DNA of 64,000 nt from an uncultured Clostridia bacterium. GTDB lineage: Bacteria > Bacillota > Clostridia > Christensenellales > Borkfalkiaceae. The notes beneath the pieces are model-generated. The model saw only the letters and a list, made by a program, of their open reading frames with translations. It did not search any database and was not told where the DNA came from. The DNA is taken from positions 45,430 to 109,429 of the forward strand of contig CALVWX010000003.1 in NCBI GenBank assembly GCA_944368215.1, in the 5' to 3' direction. Position 1 is the stretch's first letter, and each line of letters opens with the position of its first letter. The translations under genes and the position numbers were made by a program. This document shows positions 1 to 64,000 of this stretch, piece after piece.

Positions 1-1
1 A

Positions 2-892
2 CAAAAAGCATTGCCTGAAGAATTGCGTGAACCATTTTTAATAGCGTTAAATACGGATCACTTTTTTAAAGCGTTTTGTCTAACGGCTATGTTTGCAGGT
101 TTACGTCCGGGTGAAGTTATAGGATTACGGTGGCGTGATATTGACTTTCAAAACGAAACCTTGTCGGTTGTACGAGGAATGACGGTAGAGCCTGAATTTG
201 ATAGTGAGGGTAATGTAGTTGCTCGTAAAACAGTAATAGGAAAAACAAAGACGGCGGGTAGTGTTAGAACTAATCCCATTCCTAAATTATTATTGCAAAC
301 ACTATCAGATTGGAAAGAGTATCGAGAGAAGTTACAAATGGAAACAGGCTTTTCGCTAATAGGGAACGATGACTTTGTATTCGGAACAAATAAAGGGGAG
401 TTACGTTCATATTCAGGGACAAAGCATATGTTTGACAGATTCTTGAAACGAAACAATCTTGACGGCAAAGGAATACATTTCTATGAGTTAAGGCATACAT
501 TTTCAAATACCTTGTTTGAACAAAATACTAATCCGCGTGTTGTTCAGGCTCTGATGGGACACCGCAAAATTGAAACGACGATGATTTATAATACTGTAAG
601 AGACAATAAATATTTGGAAAGCGCAATAGGTGTATTTGATAGTCGATATGAAACTGCGGGAGAAGCGGTAGAAGAGCCTGCCGATAAACATAAGTATTAT
701 AGAGCGCCCAAAAATAAGGCTGTTATGCAACCCATCACGCAACCTGTAGAAATTGAAACAACTGAACAGCAAGAAGATAAAGATGTAGAAACCATTGCAA
801 AGAAAATATCCAAAATGTTAGAAGATTATAACATAACAGATATAGACGAATTTTTATCTTCTATGAAAAAGAAAAGCGAAGCAGAAATGTAA
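2..892 (+). CDS. Tyrosine recombinase (integrase), C-terminal catalytic part, cut by the window edge
   Basis: The frame is open from the first bases, so the N-terminal arm-binding part lies outside the window. The visible ~296 residues hold the catalytic domain of a phage/ICE-type tyrosine recombinase: box I Arg in AGLRPGEV, HxxR in FYELRHTFS, and the terminal His-Tyr region in LMGHRKIETTMIYNT with the nucleophile Tyr. A charged tail of ~70 residues follows. It is clearly paralogous to the complete integrase at 1446-2867 (shared TLSVVR, VGKTKTAGSVR-like and TTMIYNT blocks) but differs at many positions. It lies next to the tRNA-Thr 3' repeat at 1120-1164, so it is probably the integrase of a first element whose right end is in this window. 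Its TTG at 11 is unlikely to be the true start. Confidence 0.93.
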   Translation, partial: QKALPEELREPFLIALNTDHFFKAFCLTAMFAGLRPGEVIGLRWRDIDFQNETLSVVRGMTVEPEFDSEGNVVARKTVIGKTKTAGSVRTNPIPKLLLQTLSDWKEYREKLQMETGFSLIGNDDFVFGTNKGELRSYSGTKHMFDRFLKRNNLDGKGIHFYELRHTFSNTLFEQNTNPRVVQALMGHRKIETTMIYNTVRDNKYLESAIGVFDSRYETAGEAVEEPADKHKYYRAPKNKAVMQPITQPVEIETTEQQEDKDVETIAKKISKMLEDYNITDIDEFLSSMKKKSEAEM

Positions 893-929
893 AAGTAAAA
901 GAACGACATAATATGTCGTTCTTTTACTT
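893..929. terminator. Bidirectional terminator after the first integrase
   Basis: A perfect inverted repeat with 18-bp arms (893-910 and 912-929) around one base. It starts directly after the integrase stop codon and has A-rich and T-rich flanks on both sides. Confidence 0.85.
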
Positions 930-1119
930 AATTGACGGACTAAGCCTGTCTAGACCTGAATATTTGCAGACATTTGCAGATAAAAAACCTTTTTGTTGCT
1001 TGCAAATATTTTGCTCTTGTATTATAATATATAATATGGTATAGAAAAACACAATATATTGTATATTTCTATGGTTGATGGAGAGTAGGGCATTTCCTTA
1101 TCTAATTTAGGGTCTGTCT

Positions 1120-1164
1120 TTGGTAAGGACGAGGTCGCGGGTTCAAATCCCGCTATCAGCTCCA
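1120..1164 (+). repeat. Attachment-site copy: 3' half of tRNA-Thr(GGT)
   Basis: The 45 bp run from the anticodon loop (TTGGTAA) through the variable loop and T-arm to the acceptor 3' strand and CCA of a tRNA-Thr(GGT). The same 45 bp recur at 6794-6838 with one mismatch (T1156 versus A6830). The 20-30 bases upstream do not form the D-arm or 5' acceptor, so this is not an intact tRNA. It is read as the junction between two tandem elements integrated into the same tRNA gene, the intact copy being further left. Confidence 0.85.
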
Positions 1165-1170
1165 CAGGAA

Positions 1171-1195
1171 AACCACAAGATATTGTGGTTTTTTC
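1171..1195 (+). terminator. Terminator just inside the left end of the element
   Basis: An 8-bp stem (AACCACAA / TTGTGGTT, 1171-1178 and 1183-1190) with a GATA loop is followed by a T-run. Confidence 0.7.
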
Positions 1196-1243
1196 TTTAT
1201 TTTTGACGCCGTTATACACAAGCAAGCAAAAACATAAAATCAA

Positions 1244-1388
1244 TAGCAAACACGGTAGCAAACACTTTTTGCTATTTTTTTGATTTTCATCTTGACTTGC
1301 TGCATGAATTTGAAAAGCCAATTTTCGGACTGTCAAAAACGCCCTAAAACTGCCTTTTTCGGGTTCGGTAGCAAACAATAGCAAACAC
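1244..1388. repeat. Left subterminal GCAAAC repeats, probable integrase arm-type sites
   Basis: Four copies of TAGCAAAC(A) lie at 1244, 1256, 1369 and 1379, arranged as two close pairs. The same motif recurs near the right end (6526-6740). Paired short repeats inside both ends of a tyrosine-recombinase element are typical of arm-binding sites; that role is inferred. Apart from these and the terminator, no gene is visible in 1196-1445. Confidence 0.55.
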
Positions 1389-1445
1389 CCCTTTCAATAT
1401 GACGAAAGCCACCGCCCGAAAAGGCGATGGCTTTTTAGTTGTCCG

Positions 1446-2867
1446 TTACATTTCAAAGTCTTTTCCGCGCCGCGGCTTTGGGCGGTCGTCGTCCATGGCT
1501 TCCATAAGCTCGTCCAAAGAGGATACGCCGTATTCGTCCATAAGCCGCGCGATATTTTGCAGAAAAGTATCGCCGTGGCTTTCTCCATTTTCGTCTGAAA
1601 CCGCCACAGAAGTTTTTTCCGCAGTCTGCGGCGCGGGTGCCTGTTGTTCGCTCGGAGCGTATCGCTCGTCGAACACATCGACTGCCTTCTGCAAATATTT
1701 GTTTGTGGTAGCGGTGTTGTAAATCATCGTCGTTTCGACCTTCTTATGTCCCATGAGCATCTGAATGACTTTCGGGTTTTCCTGCGCCTCAAAAAGCGTA
1801 TTGGAAAAGGTGTGCCGCAATTTATAAAAATGTATTCCCGCATCTTCCAACCCGTGCTTTTTCAATAGGCGGTTGAACATTGTCCGCGTGCCGTGATAAG
1901 AGCGCATTTCTCCGCTGTTGTTGGCGAAGATAAAATCGTCCGCTTTGCTCACGGGTGCTTTGGTCATGAGTTCTTGCATGGTGCGCAGTTTTTTCCATTC
2001 TTTCAAAGCATCAACAAGTAAATCGGGAATGGGCAGCACGCGCACGCTGCCCGCAGTCTTTGTCTTACCGACGACGTATTCCCGCTTGATAATGTTTCCG
2101 TTTTCGTCAAAGGTTGGTTCTACCGTCTGCGCGCGGACGACGGAAAGCGTTTTATTTTTCTCGTCAAAGTCCTTCCATTTGAGAGCGAGCGCTTCACCGA
2201 TCCGCAAGCCTGCAAACATTGAAGTCAGGCAAAGCGGCTTGAACAGTACGCTCGTACCGATTGCCTGTAAGAAGCGGTCGCGCAGTTCTTCGGGAATAGC
2301 TTTGTATTCCTGTTGTTCGGCGGCGTCTTTCGTCTTGCGTTCCCGCGATTGCAGGCGTACCTTGCTCACGGGGTTTTTGTCTATGATTTCCTCGTCGATA
2401 CAATATTCAAAATATTGTCCGAGTTGGTATTTGATATGCTTGACGGTGTCGAGCGCGTAGCCGCTGTCGAGCATACCGCCGAGAAAGTCCTGCAATAAAT
2501 TTGTCGTAATATTTTGCGGCAGATAGTCGCCCATGTGCGGATAGATATATCGTTTTGCGTTGACAACATAACGCTCAAATGTGCGCGCGGCAATCGTGCG
2601 CTTTTTGTACTTCATCAACCAAAATTGCATGTGCTTTTGGAGCGACATATCCTGTTGGATCAGTTGCTTGCGCGCGCCGTTTTTGGGAAGGTAAGGGGCA
2701 AGGTTAGCGATAGCTTCCGCGCGTGTTTTGCCCGAAACCGCTTTGCGTATCTGCTTGCCGTTTTCGTCGTAACCAATCGTCGCTTGCGCCACCCAAAGTC
2801 CGCGCTTATTTTTATAGACGCTGCCTTCGTTGTTTGCCCGTTTGGATGTAGCCTTTTTACGCGGCAT
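1446..2867 (-). CDS. Tyrosine recombinase (integrase) of the tRNA-Thr element
   Basis: A full-length 473-residue integrase. The first ~60 residues are basic, with an AP2/arm-binding-like segment (NEGSVYKNKRGLWVAQ). Residues ~75-170 form a SAM-like core-binding domain, and the catalytic domain follows with AGLRIGEALALKW (box I Arg), HFYKLRHTFS (HxxR), LMGHKKVETT and the Tyr of MIYNT. The start is set by a strong AGGAGG upstream of the ATG at 2867. It overlaps the end of the excisionase-like gene by 11 bp, the usual xis-int coupling. The gene faces the left attachment site, ~280 bp away. It should catalyse integration and excision at the tRNA-Thr 3' end. It is paralogous to the truncated integrase at 2-892. 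Confidence 0.95.
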   Translation of the reverse strand: MPRKKATSKRANNEGSVYKNKRGLWVAQATIGYDENGKQIRKAVSGKTRAEAIANLAPYLPKNGARKQLIQQDMSLQKHMQFWLMKYKKRTIAARTFERYVVNAKRYIYPHMGDYLPQNITTNLLQDFLGGMLDSGYALDTVKHIKYQLGQYFEYCIDEEIIDKNPVSKVRLQSRERKTKDAAEQQEYKAIPEELRDRFLQAIGTSVLFKPLCLTSMFAGLRIGEALALKWKDFDEKNKTLSVVRAQTVEPTFDENGNIIKREYVVGKTKTAGSVRVLPIPDLLVDALKEWKKLRTMQELMTKAPVSKADDFIFANNSGEMRSYHGTRTMFNRLLKKHGLEDAGIHFYKLRHTFSNTLFEAQENPKVIQMLMGHKKVETTMIYNTATTNKYLQKAVDVFDERYAPSEQQAPAPQTAEKTSVAVSDENGESHGDTFLQNIARLMDEYGVSSLDELMEAMDDDRPKPRRGKDFEM

Positions 2868-3132
2868 AATGATTGCCTCCTGTATTCTCGCTCATTTGCC
2901 ATGTTACAAAGTTGACTATGCTCACGACCTGCCGTTTGCCGACTTTCATAACGGGAAAGCGGCGGCTGCGCATGAGTGCGCGCACGTTGTCCCTGCCCAA
3001 GCCCGTCAGTTTTATAATGTCCTCGCAATCGAGAAAACTTTTTCCGAATTGAGCCGAAAGGCGTTTTACCTCGTCCGCAATGACCTGTTCGATATTAACC
3101 GCTGAATTGTTCCCGTAAAATCTCAAATACAA
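2857..3132 (-). CDS. Excisionase-like small DNA-binding protein
   Basis: About 91 residues with a predicted winged-helix/MerR-like fold: a helix pair around DCEDIIKLTGLGRDNVRALMRSRRFPVMKVGKRQVVS. That pattern (helix-turn-helix, then a short wing with FPVMKVGKR) is typical of Xis/AlpA-type directionality factors. It is translationally coupled to the integrase, overlapping its start by 11 bp. The predicted start is TTG at 3132 behind GGAGGT; a TTG two codons later is also possible. It probably binds near the attachment site to favour excision. Family assignment rests on motif and context only. Confidence 0.75.
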   Translation of the reverse strand: MYLRFYGNNSAVNIEQVIADEVKRLSAQFGKSFLDCEDIIKLTGLGRDNVRALMRSRRFPVMKVGKRQVVSIVNFVTWQMSENTGGNHYAA

Positions 3133-3431
3133 ATTACCTCCATATCATATTTTAATGCTTCCGCCGTAAGTTCGTATCCGCGCTTAAATTCGCTTATAAG
3201 CGACTTGGAACATACCTTTGATTTCCCGACCGACACGCGCAGAACACGGCTTAAAACGGCTATTTTACAACAATAAATTTCACTCTTCAAAAGACGGAAG
3301 CGGGTATCCCGCCTTCCCGTAAATTGTGAGCGAGACTGCAAAGTGAGTCTCGGCTCTTATCCTGTTCAACAAAATAGGTCTTTTTTGCTCTCTTTGGCTC
3401 CACCCCTCAAACAAGGCAGCGTCCGTCTTTT
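3133..3431 (-). other. Gap upstream of xis, with a possible small minus-strand ORF
   Basis: No confident gene. A minus-strand frame ending at 3123 reads a plausible helical peptide over its last ~45 residues, and the xis Shine-Dalgarno lies within its 3' end. However, I see no good start codon with a ribosome site. A hairpin (GGAAGCGGG ... CCCGCCTTCC, about 3293-3314) could terminate transcription from the HTH gene to the right. Confidence 0.3.
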
Positions 3432-3689
3432 CTATCCGTCGTTCGATTTGTGAGATTGCCGCTTGCGGCTGCCCGTATAGACGATAATATTTCCGTTTTG
3501 CCGGTGCAGCGAATTGTAACTCGGCGTTCGCTTGATCTGTCCGAATACTTCCAAAACGGAGAGGTCGTCCTGTATCGTCCGTTCGCTCACGCCGAACTCT
3601 CTCGCCATGACTGCTACGGTAAACCGCCGCCCGCTTCGCCTGCGGATAAACCGCAAAAGCGCGTCCTGCCGTTCGTCTTTTTTGCTCAT
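3432..3689 (-). CDS. Small HTH (DeoR/HTH_11-like) DNA-binding protein
   Basis: An 85-residue protein with a clear winged HTH in its first ~65 residues: ALLRFIRRRSGRRFTV, then VMAREFGVSERTIQDDL and a wing segment. This is the HTH_11/DeoR N-terminal pattern with no effector domain. The ATG at 3689 has an AGGAGGT site upstream. It is likely a regulator of the element, perhaps of its integrase-excisionase genes just downstream. A longer frame over the same DNA (3280-3756) is an out-of-frame shadow. Confidence 0.75.
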   Translation of the reverse strand: MSKKDERQDALLRFIRRRSGRRFTVAVMAREFGVSERTIQDDLSVLEVFGQIKRTPSYNSLHRQNGNIIVYTGSRKRQSHKSNDG

Positions 3690-3722
3690 GTTTACCTCCT
3701 ATGACAATATTTCGGGACATAC

Positions 3723-3748
3723 AAAAAATCAGTCCGATAACGGACTGA
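3723..3748 (-). terminator. Terminator after the sigma-like gene
   Basis: An 8-bp perfect stem (TCAGTCCG / CGGACTGA, 3729-3736 and 3741-3748) with an ATAA loop. On the minus strand it is followed by six T. A second short inverted repeat, GCCCCT / AGGGGC (3779-3784 and 3800-3805), lies between it and the gene. Confidence 0.7.
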
Positions 3749-3823
3749 CTTTTCATTCTCTATTCAGTTTTGAGAAAAGCCCCTCATAATATAGCCATAA
3801 GGGGCGCAAAAAATCGTACCCCC

Positions 3824-4318
3824 CTATGAACGGGTGCCGAAAATAGCGTTGAGGAGCAGGAGAGCCTGTTTGTTTTCAATGCGCTGCTTTTCCAAATTTG
3901 CCTGTGCCTTTAAGATGAGTTTTCGGACAGCTCCTTCGGTTATGCCCATAGACTTTGCGATTTCGACCTTTTTGATTTTCAGATACTGAAACAAAAAGTA
4001 GGCTTGCGCTTGTCGTGGGGTAAGGGTATCTTCAAGTTGCTCTTTCCGCTTTGCAAGTTTCTCTTTACGAATTTGCTCTTTTTTGAGTTCGGCTTGCTCC
4101 TGTCGTTGCTTTTCCTTTATCTCGAAATAGTCTGTGTTCGCCGCAGGGAGATCGAAACCTTTTTCGGCAAGTTTTTCCAACGATTTATGCCGTCGCGTTT
4201 CTTTGAGTTTGACTTTTTCTTCATAAATTAAAAATTGTTCAAACGCCGCCGCAACTTCTTCGGAAACTTCGATTTCTTCCGTATGCCTGTCGGCAAATTT
4301 GTATGTAATAAGTGGCAT
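3824..4318 (-). CDS. Sigma-70 region 4-like / ArpU-type regulator
   Basis: A 164-residue protein in three parts: a short N-terminal strand region, a highly charged coiled-coil stretch (~residues 65-100, rich in K, E, Q) and a C-terminal HTH. The HTH, about residues 98-145, contains LTPRQAQAYFLFQYLKIKKVEIAKSMGI and the recognition helix TEGAVRKLILKA. It matches region 4 of sigma-70-like and late-gene (ArpU/Tn916-type) regulators found on integrative elements. No region 2 is present, so it is not a complete sigma factor. It sits between the zinc-ribbon gene and the HTH gene and probably controls the element's own transcription. Confidence 0.7.
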   Translation of the reverse strand: MPLITYKFADRHTEEIEVSEEVAAAFEQFLIYEEKVKLKETRRHKSLEKLAEKGFDLPAANTDYFEIKEKQRQEQAELKKEQIRKEKLAKRKEQLEDTLTPRQAQAYFLFQYLKIKKVEIAKSMGITEGAVRKLILKAQANLEKQRIENKQALLLLNAIFGTRS

Positions 4319-4321
4319 AAG

Positions 4322-4507
4322 CTACTCCGTTAGAGTTATAGTTTTTACTTTTTTCGGGTGATCAGTCGGCGTGCAGTTAGTATTCGTTTCTGTAATTACA
4401 ACCCGAATAAGTTTGCCACAACGCGGACAAAGTATATCCACGTCCGAACCGCTTTCGCCTTTACATAACTTGTACCCGCATATCGGGCAAGATGCATACA
4501 TTTTCAT
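4322..4507 (-). CDS. Small zinc-ribbon protein
   Basis: 61 residues with two CxxC knuckles (CPICG near residue 8 and CPRCGK near residue 28), forming a rubredoxin-like zinc ribbon, followed by a Thr-rich tail. It resembles the Com-like small zinc-ribbon proteins of phages and conjugative elements. It ends 3 bp before the sigma-like gene and is in the same transcription unit. The function is unknown; nucleic-acid binding or translational control is the usual suggestion for the family. Confidence 0.6.
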   Translation of the reverse strand: MKMYASCPICGYKLCKGESGSDVDILCPRCGKLIRVVITETNTNCTPTDHPKKVKTITLTE

Positions 4508-4528
4508 AATTGATCTCCATAAACATTT

Positions 4529-5185
4529 TTATACATCTACTTTTGCAAAATTTTTCATTGAAATTTTACAACTTGTAATCGTTAGAAACAGATACACGAG
4601 TAAACCTATAAGACACGCAAGCACTTTTGCAATTGTGTGAATAGAATTAACTCCATTCAAAATATCTGAGAAAAGTGGGGTCGTCCAACGTAAAACAATA
4701 AATAAGCCAATTAGCAAGAATACAATAATTGCACCAATAACAAACGGAATTCCGATTTTGTCAGGTTTTTTGAAATAGCACGGGAAGAAAATCAGATTAA
4801 AAACTCCTAACAAAACCGCGCCGTTACCCACCAAAACAATGTTTGCCGATATTCCTGTTTGGTTAACATATTGTTCCGCAGGTAGAATGACTCCTTTAAT
4901 TGCACCTATAACACCCACAAGCAATAAACTGATACACTGCAACCCAATCACAACCAGCATTTTTGCGAGAGGTATATGCTCTTTTTTTACGGGCAATGTA
5001 CAGGAGAACGCAATATCGCTGTTTTCTCTTGCCTTCATGCAGCAGAAAAATACCGAAAGGCAGGAGAAAAAGAAAATGACTTCATACGGATAATTCGGCA
5101 CGAATACAAGGACGGCAAAGGAGAGAAAAATAAAAGCCGTAGGGTGCATACAAAGTGCTAATTCTTTTTTAATCAGATTAACCAT
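4529..5185 (-). CDS. ABC-2 type transporter permease subunit
   Basis: 218 residues with about six hydrophobic segments, starting MVNLIKKELALCMHPTAFIF and with a cytoplasmic segment rich in charged residues. It matches small ABC-2 type permeases that pair with a separate ATPase. The start lies 8 bp inside the end of the upstream ATPase gene, behind GGAGG. It probably forms the membrane channel of an exporter whose substrate could be an antimicrobial peptide or lipid-like compound. The substrate cannot be inferred from sequence. Confidence 0.8.
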   Translation of the reverse strand: MVNLIKKELALCMHPTAFIFLSFAVLVFVPNYPYEVIFFFSCLSVFFCCMKARENSDIAFSCTLPVKKEHIPLAKMLVVIGLQCISLLLVGVIGAIKGVILPAEQYVNQTGISANIVLVGNGAVLLGVFNLIFFPCYFKKPDKIGIPFVIGAIIVFLLIGLFIVLRWTTPLFSDILNGVNSIHTIAKVLACLIGLLVYLFLTITSCKISMKNFAKVDV

Positions 5186-6029
5186 ATCTTTCCTCCACGT
5201 TTGTCTTTTCCAGATGCACTATAATATTGTCTATTGTTGCATCTGAAAGAGTAACACCGTTCAATCTTTGCGTATCGCACGAGAGCAACCCCTCGTATCC
5301 ATCTTTTACTGACTTAACGCCGATGGCATTTGCAGCCGTTGCGTCTGCAAGAGAAGAAAAATGCGCTAACTTATATTTACCAAGCAATTCTTTCAATGGA
5401 CACGTTGCAAGAATTCTACCCTGTGAAATATAAACGATGTCGTCGGCAATTCGCATTAAGTCGGATGTAATGTGTGTGGAAAAAAGTACAGAAACGCCTT
5501 CTTCACGCACAAGCCGTAAAATTATGTCGCAAAACTCTTCACGCGAAAGCGGATCAAGTCCGCTCGTCGGTTCGTCCATAATGAGCAATTTTGCTCCGTG
5601 CGAAAGGGCGAGAGCAAGCGCAAATTTTACTTTCATACCTTCGGAAAGTTCCTTTACCTTTTTCCTTTCAGACAGTTCAAATTGCGCAAGGAATTTTTCA
5701 TACTTGCTCTGATCCCACGTCGGGTAAAAAGGGGCATACGCTTTGCGGATAGCGATAAGCGTATTCATAGGATAACATCGAAAGCCGCCGCCCACATAGC
5801 CAATTATCTGTTTAGTAGCTATTTCGTCTTTGTAAAAATCATTTCCAAAGACAACGACATCTCCTGCTGTTGAGATAAGTCGTAAGATCCCTTTAATTGT
5901 TGTACTTTTTCCTGCGCCATTTCTGCCGATAAGCCCACATATATGTCCCTGCTCTACGCAAAAACTAATTTTGTCCAGCGTGAATTCAGGATAGACTTTC
6001 GTCAATTCTTTTACTTCGAGAGCTTTCAT
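5178..6029 (-). CDS. ABC transporter ATP-binding protein
   Basis: A 283-residue single-domain ABC ATPase. Walker A is GRNGAGKST near residue 36, the signature LSEGMK near residue 127 (LSEGM rather than LSGGQ, common in ABC-2 exporters), and Walker B LLIMDEPTSGLDPLS near residue 147, with the H-loop FSTHI. The C-terminal ~70 residues resemble the variable domain of bacteriocin/antibiotic ABC-2 ATPases. It overlaps both neighbours by a few bases (AbrB-like gene upstream, permease downstream), indicating a translationally coupled three-gene operon. It energises the permease at 4529-5185. Confidence 0.92.
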   Translation of the reverse strand: MKALEVKELTKVYPEFTLDKISFCVEQGHICGLIGRNGAGKSTTIKGILRLISTAGDVVVFGNDFYKDEIATKQIIGYVGGGFRCYPMNTLIAIRKAYAPFYPTWDQSKYEKFLAQFELSERKKVKELSEGMKVKFALALALSHGAKLLIMDEPTSGLDPLSREEFCDIILRLVREEGVSVLFSTHITSDLMRIADDIVYISQGRILATCPLKELLGKYKLAHFSSLADATAANAIGVKSVKDGYEGLLSCDTQRLNGVTLSDATIDNIIVHLEKTNVEERYG

Positions 6030-6256
6030 TTTTCCTCGCTATCTCCGTTTTTAGCATGATTGACGGTGTTCCAAAATGTTTCAACGTATGAAAATGGCTG
6101 TAAGGCAATACCTTGCCCTTCGTCCGCCATCAATACCAATGAATCGCCGGTATTCAGCGAAAACATATCTCGCACCTCTTTGGGAATGACGATTTGTCCT
6201 TTGGGACCGATTTTTACCGTCGCCAAAAATTTCCCCTTAGGAAAGTTTTTATCCAT
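6026..6256 (-). CDS. AbrB/MazE/SpoVT-type DNA-binding regulator
   Basis: 76 residues when started at the ATG at 6256, which has AAGGAGA nine bases upstream. An in-frame start at 6304 lacks a ribosome site. The swapped-hairpin AbrB motif is clear: KIGPKGQIVIPKEVRDMFSL followed by GDSLVLMAD. It is the first gene of the operon with the ABC ATPase and permease. This AbrB-ATPase-permease order is common in Clostridia, and the protein probably autoregulates the operon. No toxin partner is present, so it is a regulator rather than an antitoxin. Confidence 0.85.
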   Translation of the reverse strand: MDKNFPKGKFLATVKIGPKGQIVIPKEVRDMFSLNTGDSLVLMADEGQGIALQPFSYVETFWNTVNHAKNGDSEEK

Positions 6257-6404
6257 AAAAATTATCTCCTTCGTATAATTAGTATTACTTTTCCAACCAT
6301 ACAAACATATTATACTTCCTTTTATGGGTTATGTCAAGTTAATAAGGGGTGCGATTAAAATCTTACTGTTTAGGATTTCCTTTGTTAAATCGAATAGCCA
6401 TAAA

Positions 6405-6452
6405 AAGAATAAAAAAACACCTTGAACATAAATTTTGCGTTCAAAGTGTTTC
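6405..6452 (-). terminator. Insulating terminator upstream of the AbrB operon
   Basis: An imperfect stem (AACACcTTGAAC / GTTCAAaGTGTT) with a run of T on the minus strand. It would stop transcription entering the operon from the right end. Confidence 0.5.
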
Positions 6453-6525
6453 TCTAATACTTCATTCAAGTATAACTCAACTTAACTCTTTTGCCGCCTT
6501 TTTAGGGTGGTTTTCAGCCGAAAAT

Positions 6526-6740
6526 GTGTTTGCTATTGTTTCAAAACAAGCAAAAAAACGGGGCAAAATTGCCCCGTTTTTACCTATAAAAAGCCTGTTT
6601 TTGACGCTCTAAAACGCCCTAAAACGGAAAAATAGCAAACGGTAGCAAACAAATCGCCTTTTTCGGGCTATTTGCTATTGCTCCGTGTTTTTCCCTGAAA
6701 CGGCTTTTTCATACTATATATTGTGGTTTATAGCAAACAC
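6526..6740. repeat. Right subterminal GCAAAC repeats
   Basis: The motif TAGCAAAC occurs near 6633, 6643 and 6731, with inverted copies at 6526-6535 and ~6669-6676. It mirrors the left-end set at 1244-1388 and probably forms the second group of integrase arm sites. Confidence 0.55.
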
Positions 6741-6793
6741 TTTGCGCAGATGTATTGGCGTGTTTTTCCTTTGCCGTGTTTTGGCTCTGTTCC

Positions 6794-6838
6794 TTGGTAA
6801 GGACGAGGTCGCGGGTTCAAATCCCGCTAACAGCTCCA
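6794..6838 (+). repeat. Right attachment-site copy: 3' half of tRNA-Thr(GGT)
   Basis: 45 bp, 44 identical to 1120-1164. It starts at the anticodon loop and ends with CCA. The upstream bases do not complete a tRNA. It marks the right boundary of the element; chromosomal sequence resumes at 6839. Confidence 0.85.
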
Positions 6839-6865
6839 GCGTCGATTTAAGGCGTGTTTTGTAAT

Positions 6866-6894
6866 AACCCGAGATTTTTCTCGGGTTGTTTTTT
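6866..6894 (+). terminator. Terminator, probably the displaced tRNA-Thr terminator
   Basis: A perfect 9-bp stem AACCCGAGA / TCTCGGGTT with a TTTT loop and a T-run. It lies 28 bp after the tRNA 3' fragment, where the terminator of the original tRNA-Thr gene would be expected. Confidence 0.8.
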
Positions 6895-6990
6895 ATGTGA
6901 CTTACGAAATGTAGTAAAATTTTAAAGGCGCGCGGTTGCGTTGATTGAGTCAACGCAACCGCGCGCCGCGTATATTATAGATAGGGTTAT

Positions 6991-8697
6991 TTACAGATTA
7001 TTTGCTTTGATAAATCTTTTAAGACACTCGCACTGGCGGCCCTGACTGTCGTAGCCGGTGTCGTTGCAGATTTTGCACTTGTATTTGGGAGTGAAATCGT
7101 CCTTCGAAATGCCGAGCTCTTTCAGCCGTGCGTCGCCGCGTGCCTGAAGATCAGATATGCGTTCCGCAATTTGTTTTGCGCACTGTTCGTCGCTTACTTC
7201 GGCAAACGCCTGTTTTATGGAAAGGGAATTGAGCTGCTTGCGTATATCGGCATAAGCCGGGTCTTTCATGGCCTTTTCAAGCGCCTTGTCGGCGCGCGCT
7301 TTGGCCGCTGCGCGCAGATCGTAGTAATGCCTTTCAATAATCGCCTTCTTGCTTTCGCCTCCCGCAGAGGAAGTGGTGCGTTCGGGCAGGTTTTCGGGCG
7401 AGGTTATTCCTTCGGTTTTCCATGAAGACAGAACGGCATTCATATAGGCTACGGGGTTGCTCTTTCCCGCGGCGGCATCTGCGGCGGCAAAAATCATTTC
7501 GTCAGAAAAATTCCATTCGCGCCATTTTTTAAGGCATTGTCTGTCGTGCTCGATAATTTTTCTGGTCAGTCCGCAATGCTTTAAAATGTTTTTAATCAGC
7601 TTGTCTTCCGCGGCGACTTTTTCAAGTTTTTCCGTGACCGCGCTCTGCGTAATTACGCCTTCGTCATACAAGGACATTACATAATCGTTCATTTTTTCAA
7701 ATGAATTTTTGCCTTGCAGAAAGCAATAATCGGCGATGAGCGCCAACGTGTCGTTATCGAATCCGCAGTCGCGCCATGCGCTTACGTAGGTATCCACGTA
7801 GGGGGAAGCGTCCTGTATGTATACGCCCAGCGATTTTGCTATCTCTGCCGCGCACGCATAGAGAGAATTCCTCGCCTTGCAGTAATCTTCTATTTCTTTG
7901 GGGTCGAACTTTCTGTTTTTATACAACTCTTCAAGCGCCTCGCCTATTTTCTGCATGTTTCTCGCCTTGAAATAGCGTGCGGCGCATGTGATGGCTTCAT
8001 CGGTAAAGCCGAGCTCTTTGGTCCATTTTTCATAAAGCGCGTTGTCGTCGGGGTCGGGGCGGCGGTTGATTGAAAGCGTCGAAAAAATCCTGACGAGCGC
8101 GGGGGTGGAAGAGGTGTATGACGACAGCTTTTCTTCAACTTTTGCCGCCGTGGTAATGCCTTCATCGGCAAAGCTTTTGGCTACTTTCTTTATGTATGCG
8201 AACCTGATATCGTCGCTCTTAAGATTTACGCAATAATTTATAATCATCAAAAGGGCGTTCTGGTCGAAGGAATATTCGTCCATCAGGTAAAAATATTCCA
8301 TGAATTCGTTTGTGGAAATCATCCTGCCTGTTATTATCGATTGGACTGCGGAGGCAAAAGAGGAATATTTTTCAGGTTTTAATTTTTTTGGCGAGCCGTA
8401 AACGTTTTCGGCGTCGAGCATTCTCACTTCGAACGGAGAACGCGATGTTATCGACGCGAGCTCGAATTCTTCCAGATATTCGAAGCAGTTTTTAACGTCG
8501 TCTTCGCTCATCTCCAGCTTGCGGGCGAAATCTTCTACCGTGTAATTTTTAATGCCGCTCTGAAACACGTACAGTGCAAACAGATAAACCTTGACAGACT
8601 GCGCGTCGAGTACGGGCAGATATTTGGTTATAAATTTGTTTTCTATCTGCGTAATGCCTTTCGCAGTAAGCTCGTCAGCCGCCGAAATAAAAGCCAT
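6991..8697 (-). CDS. DnaD/DnaB_2-type primosome protein with a DnaI-like zinc tail
   Basis: 568 residues. The N-terminal ~95 residues are a winged-helix domain as in DnaD/DnaB of Bacillota. Four related helical modules follow (about 132-182, 222-272, 303-357, 388-437). Each has an aromatic-x-x-W/Y start, a hydrophobic ALI/AIT helix and an end like the DnaB_2/DnaD C-terminal motif (YxxxWxxxGI). The last ~110 residues are charged and helical, ending in a zinc knuckle (C541, C544, C556, C558 in CxxCNDTGY...CxC). That resembles the N-terminal helicase-binding part of DnaI-type loaders, but no AAA+ domain follows. The protein should act in loading the replicative helicase, which is encoded at 14754. 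The start ATG has a GGGGGAG site. Confidence 0.8.
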   Translation of the reverse strand: MAFISAADELTAKGITQIENKFITKYLPVLDAQSVKVYLFALYVFQSGIKNYTVEDFARKLEMSEDDVKNCFEYLEEFELASITSRSPFEVRMLDAENVYGSPKKLKPEKYSSFASAVQSIITGRMISTNEFMEYFYLMDEYSFDQNALLMIINYCVNLKSDDIRFAYIKKVAKSFADEGITTAAKVEEKLSSYTSSTPALVRIFSTLSINRRPDPDDNALYEKWTKELGFTDEAITCAARYFKARNMQKIGEALEELYKNRKFDPKEIEDYCKARNSLYACAAEIAKSLGVYIQDASPYVDTYVSAWRDCGFDNDTLALIADYCFLQGKNSFEKMNDYVMSLYDEGVITQSAVTEKLEKVAAEDKLIKNILKHCGLTRKIIEHDRQCLKKWREWNFSDEMIFAAADAAAGKSNPVAYMNAVLSSWKTEGITSPENLPERTTSSAGGESKKAIIERHYYDLRAAAKARADKALEKAMKDPAYADIRKQLNSLSIKQAFAEVSDEQCAKQIAERISDLQARGDARLKELGISKDDFTPKYKCKICNDTGYDSQGRQCECLKRFIKANNL

Positions 8698-8722
8698 GTG
8701 GTAAAACTCCCCCGTTCAACGC

Positions 8723-8772
8723 TTGATTTATTGCACAAAAAGGGCTATAATATTATCCGGAATAATTCCGGA
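8723..8772 (+). promoter_or_regulatory. Promoter with a palindromic operator at the start site
   Basis: The -35 TTGATT (8723-8728) and -10 TATAAT (8746-8751) are 17 bp apart. A perfect 17-bp palindrome (TCCGGAAT-A-ATTCCGGA, 8756-8772) covers the expected start of transcription, so a repressor could bind there. It would serve the hydrolase-like gene at 8886. Confidence 0.6.
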
Positions 8773-8885
8773 CCGCCGTGTGAATTTAATTATAACCCGA
8801 CGGCAGGAAAATTGCAATTATATTCGCGAGCTTTAAGCGCGGAAATTCCTTGCGGCGAATGCCGCCGTGTATTCAGGAGAGAATT

Positions 8886-10559
8886 TTGTCAACAATTTTA
8901 ACGCCCAGTTCCCTTTGGAAAGATTTCGACGACAGCTTGCCGCTCATGGAAGTAACTACCGACGTGACCACGCGCAACGGCGTAACATATGAAAGCGTAA
9001 AATTCCTCGGCCGCGAAACAGGCGCGGGCAGGGTAATTATTTACGGTAAGTTTGCCCGCTCGCAGGAGAATCCTTCGTCCGACGGAATTCTCGTAATGCC
9101 GGACAGTTGCGATACGGTGGATGAAGAGTTGCTTACCATGTTTGTCAAGGGCGGTTATTCTGCGTTCATGGTTGATATCAGGGGAGAATGGGAGGATACC
9201 GAAAATTACACCGTGTATCCTTCCGACGTCGCTTACGCAAATTATGCACAGGCGGGCAGACACCTTGACTATGTCGATGAAAGCGCTGATAAAACTTCCT
9301 GGTACGAGTGGGTTGCGGTCGGGCTGTACGCCCGTAAATTTTTGGAACAGCGCCTTAATTGTCAGAAGATAGGCCTCGTCGGCATACGCGACGGCGGCGA
9401 AGTCGTGTGGAAGCTGGCATATGCGGGCAATTTTGCCTGCGCCGTCCCCGTGTGCGCCGTCGGTTGGCGCGCTTACCGCGGCTATAATAAATTCGGCGAA
9501 GCCGAACCTGCATTCGATGAGGAAAGGCATCGCTTTATTGCCGCGATCGATTCGCAGTCATACGCCCCTTACGTAAAATGTCCTGTCCTTATGCTCTGCT
9601 CGACTAACGATCCCCAGTTTGATTACGACAGGGCCTACGATACTTTTTCGCGCATCAATCCGCAATTTATCGACGACAGCGTCATTTCATATTCAGTAAA
9701 AAGTAACGCCTGTATCGGCATGAAGAGCGTAAAAGATATGTTTATGTTCTTCGATAAATACGTCAAAGACCGTCAGGTGTTCATCTCCAAGCCGGCAGAA
9801 ATTTCAGTCGGCGTCGACGAAAACTCAAACCTCGTCGGGCGCGTGCTGATAGACGGAGCGGGCGAAGTGGAACAGATAGGCATGTTCATGGCCGAAGACT
9901 GCGTCAGTCCGACCATACGCGACTGGATGCGCGCACGTCCCGCGGAAGGAGGAGAAGCGAACCGCATTTTTTACTTTGATGTATACGAGAAAACGAGCAT
10001 TTTATTTGCCATATGCTACGTAACATACACAAACGGATTTACCGTATGGTCCAAAATTACCGTAAAAAAACTCAGCGGTGCATTCAGGAACAGCCGTCCT
10101 AAAAGCAGAGTCATGTACTCCGTCCGCAACGGCAACGATTGTTTTTCGCTTGCCGACAGCGCAAGCCATTCCATAGCGAAAACCTTTTTTGTAAACGAGG
10201 ATTGCTTTCCTAGGATAGTTGACTGCGGCGAGGGCCTTCAGGGTTTGTATTCGCCCTGCGGGTTATCGACATACAGATTCAATAGTCCAAGTTTTGCGCC
10301 TTGCGCAGACAGCATGCTCAAGCTTGACGTCTATTCAGCCGATGACTGTATTCTTGATTTGATAATGATGAGCGTTGCCGACGGAACGGAATACTCATTC
10401 AGGGTCGGTCTCGTCGGGGGAGTGTGGCAGAACATTGTGCTCGAAAGCAAACTTTTCAAGAGCGCGGATGGAAAGTCTTTATCCGATTTTACTGCAGGAC
10501 TTATGTTTACGCTCAGGTGCCCTTCTCAATACGCCGTCAATAACGTAATGTGGCTTTAA
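8886..10559 (+). CDS. Alpha/beta-hydrolase-fold protein lacking the Ser nucleophile
   Basis: 557 residues from the TTG at 8886, which has AGGAG six bases upstream; an in-frame ATG at 8859 is an alternative. The first ~300 residues resemble acyl-peptidase/acetyl-esterase or CocE-type hydrolases (YSAFMVDIRGEW, GLVGIRDGGEVVWKLA, LMLCSTNDPQFDYD). A C-terminal ~220 residues are beta-rich. The nucleophile elbow, normally GxSxG, reads GIRDG (Asp169), and the expected catalytic His region reads SNACIGM (Ala275). It is probably not a classical Ser hydrolase and may be a pseudoenzyme or use Asp. No signal peptide is seen. It ends next to the signal peptidase gene. Confidence 0.65.
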   Translation: MSTILTPSSLWKDFDDSLPLMEVTTDVTTRNGVTYESVKFLGRETGAGRVIIYGKFARSQENPSSDGILVMPDSCDTVDEELLTMFVKGGYSAFMVDIRGEWEDTENYTVYPSDVAYANYAQAGRHLDYVDESADKTSWYEWVAVGLYARKFLEQRLNCQKIGLVGIRDGGEVVWKLAYAGNFACAVPVCAVGWRAYRGYNKFGEAEPAFDEERHRFIAAIDSQSYAPYVKCPVLMLCSTNDPQFDYDRAYDTFSRINPQFIDDSVISYSVKSNACIGMKSVKDMFMFFDKYVKDRQVFISKPAEISVGVDENSNLVGRVLIDGAGEVEQIGMFMAEDCVSPTIRDWMRARPAEGGEANRIFYFDVYEKTSILFAICYVTYTNGFTVWSKITVKKLSGAFRNSRPKSRVMYSVRNGNDCFSLADSASHSIAKTFFVNEDCFPRIVDCGEGLQGLYSPCGLSTYRFNSPSFAPCADSMLKLDVYSADDCILDLIMMSVADGTEYSFRVGLVGGVWQNIVLESKLFKSADGKSLSDFTAGLMFTLRCPSQYAVNNVMWL

Positions 10560-10561
10560 GG

Positions 10562-11227
10562 ATGAACCAGTTTCCTATTTCGATAGGCGGGCGCGGCGGC
10601 AACCGCTTTGCAACTGCCGCCTTAAACTGTTTAATAATAATTCTTGTGCTCGTTCTCGTGCTCGAGCTGACATTTTTTTCAAGATTCAGGCGTTTTTATG
10701 TCGTAGGAGATTCAATGTATCCCACGCTTACCGGAGCGGATTATTACTACAATTCCCGCGGCGAACGCGTTATCGAAAGCGGCGGGGACTACGTTTATGC
10801 CGACACATACTCATCGCCGCAGCGCGGCGATATCGTCGTGATTACTACGGATAACGGAATGGGCGGCCGCACTACAATTATAAAGCGGGCGATTGCCTTC
10901 GGCGGGGAGAGCGTCGAACTTGTTGAAGGCGTGCTTTGTATAGACGGTGAAGAGATAACGGAAGATTATGTCTCCGCCGAAAATAATGACCCCGACAACA
11001 TTTACAATACTTTCGGCCCGGCAACCGTGCCGGAAGGCTGTGTGTTTGTGCTCGGCGACAATCGCAACGTCAGCATAGACAGCCGCGACCATTACGGCAT
11101 GATTGAGCTTTCGGACGTGGTCGGCGTCGTCAGCGGGTGGTCGCTCGATTTAAGGGGATTGATTACCCCCGTCAGCACTTTTTTTGATTTTACCCTGCCC
11201 GGAGTATTTTCGGGTTGCGGAAGTTAA
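10562..11227 (+). CDS. lepB: Type I signal peptidase (SipS/LepB type)
   Basis: 221 residues from the ATG at 10562; a GTG at 10550 overlapping the previous gene is an alternative. One N-terminal membrane helix (LNCLIIILVLVLVLELTFF) is followed by the catalytic boxes: Ser51 in GDSMYPTL, Lys108 in TIIKRAIAFGG, and box E GDNRNVSIDSRDHYG. This is the Ser/Lys type that removes general secretory signal peptides outside the membrane. It differs from the two Ser/His SipW-type enzymes at 59292 and 63199. It begins 2 bp after the hydrolase-like gene and is probably cotranscribed with it. Confidence 0.9.
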   Translation: MNQFPISIGGRGGNRFATAALNCLIIILVLVLVLELTFFSRFRRFYVVGDSMYPTLTGADYYYNSRGERVIESGGDYVYADTYSSPQRGDIVVITTDNGMGGRTTIIKRAIAFGGESVELVEGVLCIDGEEITEDYVSAENNDPDNIYNTFGPATVPEGCVFVLGDNRNVSIDSRDHYGMIELSDVVGVVSGWSLDLRGLITPVSTFFDFTLPGVFSGCGS

Positions 11228-11251
11228 TAATAATTTACAGGAGAAAATATT

Positions 11252-11521
11252 ATGCGTGCGGTAGTTACCGTCGTAGGTAAGGACAAAACAGGTATCATCT
11301 CAAAAGTTTCAACATTTCTCGCCGAAAGAAACGTTAACATACTCGATATCAGCCAGACAATTATGGATGAATATTTCGCCATGATAATGATGGTTGATTT
11401 AAGCCGCGCAAGCGTTGAGCTCGCTCCTCTGGCCGAAGAGTGCCGCGCCATGGGTGAAAAAATCGGCATGTCGATACACATTCAGCACGAAGATATCTTC
11501 AATGCCATGCACAGCGTTTAA
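11252..11521 (+). CDS. ACT domain protein (UPF0237)
   Basis: 89 residues forming a single ACT domain: MRAVVTVVGKDKTGIISKVSTFLAERNVNILDISQTI, then a second beta-alpha-beta half. It matches the UPF0237/GcvR-like family of free-standing ACT proteins. CAGGAG precedes the ATG. The gene lies 10 bp before the PFL-family gene, a pairing conserved in many Bacillota. ACT domains usually bind amino acids or similar ligands; the ligand here is unknown. Confidence 0.9.
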   Translation: MRAVVTVVGKDKTGIISKVSTFLAERNVNILDISQTIMDEYFAMIMMVDLSRASVELAPLAEECRAMGEKIGMSIHIQHEDIFNAMHSV

Positions 11522-11531
11522 GGGGTGAAAG

Positions 11532-12887
11532 ATGTTCAATTATAAAGACGTTCTCGAAACCATAGAGATGGTGGAGAGGGAGCACCTCGATATCCGCACG
11601 GTTACGATGGGCATATCCCTTTTGCCTTGCATACGCGCAACGGCGGAGGAAACTGCGCGCTGTGTGTACGATACAGTCTGCAAAAAAGCCAAAGACATAG
11701 TAAAAGTTACGGGCGAGCTTTCGGCTGAATACGGCATTCCCATTGTAAATAAGCGCGTCTCCGTTACGCCCGTAAGTCTTATCTGCGCGCCCTTTGCGGA
11801 CAAGGCGCACCTAATCGGTAAAGCGCTCGACGACGCGGCAAAGGAACTCGGAATAGATTTCCTCGGCGGTTATTCGGCCCTCGTTCACAAGGGTATGGCC
11901 GATTACGAGCGTCGTTTTATACAAAGCATACCTCAGGTATTGGCGCAGACCGAAAGGCTGTGTTCGTCCGTCAACGTCGGCTCTTCAAAGTCGGGCATCA
12001 ACATGGATGCTGTCAAGCTCATGGGCGAAATCGTCAAACAGACTGCCGGCCTCACGGCCGACAGGGACGGTTTCGGCTGTGCAAAGCTCGTCGTATTCTG
12101 TAACGCGGTTGAGGACAACCCCTTTATGGCGGGAGCGTTCCACGGCGTAGGCGAAAGCGGCACGGTTATAAATGTCGGCGTATCCGGCCCCGGCGTCGTT
12201 CAGCACGCCATAGAGGCCATTCCGGACGCAGATTTATCCGACCTTGCCGAAATGATCAAGCGCACGGCGTTCAAGATTACGAGGGCGGGTCAGCTCATCG
12301 CAAAAGAGGCGGCCAAGCGCCTCGGCGCGGAGTTCGGCATAGTCGATCTTTCGCTCGCACCCACGCCTGCGCGCGGCGATTCTGTTGCTCAGATTCTCGA
12401 GGAAATGGGGCTCGAATGCGTAGGGACGCACGGCACCACGGCCTGCCTTGCTATGCTTAATGACGCAGTCAAAAAGGGCGGCGTAATGGCAAGTTCGCGC
12501 GTCGGCGGACTTTCAGGCGCGTTTATTCCTGTATCTGAAGATATAGGCATGATCGAAGCTGCCGAAAAAGGCGTGCTTTGCCTCGACAAGCTTGAAGCAA
12601 TGACGGCCGTCTGTTCGGTAGGTCTCGACATGATAGCCGTACCCGGCGATACCACTGCCGACACGATAAGTGCAATCATTGCTGACGAAGCGGCAATAGG
12701 CATGATAAATAACAAAACTACCGCCGTAAGGGTAATCCCCGCTCCGGGAAAGGGCGTCGGAGATCAGGTAAATTTCGGCGGACTTTTGGGCAGGGCGCCC
12801 GTCATTCCCGTGCACAACCAGTCGGCGAATAAATTCATACGCAGGGGCGGGCTAATTCCCGCACCTATACATTCAAATAAAAACTAA
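11532..12887 (+). CDS. PFL family protein (UPF0210/DUF711)
   Basis: A 451-residue protein of the UPF0210 family, full length. Typical blocks are [11 protein letters not shown] near the start, [37 protein letters not shown] and the Gly-rich C-terminal [18 protein letters not shown]. It has a pyruvate-formate-lyase-like fold by family knowledge but no demonstrated glycyl radical motif. Its function is unknown. It is coupled to the ACT protein upstream, which may sense its ligand. A terminator follows at 12895. Confidence 0.9.
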
Positions 12888-12894
12888 GCATATT

Positions 12895-12927
12895 CCGCGC
12901 AAAATACAGCGTATTTGCGGTTTTTTT
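12895..12927 (+). terminator. Terminator after the PFL-family gene
   Basis: An imperfect stem CCGCgCAAAATAC / GTATTTGCGG is followed by seven T (12921-12927). Confidence 0.75.
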
Positions 12928-12971
12928 GCGCACAGTTCAAATAATATCGAGCAGGAGGCAAATGCACAACG

Positions 12972-14747
12972 ATGCAGAGAAGTGAGGTAAAGGAGCAATA
13001 CAAATGGGCGATAGAGGATATTTATCCCACCGATGAAGCGTGGGAAGCCGATTACGACCGCGCAATGTCAATGATAAATTTTTCGCGCTATTCTGGCAAG
13101 CTGGGAGAAAAATCACAGCTTTTGGCCTTTCTCAAGGAGAACGACGAGTTCATGAAGCTTGCCGAAGCTCTGGCGGTATACGCATACATGAAGCACGACG
13201 AAGATGCGCGGATTGCAAAGTATACGTCGTACAACAGCAAGATGGGCATGCTCTTTTCCAAATATTCGGGTGACGTTGCGTTCTATGAGCCCGAGATGGC
13301 CAGACAGAGCGAAGCTTACCTCAATTCACTGGTTGCGGACGAACAATTCAGTGATTACGACTATCAGCTGAAACAGCTTATAAAGCGCAAACCGCATGTT
13401 CTTTCAGAAGCGGAGGAGAAGCTTATAGCGCTCGCGGGAGAAAGTTTTTCCACATTCAAGGAAACCTTCGGAATGATTGATAATGCCGATCTGCCCCTTC
13501 CCGAAATAGAGCTTGACGGCAAAAAAGTTAAACTTTCACACGGCCTCTACGGCCTCGTGATGCATTCTTCCGACAGGCAAAAAAGAAAGGAAGTCTACGA
13601 TAAATATTACGGCGCATACCAAAGCCTTATCAACACAATTACTTCAACCTATTACGGCAACGTAAAAAAGGATGTTTTTTACAGCAAGGCGTATAAATTC
13701 AATTCCTGCCTCGAGCGCGCCCTCTTCGAAGAGGATGTCGACAGGGTTGTATACGATAATCTTCTCGCCTCCGTTGAAAAGAGCTTCCCCGCGATGCACC
13801 GCTATATCGCCGACAGAAAAAAGATTTTAGGCTATGATAAGCTTTATTTCAGCGACGTATATGCTCCCCTCGTTTCGGATGTCGATTTCAAGCTGTCCTA
13901 CGACGAGGCTTACGAATATGTGATAAAGGGGCTTGCGCCCCTCGGCAAGGAGTATCAGGCTCTGCTTAAAAAGGGTCACGACGAGCGCTGGATAGACGTG
14001 GAGGAGACGGAAGGCAAGCGCAGCGGCGCATACTCAACGGGTGTTACGGGAATACATCCGTTTGTGCTTTTAAATTACCAGCCCACGCTCAACGATGTGT
14101 TTACCATAGCCCACGAAATGGGCCATTCGCTCCACACATATTTCTCTACGGCAAATCAGCCCTTCGCCAAAGCCGATTACCGCATTTTTGTGGCGGAAGT
14201 GGCCAGCACCGTAAACGAAGTGTTGCTTTTAAAGTACATGCTGAACGACGCCAAGGACGAAAATTTAAAGAAATATCTTTTAAATTATTATCTCGATACC
14301 ATCCGTGCGACGCTCCACAGGCAGACAATGTTTGCCGAATTTGAATTCAAGGCTCACGATATGGTAGAAAACGGCGAGCCTTTGACGAAAGAAAATCTCT
14401 GCTCGCTCTATGCTGACCTCGGCAAAAAGTATTACGGCGATGCAATAGAGCACGATTATAATATCTCCTGCGAATGGTGCAGAATTCCCCATTTCTATAA
14501 TGCGTTCTATGTCTACAAATATGCAACAGGCATAATCACGGCGATGAACATTGCACATAGAATTTTAACCGAAGGGGAGAGCGCCGTAAAAGATTACTTC
14601 AAATTCCTTTCGGGCGGTTCGTCTACCGACCCCGTGTCACTTTTAAAGCTTGCGGGCGTAGACCTCACAACGCTTAAACCATTTGAGTTTGCCATGTCTG
14701 AATTTGACAATACGCTCCGTCAGTTTGAAACATTAATGGGTTTATAA
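12972..14747 (+). CDS. pepF: Oligoendopeptidase F (M3 metallopeptidase)
   Basis: A 591-residue cytoplasmic zinc peptidase that cleaves short peptides. The HExxH motif is HEMGH at 381-385, in the family context TIAHEMGHSLHTYFS, with the downstream Glu in VAEVASTVNEV. Length and the closing C-terminal region (FLSGGSSTDPVSLLKLAGVDL) fit PepF. The AGGAGG at 12953-12958 is 13 bases from this ATG. A second ATG at 12962 opens an eight-codon frame (including stop) that ends at 12985, inside pepF in another frame. No operon partner is obvious upstream; dnaB follows after 6 bp. Confidence 0.95.
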   Translation: MQRSEVKEQYKWAIEDIYPTDEAWEADYDRAMSMINFSRYSGKLGEKSQLLAFLKENDEFMKLAEALAVYAYMKHDEDARIAKYTSYNSKMGMLFSKYSGDVAFYEPEMARQSEAYLNSLVADEQFSDYDYQLKQLIKRKPHVLSEAEEKLIALAGESFSTFKETFGMIDNADLPLPEIELDGKKVKLSHGLYGLVMHSSDRQKRKEVYDKYYGAYQSLINTITSTYYGNVKKDVFYSKAYKFNSCLERALFEEDVDRVVYDNLLASVEKSFPAMHRYIADRKKILGYDKLYFSDVYAPLVSDVDFKLSYDEAYEYVIKGLAPLGKEYQALLKKGHDERWIDVEETEGKRSGAYSTGVTGIHPFVLLNYQPTLNDVFTIAHEMGHSLHTYFSTANQPFAKADYRIFVAEVASTVNEVLLLKYMLNDAKDENLKKYLLNYYLDTIRATLHRQTMFAEFEFKAHDMVENGEPLTKENLCSLYADLGKKYYGDAIEHDYNISCEWCRIPHFYNAFYVYKYATGIITAMNIAHRILTEGESAVKDYFKFLSGGSSTDPVSLLKLAGVDLTTLKPFEFAMSEFDNTLRQFETLMGL

Positions 14748-14753
14748 AGTACT

Positions 14754-16205
14754 ATGCCAGACAAAACTAATGTTATGCCCAATCATTTAGACGCCGAACA
14801 GGCACTTTTGGGCTGCATGCTTATCGATAACGAAATTCTCCCGGACGTCCTTGAAAAGCTGAACGAAGACGATTTTTATCAGGAATCGCACCAGTACATT
14901 CTGTCTGCGATGAAGATAAATTACAACAGCCACAGGCCTGTCGATCTGGTCACTCTCATCGATAAGCTCGAAACGGAGGGCAATCTCGAAAAAGCGGGCG
15001 GGGTGTCGTACCTGACCGAGCTTACGCAGATTACGCCTTCTTCGGCAAATTACAACAGCTATTTCGATATTGTCCGCCGCGATTCTGTAAACCGCAGGTT
15101 AATCCGCGCTTCGCGCGATATCATCAAATATGCGCAGACGAGCGACGACAGTCTCCAGAGCGTCCAGTACGCCGAAAGCCTCGTCTATGATATTTCGAGA
15201 ACCAATGATTCGTCAACCGTAAAGGATATCCGCGAAAGCGACGCCATCGATCAGGTAATCAATAAATTTCAGCTGCTCGCAGAGGATAAGGACGCCTACC
15301 GCGGTGTAATGACGGGATTCACGCGGCTCGACAAATTAACAAACGGCCTGCAGAAAACCGACCTTATAGTCATTGCCGCCCGTCCCGGCATGGGTAAAAC
15401 TTCCATTGCGATGAATATAATCGAAAACGCCGCGCTCAATAACGACAAAGTGTGCGCCGTTTTCTCGCTTGAAATGCCCGAAACGCAGATAATCCAAAGG
15501 CTGATGTGCAGCTATGCGGGCGTTTCTATGTCCAAAGCGCTGTCGGGCGAACTTTCCCCCAACGAGTGGAAGAAGATTGCCAAAGCCAGCGAAAAAATGC
15601 GCAAGTGCCGTATAAATATTGACGATTCTTCGCGCGTAACTCCGGCGGAAATACTCTCAAAATGCCGCAGGATAAAGGCTAAAAACAACGGTCAGCTCGA
15701 CCTTGTGATGATTGACTACATACAGCTTATGTCGAGCGGCAAGAAGGGTGCGGAGGTAAACCGTACTCAGGAAGTTGCCGAAATTACACGCGAGTTAAAA
15801 ATTATGGCAAAGGAACTCAATGTTCCCGTCATTGCGCTTTCACAGCTCCGCCGTATGCAGACAAAGGAACCTCAGCTTTCCGACCTCCGCGAATCGGGCG
15901 CGATAGAGCAGGACGCCGACATAGTAATGTTCATCAACCGTCCCGACGTAACCGCTACCGACGAGGAGATTAAAAAGAACAATATCGTCAAGGGCATGGC
16001 GGACCTCATTATCGCCAAGCACCGCAACGGCGGCCTCGACAGAATAAAGCTCCGCTTCAAGGGCGAACTTACAAAGTTCGTCAATCCCGAACCCGACGAT
16101 GAAATTCAGGAGCCTATCTACGACAATCCCGAAAGCGGAGAGCAGGCGCCTTATCCCGCCGATTTTCAGGACGGCGGCGAACTTCCGGACGACCCTCCGT
16201 TCTGA
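14754..16205 (+). CDS. dnaB: Replicative DNA helicase DnaB (DnaC in Bacillus naming)
   Basis: 483 residues. The N-terminal DnaB domain (~10-110, PNHLDAEQALLGCMLI) is followed by a linker and the RecA-like motor, with Walker A ARPGMGKTS near residue 210, Walker B LVMIDYIQLM near 315, and the QLRR and LRESGAIEQDAD motifs. It unwinds DNA at the replication fork as a hexamer. No intein is present. The DnaD/DnaI-like protein at 6991 is a likely loading partner. Confidence 0.97.
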   Translation: MPDKTNVMPNHLDAEQALLGCMLIDNEILPDVLEKLNEDDFYQESHQYILSAMKINYNSHRPVDLVTLIDKLETEGNLEKAGGVSYLTELTQITPSSANYNSYFDIVRRDSVNRRLIRASRDIIKYAQTSDDSLQSVQYAESLVYDISRTNDSSTVKDIRESDAIDQVINKFQLLAEDKDAYRGVMTGFTRLDKLTNGLQKTDLIVIAARPGMGKTSIAMNIIENAALNNDKVCAVFSLEMPETQIIQRLMCSYAGVSMSKALSGELSPNEWKKIAKASEKMRKCRINIDDSSRVTPAEILSKCRRIKAKNNGQLDLVMIDYIQLMSSGKKGAEVNRTQEVAEITRELKIMAKELNVPVIALSQLRRMQTKEPQLSDLRESGAIEQDADIVMFINRPDVTATDEEIKKNNIVKGMADLIIAKHRNGGLDRIKLRFKGELTKFVNPEPDDEIQEPIYDNPESGEQAPYPADFQDGGELPDDPPF

Positions 16206-16249
16206 TTTACATAATCAAGTGTGTGCAAGTGCGCACATAACATAAATAA

Positions 16250-17239
16250 ATGGAAACGCAAATTCTTCCTATAAATTCAGGCTCGCTCGAGCTTGCAAAA
16301 AACATAATAACGGGCGGAGATCTCGTCGCCTTTCCCACCGAAACGGTTTACGGACTCGGCGCGAATGCCCTCAACGACGACGCGGTAAAATTAATTTACG
16401 CCACAAAGGGTCGCCCGTCGGACAACCCCCTGATAGTGCATGTCCACAAGGATTTTGATATTTCAGAGCTTGTCACCGATATTCCGGATTATGCAAAATT
16501 GCTTGCAAAGGCCTTTCTGCCCGGCCCGCTCACCATGGTATACAAAAGCAGAGGGATAGTATGTCCCACCGTTTCGTGCGGGCTTGATACCCTCGCGGTG
16601 CGCGTGCCTTCGCACGAAGGAGCGCAGGCATTTTTAAATTATGTCGGACTTCCGATAGCCGCGCCGAGCGCCAATATCTCCAAGCACGTCAGCCCCGTCA
16701 CGGCCCGTCACGTGTTCGATGATTTCAACGGTAAAATCCGCCTCATTCTGGACGGCGGAAAGTGCACGGGAGGCATTGAAAGTACCGTTCTCGATTGTAC
16801 AGGCGCGGTTCCATGCGTTCTGCGCAGCGGCCTTGTTACGCGCGATATGGTTGCGCAGGTTGCTGGCGAGTGCGACGAGTATCATATGGTCGAAGGCGAA
16901 AGAGTGCGTTCTCCCGGAATGAAGTACAAGCATTATTCGCCGCGCTGCAGAACGGCTCTATTTGATTATGCCCACCGCTTTGATGCTCTGCGCGAATACA
17001 GGGAGAGCCTTGCGCGCGGAGAAAAGCCGTATATCATGTGTGATGAACAGGTGGCTGCCGACATGGAGGATGCAAAAATCCTCAACCTCGGCCGCGGCGA
17101 AAACGAAGTTGCCGCAAACCTTTACGATAAACTGCGCGAAGGCGAGCGCGTGGCCGATATAATAATTGCCGTAGCGCCGCTTAAGCAGGACGGCGTTATG
17201 GTCGGCGTAATGAACAGACTAACAAAGGCATGTGGCTGA
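16250..17239 (+). CDS. L-threonylcarbamoyladenylate synthase (Sua5/TsaC, long form)
   Basis: 329 residues: YrdC domain at ~10-195 (GDLVAFPTETVYGLGANA, KGRPSDNPLIVHV, GPLTMVYK, SANISKHVSPVTA) plus the Sua5 C-terminal domain. It makes threonylcarbamoyl-AMP from Thr, bicarbonate and ATP for the t6A37 modification of ANN-decoding tRNAs. The ATG at 16250 has no obvious ribosome site, and a weak hairpin (16219-16234) precedes it. The 3' end abuts the phosphatase gene, an arrangement known as ywlC-ywlE in Bacillus. Confidence 0.93.
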   Translation: METQILPINSGSLELAKNIITGGDLVAFPTETVYGLGANALNDDAVKLIYATKGRPSDNPLIVHVHKDFDISELVTDIPDYAKLLAKAFLPGPLTMVYKSRGIVCPTVSCGLDTLAVRVPSHEGAQAFLNYVGLPIAAPSANISKHVSPVTARHVFDDFNGKIRLILDGGKCTGGIESTVLDCTGAVPCVLRSGLVTRDMVAQVAGECDEYHMVEGERVRSPGMKYKHYSPRCRTALFDYAHRFDALREYRESLARGEKPYIMCDEQVAADMEDAKILNLGRGENEVAANLYDKLREGERVADIIIAVAPLKQDGVMVGVMNRLTKACG

Positions 17240-17240
17240 A

Positions 17241-17690
17241 ATGAAGAGAAAGAAGATACTTTTCGTATGTACGGGCAATACGTGCCGCAGTCCCATGGCT
17301 GAAATGATTTTGCGCTCGCAGATAAAAAAGCGCAAAATAAAGTGGTGGGATGTTTCGTCATGCGGCGTGCATGCTCAGACGGGTGACGGTCTGAATGCCA
17401 ATGCAGCCGCCGTTCTCGCAGAGGCGGGAATACCCGTCAGGGCGTCTTTTGTTCCCCGTCAACTCACGCAGAAGCTGATTGAAAACAGCGTGCTCGTCAT
17501 TACTATGACAGAAGCGCACAGGCAGATGCTTGAAGATTGCGGCAACGTCGTCTGCATAAATAAATATTGCAACGGCGAAGTGCCCGACCCTTACGGTGCA
17601 GGCATTGAAATTTATCGGCGCACCCGCGATATTCTTTCGCGCGCCTGCAAAAATATTATAGAAAACTATATTTTAAAATACGAGGAATAA
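17241..17690 (+). CDS. Low-molecular-weight protein arginine phosphatase (YwlE-like)
   Basis: About 149 residues from the ATG at 17241. The LMW phosphatase P-loop CTGNTCRSPMAE lies at the N-terminus. The Thr in CxxNTCR is the residue that favours phospho-arginine over phospho-tyrosine in YwlE. The general acid Asp is in VPDPYG near the C-terminus. It likely reverses McsB-type protein arginine phosphorylation. An in-frame GTG at 17232 overlaps the sua5 stop. It is followed after 4 bp by rpiB, which is the Bacillus order (ywlC-ywlE-ywlF). Confidence 0.85.
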   Translation: MKRKKILFVCTGNTCRSPMAEMILRSQIKKRKIKWWDVSSCGVHAQTGDGLNANAAAVLAEAGIPVRASFVPRQLTQKLIENSVLVITMTEAHRQMLEDCGNVVCINKYCNGEVPDPYGAGIEIYRRTRDILSRACKNIIENYILKYEE

Positions 17691-17694
17691 ACTT

Positions 17695-18144
17695 ATGAAA
17701 ATTGCACTTGCGTGCGACCACGGCGCGCTCAATCTCAAAAAAGAAATAATTAAGTATCTTGAGGCTCACGGTTATGAGTATGTCGACTTCGGTACAAACA
17801 GCTTCGAAAGCTGCGATTATCCCGATTTTGCGCTCCCTGCTGCCGAATCCGTTTCAAACGGCCAGTGCGACAGGGGTATCGTAGTATGCTCTACAGGCAT
17901 AGGCGTTTCCATCGTTGCAAACAAAGTGCCCGGCATAAGGTGCGCGCATTGTCACGACACATACTGCGCAAAATATACCCGTCTTCATAACGATGCGAAC
18001 ATGCTTGCCATGGGTGAAAAGGTTGTAGGCGTCGGATATGCGCTCGAGATTGTCGAAACCTTCCTTACTACAGAGTTTGAAGGCGGCCGCCATCAGCGCA
18101 GAGTTGATAAAATTACCGCCATTGAAAAGAAATACAGCAAATAA
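17695..18144 (+). CDS. rpiB: Ribose-5-phosphate isomerase B
   Basis: 149 residues of the LacAB/RpiB family: LACDHGALNLKKEI at the start, catalytic Cys in GIVVCSTGIGVSIVANK, and RCAHCHDTYCAKYTRLHNDANMLAMG. It interconverts ribose-5-phosphate and ribulose-5-phosphate and so feeds PRPP synthesis, which is relevant to the his operon downstream. A terminator at 18157 separates it from yerC. Confidence 0.95.
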   Translation: MKIALACDHGALNLKKEIIKYLEAHGYEYVDFGTNSFESCDYPDFALPAAESVSNGQCDRGIVVCSTGIGVSIVANKVPGIRCAHCHDTYCAKYTRLHNDANMLAMGEKVVGVGYALEIVETFLTTEFEGGRHQRRVDKITAIEKKYSK

Positions 18145-18156
18145 TTACCTTAAAAA

Positions 18157-18186
18157 TGCGGAATTTTAAAATTCCGCAGATTTTTT
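18157..18186 (+). terminator. Terminator after rpiB
   Basis: A 22-bp perfect palindrome (TGCGGAATTTT / AAAATTCCGCA, 18157-18178) followed by six T. Confidence 0.85.
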
Positions 18187-18198
18187 GCTTAAAAATGC

Positions 18199-18227
18199 TT
18201 TACTTCTTTACCGTATTAAAGTATACT
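18199..18227 (+). promoter_or_regulatory. Promoter of the yerC-his operon
   Basis: TTTACT (18199-18204) and TATACT (18222-18227) with a 17-bp spacer, 28 bp before the yerC start codon. No T-box or attenuator is seen in the short leader. Confidence 0.6.
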
Positions 18228-18255
18228 TAAACAGAAATAACAAAAGGTGGTAACA

Positions 18256-18543
18256 ATGAAAGACATCAACGCACAGATAAACGGGTTATACGATTTGCTT
18301 GTCAAGCTCAACTCGAGAGAGGACTGCAAGGCTCTTTTAGATGATTTATGCACATATAAAGAAGTCGAACAGATGGCCCAGCGCGCATATGCGGCAAAGC
18401 TCTTTCTCGAAGGCAAGACATACAATGAAATAATTGCCGAAACGGAGATTTCAAGCACGACGCTCTCCCGTGTGTCGCGCGCAATTTCGCACGGCAGCGG
18501 CGGATATAAAAAATTCATAGATTATGAGGGCAAAAATTCATGA
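18256..18543 (+). CDS. yerC: YerC/YecD family TrpR-related protein
   Basis: 95 residues from the ATG at 18256 (AAAGGTGG upstream). The TrpR-like HTH is in KLFLEGKTYNEIIAETEISSTTLSRVSRAISHG, typical of the YerC/YecD family. It is the first gene of the histidine operon and overlaps hisZ by 4 bp (ATGA). That placement suggests it regulates the operon, perhaps in response to histidine or another amino acid. The ligand is not established from sequence. Confidence 0.9.
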   Translation: MKDINAQINGLYDLLVKLNSREDCKALLDDLCTYKEVEQMAQRAYAAKLFLEGKTYNEIIAETEISSTTLSRVSRAISHGSGGYKKFIDYEGKNS

Positions 18544-19625
18544 CGTATCTTAAGGGAGAGGATGTCGTTCTGTCTGAACTGACAAACCTTTACGAAAGTA
18601 TGGGATACAAGCGGTATAAGCCCGGGTGCTTTGAGGATTATTCGCTGTACCTTGAAAATATCGATTTTTTGCTGAGCAAGAGCGTCGTAACGTTTACCGG
18701 AGCCGAAGGACGGCTTCTGGCGCTCCGTCCCGACGTCACGCTCTCTGTAATAAGTCACGCGCAGTGCGAAGGCGATACTCTCAAACTCTTCTATACCGAA
18801 AAAGTTTACCGCCGCTCCGACGGCGCGGGAGAATTCCGCGACATTAACCAGACGGGCGTTGAAGTTATCGGCGATATCGACGGGGCTTGCGAGGCCGAAG
18901 TGTCTTTGCTGATAATCGATACTCTTGCGACGATAAGCGCCGATTATCTCCTCGATATTTCGCACATGGGTTATACCGAGGGCCTTATGGATTATCTCGG
19001 TCTTGCAGGTGAAAAGAAGGAGCAGGCTTACTGCTATCTGCGCAACAAGAACGTGCATGACTTCAATAAATTTGCGCGCGAAAATAATATAGACGAAAGA
19101 GGAATAAAGCTTTTCTTTGATGTCGTCAATATCGGCGGCGACGCTTCGGCTGCGGTCATAGCCGCAAAAAAGTGTGCGGTAAATGAACGCATGCGTTTGG
19201 CGGCGGAAGAGCTTGAAAAACTTGTTTCAGTCCTCGATAAACTCACTCGCGGCGATAAAATAAATGTCAATTTTTCCATAGCCAACAACGCAAATTACTA
19301 TAACGGCATAATTTTTAACGGGTATGTCGGCGGCGTCCCCAAACGCGTCCTTTCTGGCGGCAGATACGATAAACTGCTCGCAAAAATGGGGAAAATGGGC
19401 GGGGCGATTGGCTTTGCCCTCTACCTCGGCGAACTCGAAAGATTTTTCAGACCCGATGGAAATTTTGTAGATACGCTCATTTTATACGATGATAAAAGTC
19501 AGTATTCCGCGCTTGAAATGAGCAGGAATATGTATAAGGACGGCAGAAGTGTCCGCATTGCGCGGCAAACGCCGCAGTCGTTCAGATTCGGCGAAACGAT
19601 AGATCTCAGGGGGAAAGCGCAATGA
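18540..19625 (+). CDS. hisZ: ATP phosphoribosyltransferase regulatory subunit HisZ
   Basis: 361 residues of the class II aminoacyl-tRNA-synthetase-like fold, as in HisRS but lacking the anticodon-binding domain. Motifs include LLALRPDVTLSVI, LFYTEKVYRR and the C-terminal GGRYDKLLAKMG. HisZ pairs with short-form HisG and confers histidine feedback inhibition. The gene overlaps yerC and hisG by 4 bp each. Confidence 0.93.
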   Translation: MTYLKGEDVVLSELTNLYESMGYKRYKPGCFEDYSLYLENIDFLLSKSVVTFTGAEGRLLALRPDVTLSVISHAQCEGDTLKLFYTEKVYRRSDGAGEFRDINQTGVEVIGDIDGACEAEVSLLIIDTLATISADYLLDISHMGYTEGLMDYLGLAGEKKEQAYCYLRNKNVHDFNKFARENNIDERGIKLFFDVVNIGGDASAAVIAAKKCAVNERMRLAAEELEKLVSVLDKLTRGDKINVNFSIANNANYYNGIIFNGYVGGVPKRVLSGGRYDKLLAKMGKMGGAIGFALYLGELERFFRPDGNFVDTLILYDDKSQYSALEMSRNMYKDGRSVRIARQTPQSFRFGETIDLRGKAQ

Positions 19626-20245
19626 TTAATATAGCTTTGCCCAAGGGCAGACTGGGAGAAAAAGTTTATGCTCTGCTTGCATCCGTTGGCTATAAGTGTG
19701 ACGCATATGACGAAAACAGCAGAAAACTTGTGTTCCGCGACGAAAAAGGCGGGGTAAGTTACTTCTGGGTAAAACCCACAGATGTCGCCGTATACGTCGA
19801 GCGCGGCGCGGCGGACGTAGGAGTCGTAGGCAAGGATATAATAGAGGACGGCTCGCCGGACGTATACGAGCTGGCCGACCTCGGAATGGGCAAGTGCCGT
19901 ATGTGCGTTGCCGCAAAAAATGATTGGTACGACGACACTTCGCGCCCGTTGCGCGTGGCCACAAAATTCGTCAACGTGGCAAAAAAATACTATGCAAAAC
20001 TCGGCAGGGATATAGAGGTAATCAGGCTCAACGGTTCAATAGAGCTGGCGCCCATACTCGATATGTCCGACGTCATAGTCGATATTGTTGAAACGGGCAC
20101 AACCTTGAAAGAAAACGATTTGAAAGTTTTTGCCGATATCTTCCCGATAAGCGCGAGGCTGGTGGCAAATAAAGCGGCGTATAAATTTAAAAATTCAGAA
20201 ATATTAACACTTGCGCAAAAGCTTACCGCTGAGGTGACAAAATGA
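19622..20245 (+). CDS. hisG: ATP phosphoribosyltransferase, short form HisG
   Basis: 207 residues, the length of the short form that needs HisZ. Typical motifs are IALPKGRLGEKV, ERGAADVGVVGKDIIEDG and the PRPP-binding DVIVDIVETGTTLKEN. It catalyses the first step of histidine synthesis (ATP + PRPP to PR-ATP). It overlaps hisZ and hisD by 4 bp, supporting equimolar translation. Confidence 0.96.
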   Translation: MINIALPKGRLGEKVYALLASVGYKCDAYDENSRKLVFRDEKGGVSYFWVKPTDVAVYVERGAADVGVVGKDIIEDGSPDVYELADLGMGKCRMCVAAKNDWYDDTSRPLRVATKFVNVAKKYYAKLGRDIEVIRLNGSIELAPILDMSDVIVDIVETGTTLKENDLKVFADIFPISARLVANKAAYKFKNSEILTLAQKLTAEVTK

Positions 20246-21516
20246 TTAAGCCTGTAGTGTATGATGGAAAAAATAAAGATGAAATACTCAACCGTGCCAT
20301 TCTCGACACGTCGGCCGTCGAAGAGACGGTAAAAAAGATAATCGCCGACGTCCGCTCGCGCGGCGACGGGGCGCTGTTTGAATACACGCGCAAATTTGAC
20401 AAGGCAGAGCTTGAAACGCTTGCCGTTTCGCAGGCAGAGTTTGAAGAAGCCGAAAGAGCGGTGAGCGATGAGTATAAGGCCATGCTGCGCCGCTCTGCAG
20501 ATAATATTGCGGCTTTTCACCGCGCTCAGGTAAGGCAGGGCTTTGAAATTAAGAAGGGAGGCTGTATTCTCGGACAGAAGGTTACGCCTGTTCAAAGTGC
20601 GGGTCTTTATGTCCCCGGCGGCAAAGCGGCTTATCCTTCGACCGTGCTGATGAATGCAATCCCCGCAAAAATTGCGGGAGTCGGAAGAATTGTAATGGTT
20701 ACGCCGCCCCTCGCTGACGGCAGCGTGCGCGCAGAAGTGCTCGTTGCCGCGCGTATTGCCGGAGTATCGGAAGTTTACAAAGTCGGCGGGGCACAGGCCG
20801 TCGCGGCGCTTGCATACGGGACGGAGAGCATAAAAAAGGTCAATATGATTACAGGCCCTGGCAATATTTTTGTCGCTACGGCAAAAAAGCTCGTCTACGG
20901 CGTGTGCGGAATAGATATGATTGCGGGGCCTTCGGAAATTCTTATCATTGCAGATGAAGGTGCGGACGCAAACTGCGTTGCGGCAGACCTTCTTTCCCAA
21001 GCGGAGCATGACGAGCAGGCTACAGCCGTGCTCATAACCGACTGTGCTGAACTTGCAGAAAAGGTTGCCGCTGCGCTCGATGGCAGGCTGAAAAATCTTT
21101 CCCGCCGCGCGATAGCGCAGGTTTCCATTGAAAACAACTGCAAACTTATAATTACAAGCAATCTTGACGAAGCCGTGGCGCTCTCCGACGAGCTTGCTCC
21201 CGAACACCTCGAGCTGGCTGTAAAACAGCCCTTCGACCTGCTAAAAAAGGTCAGCAATGCAGGGTCTGTGTTCCTCGGTTACAACACCCCCGAACCCGTC
21301 GGCGATTATTACGCAGGGCCTAACCACACCTTGCCCACGAGCGGCACGGCAAAATTTTCCTCGCCGCTCGGCGTTGAGGATTTTATTAAAACTACGCAGT
21401 ACGTATATTATACTGATGAAAAACTTAAGGAGAGCGCCGGTGACATTGTAATGTTTGCGCGCTCCGAAGGGTTGACCGGTCACGCCGAAAGCGTAACCGT
21501 AAGGACGGAAAAATGA
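20242..21516 (+). CDS. hisD: Histidinol dehydrogenase
   Basis: 424 residues, full length. Markers are PVQSAGLYVPGGKAAYPSTVLM, GPGNIFVATAKK, the zinc-ligand region LSQAEHDEQA, and APEHLEL with GPNHTLPTSGTA. It performs the last two oxidations from histidinol to histidine using NAD and zinc. It overlaps hisG and hisC by 4 bp. Confidence 0.97.
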   Translation: MIKPVVYDGKNKDEILNRAILDTSAVEETVKKIIADVRSRGDGALFEYTRKFDKAELETLAVSQAEFEEAERAVSDEYKAMLRRSADNIAAFHRAQVRQGFEIKKGGCILGQKVTPVQSAGLYVPGGKAAYPSTVLMNAIPAKIAGVGRIVMVTPPLADGSVRAEVLVAARIAGVSEVYKVGGAQAVAALAYGTESIKKVNMITGPGNIFVATAKKLVYGVCGIDMIAGPSEILIIADEGADANCVAADLLSQAEHDEQATAVLITDCAELAEKVAAALDGRLKNLSRRAIAQVSIENNCKLIITSNLDEAVALSDELAPEHLELAVKQPFDLLKKVSNAGSVFLGYNTPEPVGDYYAGPNHTLPTSGTAKFSSPLGVEDFIKTTQYVYYTDEKLKESAGDIVMFARSEGLTGHAESVTVRTEK

Positions 21517-22574
21517 GCAAGTTTGCCGGCCGTAAGATAAACGGCATAGCGCCTTATGTCCCGGGCGAGCAACCGCAGGACAGAAGCTACATAAAACTGA
21601 ATACAAACGAAAATCCTTATTATACTTCCGGGCGCGCCGTAAACAGCATAACGCATGAAGTGCTTAGCAATTTAAAGCGTTATTCCGACCCCGAATGTAA
21701 ACCTCTAGTCGAAGCGATAGCCAAGTATTACGGGGTCGGGCCCGAGAATGTGCTCGCCACGAACGGTTCGGATGAAGCCTTGGCTTTTTGTTTTCAGGCC
21801 TACGGCGTCGCCGGCGTTTGCTATGCTGACGTTACTTACGGGTTTTATGATGTGTTCGCGCATATGTACGACTGCCCCGCGGAACACATAGCGCTTGAAG
21901 AGGATTTTACCATCGACCCGCAAAAGTACTTTAATAAGGGCAAAACCATAGTAATCGCCAATCCGAATGCGCAGACGGGTATAGCCCTCGGCTTGGATAA
22001 AATTGAGCAGATTATTCAAAAAAACAGCAAAAATATTGTCATCATCGATCAGGCTTATGTCGATTTCTTCGGGCAGAACGCCATTCCGCTCATAAAAAAA
22101 TTCGATAACCTCGTCGTGGTCAACACGTTTTCCAAATCGCGCTCGCTTGCGGGCGCAAGGGTGGGGTTTGTTATCGCCGATAAAAGTCTTATCGATGATT
22201 TAAAGAAGGTAAAATATTCCTTCCATCCATACAACGTCAACACGGTTTCAATGTTGTTGGCAAAGAATGCGATAGAGGACGACGGATACTTTACAAGCAC
22301 TGTGGCGCGGATAATTGATTCGCGTTCTTATCTCATCGACGGGCTGACAAAAATGGGCTTTTATATCTTGCCTTCGTCTGCAAACTTTGTTCTCGCCCGT
22401 ACGGACAAAATGAGCGGGGAGGAACTGTACAGAGCGCTTAAGGATAACGGCATACTCGTCAGACATTTTTCTGACGAAAGAATAAAAGATTTTGTAAGAA
22501 TAACTATAGGAACCGACGACGAAATGGCAGCTTTGCTGAAAACTGTCGGGGAAATTCTGGAGAAGAATAAATGA
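21513..22574 (+). CDS. hisC: Histidinol-phosphate aminotransferase
   Basis: 353 residues, PLP-dependent fold type I. Markers are LNTNENPY, LATNGSDEALAFCF, IANPNAQTGI, and the PLP Lys in NTFSKSRSLAGARVGF. The Pro-Asn-Pro loop usual in the family reads PNAQ here. It converts imidazole-acetol phosphate to histidinol phosphate. It overlaps hisD and hisB by 4 bp. Confidence 0.95.
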   Translation: MSKFAGRKINGIAPYVPGEQPQDRSYIKLNTNENPYYTSGRAVNSITHEVLSNLKRYSDPECKPLVEAIAKYYGVGPENVLATNGSDEALAFCFQAYGVAGVCYADVTYGFYDVFAHMYDCPAEHIALEEDFTIDPQKYFNKGKTIVIANPNAQTGIALGLDKIEQIIQKNSKNIVIIDQAYVDFFGQNAIPLIKKFDNLVVVNTFSKSRSLAGARVGFVIADKSLIDDLKKVKYSFHPYNVNTVSMLLAKNAIEDDGYFTSTVARIIDSRSYLIDGLTKMGFYILPSSANFVLARTDKMSGEELYRALKDNGILVRHFSDERIKDFVRITIGTDDEMAALLKTVGEILEKNK

Positions 22575-23182
22575 GACAAGCGGAAATCATACGCAAAACG
22601 CGCGAAACAGATATTAAATTATCGCTCAACCTCGACGGCGGCGATTACTCTGTAGATACAAACTGCGGTTTTTTAAATCACATGCTCGAACTTTTTGCTT
22701 GTCACAGTTCGTTCGGGCTGAATTTAAAATGCGTGGGCGACGTCGAAGTTGATTTTCACCACACGGTAGAAGATGTGGGAATTGCGCTCGGTCAGGCGTT
22801 CAACGAAGCTATCGGCGACAAGCGAGGAATAGCGCGCTATTCGCACATAATTTTGCCTATGGACGAAGCTTTGGTGCTCTGCGCCGTCGATATAAGCGGC
22901 AGGGGTACGCTCAACTACGATGTCGGAATTGAGAGCGCAAAGGTTACTGATGACAGCGACGAAATAAAACAAAAACGGGTCGGGCTGTTCGATACCGAGC
23001 TTATAGAAGAATTTTTCCTGTCTTTTGTACGCGAGGCAAGAATTACTCTGCACATCGTAAAAATGTACGGCAAAAATACTCACCACATTATTGAATGTTT
23101 ATTCAAGGCGTTTGCGCGGGCTCTGGCTGCCGCATCCCGTGTGGTAGGCGGAGGTGTGCCGTCGAGCAAAGGTATTTTATGA
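22571..23182 (+). CDS. hisB: Imidazoleglycerol-phosphate dehydratase
   Basis: 203 residues, a monofunctional IGP dehydratase. It shows the manganese-binding His clusters GFLNHMLELFACHSSF, DFHHTVEDVGIALG and THHIIECLFKAFARAL. There is no fused phosphatase domain, so histidinol-phosphate phosphatase must be encoded elsewhere. It overlaps hisC and hisH by 4 bp. Confidence 0.96.
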   Translation: MRQAEIIRKTRETDIKLSLNLDGGDYSVDTNCGFLNHMLELFACHSSFGLNLKCVGDVEVDFHHTVEDVGIALGQAFNEAIGDKRGIARYSHIILPMDEALVLCAVDISGRGTLNYDVGIESAKVTDDSDEIKQKRVGLFDTELIEEFFLSFVREARITLHIVKMYGKNTHHIIECLFKAFARALAAASRVVGGGVPSSKGIL

Positions 23183-23802
23183 TAGCGATAGTCGATTACG
23201 GAGTGGGAAACCTCTTTTCCCTCAGCAGCTCCTTAAAAAAAATAGGTGCCGGATGCGTAGTTACGAATGATAAAGCGCAAATCGAAAATGCCGGCGGCGT
23301 AATTCTGCCCGGGGTGGGGGCCTTCGGCGACGCTGCGCGCAAGCTTAAGGACAGTGGGCTTTATGATTATATAAAAATTGTTGCCGCACAGGGCAAGCCG
23401 CTTTTAGGAATTTGCCTCGGCATGCAGATGTTGTTCGACAAGTCGTACGAATACGGCGAACACCAAGGCCTCGGACTCATTCACGGCGAAGTCAGGCCGC
23501 TGTCGCAGTATGTCGGCAGACTTAAAATTCCCCACATGGGCTGGAACAGCTTAAAAATAATCAAGCAATGTCCGCTTTTCAAGTATACTTCGGATGGCGA
23601 CTACGTGTATTTTGTGCATTCCTACTGCGGCGTGTGCGCCGATAAAAGTGACCTTGCCGCGACTACAGATTACGGCGCGGCCGTTACCGCGGCTGTATCG
23701 GAAGGAAATGTCTTCGGTATGCAGTTCCACCCTGAAAAAAGCGGCGAAGTCGGTCTGAAAATACTCAAAGCCTTCGCCGAACTGACGGAGGAGAGGGTAT
23801 GA
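23179..23802 (+). CDS. hisH: Imidazole glycerol phosphate synthase, glutaminase subunit
   Basis: 207 residues from the ATG at 23179, which overlaps the hisB stop. Class I amidotransferase: nucleophile Cys in GICLGMQMLF and catalytic His/Glu in QFHPEKSG. It produces ammonia for HisF. Upstream in-frame starts lie inside hisB and are not used. Confidence 0.95.
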   Translation: MIAIVDYGVGNLFSLSSSLKKIGAGCVVTNDKAQIENAGGVILPGVGAFGDAARKLKDSGLYDYIKIVAAQGKPLLGICLGMQMLFDKSYEYGEHQGLGLIHGEVRPLSQYVGRLKIPHMGWNSLKIIKQCPLFKYTSDGDYVYFVHSYCGVCADKSDLAATTDYGAAVTAAVSEGNVFGMQFHPEKSGEVGLKILKAFAELTEERV

Positions 23803-24515
23803 TAATCTTTCCCGCAATCGATATAATTGACGGGCGTGTCGTCCGTCTCACAAAGGGTGATTATAGTAGTGCAAAAAAGTATTTGCTTACCCCCGAACAG
23901 GCGGCGGAGGAGTTCTGCAATGATGGTGCAAGATACCTGCATGTAGTCGACCTCGACGGCGCAAAGAGCGGCAACGCCGACAACGCTGCGACAATAGAAA
24001 ACATAGTAAAAAAATTTGATATGTTTGTCGAAGTTGGCGGGGGCATAAGGACTGAAGAGCAAATAAAAAAATATCTGGATTGCGGAATCAGGCGCGTAAT
24101 TTTAGGAACAGTTGCTGTAAAGAATCCCGGTTTTGTAAGCAGAATGACGGCAAAATATGGCGATAAAATTTCAGTCGGCGTGGATGCCAAGGACGGAAAA
24201 GTTGCAATAAGCGGATGGGAGGAAACTACCGGTCTGGATGCTGTTGAGTTCTGCAAAAAAATGCAGGATATCGGCGTGTCTCATATAATCTATACCGATA
24301 TTTCAAAAGACGGCTGTTTGCAAGGTACTAATTTATCAATTTATAAAGTATTATGCCAGACATTATTGTTAAAAATTACCGCTTCTGGCGGCATAACAGA
24401 TATGGAAGAGATTGAAAAACTTAAAGAAATGAATCTTTACGCTGCCATCGTCGGCAAAGCCATATATGAAAGAAAGCTCGATTTGAAGCGGGCGATAGAA
24501 TCTGCGGGGGAATAA
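23799..24515 (+). CDS. hisA: Phosphoribosylformimino-AICAR-P isomerase
   Basis: 238 residues, a half-barrel-duplicated TIM barrel: IFPAIDIIDGRVVRLTKGDY, the first phosphate loop EVGGGIRTEEQI, the second Asp region YTDISKDG, and ASGGITDMEE. It isomerises ProFAR to PRFAR. Its start overlaps hisH by 4 bp. Confidence 0.95.
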   Translation: MIIFPAIDIIDGRVVRLTKGDYSSAKKYLLTPEQAAEEFCNDGARYLHVVDLDGAKSGNADNAATIENIVKKFDMFVEVGGGIRTEEQIKKYLDCGIRRVILGTVAVKNPGFVSRMTAKYGDKISVGVDAKDGKVAISGWEETTGLDAVEFCKKMQDIGVSHIIYTDISKDGCLQGTNLSIYKVLCQTLLLKITASGGITDMEEIEKLKEMNLYAAIVGKAIYERKLDLKRAIESAGE

Positions 24516-24517
24516 TA

Positions 24518-25273
24518 ATGCTTGCGAAAAGGATTATCCCCTGCCTCGACGTGCGCGACGGCAGGGTTGTTAAGGGTAAAAATTTTGAAGGGTTGAAGGA
24601 CGTTAATGACCCCGTCAGACTTGCGGCCTACTATTCAGATTGCGGCGCAGATGAACTTGTTTTTTACGATATCACGGCAAGCGCTGAAGGACGCAAGCTT
24701 TTCGCGGATGTATTAAAAAATGTTGCAAGAAATGTTTTTATTCCGCTGACTGTGGGAGGAGGAATAAACACTCTTGAAGATTTTGACAGGGTTTTAAAGT
24801 GCGGTGCTGATAAAGTCAGCGTCAACAGCGGCGCAATCAAAAATCCGTCTTTAATTGCCGGGGCCGCAGAAAAATACGGCAATCAGTGCGTGGTTCTTTC
24901 AATGGACGTAAAGCGCGTGAACGGGCAATTTGTTGTGTTCAGTCACGGCGGCAGAATTCAGACGCCCCTCGATGCGATAGAGTGGGCAAAGTTCGGCCAG
25001 ACAAACGGCGCCGGAGAAATTGTGGTAAACAGCATCGATACCGACGGAGTCAAGGGCGGTTTCGATATTGAAATGTTGAAGGCCGTCTGTGATGTCGTTT
25101 CAATTCCCGTAATCGCCAGCGGCGGTGCGGGCGGAATACAGCATTTTATCGACCTGTTCAAAAGCGTCAACGTTGACGCCGGGCTGGGCGCATCGATTTT
25201 TCATTACGGCGAAACAAACATCAGACAACTTAAGATGGCGCTTAAAGACGCCGGCATAGAGGTAAGGTTATGA
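24518..25273 (+). CDS. hisF: Imidazole glycerol phosphate synthase, cyclase subunit
   Basis: 251 residues, the HisA-related TIM barrel: RIIPCLDVRDGRVVKGKNF (catalytic Asp in CLDV), PLTVGGGINTLED, NSIDTDGVKGGFD (second catalytic Asp) and ASGGAGGIQHF. Together with HisH it makes IGP and AICAR. It starts 2 bp after hisA and overlaps hisIE by 4 bp. Confidence 0.96.
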   Translation: MLAKRIIPCLDVRDGRVVKGKNFEGLKDVNDPVRLAAYYSDCGADELVFYDITASAEGRKLFADVLKNVARNVFIPLTVGGGINTLEDFDRVLKCGADKVSVNSGAIKNPSLIAGAAEKYGNQCVVLSMDVKRVNGQFVVFSHGGRIQTPLDAIEWAKFGQTNGAGEIVVNSIDTDGVKGGFDIEMLKAVCDVVSIPVIASGGAGGIQHFIDLFKSVNVDAGLGASIFHYGETNIRQLKMALKDAGIEVRL

Positions 25274-25917
25274 TTTCTGTTGACGATTTAAAATTTGACG
25301 AAAAGGGACTTATCCCTGCAGTCGTCACCGATTATTACACAAAAAAGGTTCTTACTGTTGCTTACATGAGCAGGGAAAGTCTGAAGATAAGCATGGATGA
25401 GGGCAAAACGTGTTTTTATTCGCGCAGCCGTCAAAAACTGTGGAGAAAGGGTGAAACGAGCGGCAATTTTCAGCATATAGTCAGCATTATCGCTGACTGT
25501 GACCGCGATGCGCTTACTGTTGAGGTTATAAAGGACGGCCCTGCGTGCCACCTCGGCACGGACAGCTGCTTTAACGATTATGTATACAAAAGCAACACTC
25601 TCACTCAATTTTCCGTTGACGGATTGTATGGGCTTCTTGAAGGCAGAAAGAAAGATAAGCCGCAGGGTTCGTATACGACATATTTATTTGAACAAGGTAT
25701 TGATAAAATTTTGAAGAAGGTGGGTGAGGAGTGCACGGAAGTTATTGTTGCCGGCAAGGGCGGCGACAAAGCTGAAACTACATTTGAAATAGCCGACCTT
25801 TATTATCACGTGCTTGTGCTTATGGTTCAGATGGGAATTGAACCTAAAGACGTCATTGATGAGCTGGCAAAACGCCACGTCATAGACCACAAGGTGAAAC
25901 AACAGAAGATGAAATAA
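25270..25917 (+). CDS. hisIE: Bifunctional phosphoribosyl-AMP cyclohydrolase / PR-ATP pyrophosphatase
   Basis: 215 residues. The N-terminal HisI domain (~1-105) has AYMSRESLKISMDEGKTCFYSRSRQKLWRKGETSG and the zinc/metal-ligand Cys and Asp residues (DCDRDALT...GPACH). The C-terminal HisE domain (~115-205) has the MazG-like KVGEECTEVIVAGK and EIADLYYHVLVLM. It catalyses steps 2 and 3 of the pathway and ends the operon. Confidence 0.95.
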   Translation: MISVDDLKFDEKGLIPAVVTDYYTKKVLTVAYMSRESLKISMDEGKTCFYSRSRQKLWRKGETSGNFQHIVSIIADCDRDALTVEVIKDGPACHLGTDSCFNDYVYKSNTLTQFSVDGLYGLLEGRKKDKPQGSYTTYLFEQGIDKILKKVGEECTEVIVAGKGGDKAETTFEIADLYYHVLVLMVQMGIEPKDVIDELAKRHVIDHKVKQQKMK

Positions 25918-25960
25918 ATTTACTGCGGCGGCGACAAAATTGTCGCCGCCGCAGTAAATT
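25917..25960. terminator. Terminator of the his operon
   Basis: A perfect inverted repeat with 21-bp arms (25917-25937 and 25940-25960), G+C-rich in the middle with AATTTA / TAAATT ends. It is symmetrical and could act in both directions. There is no long T-run. Confidence 0.7.
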
Positions 25961-25963
25961 CAC

Positions 25964-25992
25964 TTGACTTTGAAAATAAATTCATTTATAAT
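25964..25992 (+). promoter_or_regulatory. Promoter of tRNA-Leu(CAG)
   Basis: TTGACT (25964-25969), a 17-bp spacer and TATAAT (25987-25992), 12 bp before the tRNA. Confidence 0.8.
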
Positions 25993-26004
25993 TTCTGTCG
26001 TTAT

Positions 26005-26087
26005 GCGGATATGGCGGAATTGGCAGACGCGCAGGTTTCAGGTTCCTGTGGGCGACCGTGCAGGTTCAACTCCTGTTATCCGCACCA
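26005..26087 (+). tRNA. tRNA-Leu (anticodon CAG)
   Basis: A class II tRNA with acceptor GCGGATA / TATCCGC, an anticodon loop TTCAGGT (CAG), a variable arm, a T-arm GCAGG-TTCAACT-CCTGT and an encoded CCA. The closing pair of the anticodon stem is a T-T mismatch. A plus-strand reading frame across it (starting 25964) is a spurious translation of the tRNA. Confidence 0.93.
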
Positions 26088-26130
26088 ACAATAAAAGAGG
26101 ACAGCTTTTTGCTGTCCTCTTTTATTGTTG
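26086..26130 (+). terminator. Terminator of tRNA-Leu(CAG)
   Basis: 20-bp perfect arms (26086-26105 and 26111-26130) around a T5 loop. The left arm starts within the CCA end of the tRNA. Confidence 0.85.
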
Positions 26131-26410
26131 GTATGGGTTTAGATTATTAACAGGAGTTGAGGGGCGAGCAAGGTATTCTCAAAACAGCAGCTATCTGCTG
26201 TTTTGCCTTGCGAGGTGAGCGAGGGCATCAGGTTGCCCGACGCGGTGACCGAGCAAAGCGTTTTCCTTGCGCTTTGCGAGAAAGGTAAGTGAGCGGGAGC
26301 GAACAGTTTGCGCGTGGAAGCTGATATAAGATGTGGGTTTGAATTCAAACCGAACAGCGGACACCCGCTGTTCGCCGGGGCGCGCCGCCAAAGGCGCAAC
26401 TCCTGTCTTC
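26131..26410 (+). repeat. Hairpin-rich tRNA-tail region with T-arm copies
   Basis: No gene. An inverted copy of the tRNA T-arm (26148-26160 against 26066-26078) is followed by a chain of hairpins: GCAAGG...CCTTGC enclosing CAAAACAGCAG / CTGCTGTTTTG (26168-26211), GGGCA / TGCCC (~26223-26237), GCAAAGCG / CGCTTTGC (26253-26277), GTTTGAATTCAAAC (26337-26350) and CGAACAGCGG / CCGCTGTTCG (26351-26374). A direct copy of the T-arm (CAACTCCTGT, 26397-26406) closes it. A similar layout follows tRNA-Ser at 40533-40732. Confidence 0.6.
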
Positions 26411-26450
26411 GTTTTTGAGTTTCATAAGGATAAACACATAATTTGCCGTA

Positions 26451-26479
26451 TTGACATGAGTGCTTACTGGTGATAAAAT
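26451..26479 (+). promoter_or_regulatory. Promoter giving a probable leaderless transcript
   Basis: TTGACA (26451-26456), a 17-bp spacer and TAAAAT (26474-26479) with an upstream TG. Only six bases separate the -10 box from the ATG at 26486, and no ribosome site is present. Confidence 0.6.
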
Positions 26480-26485
26480 ATTTCT

Positions 26486-27001
26486 ATGGAAAAAATAATT
26501 TACAGGGCTAAGGGAAGAGGATATGTAGCCTGCATTGTCGCAGTTTGCGCGCTTCTTGCCGCATTGCTTGCCGTAAGTATCTGGCTGTTTGTCGCTTCGC
26601 GCATTGTCATCGCGGCAATTTTATTGATAATTGCGGCCGTCGGCGCGGTTTGGACGGCCATTGAAGTTTTTTCTTATAAATTGGTGCTTACGGATGAAGG
26701 GATTGCTCTTTCCGAAAACAGGTTTCTTGCGAGCGTCAGGCAGGAAAAAGTCGAACTGAAGTATGAAGGGCTCTGCGAACTCAAGCAGACTTACGTGGCA
26801 TGCAAAGAATATAAAACCGCCCCGGCAATCGCTCTTTTTTATTCCGACGGCATCTTCAGGTTTTTAAATGTAAAACGCTTCAGCCAGCCGCAGATAGATA
26901 TGATAATTTCAGATATAAAGCGTCTTGCCGAAGCCGGACTTGGGCGGGAAGTGTCTGTTTTGAAGCATAAAAAGGGCGAAGGTTTTGCCATTTTATATTA
27001 G
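26486..27001 (+). CDS. Two-helix membrane protein with PH-like domain
   Basis: 171 residues. Two adjacent membrane helices (~15-60, CIVAVCALLAALLAVSIWLF and IVIAAILLIIAAVGAVWTAI) are followed by a ~110-residue cytoplasmic beta-rich part beginning SYKLVLTDEGIALSE. That layout is typical of small bacterial PH-domain (YdbS/YcxB-like) membrane proteins. Function is unknown. It lies alone between tRNA-Leu and adhE. The ATG appears to coincide with the transcription start. Confidence 0.6.
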   Translation: MEKIIYRAKGRGYVACIVAVCALLAALLAVSIWLFVASRIVIAAILLIIAAVGAVWTAIEVFSYKLVLTDEGIALSENRFLASVRQEKVELKYEGLCELKQTYVACKEYKTAPAIALFYSDGIFRFLNVKRFSQPQIDMIISDIKRLAEAGLGREVSVLKHKKGEGFAILY

Positions 27002-27294
27002 GAAAATTAAGCGAGTTAAAGTTTGCGTCGCGCGGCATGAAATGCGAAATATCGGCATTATCTGCCATGCATTCTTTGTTTATTTTTTTAATTTAAAAAC
27101 TTATAAAGCGTGTCTTGGCGGCGCGCTTTTTTTATACAATGCAAAATTTTTTGTTGCAAATATCACGGTTTTGTTTGATTTGTAGGCTAAATTAGCATTG
27201 TGATTTCAATATGTCCGCAATATATGAAAGAATTTCACTAAATGTTGTAGCAAGTAACATTTTGTATCCGATTTTTAAATTATTTTTTGTGCAC
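27002..27294. other. AT-rich upstream region of adhE
   Basis: About 290 bp with no supported gene. I looked for a Rex operator (TTGTGA...TCACAA) and saw only a weak half-site near 27287. No riboswitch-like pattern is evident. Confidence 0.5.
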
Positions 27295-27323
27295 TTGACC
27301 TAAAAAAAAGTAATTGATATAAT
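27295..27323 (+). promoter_or_regulatory. Promoter of adhE
   Basis: TTGACC (27295-27300), a 17-bp spacer and TATAAT (27318-27323), with a ~70-nt leader to the adhE start. Confidence 0.75.
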
Positions 27324-27397
27324 TTTATCGATATAACCCGATTGGATTGAGGGAATATAATAAAAGAGTACTAAATTTCTCTACAGGAGTAGCTATA

Positions 27398-30010
27398 ATG
27401 GAAACCAAGTTTAATTACGGAGTCTGCGACAGCGTTGAAAAGCTCGAACAGGAACTCAAGAGGGTAAAGGCTGCGCAGAAAATTTATTCGACTTACACTC
27501 AGGAGCAGGTCGATAAAATTTTTCTTGCATGTGCCATTGCCGCGAACAAGATGAGGATACCCCTCGCAAAACTCGCCGTTGAAGAGACGGGAATGGGCGT
27601 TGTGGAGGATAAAGTCATCAAAAACCACTATGCGGCAGAGTATATTTACAACAAATACAAGTTTGCAAAGACTTGCGGCGTCATAGAAGAGGATAAGGCT
27701 TTCGGCATAAAGAAGATTGCGGAACCTATCGGCGTAATCGGTGCGGTCATTCCAACGACAAACCCTACGTCCACGGCCATCTTCAAGACCCTCCTTTGCC
27801 TTAAAACAAGAAACGGCTGCATTATAAGCCCTCACCCCAGAGCAAAGCAGAGCACCATCGCGGCGGCAAAAGTCGTTTATGAAGCGGCGGTGGAAGCCGG
27901 CGCGCCCGAAGGCATTATCAGCTGGATAGATATTCCTTCGCTTGAAATGACCAACCTTCTCATGAGGGAGTCCGACACCATTTTAGCAACAGGCGGCCCC
28001 GGTATGGTTAAAGCGGCTTATTCGTCCGGCAAACCTGCCCTTGGCGTAGGCGCGGGCAATACTCCCGCGATTATCGACGAAAGCGCAGACATTCTCCTTG
28101 CGGTGAATTCGATAATTCACTCCAAGACGTTTGATAACGGCATGATTTGCGCTTCAGAGCAGTCGGTGATAGTGTCCGATAAAATTTATAATAAGGTTAA
28201 AAAGGAATTCGCTGCGCGCGGTTGCTACTTCCTTAAAGGCGAAGAGCTCGACAAAGTGCGCAAAAAAATCATAATCAACGGCGCGCTCAATGCAAAAATT
28301 GTCGGCCAGAGCGCTTATAAAATTGCAAGCCTGTCCGGCGTCAACGTGCCCGATAGCACCAAAATTCTGATCGGCGAAGTCGAGTCGGTCGACATCTCCG
28401 AAGAGTTCGCGCACGAAAAGCTTTCCCCTGTACTCGCAATGTATAAATCTTCAAGCTTTGAAGATGCGGTTGCGAAGGCTGAACAGCTTATCGCTGACGG
28501 CGGCTACGGTCATACGTCGTCCGTCTATCTCAATGTAGCGGCTTCCAAAGATAAACTCGATTATTTCGCGGCAAAGATGAAGACCTGCCGCATCCTCGTC
28601 AATACTCCTTCGTCGCAGGGCGGCATTGGTGACCTGTACAACTTCAAACTCACTCCTTCGCTCACGCTCGGCTGCGGTTCGTGGGGCGGTAACTCCGTTT
28701 CGGAAAACGTCGGCGTCAAGCATCTTCTTAACATAAAAACAGTAGCAGAAAGGAGGGAGAATATGTTGTGGTTCAGAGCGCCCCAGAAGGTATATTTAAA
28801 GAAGGGCTGCCTGCCCGTTGCTCTCGACGAGCTCAAAACCGTCATGAACAAGAAAAAGGCTTTTATCGTAACAGACAGTTTCCTGTACAAAAACGGCTTT
28901 ACCAAATGCATAACCGACAAGCTCGATGAAATCGGCATAGCACATGCTACTTTCTTTGACGTGGCTCCCGACCCCACGTTGGCATGCGCCCTTGAAGGCG
29001 TTTCGCAGATGCGCGCCTTCGACCCAGACACAATAATCGCCATCGGCGGCGGTTCGGCAATGGATGCAGCAAAGATAATGTGGGTGCTCTATGAACATCC
29101 CGAAGCGGACTTCCTCGATATGGCAATGCGCTTCATGGATATCAGAAAGCGCGTTTACACCTTCCCCAAGATGGGCGAAAAGGCATACTTCATCGCCATT
29201 CCCACATCTGCCGGTACCGGCTCGGAGGTTACGCCCTTCGCCGTCATCACCGACGAAAAGACGGGCATCAAATATCCTCTCGCCGATTACGAGTTAATGC
29301 CCAACATGGCTATAATCGACGCAGATCTTCATATGTCGGCTCCCAAGGGACTTACCGCGGCTTCAGGTATCGATGCCGTGACGCACGCGCTTGAAGCTTA
29401 TGCTTCCATGATGGCCACCGATTATACCGATGGCCTCGCCAAGCAGGCATTGAAGGTTATATTCGAATATCTTCCCCGCGCATACGAAAACGGCCAGACC
29501 GATGTCGAAGCGAGGGAGAAGATGGCGAACGCTGCAACGGTGGCAGGTATGGCTTTCGCCAATGCCTTCCTCGGCGTATGCCACTCCATGGCTCACAAGC
29601 TCGGAGCGTTCCATCATCTGCCTCACGGCGTTGCGAATGCGCTCATGATAGACGAAGTGCTTCGTTTTAACGCCGCAGAAGCTCCTGCAAAGATGGGTAC
29701 CTTCCCGCAGTACGATCATCCCAAGACTCTTCACAGATATGCAGAAGTTGCCGAAAGTCTCGGCCTTGCGGGCAAGAACGATGAAGAAAGTCTTGAAAAT
29801 CTCATCAAGGCCATCGATGAGCTCAAGGCCAAAGTCGGCATCAAAAAGACAATCAAGGATTACGGCATAGATGAAAAAGATTTCCTCGACCGCCTCGACG
29901 AAATGACCGAACAGGCATTCGACGACCAGTGCACGGGTGCAAATCCCCGCTATCCTTTGATGAGCGAAATCAAGCAGATGTATCTCAATGCATATTACGG
30001 AAAAAATTAA
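27398..30010 (+). CDS. adhE: Bifunctional acetaldehyde-CoA / alcohol dehydrogenase
   Basis: 870 residues from the ATG at 27398 behind CAGGAG. The N-terminal ALDH domain (~1-440) has the catalytic Cys in FDNGMICASEQS. The C-terminal iron-type ADH domain (~455-870) has GGGSAMDAAK, the GTGSEVTPFAVITDE block and the iron-ligand His run HSMAHKLGAFHHLPHGVANAL. It reduces acetyl-CoA to ethanol with NADH in two steps and regenerates NAD in fermentation. Family members form spirosomes. A kinase-like gene follows after 10 bp in the same operon. Confidence 0.97.
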   Translation: METKFNYGVCDSVEKLEQELKRVKAAQKIYSTYTQEQVDKIFLACAIAANKMRIPLAKLAVEETGMGVVEDKVIKNHYAAEYIYNKYKFAKTCGVIEEDKAFGIKKIAEPIGVIGAVIPTTNPTSTAIFKTLLCLKTRNGCIISPHPRAKQSTIAAAKVVYEAAVEAGAPEGIISWIDIPSLEMTNLLMRESDTILATGGPGMVKAAYSSGKPALGVGAGNTPAIIDESADILLAVNSIIHSKTFDNGMICASEQSVIVSDKIYNKVKKEFAARGCYFLKGEELDKVRKKIIINGALNAKIVGQSAYKIASLSGVNVPDSTKILIGEVESVDISEEFAHEKLSPVLAMYKSSSFEDAVAKAEQLIADGGYGHTSSVYLNVAASKDKLDYFAAKMKTCRILVNTPSSQGGIGDLYNFKLTPSLTLGCGSWGGNSVSENVGVKHLLNIKTVAERRENMLWFRAPQKVYLKKGCLPVALDELKTVMNKKKAFIVTDSFLYKNGFTKCITDKLDEIGIAHATFFDVAPDPTLACALEGVSQMRAFDPDTIIAIGGGSAMDAAKIMWVLYEHPEADFLDMAMRFMDIRKRVYTFPKMGEKAYFIAIPTSAGTGSEVTPFAVITDEKTGIKYPLADYELMPNMAIIDADLHMSAPKGLTAASGIDAVTHALEAYASMMATDYTDGLAKQALKVIFEYLPRAYENGQTDVEAREKMANAATVAGMAFANAFLGVCHSMAHKLGAFHHLPHGVANALMIDEVLRFNAAEAPAKMGTFPQYDHPKTLHRYAEVAESLGLAGKNDEESLENLIKAIDELKAKVGIKKTIKDYGIDEKDFLDRLDEMTEQAFDDQCTGANPRYPLMSEIKQMYLNAYYGKN

Positions 30011-30020
30011 GGAGGAAAAT

Positions 30021-30770
30021 ATGAGCGAAAAGATTATAGTAGCCGAAATGCCCGGTAAAAAACTCTACCGCGACGGCGATTACGCCGTAAAGGAGTTTGA
30101 CGCGGGATATTCCAAGGCAGATATTTTAAACGAAGCACTCAATCAGGCAAGAGTAGAGGAAACTGACCTCAACATACCCAAAATTCATGCCGTTCAGGTT
30201 GTGGACGGCAAGTGGGCGATTGTTATGGACTACATAGAAGGGGTTACGCTCAACAAGCTAATGCACGAGCATCCCGAAAAGGAAGATGAATACCTCAATA
30301 TGTTCGTCGACCTTCAGCGCACGGTGCTCTCCAAAAAGGTGCCCATGCTCAACAAGCTCAAGGATAAAATGCAGGCGAGAATAAGCGGCGCCGCGCTCGA
30401 CGCCACGACGAGGTACGATCTCCACACGCGTCTCGACGCTCTTCCCAAGCACCTAAATCTCTGCCACGGCGACTTTCATCCCTGCAACATAATAATCTCG
30501 CCCGACGGCACGCCTTACATCATAGACTGGTCGCATGCAACGCAGGGCAATTCTTCCGCCGACGTTGCAAGAACTTATCTTTCGTTCTACCTCGACGGCA
30601 AAAAGGAACTCGCCGAAAAATATCTCAATCTCTATTGCAAAAAATCGGATACCGCAAAGCAGTATGTGCAGAAGTGGATACCCATTGTTGCGGCTTCCCG
30701 CCTTACAAAGGCAAAGCCCGGTGAAGAACAATTCCTTCGCACATGGATTGACGTAGTCGATTATGAATAA
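30021..30770 (+). CDS. APH/choline-kinase-family phosphotransferase
   Basis: 249 residues from the ATG at 30021 with AGGAGG just upstream. It shows the kinase-like fold of aminoglycoside/choline phosphotransferases: an N-lobe with DYAVKEFD, IVMDYIEGVTL at the hinge, the catalytic loop HGDFHPCNIII and the metal Asp in YIIDWSHA. The substrate is unknown; its neighbours (adhE, nfnAB) give no resistance context, so a metabolic small molecule is more likely than an antibiotic. It is cotranscribed with adhE and followed by a terminator. Confidence 0.8.
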   Translation: MSEKIIVAEMPGKKLYRDGDYAVKEFDAGYSKADILNEALNQARVEETDLNIPKIHAVQVVDGKWAIVMDYIEGVTLNKLMHEHPEKEDEYLNMFVDLQRTVLSKKVPMLNKLKDKMQARISGAALDATTRYDLHTRLDALPKHLNLCHGDFHPCNIIISPDGTPYIIDWSHATQGNSSADVARTYLSFYLDGKKELAEKYLNLYCKKSDTAKQYVQKWIPIVAASRLTKAKPGEEQFLRTWIDVVDYE

Positions 30771-30809
30771 TAAAATAAGACTTGCTGTAAAAGCAAGTCT
30801 TATTTTATT
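30769..30809 (+). terminator. Terminator of the adhE operon
   Basis: 17-bp arms AATAAAATAAGACTTGC and its complement (30769-30785 and 30793-30809) around a 7-base loop, ending in T-rich sequence. Confidence 0.85.
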
Positions 30810-30836
30810 GATTTTTACACGGAAAAATTATATAAT
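30808..30836 (+). promoter_or_regulatory. Promoter overlapping the adhE terminator
   Basis: TTGATT (30808-30813), a 17-bp spacer and TATAAT (30831-30836). The predicted start is only about two bases before the ATG at 30845. Confidence 0.6.
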
Positions 30837-30844
30837 TTATTTAT

Positions 30845-31099
30845 ATGTACGATGTGTTGTGTTTTGTCAGGGTGCAGTTTCCCGATGACCCCAATGTTGC
30901 CGATATGAAGTATTGGTATTTGTGTCCGTTTGACGGTGCCGTTGCGGGCGATCATGTGATTGCGCCGCTCGGCAGACATAACCGCACGCAGGAAGGAGTG
31001 ATTTGTGAAGTGCGGATTACCGAAGATTACAACGCTCCCTTTCCGTTGTACCTTATAAAGAGCATACGTAAGCTTATTAAACCTGAAAAGGAGTGTTGA
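30845..31099 (+). CDS. Small protein resembling the PriA 3'-DNA-binding domain
   Basis: 84 residues. The sequence VLCFVRVQF...KYWYLCPF...AVAGDHVIAPLGRHNRTQEGVICEV has the beta-barrel pattern of the N-terminal (3'-end binding) domain of the primosomal helicase PriA, but nothing follows it. It is the first gene before nfnA (4 bp apart) and so probably in the nfnAB operon. A role in DNA repair or as a redox-operon accessory cannot be told from sequence. It lacks a clear ribosome site and its transcript may be near-leaderless. Confidence 0.55.
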   Translation: MYDVLCFVRVQFPDDPNVADMKYWYLCPFDGAVAGDHVIAPLGRHNRTQEGVICEVRITEDYNAPFPLYLIKSIRKLIKPEKEC

Positions 31100-31103
31100 C
31101 TTT

Positions 31104-31946
31104 ATGTACAAGATTGCAAAAAAACGCATACTTAACCCCACAGTCACGATGATGGATATAGAAGCTCCGCTCGTTGCCAAAAAGGGGTTGGCGGGTCAGT
31201 TTATAATCCTTCGAGTCGACAAAGACGGCGAAAGAATTCCGCTGACAATCGCGGGCTGCGACCGTGAGAACGGCACCGTTAAAATAATCTTTCAGGTCGT
31301 CGGTGCAACCACTATGGCGCTCAATCAAAAGAATGAGGGGGACTACATAGAAGATTTTGTCGGTCCTCTCGGCCGCCCGACAAAGACGGAAGGCATCAAA
31401 AAAGTGTGCATCGTCGGCGGCGGCGTGGGTTGCGCTATCGCCCTGCCTGTCGCGCAGGAATTTCACAATCTCGGCGCGGAAGTGCATTCCATAGTGGGAT
31501 TCAGAAATAAAGACCTCGTAATTTTAGAGGATGAGTTTAAAGCTTGTTCGGATAAGCTCACCATAATGACTGACGACGGCAGCTATGGCAGACACGGCGT
31601 TGTAACGCTTCCGCTTAAAGAAGCTTTGGAGAGCGGCGAAAAGTATGACGAAGTAATCGCTATCGGCCCTGTAATAATGATGAAGTTTGTCGTCGCCACG
31701 ACAAAGTCGTTCGGCGTTCCCACTACAGTTTCGATGAATCCCATAATGATAGACGGAACGGGCATGTGCGGCGGCTGCAGACTTACGGTCGGCGGAAAAA
31801 CAAAATTTGCCTGCGTTGACGGTCCTGATTTTGACGGCTTCGAAGTCGATTTCGACGAGGCGATGGAGCGCTCTACGATGTACTCCGATTTTGAAAAACA
31901 CGAGCGGGAAGAGGCCTGCAACCTCTTCGCAAAGGAGGTGCAATAA
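31104..31946 (+). CDS. nfnA: NADH-dependent ferredoxin:NADP oxidoreductase subunit A
   Basis: 280 residues, ferredoxin-NADP-reductase fold with FAD domain (~1-95, GQFIILRVDKDGERIPLTI), NAD domain (~100-210, CIVGGGVGCAIALPVA) and a C-terminal [2Fe-2S] segment with Cys in GMCGGCRLTV and FACVDGPDFDG. With the next gene it forms NfnAB, an electron-bifurcating transhydrogenase linking NADH, NADPH and ferredoxin. The same fold occurs in sulfide dehydrogenase and dihydroorotate dehydrogenase electron-transfer subunits; the gltA-like partner favours Nfn. Confidence 0.88.
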   Translation: MYKIAKKRILNPTVTMMDIEAPLVAKKGLAGQFIILRVDKDGERIPLTIAGCDRENGTVKIIFQVVGATTMALNQKNEGDYIEDFVGPLGRPTKTEGIKKVCIVGGGVGCAIALPVAQEFHNLGAEVHSIVGFRNKDLVILEDEFKACSDKLTIMTDDGSYGRHGVVTLPLKEALESGEKYDEVIAIGPVIMMKFVVATTKSFGVPTTVSMNPIMIDGTGMCGGCRLTVGGKTKFACVDGPDFDGFEVDFDEAMERSTMYSDFEKHEREEACNLFAKEVQ

Positions 31947-33364
31947 TGGCTATTCAACCTAAAAAGCACGAAATGCCCGTGCAGGAAGCGTCTGTAAGAG
32001 CGCATAATTTCAAGGAAGTAGCCCTCGGCTATACCCCCGAAATTGCCGTGGCCGAAGCACAGAGGTGCCTTAACTGCAAAAACCGCCCCTGTGTTGAAGG
32101 CTGCCCCGTAAATATTTACATTCCCGAATTTATCTCAAAGGTAAAAGAAAGCGATTTTGAAGGCGCATACAATATAATTTCCCAATCGTCATCTCTTCCC
32201 GCGGTGTGCGGCAGGGTTTGCCCTCAGGAAACCCAGTGCGAGAGCAAGTGTACGCTCGGCATAAAGTTTGAACCCGTCGGCATCGGCAGACTTGAACGTT
32301 TTGTCGCAGATTACCACAATGAACATTTTAAGGGCGAACTCAGCGTGCCCGCGTCAAACGGCCACAAAGTTGCCGTCATCGGTTCGGGACCTTCTGGCCT
32401 TACATGTGCGGGCGACCTCGCCAAAAATGGATATAAAGTCACCGTTTTTGAAGCGTTGCACCTTGCGGGCGGCGTTCTCGTGTATGGTATTCCCGAATTC
32501 AGGCTGCCCAAGGCCATAGTCGAAAAGGAAGTCGATACTTTAAAAAAATACGGCGTGGACGTTGAAACTAACGTCGTTATAGGAAAAACTCTCACCATAG
32601 ACGAATTGTTTGAAGACGGTTACGAAGCTGTGTTTATAGGTTCGGGCGCGGGTCTGCCCAGATTTATGGGAATCCCCGGCGAGAGCCTGAAGGGCGTTTA
32701 CTCGGCAAATGAATTTTTAACGCGCAGCAATTTGATGAAAGCTTACGACGGCCACAGCCATACGCCCATAATGCATGCAAAAACCGTTGCAGTAGTCGGC
32801 GGAGGCAATGTTGCCATGGACGCCGCGCGTACAGCTTTGAGACTGGGCGCCGACCATGTTTACATAATCTATCGCAGGTCTATGGAAGAAATTCCCGCAA
32901 GAAAGGAAGAAGTTGAGCACGCCGAGGAAGAAGGAATTGAATTTAAGATCCTGAATAACCCCGTTGAAATTCTCGGTTACCACAACCCCGATGACCGCCG
33001 CGATCCGAAAAACGGGTTTGTTACAGGCATAAAAGTTATTAAATGTGAACTCGGCGAGCCTGACGAAAAGGGCAGGCGCCGTCCCGTTGAAGTTCCCGGA
33101 AGCGAATATGTCATTCCTGTCGACTGCGTGATTATGGCCATAGGAACGAGCCCCAATCCGCTCATAAAAAATACTACGCAGGGTCTCGACGTCAATAAGC
33201 ACGGCGGCATCATTGTAGAAGAAGAGACAGGCAAAACTTCAAAGGAAGGCGTTTATGCAGGCGGCGATGCCGTCACGGGCGCGGCTACCGTTATTCTTGC
33301 AATGGGTGCGGGAAAAACTGCGGCGCACGCGATAGATGAATACATACAGGGCAAAAATCAATAA
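31946..33364 (+). CDS. nfnB: NADH-dependent ferredoxin:NADP oxidoreductase subunit B
   Basis: 472 residues of the glutamate-synthase-beta-like family (often annotated gltA). The N-terminal Cys clusters CLNCKNRPCVEGCP and CGRVCPQETQCESKC bind two [4Fe-4S] clusters. FAD is bound by VIGSGPSGLTCAGDLAKNGY, and NADPH by VVGGGNVAMDAART. The C-terminal AGGDAVTGAATVILAMGAGKTAA closes the FAD site. No glutamate synthase large subunit is nearby. It overlaps nfnA by one base behind AGGAGG. Confidence 0.9.
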   Translation: MAIQPKKHEMPVQEASVRAHNFKEVALGYTPEIAVAEAQRCLNCKNRPCVEGCPVNIYIPEFISKVKESDFEGAYNIISQSSSLPAVCGRVCPQETQCESKCTLGIKFEPVGIGRLERFVADYHNEHFKGELSVPASNGHKVAVIGSGPSGLTCAGDLAKNGYKVTVFEALHLAGGVLVYGIPEFRLPKAIVEKEVDTLKKYGVDVETNVVIGKTLTIDELFEDGYEAVFIGSGAGLPRFMGIPGESLKGVYSANEFLTRSNLMKAYDGHSHTPIMHAKTVAVVGGGNVAMDAARTALRLGADHVYIIYRRSMEEIPARKEEVEHAEEEGIEFKILNNPVEILGYHNPDDRRDPKNGFVTGIKVIKCELGEPDEKGRRRPVEVPGSEYVIPVDCVIMAIGTSPNPLIKNTTQGLDVNKHGGIIVEEETGKTSKEGVYAGGDAVTGAATVILAMGAGKTAAHAIDEYIQGKNQ

Positions 33365-33405
33365 AGCCTGAGCATAAAAATAATAAAATTCCCGTAATAT
33401 TAATA

Positions 33406-33440
33406 AAGCGGGCGGAAACATAAAATCCGCCCGTTTATTT
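33406..33440 (+). terminator. Terminator after nfnB
   Basis: Stem CGGGCGGA / TCCGCCCG (33409-33416 and 33426-33433) followed by TTTATTT. Confidence 0.8.
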
Positions 33441-33471
33441 AAAAAAAATTATACAAACAATAGTTTAAAAT

Positions 33472-33487
33472 CGTTTCACGGGAAACG
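33472..33487. other. parS-like palindrome
   Basis: CGTTTCACGGGAAACG matches the ParB-site consensus TGTTTCACGTGAAACA at 13 of 16 positions and keeps both GTTTC / GAAAC arms. It lies in the otherwise featureless AT-rich stretch between nfnB and the next gene. Confidence 0.35.
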
Positions 33488-33634
33488 GCGCATAAAATTT
33501 TAAATTGAAAATACGATAAAAAAACCAAATTCTTTTTTTTGGAATAATCCAATCGCAGAGTTATCATAAAAACAGCAACTTTATAGCAAACTAAAATTAA
33601 AAATAATTTTGAAATATAACAGGAAGGTACGAAA

Positions 33635-34042
33635 ATGCAGCTGCAGCAGGTTTTTAATAATTGTTCGTCACTAATCGTGTATAAAGATAATTCATCTCAC
33701 GAATTTTTTAAAGGGGAAGAGCAATATGTATTGATTATGAATACATGGAATGAAATAGTATGCGATGCTTACGAAATGCCTGCATACGGCGTAAGCATTG
33801 ACAGTCTTACGCGGGAAGAGATGAAGTCGGGCCAATGGCTGGAATTTGTTTTCGACGGCAAATGTCAGTACAATGAAATGCCGTTTGAGAAACTGCTTGT
33901 AAAAGTAGAGGAAGAGTACAGCGGATTCAATGTTATAAGATATCTCTCGGAAGGAGGGTATTTCGGCAGGTGTTTTTATATGCAACTCAACGACAAAAAC
34001 ATGTCTTCAATAAGCAATGAAATCAAAAATATACAAATTTGA
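33635..34042 (+). CDS. Hypothetical protein
   Basis: 135 residues; not recognised. An ATG at 33635 with CAGGAAGGT upstream supports translation. The sequence is acidic and soluble-looking, with no membrane segment or Cys motif (LIVYKDNSSHEFFKGEEQYVLIMNTWNEIVCDAYEMPAYG, given here only as a guide to its start in short: LIVYKDNSS). It stands alone between two terminators and has lower G+C than its neighbours. Confidence 0.6.
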   Translation: MQLQQVFNNCSSLIVYKDNSSHEFFKGEEQYVLIMNTWNEIVCDAYEMPAYGVSIDSLTREEMKSGQWLEFVFDGKCQYNEMPFEKLLVKVEEEYSGFNVIRYLSEGGYFGRCFYMQLNDKNMSSISNEIKNIQI

Positions 34043-34098
34043 GTTGATTTGCATTGTACTATGTCACACATAATAATATTTAAAAATATATTCAACAT

Positions 34099-34133
34099 AA
34101 AAACGAGGAAGCCAAACCGGCTTCCTCGTTTTT
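34099..34133. terminator. Bidirectional terminator
   Basis: Perfect 15-bp arms AAAAACGAGGAAGCC / GGCTTCCTCGTTTTT (34099-34113 and 34119-34133). It separates the convergent genes at 33635 and 34174. Confidence 0.9.
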
Positions 34134-34173
34134 GATATTTTATGTATTTCGGCAGAATTTACACCTTTATGAT

Positions 34174-34428
34174 TTATTGCTGCTTTGTCTGCTTGTACGC
34201 GGCAATAGCCTTGGAAAGCTGATCGGGGCAGGAGGTGTTGTTTCTGCATATGACGCCGGCAAGAAGTTTTTGCACTTCGTCGATATCCTTACCTTCAACC
34301 AGACGGCTTACGCCCTGAAGGTTTCCGCTGCAACCGCCTACAAATTTTACGTTGTGCAGTTTGTTCTGATTATCTACTTCAAAATAAATCTGGCGCGAAC
34401 ACGTGCCTGTAGTCTGATATGTAAACAT
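34174..34428 (-). CDS. TIGR03905-type TSCPD domain protein
   Basis: 84 residues with the family pattern: YQTTGTCSRQIYFEVD, FVGGCSGNLQGVSRLVEG, then the TSCPD-like box NNTSCPDQLSKAI. It is a small conserved Clostridia protein related to a C-terminal domain of B12-dependent ribonucleotide reductases. Function is unknown; the paired Cys may bind metal. It lies 36 bp downstream of the DUF4364 gene on the same strand. Confidence 0.85.
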   Translation of the reverse strand: MFTYQTTGTCSRQIYFEVDNQNKLHNVKFVGGCSGNLQGVSRLVEGKDIDEVQKLLAGVICRNNTSCPDQLSKAIAAYKQTKQQ

Positions 34429-34464
34429 TTTCGCTCCTCGATGCTGTCGCGCATCTTATTTTTA

Positions 34465-34989
34465 TCAGTCGCAGAGGTTTTCGTAAATTACGGAATAGAC
34501 GTCTGCGGCTTTTTCTTCCCATTTTTTATATATTTTGTTTGCCGTTTTTCTGTCGGGAACTACAAATTTCAATTCGAGCATAGGCTGAACGGGGGCGAGT
34601 ATTTTTAAAAATACCGTATATGTTCCGTCTTTGTTCTGGAAGTAGTCTGAACGGCATTCCTGCCTGTTGCGGTATTTTGCGCTGTTCTTTTTTACGAATA
34701 TGGAAATCTCTTCGCGGACGCTCTTGGGGATATTTATATAAAAATTGGCAAGAGTTTCTCTGCCGTCCGGGGTTATTGTGTACAGCGTGTCTTCATCTTG
34801 ATTGACGATGCAGATGAAATTATCGTCGAGCAGTTTGTGAATTACGTTGACGCAGTCCATGTATCCCATCCATTCGTTTGAGGAGGAACACATGTCCACT
34901 ATCGTCCTTTCCGAAAGGGCTGATTCCATTTTGTCGAAAACGAACAGTATTATTAATTTGTTTATGGAGGTTTCGCCCGATTTAATCAT
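34465..34989 (-). CDS. DUF4364 family protein
   Basis: 174 residues. An N-terminal winged-helix-like part (ETSINKLIILFVFDKMESALSERTIVDM, ILYTITPDGRETL-type strand) and a C-terminal alpha/beta part (NKDGTYTVFLKILAP, LELKFVVPDRKTANKI) match DUF4364, a conserved Clostridia family thought to be transcriptional regulators. It is divergent from the gene at 35139. Confidence 0.8.
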   Translation of the reverse strand: MIKSGETSINKLIILFVFDKMESALSERTIVDMCSSSNEWMGYMDCVNVIHKLLDDNFICIVNQDEDTLYTITPDGRETLANFYINIPKSVREEISIFVKKNSAKYRNRQECRSDYFQNKDGTYTVFLKILAPVQPMLELKFVVPDRKTANKIYKKWEEKAADVYSVIYENLCD

Positions 34990-35138
34990 AGTTTACGCTT
35001 TTACCGCCTTCTGTCTTTTGACAAGTACTGTTATTATACATAAATCCTGACATAAAATCAAGATATTTATTCTAAAAATATTTTATTTTGCAAATGTTTG
35101 TGATATAATATTTAAAAATGTCATATAAAAGGTGAACG

Positions 35139-35924
35139 ATGGAAGAGGTCAGAACGCAGATTAAAGATTTTTTGAATAAGTGCGAGGAGCTTAAAAGCTG
35201 TAAATTTATTATGGCTCCCACGAAGATACGCGATCTTTTAAAATCGATAGTCAATTCTCGCGAACTTTATGATTTGTTCATGTCTGTTTCTACGGGGTTT
35301 GATTATCTCTCTGCAAAATCGCATTGTCTCGTCGATCTTTCAGACGGTTTTTCAAATCGCGGCACTGTCGTGCTTCCGCGCACCGCGCAGGAAAAACTTG
35401 CTTTCATCTTCTGCCTGCTGGTTGAAATAGACAGGGATGCTCTCAACTTCAACTGGTTTCTGCAGAAATATTTTTCCGAGGACGGCAGTTTTTATTCAAG
35501 TTATTATTTATTCTGCAAAACAATTATCGATCCGCTCGAAGATATTATACGCGGCGTATTTGTAAAAGAACTCGATTCTGAACGCGAAGGTGTCAGCGCA
35601 CCTTCGCAACCGGAGGTTCAGGGCGTTTCGCCAAAATCGCAGGAAGGTGCGCCCTCAGCGGAGCTTTCGGGCATGCTTTCTGCGATTTGGCTGCTCATAG
35701 CGCAGGAAAAGCAATATATTCTTGAAAGCGCCATTCCCGATGACGACAAGGAAACGGGTTATAAAATGCTGACTGAAATTTACAAGGCGCTCAAGGATAA
35801 AAATTTCGATGCGGCAAACTCTCTGGTCAACGGCTACAATTATTATATTCTGTATAACAATACCATCAGTCCTAACGTTCAGATGCTATTTGAAAGTATA
35901 GAAGGATATGAGGGAGCGGCATGA
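35139..35924 (+). CDS. Hypothetical protein, cotranscribed with a Nudix hydrolase
   Basis: 261 residues, not recognised. It is mostly helical. Residues ~150-172 form a Pro/Ser/Gly-rich linker that separates an N-terminal ~145-residue part from a C-terminal ~85-residue helical part (LSAIWLLIAQEKQYILESAIPDDD...). There is no signal peptide or membrane helix. AAAGGTG precedes the ATG. It overlaps the Nudix gene by 4 bp. Confidence 0.65.
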   Translation: MEEVRTQIKDFLNKCEELKSCKFIMAPTKIRDLLKSIVNSRELYDLFMSVSTGFDYLSAKSHCLVDLSDGFSNRGTVVLPRTAQEKLAFIFCLLVEIDRDALNFNWFLQKYFSEDGSFYSSYYLFCKTIIDPLEDIIRGVFVKELDSEREGVSAPSQPEVQGVSPKSQEGAPSAELSGMLSAIWLLIAQEKQYILESAIPDDDKETGYKMLTEIYKALKDKNFDAANSLVNGYNYYILYNNTISPNVQMLFESIEGYEGAA

Positions 35925-36457
35925 ATTTAAAGGAAAAAAAGCTTAATTCTTCTACGATTTACGACGGCAAAATAATTAAGGTGGAGCTGGACGAAGTTGA
36001 ACTGCCCGACGGCAGACATTCAAAGCGTGAATGTGTCCGTCATTCGGGCGGGGCGGCGGCGCTTTTCGTCAAAGACGGGCAAATTGCGCTCGTAAGGCAG
36101 TTTCGTTATCTTTATGGCGAGGCGCTTTACGAAATTCCAGCCGGCAAGCTCAATTACGGCGAAGACCCTGAAGTTGCCGCAATGCGTGAACTTGAAGAGG
36201 AAACGGGGTATCGGGCCGCAGGGAGCGAGCACCTTATAGATATTTATCCTACGCCGGGTTATACCGATGAGATTATACATATATATAATGTAGATAAGGC
36301 CGCATTTGTCGGTCAGAAGCTCGATGAAGGGGAATTTTTAAATTGTTCGTTTGTTCCGGCCGGTCAAGTTCTGTCAATGATTGAAAGCGGAGAAATAAAA
36401 GACGCTAAAACAATCTGCGCCGTATATGCATATTTTATCCGCAAAGCCCATGCGTAA
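35921..36457 (+). CDS. Nudix hydrolase, probable ADP-ribose pyrophosphatase
   Basis: 178 residues. The Nudix box is complete: GEDPEVAAMRELEEETGY (GX5EX7REUXEEXGU), preceded by EIPAGKLNYG. YPTPGYTDEIIHIY after the box is characteristic of the NudF/ADP-ribose pyrophosphatase group. It hydrolyses ADP-ribose or similar nucleoside diphosphates. A terminator follows. Confidence 0.92.
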   Translation: MNLKEKKLNSSTIYDGKIIKVELDEVELPDGRHSKRECVRHSGGAAALFVKDGQIALVRQFRYLYGEALYEIPAGKLNYGEDPEVAAMRELEEETGYRAAGSEHLIDIYPTPGYTDEIIHIYNVDKAAFVGQKLDEGEFLNCSFVPAGQVLSMIESGEIKDAKTICAVYAYFIRKAHA

Positions 36458-36487
36458 ATCTATGAGTTTCAGAATATAAAAAGTTAA

Positions 36488-36518
36488 GCGGGCCGCATTG
36501 ACGCGGCCCGCCGTTTTA
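36488..36518 (+). terminator. Terminator after the Nudix gene
   Basis: 9-bp stem GCGGGCCGC / GCGGCCCGC (36488-36496 and 36503-36511) followed by CGTTTT. Confidence 0.85.
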
Positions 36519-36577
36519 TTTATTGAATTGTGTGCACAGCGCGTAAAAAATTTATGCCGCTCGCAGCAGGATGCCTT

Positions 36578-36805
36578 TCAGTTACAGCCGCAGTTGCAAC
36601 CGCAGCAGTTGTTATTGTTGCCGCAGAAAAGGTTGCTTAAAGTACCGTTTTTCCACATTGTGTAAACGAGCGCGATGAGAATGGGGGTACAGCTTCCCGA
36701 AAGTACGCTTTCCAATCCGTTATCCGAACAGCTTGCAGCTATGAGCAAGAGTATGAGTATCCAAAGGCAGCTGTTGCAGCCGCCGAACTGCGAAAAAATA
36801 TTCAT
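36578..36805 (-). CDS. Small Cys-rich membrane-anchored protein
   Basis: 75 residues from the ATG at 36805 (AGGAGG upstream). It opens MNIFSQFGGCNSCLWIL, with hydrophobic stretches at ~14-25 and ~43-56, and ends in a Cys/Asn-rich tail (CGNNNNCCGCNCGCN). The gene is well placed for expression. The tail may bind metal or form disulfides at the cell or spore surface. I do not recognise the family. Clostridia and Bacilli often carry similar small Asn/Cys-rich coat-associated proteins, but that is only an analogy. Confidence 0.6.
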   Translation of the reverse strand: MNIFSQFGGCNSCLWILILLLIAASCSDNGLESVLSGSCTPILIALVYTMWKNGTLSNLFCGNNNNCCGCNCGCN

Positions 36806-37091
36806 AAAGTTCCTCCTGTGAATGTTCTGCAAGGCGGTATGTACTCATAAAAATTAATGGCCCTGCAGTTTTCTCTATACTTAATAATATTTGAAAAGAC
36901 GAAAAAATGTTACATTGCCGCTCAAACGCTTGCAATAATGCATTTACAATGATATAATTTACAAATAAAAATTACAAATTTAATATTTTTTGGTACTTTC
37001 GGCGGACATTTTGCAAAAAACTCCGACCGTATATAAGTATAATACATTTTTTTCTACGGATATTCTTTAGTGAAATCCGATGGAGGTTTTT

Positions 37092-37736
37092 ATGAAAAAG
37101 GTTAAAACACCTTTCTTTACCGCAAAAAATATTTCTTATCTTGCGGTGCTCACTGCTCTCGTCATTGTTTTGCAAACGTGCAGCGGTTTCTTTACTATCG
37201 GAACGACGGCTTTGAGCTTTGTGCTCATTCCAATAGTTCTGGGCAGTGTAATTCTCGGAGTAGGTGCAGGCGCATTCCTCGGTGCGGTTTTCGGCCTCGT
37301 CGTAATATGTGACGCACTCGGCGGGCTTGATTCGTTCACGCTTATACTCTTAGGTGACAGCCCTGTATTTACGGTGTTTTTGTGCTTTGCGAAAGGTATA
37401 GCTGCCGGAGTAGTGCCGGCGTTGTTATATAAGCTTATCGCACCTAAAAACAAGCGCGTCGCCGTTATCGTTGCTGCGGTTTCTGCACCCATCGTAAACA
37501 CAGGCATATTCATCCTCGGCGGGCTTGTTCTCTCTGATGTGCTCACGGCAAATTTTGTTGCCGACGGACAGTCTGTTATTTACTTCCTTATAATAGGTTG
37601 CGCCGGAGTAAATTTCCTTATTGAATTTGCAATAAATCTTGTATTGTCCCCTGCGCTTTATACGGTTACCAGAGTTGTGGAAAAACAGCTGGCAATTAAT
37701 AAAAAGAAGCGCGCTGCGGGCGGAAAAGCACAGTAA
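37092..37736 (+). CDS. ECF transporter S component, probably for pantothenate
   Basis: 214 residues from the ATG at 37092, with GGAGG seven bases upstream. Six hydrophobic helices and the N-terminal AKNISYLAVLTALVIVLQT match S components of group II energy-coupling-factor vitamin transporters. The next gene, coaX, makes CoA from pantothenate, which suggests a PanT-like role. The shared EcfAA'T module is not in the window. Substrate is inferred from context. Confidence 0.8.
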   Translation: MKKVKTPFFTAKNISYLAVLTALVIVLQTCSGFFTIGTTALSFVLIPIVLGSVILGVGAGAFLGAVFGLVVICDALGGLDSFTLILLGDSPVFTVFLCFAKGIAAGVVPALLYKLIAPKNKRVAVIVAAVSAPIVNTGIFILGGLVLSDVLTANFVADGQSVIYFLIIGCAGVNFLIEFAINLVLSPALYTVTRVVEKQLAINKKKRAAGGKAQ

Positions 37737-37744
37737 TTAAAATT

Positions 37745-38521
37745 ATGATAATTTGTCTTGACGTTGGTAATACCAATATAAAATATGCGCTCTTTGAGGG
37801 CGATGAGCTTGTTTTGAGCTTCCGCGTTGCAACCGAACATAAAAAAACTTCGGACGAATATGGCGGACAGCTTATCAGCATTCTTAAAAACAACGGCGTT
37901 TCGCCCCGCGACATAAGCGGCGGCATAATTTCGTCCGTCGTTCCGCCACTCGATTACACGCTCGAAAGAATGTGCGATACTTACCTTAAAATAAAGCCGC
38001 TAATAGTGGCTTCCGGGCTCAAAACGGGCATGAATCTTAAGGTAGACAACGCAAAGGAAGTGGGCGCAGACAGAGTGGTAAACAATGTAGCGGCAGTAAA
38101 AAAATATGGAGCGCCCCTCATCGTTATAGATTTCGGCACCGCTACGACATTCAATGTTATCGACGAAAAATGTCAGTTCCGCGGCGGCGTAATCGCGCCG
38201 GGAATTAAAGGCTCTTTGGATAGTCTTGTCAACGGTACGGCAAAACTGCCCAGAGTGGAGATAGAAAAGCCCGATAAAGTTATCGGCACAAACACGGTTA
38301 CAAACATGCAGTCGGGCATTTTTTATGGATTTGCCGGTTTGGTCGAATATATTGTAAAAAAGATTAAAAAAGAAATGAAGACAGAGGGCGTCAAGACCAT
38401 TGCCACGGGCGGTTTTTCTGAAATTATCGCAAATGAAATTTCATGTATTGACCATGTGGATAAGCTCCTGACGCTTGAAGGTCTTAAGTACCTGTATTAT
38501 CTCAACAGCACGGAGGAATAA
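37745..38521 (+). CDS. coaX: Type III pantothenate kinase
   Basis: 258 residues, ASKHA fold. Motifs are MIICLDVGNTNIKYALFEG (phosphate 1), GADRVVNNVAA, and IDFGTATTFNVID (phosphate 2). It phosphorylates pantothenate, the first step to CoA, and is insensitive to CoA feedback in this family. It lies 8 bp after the S component and 1 bp before hom. Confidence 0.95.
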   Translation: MIICLDVGNTNIKYALFEGDELVLSFRVATEHKKTSDEYGGQLISILKNNGVSPRDISGGIISSVVPPLDYTLERMCDTYLKIKPLIVASGLKTGMNLKVDNAKEVGADRVVNNVAAVKKYGAPLIVIDFGTATTFNVIDEKCQFRGGVIAPGIKGSLDSLVNGTAKLPRVEIEKPDKVIGTNTVTNMQSGIFYGFAGLVEYIVKKIKKEMKTEGVKTIATGGFSEIIANEISCIDHVDKLLTLEGLKYLYYLNSTEE

Positions 38522-38522
38522 G

Positions 38523-39809
38523 ATGAAGAAAGTCGGCGTAGCAATACTCGGTCTCGGCGTGGTAGGCGGCGGCACCTATAAAATTTTGAAGGAGCACCGC
38601 GAATTATATCAGAAGAGCCACAAAATAGATATTACCGTCGAGGCAGTTCTGGAGCGCAACCGCGAAAAAGCTATCTCCCTCGGCGTGGAACCTGAAAAGA
38701 TTGCGTCAAACATACAGGAAATCTGCTCCAATCCCGATGTCGACATCGTTGTTGAGGTAATGGGCGGGGTGGAGCCCGCAAAGACTTTCGTCCTCGATTG
38801 TCTCCGCGCGGGGAAATCTGTAGTTACTTCGAATAAAGAGCTCTTCTGCAAATACAACCACGAGCTCGAGGTCGCGGCCAAAAAGAATCATTGCGGACTA
38901 TTCTACGAGGCGAGCTGTGTTGGCGGCGTGCCCGTAATCCGTGCGCTGCTCGATAATCTTCAGGGCAATAAAATTTTGTCCATGATGGGTATAATCAACG
39001 GCACGACTAACTATATTCTTACAAAAATGGCCTCCGAAGGCGCCGCATATGAGGATGTTTTAAAGGAAGCGCAAAAGCTCGGTTATGCGGAAGCCAATCC
39101 TTCGGCCGACGTCGAAGGCTACGATGCGACTTATAAACTGTCCATTCTTTCCAGCCTTGCTTTCCACACAAAAATTCCCTATACAAAAATTTACAGGGAG
39201 GGCATAACCAATATTTCTGTAAAGGATATCGAATACGGCAAAAAATTCGGTTATGTGCTGAAGCTCCTCGCCATAGGCAAGAACGGCGACAACGGCATAG
39301 AGGTGAGGGTGCATCCTTCGTTCATTAAAAGCTCCCACCCGCTCGCCAGCGTAAACGACAGCTACAACGCCGTATACATTACCGGCGACTGTGTGGAGGA
39401 TGTTATGCTGTACGGCCGCGGCGCAGGCGCGCTCCCCACGGGCAGCGCAATCGTCGGCGATATAATCTATTGCGCCACGCATACAAACTATCAGTATTCA
39501 ACTTTCAAAAATACCGAGGACGCCGCGCCCGGTACCAAGTTTATAGATAACTTTGAAAGCGCTTATTATATCAGACTTATCGCCACGGATAAACCCGGCG
39601 TTCTTGCAAAGGTTTCTTCGGTGTTCGCAAGGTATAAAATAAGCGTCGCGCAGATGTCGCAGGAGAGGGATCCCGATGAGGACGGCACTGTTCCGCTCAT
39701 TTTCATCACTCACGTAACGCATGAAAACAGCATAAATAAGGCCGTCAAAGTTATCAACGAAAGCGACGAAATTGCAAAGGTCGCCGCCGTTATAAGGGTT
39801 GTATCATAA
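38523..39809 (+). CDS. hom: Homoserine dehydrogenase
   Basis: 428 residues from the ATG at 38523 (CGGAGGA upstream). NAD-binding GLGVVGGGTYKILKEH, catalytic region EASCVGGVPVIRALLDNL and GIINGTTNYILTKM, ending in a C-terminal ACT domain (~350-428, YYIRLIATDKPGVLAKVSSVFARYKIS). It makes homoserine for threonine and methionine synthesis, with feedback through the ACT domain. Terminator at 39822. Confidence 0.96.
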   Translation: MKKVGVAILGLGVVGGGTYKILKEHRELYQKSHKIDITVEAVLERNREKAISLGVEPEKIASNIQEICSNPDVDIVVEVMGGVEPAKTFVLDCLRAGKSVVTSNKELFCKYNHELEVAAKKNHCGLFYEASCVGGVPVIRALLDNLQGNKILSMMGIINGTTNYILTKMASEGAAYEDVLKEAQKLGYAEANPSADVEGYDATYKLSILSSLAFHTKIPYTKIYREGITNISVKDIEYGKKFGYVLKLLAIGKNGDNGIEVRVHPSFIKSSHPLASVNDSYNAVYITGDCVEDVMLYGRGAGALPTGSAIVGDIIYCATHTNYQYSTFKNTEDAAPGTKFIDNFESAYYIRLIATDKPGVLAKVSSVFARYKISVAQMSQERDPDEDGTVPLIFITHVTHENSINKAVKVINESDEIAKVAAVIRVVS

Positions 39810-39821
39810 TATAAGTAAAAT

Positions 39822-39852
39822 AAAAAGCAGGGCTGAAAAGTCCTGCTTTTTT
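39822..39852 (+). terminator. Terminator after hom
   Basis: Stem AAAAAGCAGG / CCTGCTTTTT (39822-39831 and 39842-39851) with a T-tail. Confidence 0.8.
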
Positions 39853-39958
39853 CTGTGTCGCAAATTTTTTATTTGTTCAGCTTCGCTTGCGAAGTATAGT
39901 GAGCCATACTTTAATTTTTAACAATAGCTATATTACACACAAACAAATAAATTAAAAT

Positions 39959-40360
39959 TTATCTTTGAAAGGGTTTATTGAAGGAGCCAATTTCAATTAG
40001 GTTGCCTTCGGGGTCTGCAATATAACATGTTCTTTGCCCCCACTTCTTGGTTGTGGGTTCAAGTACAGGCGTTGCGCCTTTGTTGACGACTTCGGCAAAT
40101 CTCTTGTCAACTTCTTCAAATGTATCCACATACAAGGATAATTCAAAATGTCCGTTAAATCCGTTTGTATACTCATATTTTCGGCTTGTCATACTTTCAA
40201 ATTTCTTTCTTTCATAAAGCATAAACAAAGTGCCGTCTTTAATCAAATAAACATTGACGGCATTTTCGCTTTCTTTAATCTCAAAACCTAATACGTCTCG
40301 ATAAATACGTACCATTGTCGCCATATCTTTTACAAATAATCCGATTCCATCAAGTTTCAT
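39959..40360 (-). CDS. VOC/glyoxalase superfamily protein
   Basis: 133 residues from the ATG at 40360 behind GGAGA; the upstream in-frame start lacks a site. One glyoxalase-fold unit: KLDGIGLFVKDMATMVRIYRDVLGFEIKES, HFELSLYVDTFEEVDKRF, and the C-terminal CYIADPEGNLIEIGSF with the metal Glu. The family is diverse (lyases, dioxygenases, resistance proteins) and the substrate is unknown. It is AT-richer than its neighbours and isolated. Confidence 0.85.
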   Translation of the reverse strand: MKLDGIGLFVKDMATMVRIYRDVLGFEIKESENAVNVYLIKDGTLFMLYERKKFESMTSRKYEYTNGFNGHFELSLYVDTFEEVDKRFAEVVNKGATPVLEPTTKKWGQRTCYIADPEGNLIEIGSFNKPFQR

Positions 40361-40732
40361 AACATTTCTCCGTACATCTATTATACCACAAAGGAAGACA
40401 ACAATCAATATCCCGGCGCCTTCATAGATAAAAAGTAATCCGAACCAACCACCTGTTACAATAATTTGGTTCGGCTCGTTCGGCGCACGCTATTCGATTT
40501 GTACCACTATTTTTACTTTGTAAAATCAATAAGAGAAGAGGATTTGCCGCTTGAAAAGTTTTATTAATTTTCGCACCCTTCTCAATCGGCGCAATGGCAA
40601 CGCCGATTTTAGTCATCATTCGCGACATTCATTATGCGCTCACTCATCTCACTCGGCACATACAGGGTGTCCACTGCTCTATGAATTGCCTCTTTCGTTC
40701 TCAAATCCTCTTCAATATTCAAAACTAATACC
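40361..40732. other. Non-coding tail region of tRNA-Ser with T-arm copies
   Basis: No supported gene. It holds an inverted copy of the tRNA-Ser T-arm (40701-40713), a direct copy (40533-40546), and a hairpin CCGAACCAA / TTGGTTCGG (40440-40448 and 40466-40474). A minus-strand frame from ~40712 to 40609 gives an uninterrupted ~33-residue acidic peptide (starting EEDLRTKEAIHRAVDTL) that could be a gene remnant. Confidence 0.5.
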
Positions 40733-40774
40733 AAAAAACGTGGCGGACAGTTAAAACTGTCCGCCACGTTTTTT
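40733..40774 (-). terminator. Terminator of tRNA-Ser
   Basis: Perfect 20-bp arms (40733-40752 and 40755-40774) around AA, beginning with the T-run next to the tRNA CCA end. Confidence 0.9.
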
Positions 40775-40864
40775 TGGCGCGGAGAAGAGGATTTGAACCT
40801 CCGTACGGGGTTAACCGTAACACGATTTCCAATCGTGCGCCTTAAACCGCTCAGCCATCTCCGC
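40775..40864 (-). tRNA. tRNA-Ser (anticodon GGA)
   Basis: A class II tRNA on the minus strand: acceptor GCGGAGA / TCTCCGC, anticodon loop TTGGAAA (GGA), a long variable arm (TACGGTTAACCCCGTA), T-arm GAGG-TTCAAAT-CCTC and an encoded CCA. Confidence 0.95.
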
Positions 40865-41015
40865 ATGCGATGCCTGCGGCTTGCCGCAAGCAATTAATAT
40901 GATATAAAAAAACGCATAAAAAATCAAGCATTTTTGCGCCGTGTTTGCAATTATTCTTTACAAATTTTTTTATAAATGCTAAAATTTAGTAAATAATTTA
41001 TCGGCGGTGTTTTTT

Positions 41016-41234
41016 ATGAAATTGACCGACAAGGAAAAAATGCTGGGGTTCGCCCTGCGTGCGCACAACGTCCGCAAAGAGACTATGTTGCAGATTTTAA
41101 TGCTGCTTTCGCTCGACGATGAACTCGACGATATGGCGTGGTTTTTAAAGGAAAATGCCAAAGCGGACGATGAGATGCTTTTGAGGGTTGCGCTTCAGCT
41201 TGATAAAGAATCCCGCGAAAAAGGATTGAAGTGA
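41016..41234 (+). CDS. Small hypothetical protein before an aminopeptidase
   Basis: 72 residues from the ATG at 41016; an in-frame GTG lies three codons earlier. It is entirely helical and charged (KLTDKEKMLGFALRAHNVRKETMLQIL, then LDDELDDMAWFLKEN). The stop sits 2 bp before the aminopeptidase ATG, so the two are coupled. The family is not recognised. Confidence 0.6.
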   Translation: MKLTDKEKMLGFALRAHNVRKETMLQILMLLSLDDELDDMAWFLKENAKADDEMLLRVALQLDKESREKGLK

Positions 41235-41236
41235 TT

Positions 41237-42463
41237 ATGGATAAGACAAGACTTGAGAATTATGCAAAATTAATTGTCAGAAGCGGCCTGAATGTGCAGG
41301 ACGGGCAGGAAGTTTTAATTCAGTGCTCGCTCGACCAGCCCGAATTCGTTACGATGGTCGTTGAAGAATGTTACAAGTCCGGCGCTAAGCGCGTCACCGT
41401 CAAATGGTCGCACATGCCCGTAAGCAAGGTTAATTATATTTACCGTTCGCTTGAAACGCTCTCAGAGTTCACTGATACGGAAAGAGCGGAGTGGCAATAC
41501 AGAGTAGATAAGCTCCCTTGCCTTTTGTGGCTGGATTCGGATGACCCCGACGGGCTTGCCGGAACGGACAGTCAGAAGATTGCAAGCGCAAACATGGCGC
41601 GGTTCCCTTCGATAAAGCCATTCCGCGACGCTATCGAAAACAAATACCAGTGGTGCATAGCGGCCGTTCCCGGAAAGGAATGGGCATGCAAAATTTTTCC
41701 CGGGATTCCCGCCGAAGAGGCAATCGAAAAGTTGTGGGACGCCATTTTATTGTGTTCGCGCGTGACGGAAGACCCCATAGCAGAATGGGACAATCACAAC
41801 AAAAACCTCGCAATGCGCTGCAAGTTTTTAAACGATTACCGCTTCGACAAGCTTGAATACAAGAGCTTGAACGGCACAGATTTTGTCGTCGGCCTCAATC
41901 AGAAGGGTATTTTTTGCGGCGGCGGCGAAACTACGCTCGGCGCAAATATATACTTTAACCCCAATATCCCCAGCGAGGAAGTGTTCACATCGCCCATGCG
42001 CGGCAGGGCTGACGGCAAAGTCGTTTCTACAAAGCCGCTGTCCTATCAGGGCAAGTTGATTGAAAATTTCTGGGTTGAATTCAAAGACGGAAAGGTCATA
42101 AAGGTAGGGGCGGAGAAAAATCAGGACGTCCTTGAAAAGATGGTCGCCATGGACGAAGGCGCCGCTTACCTCGGCGAGGTTGCGCTCATCGCTTACGATT
42201 CACCCATCAACAACACCGGCATACTTTTCTATAACACTCTCTTCGATGAAAACGCAAGTTGCCATCTTGCGCTCGGCAGGGGATTCAACAACTGCCTTGA
42301 AAATTACGAGCAGTACTCAAACGAAGAGTGCGAAAAGCTGGGTATAAACAGCTCAATGATTCACGTCGATTTCATGATAGGTAGCAAAGATTTATCGATA
42401 GTGGGCGTAACCAAGGAAGGAAAACGCGTGCAGATATTCAAGGACGGCAACTGGGCATTCTGA
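41237..42463 (+). CDS. M29 family aminopeptidase (AmpS/PepS type)
   Basis: 408 residues from the ATG at 41237. Family blocks are NYAKLIVRSGLNVQDGQEVLI, EVFTSPMRGRADGKVVSTKPLSYQGKLI, the metal-ligand FWVEFKDGKV, MDEGAAYLGEVALI, and FDENASCHLALGRGF. This cytosolic metallo-aminopeptidase releases N-terminal residues from peptides. It could complement PepF in peptide turnover. Confidence 0.93.
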   Translation: MDKTRLENYAKLIVRSGLNVQDGQEVLIQCSLDQPEFVTMVVEECYKSGAKRVTVKWSHMPVSKVNYIYRSLETLSEFTDTERAEWQYRVDKLPCLLWLDSDDPDGLAGTDSQKIASANMARFPSIKPFRDAIENKYQWCIAAVPGKEWACKIFPGIPAEEAIEKLWDAILLCSRVTEDPIAEWDNHNKNLAMRCKFLNDYRFDKLEYKSLNGTDFVVGLNQKGIFCGGGETTLGANIYFNPNIPSEEVFTSPMRGRADGKVVSTKPLSYQGKLIENFWVEFKDGKVIKVGAEKNQDVLEKMVAMDEGAAYLGEVALIAYDSPINNTGILFYNTLFDENASCHLALGRGFNNCLENYEQYSNEECEKLGINSSMIHVDFMIGSKDLSIVGVTKEGKRVQIFKDGNWAF

Positions 42464-42530
42464 TTTGATTAAAATTTAACTGATTAAAAAGTACTACGTT
42501 AGATATAATAAGATTAATTTTACAATATTT

Positions 42531-42559
42531 AAGCGGCCGCAGGATATCTGCGGCCGCTT
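42531..42559. terminator. Bidirectional terminator between convergent genes
   Basis: Perfect 12-bp arms AAGCGGCCGCAG / CTGCGGCCGCTT (42531-42542 and 42548-42559) followed by T's on the plus strand. Confidence 0.85.
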
Positions 42560-42570
42560 TTGTACATTAA

Positions 42571-43740
42571 CTAATTGATATGCAACACAAAGAATTTTAA
42601 ATACTGCGTTTCTTCCGCGCAGAGCAGCGACGGGTGGTCGGGCGCCTGCGTTTTCACTTCGACCGAACGCACGACTCTGCCTGACTGGCGGGCCGCTTCG
42701 ATGAGCATTTTTTCAAACAGCGGCATTGTCATGTAGTGCGAACACGAACATGTTATTAAAAATCCGCCGCTTTTGACTATCTTCATGGTCGTTGCGTTGA
42801 TGTCGCGGTAGCCGCGGTATGCGTCCTTTACCTGATCGGCGCTCTTGCAAAAAGCGGGCGGGTCTAAAATTACTACGTCGAATTGCTTTTTTTGCTGTCT
42901 GAAGTTGCGCAGAACTTCAAACACGTCACCGCACAACGTTTCAATATTTTTAAATCCGTTCAACGCCGCGTTATCGGCAACGTTTTTGAGGGCAAGTTCG
43001 GATATATCGCAGGCGGTCACCTTTTTTGCAACCGTCGCTGCGTTGAGCGAAAAACCGCCGCTGTTGCAAAAGCAATCGAGAACTTCGTCTGCATTCTTGC
43101 AGTACCTGCGCACGGCAAATCGGTTTTCCTTTTGGTCGAGAAAATAGCCCGTTTTTTGCCCGTTCTTTATGTCTACGAGCATTTTTATGCCGTTTTCGGT
43201 GATTTCCACGTAGTCGCCGACTTCACCGGAGAGCAGTCCTTTTGTTTCGGGAAGGCCTTCTTTTTTACGCACGGCTACGTCGCTGCGCTCGTAAATGCCT
43301 TTGGGATTGAACAGGTCTTTCAGGCAATCGACAATCATACCTTTGCGCATGTCTATGCCGAGGGAGAGGCATTGCATAACGAGCACGTCGCCGTACCTGT
43401 CGATAATGAGAGCGGGCAGGTCGTCGGCTTCGGCAAATACCATTCTGTAGCAGTTGTCGTAACCGAGTTTGCGCCTGTAGTCGTCGGCGGCCTTTATTCT
43501 CTCCATATAGAGCTGTCTGTCATCCGCTTCACTTCCGCGTATGAATATGCGGACGAGTATTTTCGACGCGTGATTTATGTAGCCCTTGCCGATATACCGG
43601 CCGTCGTTTGAATAGACGGTGGCGAGCGAACCGTTTTTGTCCTTGTTTTCTATGCGCGCAACTTCGTTTGCATACACCCAGCTGTGCCCTGCAACTATGC
43701 GCTTTTCCTCATTTTTCTTGAGATATAACTCGTATGCCAT
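42571..43740 (-). CDS. rlmI: RlmI-like 23S rRNA (cytosine-5) methyltransferase
   Basis: 389 residues. N-terminal PUA domain (~1-80, LKKNEEKRIVAGHSWVYANEV), a central EEHEE-like subdomain, and a C-terminal Rossmann methyltransferase with VLDCFCNSGGFSLNAA (SAM), the acidic loop DISELALKNVADNAALNG and catalytic ILDPPAFCKS plus CSCSHYM. It matches the RlmI/RlmK-like family that methylates C1962 of 23S rRNA. Precise target inferred from family. Confidence 0.9.
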   Translation of the reverse strand: MAYELYLKKNEEKRIVAGHSWVYANEVARIENKDKNGSLATVYSNDGRYIGKGYINHASKILVRIFIRGSEADDRQLYMERIKAADDYRRKLGYDNCYRMVFAEADDLPALIIDRYGDVLVMQCLSLGIDMRKGMIVDCLKDLFNPKGIYERSDVAVRKKEGLPETKGLLSGEVGDYVEITENGIKMLVDIKNGQKTGYFLDQKENRFAVRRYCKNADEVLDCFCNSGGFSLNAATVAKKVTACDISELALKNVADNAALNGFKNIETLCGDVFEVLRNFRQQKKQFDVVILDPPAFCKSADQVKDAYRGYRDINATTMKIVKSGGFLITCSCSHYMTMPLFEKMLIEAARQSGRVVRSVEVKTQAPDHPSLLCAEETQYLKFFVLHIN

Positions 43741-43791
43741 AAATTAATTGTAACAGACGGCGAGAATAATTGCAAACGAAATCAATTACGA

Positions 43792-43820
43792 TTGATTTTT
43801 TATGTGCTATTTGGTATAAT
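43792..43820 (+). promoter_or_regulatory. Promoter giving a probable leaderless ABC exporter mRNA
   Basis: TTGATT (43792-43797), a 17-bp spacer and TATAAT (43815-43820). The ATG of the exporter starts at 43827, six bases after the -10 box, with no ribosome site in between. Confidence 0.65.
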
Positions 43821-43826
43821 TTCCCT

Positions 43827-45548
43827 ATGAGAAAACTATTGAAGTACCTCAAGCATTATAAATTGGAGAGCATTCTCGCGCCATTTTTCAAGTTGCTCGA
43901 GGCCGCGTTCGAACTTATTGTGCCGCTTATTGTGGCGTCGATTATAGACGACGGCGTGTCGGGCGGAAGGGGCGCAGATTATGTCGTTTACATGTGTCTC
44001 ATACTCGTCGCACTCGGCGTAGTAGGGCTGATCAGCTCGGTTACGGCGCAGTATTTTGCGGCAAAGAGTGCGGTGGGATTTTCAAAGGAGCTCAGGCGCG
44101 ACCTCTTTGCAAAGATGCAATCGCTTTCCTATTCCCAGATAGATAAAATAGGTACTTCGCGCATGATAACGCGCATGACGAGCGACGTAAACCAGATTCA
44201 GTCGGGCATCAACATGGTATTGCGCCTGTTCATGCGCTCGCCGTTCATAGTGTTCGGCGCAATGATAATGGCTTACACCATAAGCGTTGCGGCGGGCAAC
44301 GTTTTTGCCGTGACGATAGCCGTGTTGTGCGTCGTCGTGTTCGGCATAATGCTTATAACCATTCCACTCTATAAAAAATCGCAGTCAAACCTCGATAAAG
44401 TTACGGCGGCCACCCGTCAGACTCTCGTCGGCGTGAGGGTGCTCCGTGCTTTTTGCAAAGAGGAAGAGGAGATAAAACAGTTCAACGAGCGCAACGGGGC
44501 GCTGTGCGCTTCGCAGAAATTTGCAGGGCTCATTTCGGCGCTCATGAATCCCCTGACTTACGCAATAATTAACGCAGGTACTATCATTCTCATTTATTGC
44601 GGCGCCGTTCAGGTGAATTCCGGCGCGCTTTCGCAGGGCGAAGTTATCGCGCTCTACAATTACATGGCGCAGATACTTATAGAACTTATCAAGCTCGCCA
44701 ATCTCATAATAACCGTCACCAAATCGTTTGCGTGCGCCGGTAGAGTAAATGAAGTTTTCGAGCTTCCCGACGCAATTTGCCCGGGCTCCGATTCAGCGGA
44801 GAAGCGCAGCGGGCATTATATCCAGTTCGAAAACGTTTGCGCGCGCTACACCGGCGGGGCGAATGCTCTTACAGACATATCTTTTACGGCCGAAAAAGGC
44901 CAGACCATAGGTGTAATCGGAGGCACGGGTTCGGGCAAAACTACGCTCGTCAACCTTATTCCACATTTTTATGACGCAAGCGAGGGCGGCGTTTTCGTCG
45001 ACGGGTTCAATGTAAACGATGTCGGGGACGCAAAACTTCGCAACATGTGCGGCGTAGTCCCCCAGCGCGCCGTGCTTTTCAGGGGTACGATACGCGACAA
45101 TATGAAGTGGGGCAACCCGCAGGCCACCGACGAGGAAATTATGCGAGCCATAGAATGCGCGTGCGCTTCGGACGTCGTTTCGGCAAAGGACGGCGGACTC
45201 GACGCCTATGTCGAACAGGGCGGCAAGAATTTTTCGGGAGGACAGAGGCAGAGGCTGACGATAGCCCGCGCGCTCGTCAAGAAGCCAGAAATTCTAATTC
45301 TCGACGACAGCGCATCCGCGCTCGACTATGCGACCGACGCAAAGCTTCGCTCAAATTTGCGCGACCTTGGATATAATCCCACGGTGTTCATAGTCTCGCA
45401 GAGGACGAGCTCCATACAGGGGGCGGATAAAATTCTCGTACTCGACAACGGCCGTCTTGCCGGAGTGGGTACTCACGAAGAGTTGCTCAAAAGCTGTGAG
45501 CTCTACCGCGAAATACATTATTCGCAATATGAAAAGGAGGGTGCTTAA
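43827..45548 (+). CDS. ABC exporter half-transporter, subunit 1 (degenerate Walker B Glu)
   Basis: 573 residues from the ATG at 43827; a longer frame upstream has no site. Six-helix exporter membrane domain (~1-320) and C-terminal NBD: Walker A GGTGSGKTT, signature NFSGGQRQR, Walker B ILILDDSASALD, with Ser where the catalytic Glu should be and Gln in place of the switch His (IVSQRTS). This is the non-canonical half of a heterodimeric exporter of the LmrCD/BmrCD/TM287-288 type; the partner is the next gene. The substrate is unknown; drugs, lipids or peptides are usual. Confidence 0.93.
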   Translation: MRKLLKYLKHYKLESILAPFFKLLEAAFELIVPLIVASIIDDGVSGGRGADYVVYMCLILVALGVVGLISSVTAQYFAAKSAVGFSKELRRDLFAKMQSLSYSQIDKIGTSRMITRMTSDVNQIQSGINMVLRLFMRSPFIVFGAMIMAYTISVAAGNVFAVTIAVLCVVVFGIMLITIPLYKKSQSNLDKVTAATRQTLVGVRVLRAFCKEEEEIKQFNERNGALCASQKFAGLISALMNPLTYAIINAGTIILIYCGAVQVNSGALSQGEVIALYNYMAQILIELIKLANLIITVTKSFACAGRVNEVFELPDAICPGSDSAEKRSGHYIQFENVCARYTGGANALTDISFTAEKGQTIGVIGGTGSGKTTLVNLIPHFYDASEGGVFVDGFNVNDVGDAKLRNMCGVVPQRAVLFRGTIRDNMKWGNPQATDEEIMRAIECACASDVVSAKDGGLDAYVEQGGKNFSGGQRQRLTIARALVKKPEILILDDSASALDYATDAKLRSNLRDLGYNPTVFIVSQRTSSIQGADKILVLDNGRLAGVGTHEELLKSCELYREIHYSQYEKEGA

Positions 45549-45551
45549 ATC

Positions 45552-47312
45552 ATGGCGCAACTCTCCAAGAAGAATGTATACAAGCGCATTTTAAGGCAGC
45601 TCAGACCATACCGCGCATGGATTGCGATAACTATAATTCTCGCACTCGTAACCGTCGCGGGCAATCTGTGGGCGCCCATAATTTTCGGCGATATCATCGA
45701 CCTGATAATTTCGGCAGGCAATGTAGACTTCGGCGGAATGACTTATAAATTTATTCTGCTCGGCGTTGTAATAGCCGCTACGTGCGTTGCACAGTGGCTG
45801 ATGAATATTATTAACAACCGCATAACTTATGAAGTCGTGCGCGATATCCGCGCCGAAGCGTTTGCGCACCTTCAGGTTCTGCCGCTCAATTATATCGACA
45901 GCCATTCCTACGGCGACATCGTCAGCCGCAATATCGCCGACGTCGACCAGTTCGCAGACGGACTTTTAATGGGCTTCACCCAGCTGTTTACGGGCGTGCT
46001 TACGATAGTCGGTACCCTCGTTCTGATGCTCACTTTAAACTGGATAATCGCGCTGATTGTATTCTTTATAACGCCTTTATCACTTTTCGTCGCCCGCTTC
46101 ATTGCTACCAGAACTTATTCTATGTTCATAGCGACTTCGCGCATACGCGGCGACCAGACGGCTTTCGTTGAAGAAATGATTGACAATTTAAAAGTTGTAG
46201 AGGCGTTCAACCGCGAAGAGGCAAATCAGGCCGAATTCGACAGGATAAACGAAGATCTTACCAAAGCTTCGCTCAAATCAATTTTCTATTCATCGCTGAC
46301 AAATCCTTGCACGCGTTTTGTCAACAGCGTCGTCTACGCGGCCGTCGCCCTTTCGGGCGCGCTTACGCTCATTTTTCCGTCGGTATTGCCCGTCACGTTT
46401 TCGGTCGGCAAGCTTACCACGCTTTTAAGCTATTCCAACCAGTACACCAAGCCGTTCAATGAAATATCCGGCGTCGTCACCGAACTTCAGAACGCCGTCG
46501 CCTGTGCGGCGAGGATATACGAGCTCATAGACGAGCCTGCGCAGATACCCGACGCGCCCGATGCGGCAGAACTTGCAAACGTGCGCGGCGACGTAGCGTT
46601 TGAAGATGTTACATTCTCATACGATCCCGAAAAACCTCTTATTAAAAACCTCAATATTTCGGCAAAAGCAGGGCAGAGGGTGGCAATAGTCGGGCCCACG
46701 GGGTGCGGAAAAACTACGCTTATCAATCTTCTTATGAGGTTTTACGACCCGCAGGACGGAAAAATAACCGTCGACGGGCAGGACGCGCAGTCGGTAACGC
46801 GTAAATCTCTCCGCCGCAACTACGGCATGGTGTTGCAGGACACGTGGCTCAAAAGCGGAACCGTGCGCGACAATATAACGATAGGCGCGCCGCAGGCCAC
46901 CGACGAAGAAGTTATTCAGGCGGCAAAAGCCGCGCACTCGCATAACTTCATAATGCAGCTCGAAAACGGTTACGATACCGTCATAGGCGAGGACGGCGGC
47001 AACCTTTCGCAGGGACAGAAACAGCTTTTATGCATTACACGCATCATGCTCTGCCTTCCGCCCATGCTCATACTCGACGAGGCAACCTCGTCAATCGATA
47101 CGCGCACTGAGATGCAGATTCAGAACGCCTTTGCCAAATTAATGAAGGGAAGAACGAGTTTTATCGTCGCACACAGATTGTCGACGATAAAGGAAGCAGA
47201 CATTATACTCGTCATGAAAAACGGCAATATTATTGAACAGGGAACGCACGACGAGCTGATTGCCCGCGGCGGGTTCTATTACCAATTATATAATAGTCAA
47301 TTTGCTAAATAA
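45552..47312 (+). CDS. ABC exporter half-transporter, subunit 2
   Basis: 586 residues. Six membrane helices, then an NBD with Walker A GPTGCGKTT, an altered signature NLSQGQKQL, an intact Walker B MLILDEATSSID with catalytic Glu, and switch His in VAHRLSTI. Its altered signature pairs with the degenerate Walker B of subunit 1, leaving one composite site inactive and one competent. It starts 3 bp after subunit 1, behind AGGAGGG. Confidence 0.94.
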   Translation: MAQLSKKNVYKRILRQLRPYRAWIAITIILALVTVAGNLWAPIIFGDIIDLIISAGNVDFGGMTYKFILLGVVIAATCVAQWLMNIINNRITYEVVRDIRAEAFAHLQVLPLNYIDSHSYGDIVSRNIADVDQFADGLLMGFTQLFTGVLTIVGTLVLMLTLNWIIALIVFFITPLSLFVARFIATRTYSMFIATSRIRGDQTAFVEEMIDNLKVVEAFNREEANQAEFDRINEDLTKASLKSIFYSSLTNPCTRFVNSVVYAAVALSGALTLIFPSVLPVTFSVGKLTTLLSYSNQYTKPFNEISGVVTELQNAVACAARIYELIDEPAQIPDAPDAAELANVRGDVAFEDVTFSYDPEKPLIKNLNISAKAGQRVAIVGPTGCGKTTLINLLMRFYDPQDGKITVDGQDAQSVTRKSLRRNYGMVLQDTWLKSGTVRDNITIGAPQATDEEVIQAAKAAHSHNFIMQLENGYDTVIGEDGGNLSQGQKQLLCITRIMLCLPPMLILDEATSSIDTRTEMQIQNAFAKLMKGRTSFIVAHRLSTIKEADIILVMKNGNIIEQGTHDELIARGGFYYQLYNSQFAK

Positions 47313-47327
47313 TTTCCGGAGGAATAA

Positions 47328-48908
47328 ATGTTACAGGTAAACAACGTATCTCTGCAATACGGCAGCAAAAAACTTTTCGAAGACGTCAATTTAAAATTCA
47401 CCAAAGGCAACTGCTACGGCATAATCGGCGCCAACGGCGCGGGTAAGTCGACCTTTTTAAAGATACTCAGCGGCGAAATCGAACCAAACAAGGGAGACGT
47501 GACCATGGACAAGACGGAGCGTATGTCGGTTTTGCAGCAGAACCAGAATGCCTTCGATAACGTAACCGTGCTACGCGCCGTAATGCTAGGACACAAGCGT
47601 CTTGTAGAAATAATGGACGAAAAAGAGGCGCTGTATGCAAAAGAGGACTTCAGCGAGGCAGACGGCGTGCGCGCATCCGAGCTGGAGAGCGAGTTCGCGG
47701 AGCTCGGCGGCTGGGACGCCGAATATGAAGCACAGACCCTGCTGACCGCATTGGGAATCGGCGAGGAATGCTATGACATGCTCATGGTCGACCTCGACGC
47801 AAAGAGGAAGGTCAAGGTATTGCTTGCGCAGGCGCTCTTTGGCAATCCCGATATTCTTCTTCTGGACGAGCCTACCAACAATCTCGACATCAAAACGGTG
47901 CGCTGGCTGGAAAATTATCTTTTGGACTTCGAAAATACCATTATAATCGTATCGCATAACCGTCACTTCCTGAACAAGGTATGCACGTATATCTGCGACG
48001 TCGACTACGGCAAAATCAATATGATGCCTGGCAACTACGATTTCTGGTATGAAACCAGTCAGTTGCTTGCCCGCCAGCAGAGGGATATAAACAAAAAGAA
48101 CGAACAGCGCGCAAAGGAACTGCAGGAGTTTATCGCGCGCTTCTCTGCCAACGCTTCCAAATCGAGACAGGCAACATCGAGGAAGAAGGAGCTTGAAAAA
48201 CTGACGATAAGCGATTTCAAACCTTCGCTCCGCAAGTATCCATATATCGACTTCAAATTCGAAAAGGAGATAGGCAACGATATCCTGATGGTGGAGGGAC
48301 TGACCAAGAACGGCTACTTTTCGGACGTGTCGTTTACCGTGCAGAAGAATGAAAAAATAGGCATCGTAAGCGACAAATCGACTACTATCTCGATGCTATA
48401 TGACATCCTCACAGGCAAAGTTCAGCCTGACGCAGGCGTAATAAGGTGGGGCAAGACCATCTCGGTTTCATACTTCCCCGAAAACAATAATGAATACTTT
48501 CAGGGTTGCGAACTCAATCTCGTGGAATGGCTCAGCCAGTATTCTTCCGACCATTACGAGGAGTATCTGCGCGGCTGGCTCGGCAGAATGCTCTTTTCGG
48601 GAGAGGAAGCGCTTAAACAGGCCAAAGTACTCTCAGGCGGTGAAAAGGTAAGGTGTATGCTCGCAAAAATGATGCTTGAAGGGGGTAACTTCCTCATTTT
48701 CGACGAACCCACAAACCATCTCGACCTTGAATCGATAACCGCGCTCAATAACGGCATGAAAAACTTCAAGGGTTGCATGCTTTTCACTTCGCACGACCAG
48801 GAGTTGATGAATACAGTCGCAAACAGAATAATTGAAATCAACGGCACGAAAACTTTCGACAAAAACGTGACGTATGACGAATATCTCGATATTATTACAG
48901 CTGAATAA
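47328..48908 (+). CDS. ABC-F family ATPase with one degenerate site
   Basis: 526 residues, two tandem ABC domains joined by a charged ABC-F linker (~245-300), no membrane part. NBD1: Walker A GANGAGKST intact, the signature position reads VDLDAKRKVKVLLAQAL (no LSGGE), Walker B LLLDEPTNNLD. NBD2: the Walker A position reads GIVSDKSTT (lacks the GxxGxGK pattern), signature LSGGEKVRC intact, Walker B LIFDEPTNHLD. It resembles the YbiT/YkpA branch. ABC-F proteins act on ribosomes. It begins 15 bp after the exporter behind GGAGG, so may be cotranscribed. Confidence 0.88.
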   Translation: MLQVNNVSLQYGSKKLFEDVNLKFTKGNCYGIIGANGAGKSTFLKILSGEIEPNKGDVTMDKTERMSVLQQNQNAFDNVTVLRAVMLGHKRLVEIMDEKEALYAKEDFSEADGVRASELESEFAELGGWDAEYEAQTLLTALGIGEECYDMLMVDLDAKRKVKVLLAQALFGNPDILLLDEPTNNLDIKTVRWLENYLLDFENTIIIVSHNRHFLNKVCTYICDVDYGKINMMPGNYDFWYETSQLLARQQRDINKKNEQRAKELQEFIARFSANASKSRQATSRKKELEKLTISDFKPSLRKYPYIDFKFEKEIGNDILMVEGLTKNGYFSDVSFTVQKNEKIGIVSDKSTTISMLYDILTGKVQPDAGVIRWGKTISVSYFPENNNEYFQGCELNLVEWLSQYSSDHYEEYLRGWLGRMLFSGEEALKQAKVLSGGEKVRCMLAKMMLEGGNFLIFDEPTNHLDLESITALNNGMKNFKGCMLFTSHDQELMNTVANRIIEINGTKTFDKNVTYDEYLDIITAE

Positions 48909-48917
48909 GCGACCTGA

Positions 48918-48926
48918 TTCGACAAA
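48918..48926 (-). promoter_or_regulatory. 0A box upstream of spo0A
   Basis: The minus strand reads TTTGTCGAA, an exact match to the Spo0A-binding consensus, 60 bp upstream of the predicted spo0A -35 box. It suggests autoregulation. Confidence 0.5.
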
Positions 48927-48985
48927 ATTAAATATTATTGTACAAAAATAGTTAAAATATTTAACGTAATATTTTACAAAATCGC

Positions 48986-49014
48986 TTTACTTTTACAAAA
49001 TTGCGTAATATAAT
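48986..49014 (+). promoter_or_regulatory. Promoter of spo0A
   Basis: TTTACT (48986-48991), a 17-bp spacer and TATAAT (49009-49014), 34 bp before the start codon. Confidence 0.65.
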
Positions 49015-49048
49015 TTATTTACCAATTAAAAAGCGGAGCGAAAAATAT

Positions 49049-49819
49049 ATGAAAAACATTAATATTGTAATTTTGGACAGCAGCGAGGAGTTTTCAGACG
49101 AGTTAAAAAATTATTTTGACCGCACAGAAGATTTCAATGTTTGCGGCGTAAGCGCAAACGGCAATGTGGGCATAAGCCTTATTAATCAGTTCAAGCCCGA
49201 CGTCGTAATTTTAAACCTTGTTCTGAGCGGAACCGACGGATTGGGCGTAATGGATTACATAAAGCAGAATAAGCTTGCATGCGCAATAATCGTCGTTTCC
49301 AACTTCGGCGACGACAAAATAATAGACACGGCCATTGCGCGCGGTGCAAAATATTATTTTGTAAAGCCCGTTTCTGCCGAAAATGTTGCACAGAGAATAC
49401 GGGACGTGCTCAATGACAAAGTGCCTTCCTATAATATCGCCGCAGATGTGCGCGATAAAAGAAGGGTGGCGTCTCTGGACGAAAAAATCAGCAATATTTT
49501 CATCTCTATAGGCATTCCGCCCCATATAAAGGGTTATCAGTATCTGCGCGAAGGCATAAAAATGGCCGTTGAAAATCCGTCTATAATAAACAGTGTTACA
49601 AAAGAGCTCTATCCTGAAATCGGCAAAAAATTTGCAACTACGGCAAGCAAGGTGGAGCGAGCAATCCGCCATGCGATAGAAGTCGCGTGGAACCGCGGCC
49701 GCGTCGACGCAATAAATGCCATTTTCGGAGTAAGGGTATACATAGGAAGCGAGCGCCCGACCAATTCCGAATTTATAGCGCTCGTAGCCGATAAGCTCAT
49801 TCTTGAAGATTTAATTTGA
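49049..49819 (+). CDS. spo0A: Spo0A-type response regulator with altered phosphorylation site
   Basis: 256 residues from the ATG at 49049 (GGAGCG upstream). N-terminal receiver (~1-120) and C-terminal Spo0A effector domain (~145-256) with the three-helix DNA-binding core (LYPEIGKKFATTASKVERAIRHAIEVAWNRG) that defines the sporulation master regulator. The receiver keeps Asp10, Ser84 and Lys106 but has Ser at 11 and Asn at 56 (codon 49214-49216), where Bacillus Spo0A has the phospho-acceptor Asp56. It may be constitutively active or controlled another way. An exact 0A box lies upstream. A terminator follows at 49833. Confidence 0.93.
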   Translation: MKNINIVILDSSEEFSDELKNYFDRTEDFNVCGVSANGNVGISLINQFKPDVVILNLVLSGTDGLGVMDYIKQNKLACAIIVVSNFGDDKIIDTAIARGAKYYFVKPVSAENVAQRIRDVLNDKVPSYNIAADVRDKRRVASLDEKISNIFISIGIPPHIKGYQYLREGIKMAVENPSIINSVTKELYPEIGKKFATTASKVERAIRHAIEVAWNRGRVDAINAIFGVRVYIGSERPTNSEFIALVADKLILEDLI

Positions 49820-49832
49820 AACATTTTTAAGC

Positions 49833-49866
49833 AGGCGCCTGCAATCATGCAGGCGCCTATTTATTT
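49833..49866 (+). terminator. Terminator after spo0A
   Basis: Perfect 11-bp arms AGGCGCCTGCA / TGCAGGCGCCT (49833-49843 and 49848-49858) followed by a T-rich tract. Confidence 0.85.
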
Positions 49867-49911
49867 TTACTCGTTTTTTTATCATTTAATGTGCAAATTT
49901 CACAAACGACC

Positions 49912-49940
49912 TTGACAATGTCATAAAGTGCAGTTATAAT
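49912..49940 (+). promoter_or_regulatory. Consensus promoter of the EAL gene pair
   Basis: TTGACA (49912-49917), a 17-bp spacer and TATAAT (49935-49940): a perfect sigma-A-type match, 51 bp before the first EAL gene. Confidence 0.85.
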
Positions 49941-49991
49941 ATAATGTGTATATATGCATGAAATCATTCTTGCGATACCAGAGGGGAAAAT

Positions 49992-52154
49992 TTGAAAAAG
50001 TCTGCACTCTTCCGCAAACTGAATAAATCGACTATTTTTAAAGCCGTGCTTACAGGGCTGATAATCGTTGCAGTTGAAATAATCTGCGGCTCGCTCATCT
50101 TCAGCAGTTATACTTCGCATACCTATCAGGAAGCGTATGCCGAATATGACAGCTACATCTCAAACGTTGCAGAAGGCGTTGTAAGTACTATCGGAGACGG
50201 GGCAGATTACTCGTCATCCGAAGTTCAGAACCAACTCAAATCACTCGTAGGAGACAGCTACGTCCTGTTCAGCGAAGCTGGCGGCGGCCGGATAGTGGGA
50301 GAAGGCTGGGCGCTTTCGGGAACGCTTGAAAGCTACGGTATAGACCAATTTGAAACGGGGCTGTTCGAGATTGACGGAACGACGTACGCTTTTTGTTCCA
50401 GGTCTCTGGGCGGCGTGTACCGCCTCGGTTTCGTCGATGATTTTACCGACAGACAGGCCGCCATCGACGGACTGGTTTCCAATATGGTCGCCTATCTCGT
50501 CATTGCGGGAGTATTTATTATCGCGGTTTTTATTTTCTATGTGAACTGGGCAGGCTACCGCGCGTTTACGCCCAAGCATGCCTATAAATTTGCCGTAGGA
50601 AAAGACGGAAAAATTATAAGTTACAATAAAAAATTCCGCGAAGATTTCGGTGCGATAACCAAGATGGACGTCGATTTCGCAAAGTATTCCGAAGGATACA
50701 ACATCATAAGCGTAAACGGCGTTAAAGGCGAAAAGACGCTGGCTTTCACCGTCGATAAAAACGACAAAAAATATGTCGTCCGCGCCGATGAAATCAAAAA
50801 TTCTACCGGCGTAGTCGACGCTTCCGATTCAGAAGGCGGTGAGATTACCTCCACGGGCAAAGCCATGGCTTCGCTCTCGAAGGCGTTTGACGACTTCAGC
50901 CACCGCGGCAAGCGCACGCTGATTGGTATTATCGTCATTACAAACCTCACGCAGATAGGCGGACTGTTCGGCAAACAGATGGCTTTGGACGTTCAAAAGG
51001 AGGTAATCCGCAAGGCGCAGGAAAAATTCAGGTATGTCTATGAACTCGACTTCGGCCGTATGGGCATTGCCTGTCCCGACGGAAACAAATTCAACGTTCT
51101 CATTGCGGGAATGGCGGATAATCTCGCTTATCTCGCCCAGCCGATAAAGATGGAGGACAACCTGTTCGTTGCAGAACTTCGTTCGGGTTTTGCCGTCTGC
51201 GACGATACAATGCCGGTTTTGGATTTCTCTTACGCAATGCAGGCGGCAGATGCCGCGCTTCAACGCTGTTTCGATACAAAAGTTGCCGATTTTCTCATTT
51301 ACCACGAGTCGCAGAAGAGCGTTTATGCGAAGTACTTCATTAAGTATGATATTAAAACAATGCTCGCGGAGGGCGCGTTCGAGCTTGAGTATCAGCCCCA
51401 GTACAATGTGCGCGAAGGCCGCATAGAAGGTTTCGAGGCGCTGTTCAGGGTAAAGAAGAGCTGGGACGTAAACGTAGACACGTTCTCATTTATTACATAT
51501 GCCGAGCGCACGGGCGCGATGGTACAGCTGGGTGATTTCATTTTTGATACGGGCATGCGTTTTGCTAAACAACTTGAAGACAAAAACGTTTCGGTATCCC
51601 TCAATGTTTCGCCCGTGCAGCTGATGCAGGCCGGATTCACTGAAAACTTTTTGCGCATATTCCGCAAATACGATTTAAAGCCCGGTTCCGTCTGTGTGGA
51701 AATTACCGAAAGTTTCCTCATGAACAACTTCGACGAAACCCTGCGCAAACTCACCATTCTGCAGCAGAACGGCGTAGCCATTCACCTCGACGACTTCGGC
51801 ACGGAATATTCTTCGCTTCTGTATATCAAAAAACTGCCTATTTCTACAATAAAAATAGACAGAGAATTTGTGCAAGACGTTGCAAAGGACAAGACCAGTC
51901 AGGCAATTATAAGATTCATAACCAACATCGCCCGCCTGATAAACTGCAAAACTATCTGCGAAGGCGTTGAAACGCCGCAGGAGTACGATATGCTCAAAGC
52001 GCTGGGCTGCGATACAGTTCAAGGATGGCTTATAGGCAGGTCCATGAAGCCTGAAGACGCTCTTGACATTATCGATACATTCGATTACGAAAAGGCCGCG
52101 GCGGCAAAGAATGCCCAGCTGGCCCAAATCAAACAGCCTAAATTCGGCAAATAA
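49992..52154 (+). CDS. Membrane-bound EAL phosphodiesterase with degenerate GGDEF
   Basis: 720 residues from a TTG at 49992 (GAGGGG upstream). TM helix at ~18-37, an extracytoplasmic sensor region to ~155, a second TM helix (~160-185), a PAS-like/linker part, a degenerate GGDEF-type domain (~300-455, no GGDEF motif) and a C-terminal EAL domain (~460-700). EAL residues are intact: EAL (482-484), LNVSPVQ, EITES, DDFGT (Asp600-601), IDREF, and EGVE...QGW. It should hydrolyse c-di-GMP to pGpG. It is paired with a second EAL protein and followed by a c-di-GMP riboswitch. Confidence 0.92.
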   Translation: MKKSALFRKLNKSTIFKAVLTGLIIVAVEIICGSLIFSSYTSHTYQEAYAEYDSYISNVAEGVVSTIGDGADYSSSEVQNQLKSLVGDSYVLFSEAGGGRIVGEGWALSGTLESYGIDQFETGLFEIDGTTYAFCSRSLGGVYRLGFVDDFTDRQAAIDGLVSNMVAYLVIAGVFIIAVFIFYVNWAGYRAFTPKHAYKFAVGKDGKIISYNKKFREDFGAITKMDVDFAKYSEGYNIISVNGVKGEKTLAFTVDKNDKKYVVRADEIKNSTGVVDASDSEGGEITSTGKAMASLSKAFDDFSHRGKRTLIGIIVITNLTQIGGLFGKQMALDVQKEVIRKAQEKFRYVYELDFGRMGIACPDGNKFNVLIAGMADNLAYLAQPIKMEDNLFVAELRSGFAVCDDTMPVLDFSYAMQAADAALQRCFDTKVADFLIYHESQKSVYAKYFIKYDIKTMLAEGAFELEYQPQYNVREGRIEGFEALFRVKKSWDVNVDTFSFITYAERTGAMVQLGDFIFDTGMRFAKQLEDKNVSVSLNVSPVQLMQAGFTENFLRIFRKYDLKPGSVCVEITESFLMNNFDETLRKLTILQQNGVAIHLDDFGTEYSSLLYIKKLPISTIKIDREFVQDVAKDKTSQAIIRFITNIARLINCKTICEGVETPQEYDMLKALGCDTVQGWLIGRSMKPEDALDIIDTFDYEKAAAAKNAQLAQIKQPKFGK

Positions 52155-52192
52155 CGGCCGCGCTGCGGCATTATAAATAAGGGGAAAAGCAA

Positions 52193-53596
52193 ATGCGCTA
52201 TTCTTTATTGGAACTCAACCTTCAACCGGGCGTGGAAATATTTCTCGTCGTGCTATTTCTTATTGTCTGTATAGTGGGGATATTTTTTCTCGTCCGCGGC
52301 ATCAGAAAGGACAGAAACCGTATTCTCGCCGAAAAATATGAAATAAACGAGCTCGACAGCGCCGTGTTCACTCAGATGCTGGCGCATGCTTATTCCATCG
52401 CCGACGAGGACACGCATTTTGCCGTTATGCTCCTCCGCATAAACGATGAAGCAACTCTCCGCGCGTCAATCGGCGAAAAGCAGATGAAGCGCGTAATGTA
52501 TACGGTTAAAGAACGGCTCATCCGCGTAATTCCGCACGGCTCCAAAATCTGCCGGCATGAAGCCGACCAGTTCATTGTTTTCATTCCCGAAGACCTTGAC
52601 GGCATTGCCATGACCGACATTGCAACCGTCGCAATAAAGGAAGTGACCAAGCCTGTTTCGCTCATCAGCCGCGCAAAAATCACATTGAACGTCAATGTGG
52701 GATTTGCCGTAAACAACGAATTCAGCACAGATTCCGTCGATTTGCTGCAAAATGTTCAGATTGCCCTTGCAAATGCCGCAAGGGAGGGCGTCAACCTGTT
52801 TTCAATCTACTCGCGCGAACTTGCCGAACAGCAGACTGAAGAATACAAGCAGTATCAGGAAATCAGAAAGGCTATTTCCGAAAAACAATTTGTTCTGTAT
52901 TATCAGCCCATTTATGATCTGAACGGAAATAAGACTGTTGCCTACGAATCGCTTATACGCTGGCAGCACCCCGAGCGTGGCCTTCTCATGCCCGATAAAT
53001 TCCTGCCCATCATGGAGCAGACAGGCGACGTCAACTGGCTCGGCATATGGGCGTTCGAGGAAATGCTCAAAGGTTATACCCGATATGCAACAGAACAGCG
53101 CGGCGACGCGAATATGATTTTTTCTTTCAATCTTTCTCCTAAGCAGCTTATGTATCCGCAGCTTGCCGAGGACATTCGCAAGGTATTTAAAAAATATCAT
53201 GTTCCCGCGCAGAATATCTGTCTTGAGATAGTCGAGTTTTCTATATTCGACAAAGTTCCCGAAGTCGCTTCCAACGTTCTCAAGCTCACGCAGATGGGGT
53301 TCAAGATTGCAGTGGACGATTTCGGCCTTGAAATGTCTTCCCTGAAGCTCCTCGAAAATTACAACTTCGACTGGATAAAGCTCGACAACAAATTTATAGA
53401 ACAATCCAAGGACGATTTCCTTATCGGCGGCGTAATTGATACACTTGTCGGTTTTGCAGAGCGCAAGAACTGCAAAATTGTTGCAGAGGGAGTTGAGGAC
53501 GAAATTATCTGCAACTACGTAAGAAGCCTTAAAATTCATTACGGTCAGGGCTATTATTTCGGTAAACCCCAAACCTATGAAGAATATTTTAAATAA
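52193..53596 (+). CDS. EAL-domain protein with degenerate GGDEF
   Basis: 467 residues. One N-terminal membrane helix (~13-36), a GGDEF-like domain whose signature reads RHEADQF in place of GGDEF, then an EAL domain (~220-465). The EAL motif reads ESL (Glu252), with FNLSPKQ, EIVEF, AVDDFGLEMSS, IKLD, and AEGVE...QGYYFG, so the metal-binding Asp pair and general-base region are present. It is probably an active or weak c-di-GMP phosphodiesterase. GGGG precedes its ATG. It is cotranscribed with the EAL gene upstream (38-bp gap). Confidence 0.9.
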   Translation: MRYSLLELNLQPGVEIFLVVLFLIVCIVGIFFLVRGIRKDRNRILAEKYEINELDSAVFTQMLAHAYSIADEDTHFAVMLLRINDEATLRASIGEKQMKRVMYTVKERLIRVIPHGSKICRHEADQFIVFIPEDLDGIAMTDIATVAIKEVTKPVSLISRAKITLNVNVGFAVNNEFSTDSVDLLQNVQIALANAAREGVNLFSIYSRELAEQQTEEYKQYQEIRKAISEKQFVLYYQPIYDLNGNKTVAYESLIRWQHPERGLLMPDKFLPIMEQTGDVNWLGIWAFEEMLKGYTRYATEQRGDANMIFSFNLSPKQLMYPQLAEDIRKVFKKYHVPAQNICLEIVEFSIFDKVPEVASNVLKLTQMGFKIAVDDFGLEMSSLKLLENYNFDWIKLDNKFIEQSKDDFLIGGVIDTLVGFAERKNCKIVAEGVEDEIICNYVRSLKIHYGQGYYFGKPQTYEEYFK

Positions 53597-53601
53597 ATAA
53601 A

Positions 53602-53629
53602 CGCGCGGCGCAAAATTTTGCGCCGCGCG
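53602..53629 (+). terminator. Terminator after the EAL genes
   Basis: A 28-bp perfect palindrome with 14-bp arms (53602-53615 and 53616-53629), G+C-rich at the base. Confidence 0.75.
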
Positions 53630-53707
53630 CCGTTTAAATAATCATTTTTCAGTTGTGCGCAGTCAAAACAATTTTTGACAAACCTTCACAAAATAGTTAA
53701 AATGCTA

Positions 53708-53737
53708 TTGACAAAATAAATGCCCGAGTGATATAAT
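53708..53737 (+). promoter_or_regulatory. Promoter of the c-di-GMP-controlled surface gene
   Basis: TTGACA (53708-53713), an 18-bp spacer and TATAAT (53732-53737). The predicted leader of ~420 nt carries the riboswitch and several hairpins. Confidence 0.8.
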
Positions 53738-53778
53738 ATTAACGATAAGGGGCCGGGAATAAAAGAATACGCAAGTTA

Positions 53779-53864
53779 ATAGCAAACTGCATGAAAATGC
53801 AGGACGCAAAGCTTAAGAGCCTAAACCGCGCATTGTTTTTGCTCGGCATGGTTGTCAGTTGCCA
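53779..53864 (+). ncRNA. c-di-GMP-I (GEMM) riboswitch aptamer
   Basis: The conserved core is recognisable in order: AGCAAAC (53781-53787), hairpin TGCAT-GAAA-ATGCA with the GAAA tetraloop (53788-53801), GGACGCAAAGC (53802-53812), GCCTAAACC (53819-53827), then a second stem-loop ending GGTTGTCAGTTGCC (~53850-53863). It matches the GEMM-I consensus that binds c-di-GMP. The aptamer's 3' end overlaps the 5' arm of the terminator at 53861, so ligand binding would be expected to prevent termination (an ON switch); the direction is inferred. It lies between two EAL genes and the secreted-protein gene at 54166. Confidence 0.85.
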
Positions 53865-53897
53865 AAGCCGCTTTTTTAAGTTGTTTTGGCTTTTTTT
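53861..53897 (+). terminator. Riboswitch-controlled terminator
   Basis: GCCAAA (53861-53866) pairs with TTTGGC (53885-53890), with partial pairing inside, followed by seven T. The 5' arm shares bases with the riboswitch aptamer. Confidence 0.65.
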
Positions 53898-53961
53898 ATT
53901 ATTACGTAAAACCTCTTTATCAATATTCTCTCTGAATATTAATTTTATAAAATTATAAAAC

Positions 53962-54007
53962 TTTGCGTGCCCTCCGGCACGCAAAAGGGCGGCGCTTCGC
54001 GCCGCCC
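53962..54007. repeat. Two adjacent strong hairpins in the leader
   Basis: TTTGCGTGCC / GGCACGCAAA (53962-53985) and GGGCGGCGC / GCGCCGCCC (53987-54007) are separated by one base. Both are perfect. Neither is followed by T's on the plus strand. They sit between the riboswitch terminator and the start of the secreted-protein gene. Confidence 0.7.
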
Positions 54008-54165
54008 CCATAATCAATTTATTTAAAATTTCCGGCATTTTTTACGGTTGAGTCTTTTTCAGATTTTTCCTCAAAAAATGCAATGCGGATTTTTATCGCC
54101 GCAGGGAGTTTACTGTATTTGCGTAAAAGCGCCGCGTGTGCATGCGCTGTATGCGGAGGAATTTT

Positions 54166-54984
54166 TTGAAAAAGCTGAGATGGGAAAAACGCCTGAAGTG
54201 GTTCAGGCTCTCAAAAATAATAATTCCTATTGCACTGGCGATTTCGCTCATCTTTGTCGGATTCACTGTATATGCCGACGAGGCGCAGAACTTTGTTATC
54301 CGCGCCAGAAATGACGACGAAATCCGCCTTTCTCTCACCATGCAGGAAGATTTGACGCGCCAGACTTCTGTTCTCTCCGTTCCGTTTACGGGCAGCCAGA
54401 CGGCTTCCACATTCGACCCCACAGAGATAAATTACGAGTCATTCATGTATGATTCCGAATCCAATGTGCGCAATATTCCCAATAATATCGCACAGCTTTC
54501 CGGACAGCATTTCGGCACGTTCTACGATGAAAACGGAACTAATTTTACGTATTCCGCTTTCAGTTTCTGGCTTGTTAATAATTCGTCACGCGCCGTCGAC
54601 GTTGATATAATAATGAACCTTGACGGGTTGATGACAGATTACAATGATTATAACCATCATATAGACGACGTCCTCCGCATAATGGTAATAGAGGACACGC
54701 CCCTTATTACCGACGATACATACACGGTTTATGCAAAGGCGGAGGACCCCGGACACCCCTATCATGAAGACGCGAACGCCCAGCCCGTCAATTACCAGAC
54801 GACCGATTTCCTTTCCGACAGGTGCATCTTCAGCCGCGAAGGCGATTTCGGTTTAAGGGATTTTGCCGCTGGCGCTTCCAAAAAGTTTACCATTGTAATG
54901 TGGCTTGAAGGCAACGACGAACAATGCACCAATGATATCTTCGGCGAGCGTGCAAAGCTTTCCATCGACTTTGTGGGGCATTGA
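54166..54984 (+). CDS. Secreted TasA/camelysin-like surface protein 1
   Basis: 272 residues from a TTG at 54166 with GGAGG six bases upstream. A basic N-terminus and one hydrophobic segment (~17-37, IIIPIALAISLIFVGFTVYA) form a signal peptide. The mature part is a predicted beta-sandwich (SAFSFWLVNNSSRAVDVDIIMNLDG) ending in the motif MWLEGNDEQC, which is shared with the proteins at 55827 and 58136. That ending is typical of SipW-dependent TasA/CalY-like matrix proteins. It is the gene directly downstream of the c-di-GMP riboswitch. A structural or biofilm role is inferred. Confidence 0.7.
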   Translation: MKKLRWEKRLKWFRLSKIIIPIALAISLIFVGFTVYADEAQNFVIRARNDDEIRLSLTMQEDLTRQTSVLSVPFTGSQTASTFDPTEINYESFMYDSESNVRNIPNNIAQLSGQHFGTFYDENGTNFTYSAFSFWLVNNSSRAVDVDIIMNLDGLMTDYNDYNHHIDDVLRIMVIEDTPLITDDTYTVYAKAEDPGHPYHEDANAQPVNYQTTDFLSDRCIFSREGDFGLRDFAAGASKKFTIVMWLEGNDEQCTNDIFGERAKLSIDFVGH

Positions 54985-54997
54985 TTTTTAATAATTC

Positions 54998-55282
54998 ATG
55001 CAAACTAAGTATTTTGCTTATATTCTTACGAATGTAACTAATGCCGTGTTATATATTGGTGTTACAAATAATCTTGCAAGGCGCATTGTCGAGCATAAAC
55101 AAGGTTCTGTCGAAGGTTTTACAAAACACTATAATGTGTACAAATTAGTTTACTACGAATGTCACAATGAAATTAAGCTCGCTATTGAACGCGAAAAACA
55201 GCTTAAACATTGGACGAGGGGTAAAAAAATATCTTTGATAACTTCAGTTAATCCCGAATGGGACGAGTTGAAACCTATCTGA
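54998..55282 (+). CDS. Small GIY-YIG nuclease-family protein
   Basis: 94 residues: YILTNVTNAVLYIGVTNNLARRIVEH holds the YIL...YIG motif with the catalytic Arg, and EREKQLKHWTRGKK the Glu, followed by NPEWDEL. This is the widespread single-domain YhbQ-like GIY-YIG family. No ribosome site is visible. The gene is AT-rich and sits immediately before three tandem palindromic repeats, suggesting a selfish or transposition-linked gene rather than part of the surface-protein system. Confidence 0.85.
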   Translation: MQTKYFAYILTNVTNAVLYIGVTNNLARRIVEHKQGSVEGFTKHYNVYKLVYYECHNEIKLAIEREKQLKHWTRGKKISLITSVNPEWDELKPI

Positions 55283-55294
55283 CTTTATTCTTTA

Positions 55295-55740
55295 TTGTCA
55301 TACTGAGCGGAACGAGGAGGGGTTACCCTACGAATGCAGTCGAATGTATCTTGCTAGGTATGAAGTCAAACAAGATCTTTCGACTTCGTTCGCAGTCGCT
55401 CACTTCGCTCAAGATGACGGGGGAGTAGATATGGTTCGATATGAAACCTCCACATTGTCATACTGAGCGGAACGAGGAGGGGCTCATCCGACGAGTGCAG
55501 TCGAATGTATCTTGCTAGGTATGAAGTCAAACAAGATCTTTCGACTTCGTTCGCAGTGCTCACTTCGCTCAAGATGACGGGGGAGTAGATATGGTTCGAT
55601 ATGAAACCTCCACATTGTCATACTGAGCGGAACGAGGAGGGGCTCATCCGACGAGTGCAGTCGAATGTATCTTGCTAGGTATGAAGTCAAACAAGATCTT
55701 TCGACTTCGTTCGCAGTCGCTCACTTTGCTCAAGATGACA
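55295..55740. repeat. Three tandem 160-bp copies of a palindromic dispersed repeat
   Basis: Copies start at 55295, 55455 and 55615 with a period of exactly 160 bp. Each has outer arms TGTCATACTGAGCG / CGCTCAAGATGACG and inner arms around TCGAATGTATCTTG / CAAGATCTTTCGA, so one ~125-nt unit folds back on itself. They resemble the dispersed 'TGTCAT-CTGAGCGAAG' palindromes found in many bacterial genomes. Further copies are at 56795-56923 and 58960-59069. No gene is present in 55283-55826. Confidence 0.85.
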
Positions 55741-55826
55741 CGGGTGTGAGGTATTAAAAAATAAAACAGGCTTTCGCGGTTTAACAAAAACCGTAAAAAT
55801 AAAAAAGAAAAAAAGGAGAAAAATAA

Positions 55827-56585
55827 ATGAAAGCAACAAAAAAAATCGTAGGCGCAACCGCAGCGTTAGTGGCAGCCGTAGCACTCTCCGCCGGCTCCAC
55901 ATTCGCATGGTTTGCAACGAGTGGTGAAGCAACGGTAAGCGGCATGCAGGTTAATGTGCAAGTGCCCAACAATATGCTTATCGCAGAGGGTTTTCAGGAT
56001 GATATCAATAGTCTTATATCATCAACTTTGAATTTATCTGAAAGTTTTAGCACAGCAACTACCCTTAAACCTGCTGACTTGGAAAATGCAGATGGTACTG
56101 TTACAGTTCGTGAACCTGAAAACTATACAACTGACCCTACACCCAGCACACCCGGCAGTGTTACTACTTGGACAACTTTAGGTACGTTTAGTGTATCTGG
56201 AGGTGAAAGCGACGCAGATTCTCATGATATTAGTGAGTATGTTTTACTTCAGCCTATTACAGTAGCGAGAACTAACGACGAAGATAGTGCAACAACATAT
56301 TCATTAAATGCATCCGTAACTATTTCCGGCATACAAAATAATACATATACTTTCCTTAAGGTAGGATTCCTTTGTGGCACTACTTTTGCAGAAGCTGCTT
56401 TTGCAAATCAAGCGGAAGGGACTGTTACTACAAGCAACACTGTTGTTAATGCAACTGCCAATGATAATGTAGTGCAGAAAGTTTATCTGGCAATATATTA
56501 TGATGGTTCAGATCCGGATTGTATATCAAATAATGCACCTTCGATTAATAATCTCGGAATTTCGATTACATTTACAGCAGGCTAA
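55827..56585 (+). CDS. Secreted TasA/camelysin-like protein 2 (SipW-type signal)
   Basis: 252 residues, AAAGGAG before the ATG. The N-terminus MKATKKIVGATAALVAAVAL...STFAWF is a SipW-dependent signal peptide, with AWF around the cleavage region. The mature part is Thr/Ser/Asn-rich and beta-type, with TYSLNASVTISGI and the C-terminal YYDGSDPDCISNN motif. It is paralogous to 58136 (near-identical signal, same C-terminal motif). Its base composition is AT-rich compared with nearby housekeeping genes, pointing to transfer or fast evolution. It likely forms extracellular fibre or surface material processed by the SipW enzymes at 59292 or 63199. Confidence 0.75.
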   Translation: MKATKKIVGATAALVAAVALSAGSTFAWFATSGEATVSGMQVNVQVPNNMLIAEGFQDDINSLISSTLNLSESFSTATTLKPADLENADGTVTVREPENYTTDPTPSTPGSVTTWTTLGTFSVSGGESDADSHDISEYVLLQPITVARTNDEDSATTYSLNASVTISGIQNNTYTFLKVGFLCGTTFAEAAFANQAEGTVTTSNTVVNATANDNVVQKVYLAIYYDGSDPDCISNNAPSINNLGISITFTAG

Positions 56586-56600
56586 TTAAAATTTTAAAAA

Positions 56601-56634
56601 ACACCAAAGTGCTGTTATAACAGCGCTTTGGTGT
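56601..56634 (+). terminator. Terminator after surface protein 2
   Basis: ACACCAAAG / CTTTGGTGT with inner GCTGTTATAACAGC. A long imperfect palindrome. Confidence 0.75.
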
Positions 56635-56685
56635 AAAATTGGTGGCTCCACATGTGTCTCTTACATTAAGGTGACGAAGCGGGGG

Positions 56686-57012
56686 AGAAGCAACAAAATA
56701 ATAATTAGCATTAAAAAACCTCGTGCGGTTTCCGCGCGGGGTTTTTAATGCCCGCCGACCGAGCTCCCATTAACGCTTCAACTTTAAAGGGCATTTGTCA
56801 TACTGAGCGGAGAGAGGAGGGGCTTTTTGCCGACGAGCGCAGTCGAATGTATCTTGCCGGGTATAAAACCGAACAAGATCTTTCGACTTCGTTCACTTAC
56901 GTTCTCTTCGCTCAAGATGACAGGACGAAAAAAGAAGCAATAAAATAATAATTTACATTATCTAACCCCCGCACGGAGACCGCGCGGGGGTTTTAATGCC
57001 CGCTGACAAAGC
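56686..57012. repeat. Duplicated hairpin unit flanking a dispersed repeat
   Basis: A ~80-bp unit occurs at ~56686-56768 and again at ~56930-57012. Each has 'gaagcaa(c/t)aaaataataatt', a strong G+C-rich hairpin (CCTCGTGCGG / CCGCGCGGGG in copy 1; CCCCCGCACGG / CCGCGCGGGGG in copy 2), then 'ttttaatgcccgc(c/t)gac'. Between them lies dispersed-repeat copy 4 (56795-56923). No gene is visible in 56586-57048. Confidence 0.7.
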
Positions 57013-57048
57013 TTTAAACGACATGCTAATTTTTTAAATATTAATTTA

Positions 57049-57881
57049 TCAAAAAATTATCGCTTCGCCGCATTGGGTTGGTTGTTTATGAGTTATGTTG
57101 CCGTTCTTATCTATGTCTATAAAATCTGTGCCGTTATGCAAATCACAATAGCAAAGGGAATGGTTTTTATACTCTAAAAGTGTCTCTCCGTGGACGTTGC
57201 CGTCATGAGCAATGTAAATTATTGTATCGCCTGAAGCAATGAATGACGAATAATCATAGATATCTGCGCAGATAATTATGCTGAAACTTTTCCGTCGAAA
57301 ATAAAACGCGGCTTTTCATAATCGCAGTATTTGTTTAAATACGGGTCAGAGAAGTTGGGGATATATTGGTTGTTCTGATCATGGTCTATGTTCCAATATT
57401 CGCATCGCTCCGTCACATATTCATTAAAGAGCTGACAGAGTTTATCGGGTAAATCCACATCGGCAAAACTCTGCTTGTCCCATATCAGCACATTTCTGCC
57501 GTGCTCAAATACTACACATGTATTAAAATATCCATGCCCTTCACGATATTGCCAGCAAATTGTTCCTGCAACTATTATTAAATTTGCATATTTTTCGGTC
57601 AGTATATGAAACGGTGTTTTATCATCGGCAAACCATTGGAATGTCGATTCAGAAAAAAGCCCTTGCGAATTTTTCATTCTGTTCAAAAATATTGCTTCCG
57701 GAAGTACCAGCATATATTTTTCTTTGGTATTTTGTTTTAATACAGGTTCAATAATTTCTGTGATTTTATTTTCGAGGACGGTTAAGTAGTCGGTTTCAGA
57801 ATTCACGCTTCCGTCAACGTAATTTTCAGTCACATAGTCATCGACAAATTTTTTGACATTATTTATCATTAAGTATTTCAT
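57049..57881 (-). pseudogene. Nitrilase/carbon-nitrogen hydrolase-like gene split by a frameshift
   Basis: A 201-residue frame (57276-57881) is followed in the next frame by ~75 more uninterrupted residues to a stop at 57049. Part 1 has the Glu of VLPEAIF and the Lys of LIWDKQSF; part 2 begins SFSIIICADIYDY, supplying the Cys, so the full Glu-Lys-Cys triad of the nitrilase superfamily is only present if both are joined. One missing A in the GGAAAAGTTTC run (~57280-57290) would explain the break. It could be a recent pseudogene, a sequencing error or, less likely, programmed shifting. The start ATG at 57881 has AAGGAGA. The enzyme's substrate is unknown. Confidence 0.7.
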
Positions 57882-58020
57882 GTTTGTTATCTCCTTGTTA
57901 TTATTTTATTGCTTTCGCGGTTTCGCACTTACAAAATAACATAATAAGGTAACAACTGTTCTGCACAATTAAAAAAAAGAAAATTACTTGTATATATTTC
58001 TCGAATAAATTTGTAAATAA

Positions 58021-58049
58021 TTGCAATATTAGCCAACTTATAGTATAAT
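58021..58049 (+). promoter_or_regulatory. Promoter of surface protein 3
   Basis: TTGCAA (58021-58026), a 17-bp spacer and TATAAT (58044-58049), with a leader of ~80 nt. Confidence 0.65.
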
Positions 58050-58135
58050 TTTTGCGGAATCGCTAATTTGAAATTGTCCAGATTGTCGAGCGTGATAAAT
58101 GCATTAAAATTTACTAAAGAAAAAGGAGAATTTGG

Positions 58136-58897
58136 ATGAAGGCAACCAAAAAGATTGTCGGCGCAGTTGCAGCTTTGGTTGCGGCCGCGGCGCTTTCCTT
58201 TGGCTCTTCATTTGCATGGTTTGCGGGCAACGGCGCTGCCTCGGCGACGGGAATATCTGTCGGGGTAGCCGTGCCTACAAATCTTTTTATTGCCGAAGGA
58301 ATTGTTACAAGTCCAAGCAGAATTACGGGTGCTTCGCTAACTTTCAACGACTCTTCAGCAACTTTGAATCCTTCAACTTTATCCAATAACGGCGGCTCGT
58401 ATGAAGTGAGTATTCCTGACGAAGACAGCTGGATTACGCCGCCTTCATTTGATGGTGCCGGCGAAGCAGGAAGATATACAGACGTCGGATCGATTGCTCT
58501 CAATGAAGATGAAAGCGCAAACGGCCATGATTTAAGCGATTATGTGCTTACGCAAAGAATGACGTTGATGAGAAAAGAATCCATTTACGCTACTTATATG
58601 TTATCAGCTACGGTTACCATCACAGGGTTTGCCGAAGGCGATAACTGTTGGAAATTTTTAAGATTTGCCTTCTTTGACGGCAATTTTTTTATTTCTTCGG
58701 GCAATTTGACATCTCCGTCGGACGACGGTTCTTTCGTTCTGCCGTTTACACTATATACCGATGCCAGAGACTATTCACCCATACAGCTTGTGTTTATAGT
58801 ATGGTTCGAGGGTACCGACCCCGATTGTATCAATGCAAACGCTTTGAATATGAGCGAATTAAACTTTTCAATTCTGTTTTCCGCCACACCTTACTGA
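58136..58897 (+). CDS. Secreted TasA/camelysin-like protein 3 (SipW-type signal)
   Basis: 253 residues, AAAGGAG before the ATG. Signal MKATKKIVGAVAALVAAAALS...SSFAWF matches protein 2 almost position by position. The mature part has NEDESANGHDLSDYVLTQRMTL, a counterpart of the HDISEYVLLQPITV segment in protein 2, and ends VWFEGTDPDCINAN plus a final beta strand. Codon use is closer to the chromosome than that of protein 2. Its own promoter lies upstream, so it can be expressed independently of the riboswitch. Role as surface or matrix protein inferred. Confidence 0.75.
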   Translation: MKATKKIVGAVAALVAAAALSFGSSFAWFAGNGAASATGISVGVAVPTNLFIAEGIVTSPSRITGASLTFNDSSATLNPSTLSNNGGSYEVSIPDEDSWITPPSFDGAGEAGRYTDVGSIALNEDESANGHDLSDYVLTQRMTLMRKESIYATYMLSATVTITGFAEGDNCWKFLRFAFFDGNFFISSGNLTSPSDDGSFVLPFTLYTDARDYSPIQLVFIVWFEGTDPDCINANALNMSELNFSILFSATPY

Positions 58898-58959
58898 AAT
58901 ATTAAAAAAGCGCTGCCCGCAGTCCCGGCCGAGCGAGGTTATTTTATAATCAAAACGCA

Positions 58960-59128
58960 TTGTCATACCGAGAGTTGAGCAAGTTTTTCTCCAAACAGCA
59001 CACTGTGCTGTTTGGCTTTCCTTTGTCCGTCGCGTTGCTCCGATATCCTTCGACAGGCTCAGGATGACAAAACCATGCACCACTTAATGCTTTTGCTTTA
59101 AGGGGGCCTGTTGCTCAAGATGACACGG
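58960..59128. repeat. Diverged copy of the dispersed palindromic repeat
   Basis: TTGTCATACCGAG at 58960 pairs with CAGGATGACA ending near 59069. A short extra 3' fragment ('gctcaagatgacacggg') follows at ~59113. An inner hairpin, CCAAACAGCACA / TGTGCTGTTTGG, occupies ~58992-59017. No gene is visible in 58898-59291. Confidence 0.65.
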
Positions 59129-59214
59129 GCCGGTACGGTCAACCGCGCAAGCCGAACATAAATTGAAATAATTGTACATTTTGCCTTAAAAACTTTTTGT
59201 TATCTATTGATTAA

Positions 59215-59243
59215 TTGTGAAAAGTATGTTAAAATAATATAGG
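59215..59243 (+). promoter_or_regulatory. Candidate promoter of the SipW-AAA-DUF2357 operon
   Basis: TTGTGA (59215-59220), a 17-bp spacer and TATAGG (59238-59243), ~50 bp before the first gene. Moderate match. Confidence 0.45.
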
Positions 59244-59291
59244 TATATATTTACATGCCGCTGAATGGCGGCGTCCAGGAACAAATCAGAA

Positions 59292-60065
59292 ATGGCTATG
59301 TCGCAAAAAACCAAGAAAATACTCAACATCGTCGTTGACGTTATAGTATTTATAATCCTTGCTTTTGCAATAATTTTTTGCGTAAGTATAATTTCTTCAC
59401 GGGCGAGCGGATACGAAGGCTATACGGTAATATTTGGTCGTTCGTATCTTGCAGTCAGAACCGATTCAATGGAGAAAGATTATTATACAGGTGAAGTCGG
59501 CGAGGATAATTTCGGACCCGGTGACCTTATCATAATCAGGATGGTCGAAGGTGAAGAAGCCCAAAATCTTGAAGTTGGAACGATAATTACTTTTAAAACG
59601 ACATTAAATCAAGACAATACGGCATACGTACTTAACACACACCGCATAATAGAAAGCCACGACGGTTGGTATACAACTCATGGTGACAATGCTCCAGAAG
59701 GCACTAATGAAACTGTTTTTGTTAACGATATTGTTGGTATTTATGAGGGTGACAAAATCGAAGGCTTAGGCAACTTTGTTCTGTTCATGAGCTCGTTCGG
59801 CGGGTTCTGCACGTTTGTTTTAGTGCCTTCGTTGCTTGTGGTTATCTATTTCGCCGTCAACCTTGTGTTTGTAATCAAAAAGGAAAAGGCAAAGCAAGGC
59901 GCCGAGGCGGAGGAAGAGAATCAGAAAAAGCTCGCCGAAGAAAAGGAAAGGATGAGGCAGGAAATTCTTGCCGAGCTCGCGCAGCAAGGCAACGCACCAG
60001 CGGCAGATTCCGCAGAGCATCCAAGCCAAGGCGGGCAGACGGACAGCCCTGAAGAGGACGAGTAA
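59292..60065 (+). CDS. SipW-type (Ser/His) signal peptidase I
   Basis: 257 residues from the ATG at 59292 (AGGA upstream); in-frame ATGs at 59265 and 59298 are alternatives. TM helix ~10-35, catalytic Ser59 in RTDSME, His117 in LNTHRII in place of the usual Lys, a second TM helix (~165-190), then a ~65-residue cytoplasmic tail rich in Glu/Lys/Gln. The Ser/His dyad and two-helix layout define the ER/SipW type that processes TasA-like proteins in Bacilli. It heads a four-gene operon and lies just downstream of two secreted proteins with SipW-type signals, its likely substrates. Confidence 0.88.
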   Translation: MAMSQKTKKILNIVVDVIVFIILAFAIIFCVSIISSRASGYEGYTVIFGRSYLAVRTDSMEKDYYTGEVGEDNFGPGDLIIIRMVEGEEAQNLEVGTIITFKTTLNQDNTAYVLNTHRIIESHDGWYTTHGDNAPEGTNETVFVNDIVGIYEGDKIEGLGNFVLFMSSFGGFCTFVLVPSLLVVIYFAVNLVFVIKKEKAKQGAEAEEENQKKLAEEKERMRQEILAELAQQGNAPAADSAEHPSQGGQTDSPEEDE

Positions 60066-60121
60066 CAAAACGCGTTTTTACTGCGCGTTAGCGCAAAATT
60101 TATACTGATAAGGGAATTGAT

Positions 60122-61675
60122 ATGGCTAATTTTGCTGCGTATTACGTTGAGTTTTTGTGGAACTGGCTGCAAAACGTATGGTACTTTATAAGTCAGTTCT
60201 TCTATAACATTTATAAGCTGCTTATCGCCGACGCGATAGGTTACTGCGTCAACCTCGGCGAGCATGTTTCGGGGTTCGATGTATGGGGCTGGATTTGCCT
60301 AATAATCGTCTCTGCTGCAAATATAGCGCTTCTGTTCTTTATCTGTTACAGACTGTTCCAGCTTATAAGACGCTACTTCATTTTCCGCTCGCGCGAAGTG
60401 GATAAAGATATGCTTTTGGAAGAGGTTGCGCGCCTCAAGGAACAGGCCGACGAACTTGTGAAGGAAAAAAGCAAAATTTTTGCGCTCAAGCTCGGACAGG
60501 ACATCAGAACGGGAGAATTCCAACCCTCTCTTGAAGCGGGCGTCAGCAGTGATACGACGGCGGAGAATGGACAGACTGCCGCAGGAACTTCAAGATTTAC
60601 AAAACTTGTCAATATTGACGAAAAATACGACACAGAGCCAAATATAATCTACATGCAGGACGACGACATGCTGACCCTTCCCCAAATTGTCACGCGGTTC
60701 GTCAATTTTGCGGCTTCACAGTTGAAGCTTTATTATACGGAGGAAACAATCCGCAGGTTTATGGCGGGTCTTGCAACTTCCAAAATAATCATTCTCGAAG
60801 GCATATCAGGTACTGGTAAAACTTCGTTGCCCTATGCGATGGGTAAATTTTTTAATAACAACGCATCGATAATTTCCGTTCAGCCTTCGTGGCGCGACAG
60901 AGCGGAGCTTATAGGCTACTACAACGAATTTACAAAAAAATTCAACGAAACCGATTTTCTTGCGGCCATTTATGAAGCGTCTCTGCGCGAAGATCCTAAC
61001 TTCGTCGTGCTCGACGAAATGAACCTTGCGCGAATTGAATACTATTTCGCAGATTTCCTGTCAATAATGGAAATGCCGGACGTTGCGGAGTGGAAGATAG
61101 ATCTTATAGCCGCGCCCCAGCCGACCGACCCCAAGAATGTGGTTTACGGCAAGTTCCTCGTGCCGCAGAATATCTGGTTTGTAGGCACGGCAAACAACGA
61201 CGATTCGACATTCTCCATTACCGATAAGGTTTACGACCGTGCGGTCACTTTGGAACTCAACACCAAGGCCGATTACTTCGACGCGCCTCTCACCGAAAGT
61301 TATACCTGCTCATATGGCTATCTCGACAGTCTGTTCGACAAAGCCAAGCACGATTATTCGCTGTCGGAACGCACGCTCGAACTTATCAAAGAATTTGATT
61401 TGTTCATACGCGACAAGTTCAAAATCAGCTTCGGTAACCGTATCTTAAAACAGCTTACACTGTTTGTACCCGTTTATATAGCGTGCGGCGGAACCGAGCT
61501 TGAAGGCGTCGACTTTATCATAGCATCTAAAATTTTGCGTAAATTCAGGTCGCTCAACCTGCCGTTCCTGACGAAGGAACTCAGTGAACTGGCCGCTTTC
61601 TTCGACGATAAATTCGGCGTGGGTTCAATGAAATACTGTCACGAATATGTCGCCGAACTGCAGAAATTAACTTAA
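60122..61675 (+). CDS. Membrane-anchored McrB-like AAA+ ATPase
   Basis: 517 residues. N-terminal hydrophobic region (~10-35) and a clear TM helix (~60-85, WICLIIVSAANIALLFFICY), a coiled coil (~95-120), a linker, then an AAA+ domain from ~195. Walker A is GISGTGKTS (227-235), Walker B FVVLDEMNLARIEYYFADFLSIME with Asp298-Glu299, and sensor 1 GTANNDDST. The DEMNLAR-EYYF signature is that of the McrB/MoxR-related branch. McrB proteins are normally soluble GTPases with a DNA-binding N-terminus; here that is replaced by membrane helices. It is in one operon with SipW-type peptidases and a DUF2357 protein. Confidence 0.85.
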   Translation: MANFAAYYVEFLWNWLQNVWYFISQFFYNIYKLLIADAIGYCVNLGEHVSGFDVWGWICLIIVSAANIALLFFICYRLFQLIRRYFIFRSREVDKDMLLEEVARLKEQADELVKEKSKIFALKLGQDIRTGEFQPSLEAGVSSDTTAENGQTAAGTSRFTKLVNIDEKYDTEPNIIYMQDDDMLTLPQIVTRFVNFAASQLKLYYTEETIRRFMAGLATSKIIILEGISGTGKTSLPYAMGKFFNNNASIISVQPSWRDRAELIGYYNEFTKKFNETDFLAAIYEASLREDPNFVVLDEMNLARIEYYFADFLSIMEMPDVAEWKIDLIAAPQPTDPKNVVYGKFLVPQNIWFVGTANNDDSTFSITDKVYDRAVTLELNTKADYFDAPLTESYTCSYGYLDSLFDKAKHDYSLSERTLELIKEFDLFIRDKFKISFGNRILKQLTLFVPVYIACGGTELEGVDFIIASKILRKFRSLNLPFLTKELSELAAFFDDKFGVGSMKYCHEYVAELQKLT

Positions 61676-61733
61676 AATAAGCGTTCAGCCTAACTTGTCG
61701 GTTAGGCTGATTTTGTAAGACGGAAGGTGGAAG

Positions 61734-63197
61734 ATGGACAGGACGGCTATCAATAAGTTTTATGATAATCTCGTCGGCGACGGCGAGGCGATAAATAATT
61801 TTATTTCGGCGATACGCAGCGGAGACAACGAAATTCTGCATAACTCCGTGTCGCAGGCGGTTATGCTCGATGACGGATGGATTCTGACCATCGAGAGTGC
61901 GCTGTATTCTATTGAACAAATAGTGCGCAATCCGAGAAAATTCATTGCCGAAGAGGATGATCTGGTCGACGTCGCAAAGGCACGCAGGGTTACGTCAAAA
62001 ACCGTGCGTCATCTCGCGTCACATTCGCAGTATGTGCGCAATATAGATAAAAACGGGGATGTGATTCCGAGCAAATTGCTCGTCTCCTATCTTGACGACG
62101 ACCTCGCTATTTACGAGAACCGTTTTATCTGCGCGCTTATAAACAGGCTTATTTTATTCGTCGAACAGCGCCACAGAGACCTTGACGGGAAGATGGATAT
62201 CTCGACGATGACAAATCTCTGCATGAAGTCGCAGTTCAATTACGGCGACAGCAAATTTACGTGCGACATACGGCTTCAGGTTCAGGAGCCGCCCGTCGAC
62301 AGTGCCGAGATCGAAAAAAACAGAGACTTGTTCGAGAGGGTCGAAACTATCCGCAAGCGCCTGCGCATTCTTCAGAATACAGATTTTATGAAATCGATGA
62401 GCGGTAAAAAGGTAGTCCGTCCGCCCATACAGAAGACCAATCTTTTAATGAAGAACGTCGACTACAACAACTGTTATAAACTTTGGTTGTTTATTTCGGC
62501 TTATACAAACGTCGGATATTCAATAGACGTCAAAGATAAAAACCTGCCTGTCGACGGCGATTATTACGACGATCTCACTTATATCGCCGGCATGAGCCTG
62601 AAAAATATGTTCGACAGAAACATTCTTTCCCGCGAAAGGTATGCATCGATTCCTTATACCGAGCGCGAGGAGAAGCAGTACAAGCTTATCACAAACTATA
62701 CGTTTACTCCCAATTTTGATAAGTCGCGCGAAACGGCCGGGCCGGAGAGCATAAACGAATACTATTTCCGCCGCATGAAGGACGAGCTCACCAAGCTTGC
62801 CGCCGAGAACGAAATTGCGATAGAGCGCGACCTTCAGGTAAATTTTTCGAAATTTTACCGCACGATATCGAGAATCAACGATGAATTGTTCGAAGATGTT
62901 ATCGAACAGTTCGCCAACGAAAGTCTGGACAGGTTTGAAAAATCGGAGCTCACAAAAAAGAGAAAGGAGATTCTCAAACAGATGGAGCGCGTAAGGCGGC
63001 GCGCCATGCTTACAAAGCTCAAATGGGAAGACCTTGAAAAGGCCCAGCGCAAGGAAGAGCGTGCGAGGGCCAGGCTTGAAAAGCTTAAAAATTCTTACAG
63101 ACAGGAGCGCGCTGCGCGAAAAGTCAAGACCGTTAAAAACATGCAGATAGTCGTTAAAACGTCAGACGACGATGACGACCAGCGCAGCGAGGATTGA
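61734..63197 (+). CDS. DUF2357-like protein without a visible nuclease domain
   Basis: 487 residues, soluble. The DUF2357 region (~55-145) contains NPRKFI, VTSKTVRHLASHSQYV, PSKLLVSYLDDDLAIYENRFICAL with the YENRF block at 127-131. A middle helical part has a conserved-looking YKLWLFISAYTNVGYS. The C-terminal ~100 residues form a long basic coiled coil ending in an acidic tail (SDDDDDQRSED). DUF2357 proteins usually partner McrB-like ATPases and often carry a PD-(D/E)XK nuclease; I see no such nuclease motif. It sits 58 bp after the AAA+ gene with GGAAGGTGG upstream, so is the probable partner of that ATPase. Confidence 0.75.
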   Translation: MDRTAINKFYDNLVGDGEAINNFISAIRSGDNEILHNSVSQAVMLDDGWILTIESALYSIEQIVRNPRKFIAEEDDLVDVAKARRVTSKTVRHLASHSQYVRNIDKNGDVIPSKLLVSYLDDDLAIYENRFICALINRLILFVEQRHRDLDGKMDISTMTNLCMKSQFNYGDSKFTCDIRLQVQEPPVDSAEIEKNRDLFERVETIRKRLRILQNTDFMKSMSGKKVVRPPIQKTNLLMKNVDYNNCYKLWLFISAYTNVGYSIDVKDKNLPVDGDYYDDLTYIAGMSLKNMFDRNILSRERYASIPYTEREEKQYKLITNYTFTPNFDKSRETAGPESINEYYFRRMKDELTKLAAENEIAIERDLQVNFSKFYRTISRINDELFEDVIEQFANESLDRFEKSELTKKRKEILKQMERVRRRAMLTKLKWEDLEKAQRKEERARARLEKLKNSYRQERAARKVKTVKNMQIVVKTSDDDDDQRSED

Positions 63198-63198
63198 A

Positions 63199-63762
63199 TT
63201 GAATAAAAAGAAGGTACTTTCCGCGGTTGCGACCGTGTTTACCGCGCTTATTGTTGCCTTGACGGCCTATGTCGTTATAAGTATAATTGTCGCGCGCGTC
63301 CAGAATAAAGACGTCAATCTTTTCGGCTATTCAATGGGCATTGTTCTGACGCCGTCAATGGAGCCGGAGATTGGCGTGGGCGATCTGATAATTTTTACGC
63401 ATAACGAAATTTGCGAAGTTCAGGCGGGAGACGATATTGTTTTTGTCGCGGGCAACGGTTTCGATTCGGCAATACAGGGACAAAACGTCGTGCATAGAGT
63501 GCGCGAAGTAACAACCGAAAACGATGAAATCAGCATTATAACATATGGTATAAATAATGCAAACGACGACTTGACCCCGGTCAGCGCAGAAAATTTTGTA
63601 GGAATATGTATATATCATTCCGCAGGATGGGGCGCATTTTTCTCATTTATGATGCGCTACGGCGTAATAATTCTCATCGCTGTTGTCGCATTGCCGTTTA
63701 TCGTAAAACAGATTATTAAAATTGTCAAACTTTCGAGGGAAAAGGAAGGAGACGATAAATAA
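63199..63762 (+). CDS. Second SipW-type (Ser/His) signal peptidase I
   Basis: 187 residues from a TTG at 63199 behind GAGGA and 1 bp after the DUF2357 stop; an in-frame ATG at 63172 has no site. TM helix ~8-32, Ser53 in TPSMEP, His99 in VVHRV, TM helix ~145-170. It is the same Ser/His class as 59292 but shorter and without the long acidic tail. Two SipW-type enzymes in one operon, flanking an AAA+/DUF2357 pair, suggest different substrates or a paired complex. The operon ends with a terminator. Confidence 0.87.
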   Translation: MNKKKVLSAVATVFTALIVALTAYVVISIIVARVQNKDVNLFGYSMGIVLTPSMEPEIGVGDLIIFTHNEICEVQAGDDIVFVAGNGFDSAIQGQNVVHRVREVTTENDEISIITYGINNANDDLTPVSAENFVGICIYHSAGWGAFFSFMMRYGVIILIAVVALPFIVKQIIKIVKLSREKEGDDK

Positions 63763-63768
63763 TAAAAG

Positions 63769-63801
63769 AAGAGAGCTGCGCAAATGCTGCGCCGCTCTCT
63801 T
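63769..63801 (+). terminator. Terminator of the SipW-AAA-DUF2357 operon
   Basis: AAGAGAG / CTCTCTT with inner GCGCA / TGCGC: a stem with small mismatches immediately after the last gene. Confidence 0.7.
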
Positions 63802-63898
63802 AGCGTAATTAAATACTTAAGTAAATTAAACAAAATAAAAATAGAGAAGTGCCGCGCTTCGCAAATGGCGGCACGGCTCAAAAGGAAAAGCGCAAAAT

Positions 63899-63924
63899 AA
63901 AAAAGGCAGCTTTTGCTGCCTTTT
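63899..63924 (-). terminator. Terminator of tRNA-Leu(CAA)
   Basis: AAAAGGCAGC / GCTGCCTTTT around a TTTT loop, with a T-run on the minus strand. It touches the last base of the tRNA. Confidence 0.8.
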
Positions 63925-64000
63925 GGTGCCGCTGACCGGGGTCGAACCGGTATGGTATCGCTACCACTGGATTTTGAGTCCAGCGCGTCTGCCAATTCCA
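63924..64000 (-). tRNA. tRNA-Leu (anticodon CAA), 5' end beyond the window
   Basis: Minus strand: anticodon stem-loop CTGGA-CTCAAAA-TCCAG (CAA), a variable arm, a T-arm CCGG-TTCGACC-CCGG, acceptor 3' strand and CCA. The 5' acceptor strand and first bases lie beyond 64000. No inverted T-arm copy follows its terminator, unlike the other two tRNAs. Confidence 0.9.

Follow-up and report, generated by a model that had tools for sequence, protein, structure and literature searches.

The system closest to the locus described here is CoCoPALM, named by Bell et al. (eLife 2024; PMC11090510) in one paragraph of a main text that leaves its function unexplored. Signal peptidases are noted there among its neighbours, an FtsB-like transmembrane/coiled-coil part is ascribed to its NTPase, and McrC is described as containing DUF2357. 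Two other systems resemble the locus from the side of secretion. The TasA-SipW-TapA system of Bacillus, as described, pairs small secreted proteins with a neighbouring signal peptidase of the archaeal type, and the BsaA-SipW fibres of Clostridium perfringens combine, in the published account (PMC7395162), a SipW-type peptidase with secreted matrix proteins; both arrangements recur here. The text of the latter report does not mention McrB or AAA, and riboswitch and c-di-GMP occur only in the titles of its references. A literature search for McrBC together with SipW returned a single paper, unrelated to judge by its title.

The initial annotation had taken this combination of genes for an undescribed system. 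This can no longer be held, since CoCoPALM has been named; what stands is that the c-di-GMP features of the locus are absent from the main text of PMC11090510, in which the terms c-di-GMP, cyclic di-GMP, riboswitch, SipW, biofilm and Clostridia have 0 occurrences.

Organization of the locus

The window, that is, the whole stretch of DNA analysed, comprises 64,000 nucleotides from an uncultured Clostridia bacterium of the gut (Borkfalkiaceae; GCA_944368215.1, contig CALVWX010000003.1, positions 45,430 to 109,429). Open reading frames (ORFs) were called mechanically by a script, and the part before about position 42000 was searched for RNA families only. A single block holds a riboswitch, EAL genes, three genes for secreted proteins (SEC1 to SEC3), two signal peptidase genes, an McrB-type NTPase gene (the 'motor') and a DUF2357 gene. 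It lies between spo0A and polA, where it is either all there or all missing as a single unit, with a clean empty site in 3 genomes; its distribution within the genus is patchy. A homologue of the EAL protein encoded at 49992..52154 belongs to the unit that comes and goes whole. Relatives of the block show signs of an operon (short intergenic gaps and 4-nucleotide overlaps), and in a compact one, L036, the distance from SEC1 to the second signal peptidase gene is about 6.5 kb. In the window copy, repeats (an array at 55294-55739) and a promoter-like site stand between SEC1 and the motor genes. Dispersed repeats are also present in this copy.

The two EAL genes, the repeat array and two additional ORFs had not figured in the initial annotation. 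One of these ORFs, with a GIY-YIG nuclease domain, lies between SEC1 and SEC2 (54998-55282). It was found in only 1 of 12 window-type loci and in 5 of 73 motor loci (the window, L062, L097, L125 and L145), and was dropped as a fixed part of the block; it also occurs in the motor-less SipW cluster L149. Because it adjoins SEC1 in the window, L062 and L125, it may be linked to that gene. The other, a CN-hydrolase-like ORF on the minus strand (57276-57881), is confined to the window among 122 loci.

A membrane-anchored NTPase without a recognised nuclease

The product of 60122..61675 (+ strand) had been read as a membrane-anchored McrB-like AAA+ ATPase, and further analysis agrees with this reading. 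The profile to which it belongs finds McrB structures with E = 5.5e-6 and, over 204 columns, E. coli McrB with E = 1.1e-9; the protein begins with a hydrophobic segment near its N-terminus and also shows a coiled-coil-like stretch. The hydrophobic segment is present in 86 of 88 AAA genes of its branch. The NxD motif (N358-N-D360-D in the window) is conserved as an invariant N358-x-D360-D361 in 24 aligned homologues. No specificity domain for binding modified DNA was recognised on the NTPase by Pfam, PADLOC or NCBIfam.

The neighbouring gene (61734..63197, + strand) encodes a protein with a charged, helical C-terminal stretch. Its proposed assignment to DUF2357 holds, as a divergent member: in the genome scan PF09823 reached 28.5 bits, its cut-off being 23.3, and hmmscan of the window protein did not list it. 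The same family passed the cut-off in 6 of 8 branch relatives scanned. The structural model of the protein is poor (pLDDT 63.6), with a long C-terminal helix at residues 405-468; a fold search with this low-confidence model was empty at E <= 0.001, and the DUF2357 profile gave no alignment and no match with E. coli McrC. No nuclease was recognised on the window protein or on 10 relatives scanned, of which 8 belong to its own branch, and the interpretation as an ordinary restriction system was therefore rejected.

Signal peptidases and their candidate substrates

On either side of this pair lie the two Ser/His SipW-type peptidases that had been predicted, SIPA (59265..60065, + strand) and SIPB (63172..63762, + strand, overlapping the DUF2357 gene); both are of the archaeal/ER type, with Ser and His at the catalytic positions. 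They match the SipW model NF046067 with E = 2.5e-19 and 2.2e-17, respectively, both below the cut-off of this equivalog, and SIPB passes the cut-off of TIGR02228 with 73.3 bits. Ser and His are found together in 128 of 132 proteins of the SIP family, and Ser with Lys in none. The same genome contains a SipW cluster without a motor (L146); SipW as such therefore does not need the motor.

Three secreted proteins with a shared (W/Y)xxGxDxxC motif had been proposed, and the motif was indeed found near the three C-termini: WLEGNDEQC in SEC1 (54166..54984), YYDGSDPDC in SEC2 (55827..56585) and WFEGTDPDC in SEC3 (58136..58897), all on the + strand. Among 51 aligned SEC1 sequences, including that of the window, E, G and D of the motif are invariant, and W and C are at least 90% conserved. 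The start of SEC1 is a TTG behind GGAGG, picked by eye; the longest ORF begins at 54136. SEC1 shares its C-terminal region with SEC2 and SEC3, but retains a transmembrane helix and a cytoplasmic tail, and is predicted to be a single-pass membrane protein with a beta-rich ectodomain (AlphaFold2, mean pLDDT 90.8). This model had no match among solved structures at E <= 0.001; the archaeal filament subunits 7ueg (E = 0.010) and 7pnb (E = 0.014) appeared as weaker hits, whose TM-scores did not exceed 0.30. The SEC1 and SEC2 profiles are related (probability 97.8, E = 1.1e-12), and neither sequence had a significant match among PDB sequences. With TasA no significant match was found, either for the sequences of SEC1 and SEC2 or for the fold of SEC1.

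SEC2 and SEC3 carry SipW-type signals (STFA-WF and SSFA-WF). The AWF at the predicted cut site is invariant in 15 of 15 aligned sequences; 5 of 15 matched the SipW-dependent signal model TIGR04088 at E <= 0.1, the SEC2 of the window not being among the matches shown.

c-di-GMP riboswitch and EAL proteins

The predicted GEMM riboswitch was recovered as a c-di-GMP-I aptamer (RF01051) at 53771-53866 on the + strand, with 65.8 bits against a gathering score of 35. It is the single match found in the genome, under stricter filters with which some weak matches are lost. It is preceded on the same strand by a sigma-70-type promoter-like site (TTGACA-18-TATAAT, 53708-53737, 12 of 12 matches) and followed by a terminator-like hairpin and seven T (53861..53890, + strand, -13.3 kcal/mol), whose 5' arm uses the last 6 nucleotides of the aptamer. 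The same overlapping layout was seen in 11 of 15 riboswitches tested. Since the first arm of the terminator is formed by the last nucleotides of the riboswitch, c-di-GMP binding should lead to read-through, switching SEC1 and any co-transcribed genes ON. The locus had been called c-di-GMP-gated as a whole. This is supported for the SEC1 transcript; in this genome the motor genes are preceded by a separate promoter-like site (59207-59235, 9 of 12 matches), and may lie outside riboswitch control here.

The riboswitch is present in 11 of 12 window-type loci with upstream DNA searched, the exception being L053, and in 7 of 8 type-B loci; its position is shared by these two sub-branches of the motor loci. 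In the third branch, no locus has one.

Upstream of the riboswitch, on the + strand, lie genes for an EAL-domain protein (49992..52154, 720 amino acids, Pfam EAL E = 4.1e-62) and a GGDEF-EAL protein (52193..53596, 467 amino acids, EAL E = 2.8e-60, GGDEF E = 4.1e-12). The residues at 13 sites checked are EALRNEEDDKEEQ in the former; those of the latter are ESLRNEEDDKEEQ. The EAL catalytic residues are present in both, and the GGDEF motif of the second appears degenerate by eye. The catalytic residues of the EAL protein are thus intact in the window, whereas they are decayed in other branches. In a Pfam check of the EAL assignments, all of 20 hand-picked proteins matched, 19 of them over the cut-off.

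Linkage across genomes

The association was assessed in 47 related loci flanked on each side by 4 kb or more. Counts were made with our own profiles (AAA, DUF3, SIP3, SEC1c, EALd), and are partly circular for seed members because the profiles were built from the same loci. The genome sets are samples; the AAA hits left out were mostly partial ones at contig ends (for example G370, G311, G348, G360, G522 and G625:C2), and genomes G192, G332, G344 and G562 contribute two loci each. A signal peptidase and a DUF2357 gene were each found in 47/47 loci, two signal peptidases in 43, and the NTPase gene lies between two signal peptidase genes in 37. A SEC1 match is present in 41 loci and lacking in 6, and an EAL-domain protein is encoded nearby in 37, the other 10 having no EAL match. 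The linkage survives changes of gene order, and extends over several families within the order and to further orders of the class.

As a control, signal peptidase linkage was counted in two sister McrB/DUF2357 branches, and concerned 0 of 26 and 1 of 11 AAA genes. A quick tree sets the three AAA groups apart (SH-aLRT 91, 92 and 100), with a long-branch warning for L084. Co-occurrence of the AAA/DUF2357 pair with SipW thus holds throughout its own branch, but related pairs outside it occur without SipW. As for adjacency to a nuclease, as in restriction systems, the constant partners proved to be signal peptidases. We conclude that the association of the motor with SipW is not due to chance; this conclusion is solid.

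A possible function and its alternatives

We give about even chances to the proposal that the block encodes a surface-fibre module of the CoCoPALM kind under c-di-GMP control, in which the NTPase licenses, orders or ends fibre growth. SEC2 and SEC3 would pass through the Sec channel, be cleaved at A|WF by the two peptidases and add to one another as subunits; assembly of a TasA-like fibre is plausible. SEC1, with its SEC2/SEC3-like C-terminal region, its transmembrane helix and its cytoplasmic tail, would be the fibre anchor. The McrB-type NTPase would form a ring on the membrane, with the DUF2357 protein as its activator in the way that McrC activates McrB. As it comes without a nuclease, its target would be proteins rather than DNA: NTP would be spent on the SEC1 tail or the peptidases, and we infer that the restriction-derived NTPase acts as a switch or a motor. 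The EAL protein beside SEC1 may provide a second c-di-GMP input; the window proteins are apparently working phosphodiesterases, and the decayed ones of other branches are perhaps receptor-like. A bolder version, which we put forward tentatively and hold to be rather unlikely, makes a restriction-enzyme motor the engine of a new surface-fibre machine: the membrane McrB ring and its DUF2357 activator would drive SipW-cut, strand-swapping subunits to assemble on SEC1 in an ordered way, or to be released, under the double c-di-GMP control of an ON riboswitch and an EAL protein, the latter reduced by decay in most branches to an anchor-docked receptor. Such a receptor would follow a logic comparable to the inside-out control exerted by LapD.

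Other roles for the NTPase can be considered. It may be a housekeeping unfoldase and not an engine, the AAA+ ring pulling misprocessed pre-subunits or SEC1 from the membrane; a membrane-tied AAA+ domain adjoining peptidases and a tailed membrane protein would suit this task, but to our knowledge no unfoldase has been described among McrB-type rings that have DUF2357 partners, and we consider this retrieval role unlikely. Less probable still, and weaker than the fibre proposal, is a surface-linked anti-phage defence, in which the McrBC-like pair would sense infection and act on an envelope or surface protein and not on DNA. The fold family of the NTPase, which is that of the restriction enzyme, its match with the PADLOC candidate-defence model PDC-M26A (E = 2.3e-42), the gain or loss of the block as a unit at one site, its patchiness in the genus and the occasional GIY-YIG ORF can be listed in its favour. 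Against it, the genes that constantly accompany the motor encode signal peptidases, a secreted anchor and EAL proteins, and neither a nuclease nor a methyltransferase is among them; the label PDC-M26 was not found in a literature search; and an upstream c-di-GMP riboswitch is, as far as is known, unusual for defence systems.

The least probable of these three roles is that of a positioning scaffold, an McrB relative with no DNA role placing the secretion site as PcdA places the division plane. In its favour are the co-option of PcdA, an McrB-family protein, to cell division in S. aureus, as described in PMC10602043, and the FtsB-like part ascribed to the CoCoPALM NTPase, but Pfam gave no FtsB match for our NTPase at E <= 1, and no recognised feature of the loci suggests a link with division. 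Finally, an ordinary SipW cluster might stand by chance beside a decayed McrBC pair, given that the genome has another SipW cluster without a motor and that the window copy contains dispersed repeats. This is refuted by the conservation of the signal peptidase in every one of the 47 loci while gene order changes, in several families and other orders, and chance neighbourhood was ruled out.

Comparison with known systems

With EcoKMcrBC the locus has in common the McrB-type AAA+ core and a DUF2357-family partner. It differs in having NxD in place of NxxD, a DUF2357 partner that cannot be aligned with E. coli McrC, and a membrane anchor in place of a recognised specificity domain and partner nuclease. 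PcdA likewise is an McrB-family protein moved out of restriction; in the account of PMC10602043 it differs by its EVE domains and division partners, with no mention of signal peptidases. If the fibre proposal is true, the locus represents another route of restriction machinery out of DNA defence.

We know of no McrB-type NTPase, DUF2357 protein, riboswitch or EAL protein in the TasA-SipW-TapA operon. The cut sites are alike in one respect: TasA has Phe at P2' according to PMC10269814, so that, with A|WF here, the residue at P2' is aromatic in both. Fibres of the SipW/TasA type would, if the proposal is true, gain an energy-using, signal-gated layer, and compact relatives such as L036 are practical for transfer to laboratory Bacillus.

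By its sequence features, the locus is of the CoCoPALM kind as outlined in PMC11090510: an NxD McrB-type NTPase with a putative N-terminal transmembrane/coiled-coil part, a DUF2357 partner with a coiled coil, and neighbours of the signal peptidase family. Relative to that description, the additions are the c-di-GMP riboswitch, the EAL partner, the frequent membrane-anchored secreted protein of the SEC1 family and the clean present/absent unit, some of which may be listed in the supplementary file of that paper. CoCoPALM, named from its gene neighbours, thereby becomes a testable hypothesis: an McrBC-type NTPase that would act on proteins at the membrane under second-messenger control.

Signal peptidases accompany one branch of McrB-type motors

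Neighbourhoods of homologues of the window's AAA+ protein (60122-61675), a membrane-anchored McrB-type NTPase, were collected from the family, order and class, and their content was counted with profiles built in this analysis. At a score of at least 560 bits, 73 loci were obtained, 47 of which had at least 4 kb on each side and served as the counting set. From the window alone, the initial annotation had proposed that the NTPase and its DUF2357 partner (61734-63197) form a system with SipW-type signal peptidases, and the association was found throughout the window's branch: a signal peptidase on the same strand within 6 kb was present at 47/47 loci, as was a DUF2357 gene. Two or more peptidases were found at 43 of these, flanking the NTPase gene in 37 and both downstream in 6. 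A match to SEC1, the membrane-anchored secreted protein, was found at 41 loci, and not in range at L093, L103, L105, L108, L109 and L136.

Two sister branches drawn from the same homologue searches served as controls. None of the 26 AAA genes at tandem AAA-DUF2357-AAA loci had a signal peptidase within 6 kb, and only one of the 11 genes of the third branch had one. A quick tree was built from 111 AAA domains, and branches with supports of 91, 92 and 100 split the three groups; it carried a long-branch warning for L084. Signal peptidases thus characterise one branch, and the transmembrane anchor and DUF2357 all three. TIGR02228 had four matches in the whole genome, two at the window block and two in a SipW cluster lacking the motor (L146). 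SipW is thus independent of the motor, yet every complete locus examined in the motor branch has SipW-type genes.

Several neighbourhoods had features of their own. The cluster L146 (contig C29, 7495-16829) contains two peptidases and ORFs with FARY-, FSRY- or LGRY-like N-terminal signals, and no McrB or DUF2357 match. Sister loci L063, L065, L067-L073 and L140-L142 have the tandem core, and their NTPases begin with a hydrophobic segment; no signal peptidase was found within 6 kb, and the neighbours are often very large ORFs that also encode a hydrophobic segment. The class-level relatives L135-L137 have three to five signal-peptidase matches, some without catalytic residues, and many short ORFs with hydrophobic segments. 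At the riboswitch-bearing locus L093 (ORF at 656 and the following one), which has no SEC1 match, a 2182-aa ORF that encodes a hydrophobic segment lies upstream of the peptidase and EAL genes lie downstream.

Within the order, 71 of the 297 genomes searched had AAA matches at E <= 1e-80; the figure was 15 of 341 for the class, and among 348 of the phylum only the window's own had one. The totals count tandem and third-branch matches as well as the window's genome.

The block is gained or lost as a whole

The source genome (1.67 Mb, Clostridia, 46 contigs) has Candidatus Coproplasma excrementipullorum as its closest named relative among the matches listed (85% over the DUF2357 protein). Every element that had been annotated at 53708-63762 (riboswitch, three secreted proteins, two peptidases, AAA+ and DUF2357 proteins) was recovered by sequence and profile scans. 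A perfect promoter match (53708-53737, promoter-motif scan) is followed by a c-di-GMP-I riboswitch (53771-53866, Rfam), then by SEC1, SEC2 and SEC3 (the latter two with SipW-type signals), the SipW-type peptidase SIPA, the NTPase, the DUF2357 protein and the second peptidase, SIPB. Two EAL-domain genes (49992-53596) lie immediately upstream of the promoter and riboswitch, and spo0A (49001-49819, 272 aa; Pfam Spo0A_C, E 5e-40) directly upstream of the block.

The entire block, including the EAL pair, is placed between the spo0A homologue and polA-coaE in L048 and L147, both of the latter genes being confirmed by Pfam. Of 11 regions fetched from the genus, three (L155, L158, L160) have spo0A adjoining polA and lack the block; L157 and L163 have ORFs without a match to the block's profiles between the two genes, L156, L159, L161 and L164 did not span both flanks, and L162 and L165 were too short to annotate. 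In the window's genome, the contig stops at the window's end and polA starts another contig. We conclude from the common flanks and the empty sites that gain or loss affects the block as one piece, and this speaks for counting the EAL genes as part of it. A 4-nt overlap joins a decayed EAL gene to SEC1 in L055, L057 and L087.

In relatives, SEC1 to SIPB are tightly packed (in L036, successive gaps measure 65, 168, 48 and 61 nt and are followed by an overlap of 4 nt). The window copy is longer, drawn out by a tandem array of a 160-bp repeat (55294-55739) and by two ORFs, one GIY-YIG and one CN-hydrolase-like, and it has a promoter-like site ahead of SIPA (59207-59235; the motif scan gave 36 such sites against 19.9 expected). 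Riboswitch control of the window's motor genes is therefore putative, an expectation drawn from its relatives.

Five of the 73 motor loci contain the GIY-YIG ORF (nuclease domain), which adjoins SEC1 in three of them; it is therefore not counted as a fixed part of the block, but may be linked to it. The repeat, of about 130-160 bp, is dispersed, with 46 matches across the genome; 2.8 tandem copies lie directly behind the 94-aa GIY-YIG ORF of the window, and some 2.3 kb separate a second small GIY-YIG ORF (C1:34090) from another copy. The repeats may form a nuclease-linked family. The CN-hydrolase-like ORF (57276-57881, 201 aa), encoded on the minus strand between SEC2 and SEC3, weakly matches apolipoprotein N-acyltransferase (E 1.4e-5, below cut-off); among 122 loci examined, it was found in the window only.

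Connection to c-di-GMP

The riboswitch precedes SEC1 at 11 of 12 window-type loci (the window and 10 others by Rfam; L147 is left out of the count), the exception being L053, where it was found neither at the locus nor in the genome. For type B, another subdivision of the branch, it was present at seven of the eight loci with 4 kb or more of upstream sequence (L055, L057, L059, L087, L088, L129, L132) and not found at L090; the shorter locus L056 also has it, as do L091 and L093. The third large sub-branch of the tree yielded none. Under stricter filters, any c-di-GMP-I riboswitch was detected in merely 35 of the 297 genomes of the order. Of 15 riboswitches tested, 11 have a hairpin with a following T-run that includes the final 6-10 nt of the aptamer; the hairpin of L048, with a G before the T-run, was missed by the script and seen by eye, and the script found none in L055, L056 and L057. 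Because these shared nucleotides can be claimed by either aptamer or hairpin, ligand should favour read-through, and the riboswitch is predicted to be an ON switch.

An EAL-domain protein is encoded on the same strand within 9 kb at 37 of the 47 loci (including two weak cases, L128 and L138), upstream in 35. Pfam EAL matched 20/20 hand-picked proteins, 19 of them above cut-off. In both window EALs, every catalytic residue checked is retained. Most of these residues are gone from the upstream EALs in the other branches (the 13 sites read, for instance, EVWVKCIE-LGVG or NVQVKACD-RIEQ), and at type-B loci an intact EAL protein is encoded downstream. Of three GGDEF matches in the genome, one falls inside the block.

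Motor pair and secreted proteins

Walker A and Walker B are invariant in the AAA+ alignment, and the McrB signature occurs in its NxD form (N358-x-D360-D361) in 24/24 sequences. The profile matched McrB structures (E 5.5e-6 to 1.4e-5) and E. coli McrB across 204 columns. A hydrophobic N-terminal segment was seen in 86 of 88 AAA genes of the branch scoring at least 560 bits, some contigs being counted twice. The window's DUF2357 protein scored 28.5 bits in the genome scan, above the Pfam cut-off, and was absent from the hmmscan listing; among ten relatives scanned, six of eight from this branch and one of two from a control branch were above cut-off, and no nuclease domain was recognised at E <= 0.01. 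No alignment of this partner with E. coli McrC was obtained; it is putatively 'McrC-like' through its Pfam family.

The SEC2 and SEC3 signals end in FA-WF, with A, W and F invariant in 15/15 aligned sequences, 5 of which matched the SipW-dependent signal model at E <= 0.1. They place an aromatic residue at P2', as the abstract of PMC10269814 describes for TasA. In its AlphaFold2 model (pLDDT 90.8), SEC1 keeps a long helix at the N-terminus and an ectodomain rich in beta structure, and its C-terminal half is akin to SEC2 (hhalign probability 97.8, 138 columns). The best structural matches of its model were ephrin-receptor domains (E 3.5e-3, weak); archaeal filament subunits 7ueg and 7pnb ranked 4 and 7 (E 0.010 and 0.014, TM-scores at most 0.30), a resemblance that may be taken as a hint and not as a finding.

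Possible role and relation to known systems

The riboswitch with its overlapping hairpin, the catalytic Ser/His SipW-type enzymes, the SipW-type signals, the membrane anchors and the constant linkage are read directly from sequence. In a fibre-assembly scheme, c-di-GMP would act as ligand of the riboswitch and might also be sensed by the EAL proteins; the NTPase would form a ring, be activated by the DUF2357 protein and act on SEC1 or the peptidases, and fibres would grow from the secreted proteins of the block. We give this scheme about an even chance. That the block instead serves quality control appears unlikely. A role in defence seems less probable still. A positioning scaffold is the reading we favour least.

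By the features tested, the locus is assigned to CoCoPALM (Bell et al., eLife 2024, PMC11090510); where an FtsB-like part of the NTPase would be expected, a hydrophobic N-terminal segment and a coiled-coil-like stretch were seen, and Pfam gave no FtsB match. Among openly licensed papers, the name led to PMC11090510, its preprint and papers unrelated by title, and titles and abstract starts of that literature gave nothing on a wiring of McrB, SipW, EAL and c-di-GMP riboswitch; a term search of the C. perfringens SipW paper returned 'riboswitch' solely in a reference. The c-di-GMP wiring is what appears new relative to CoCoPALM as described in the main text of Bell et al.
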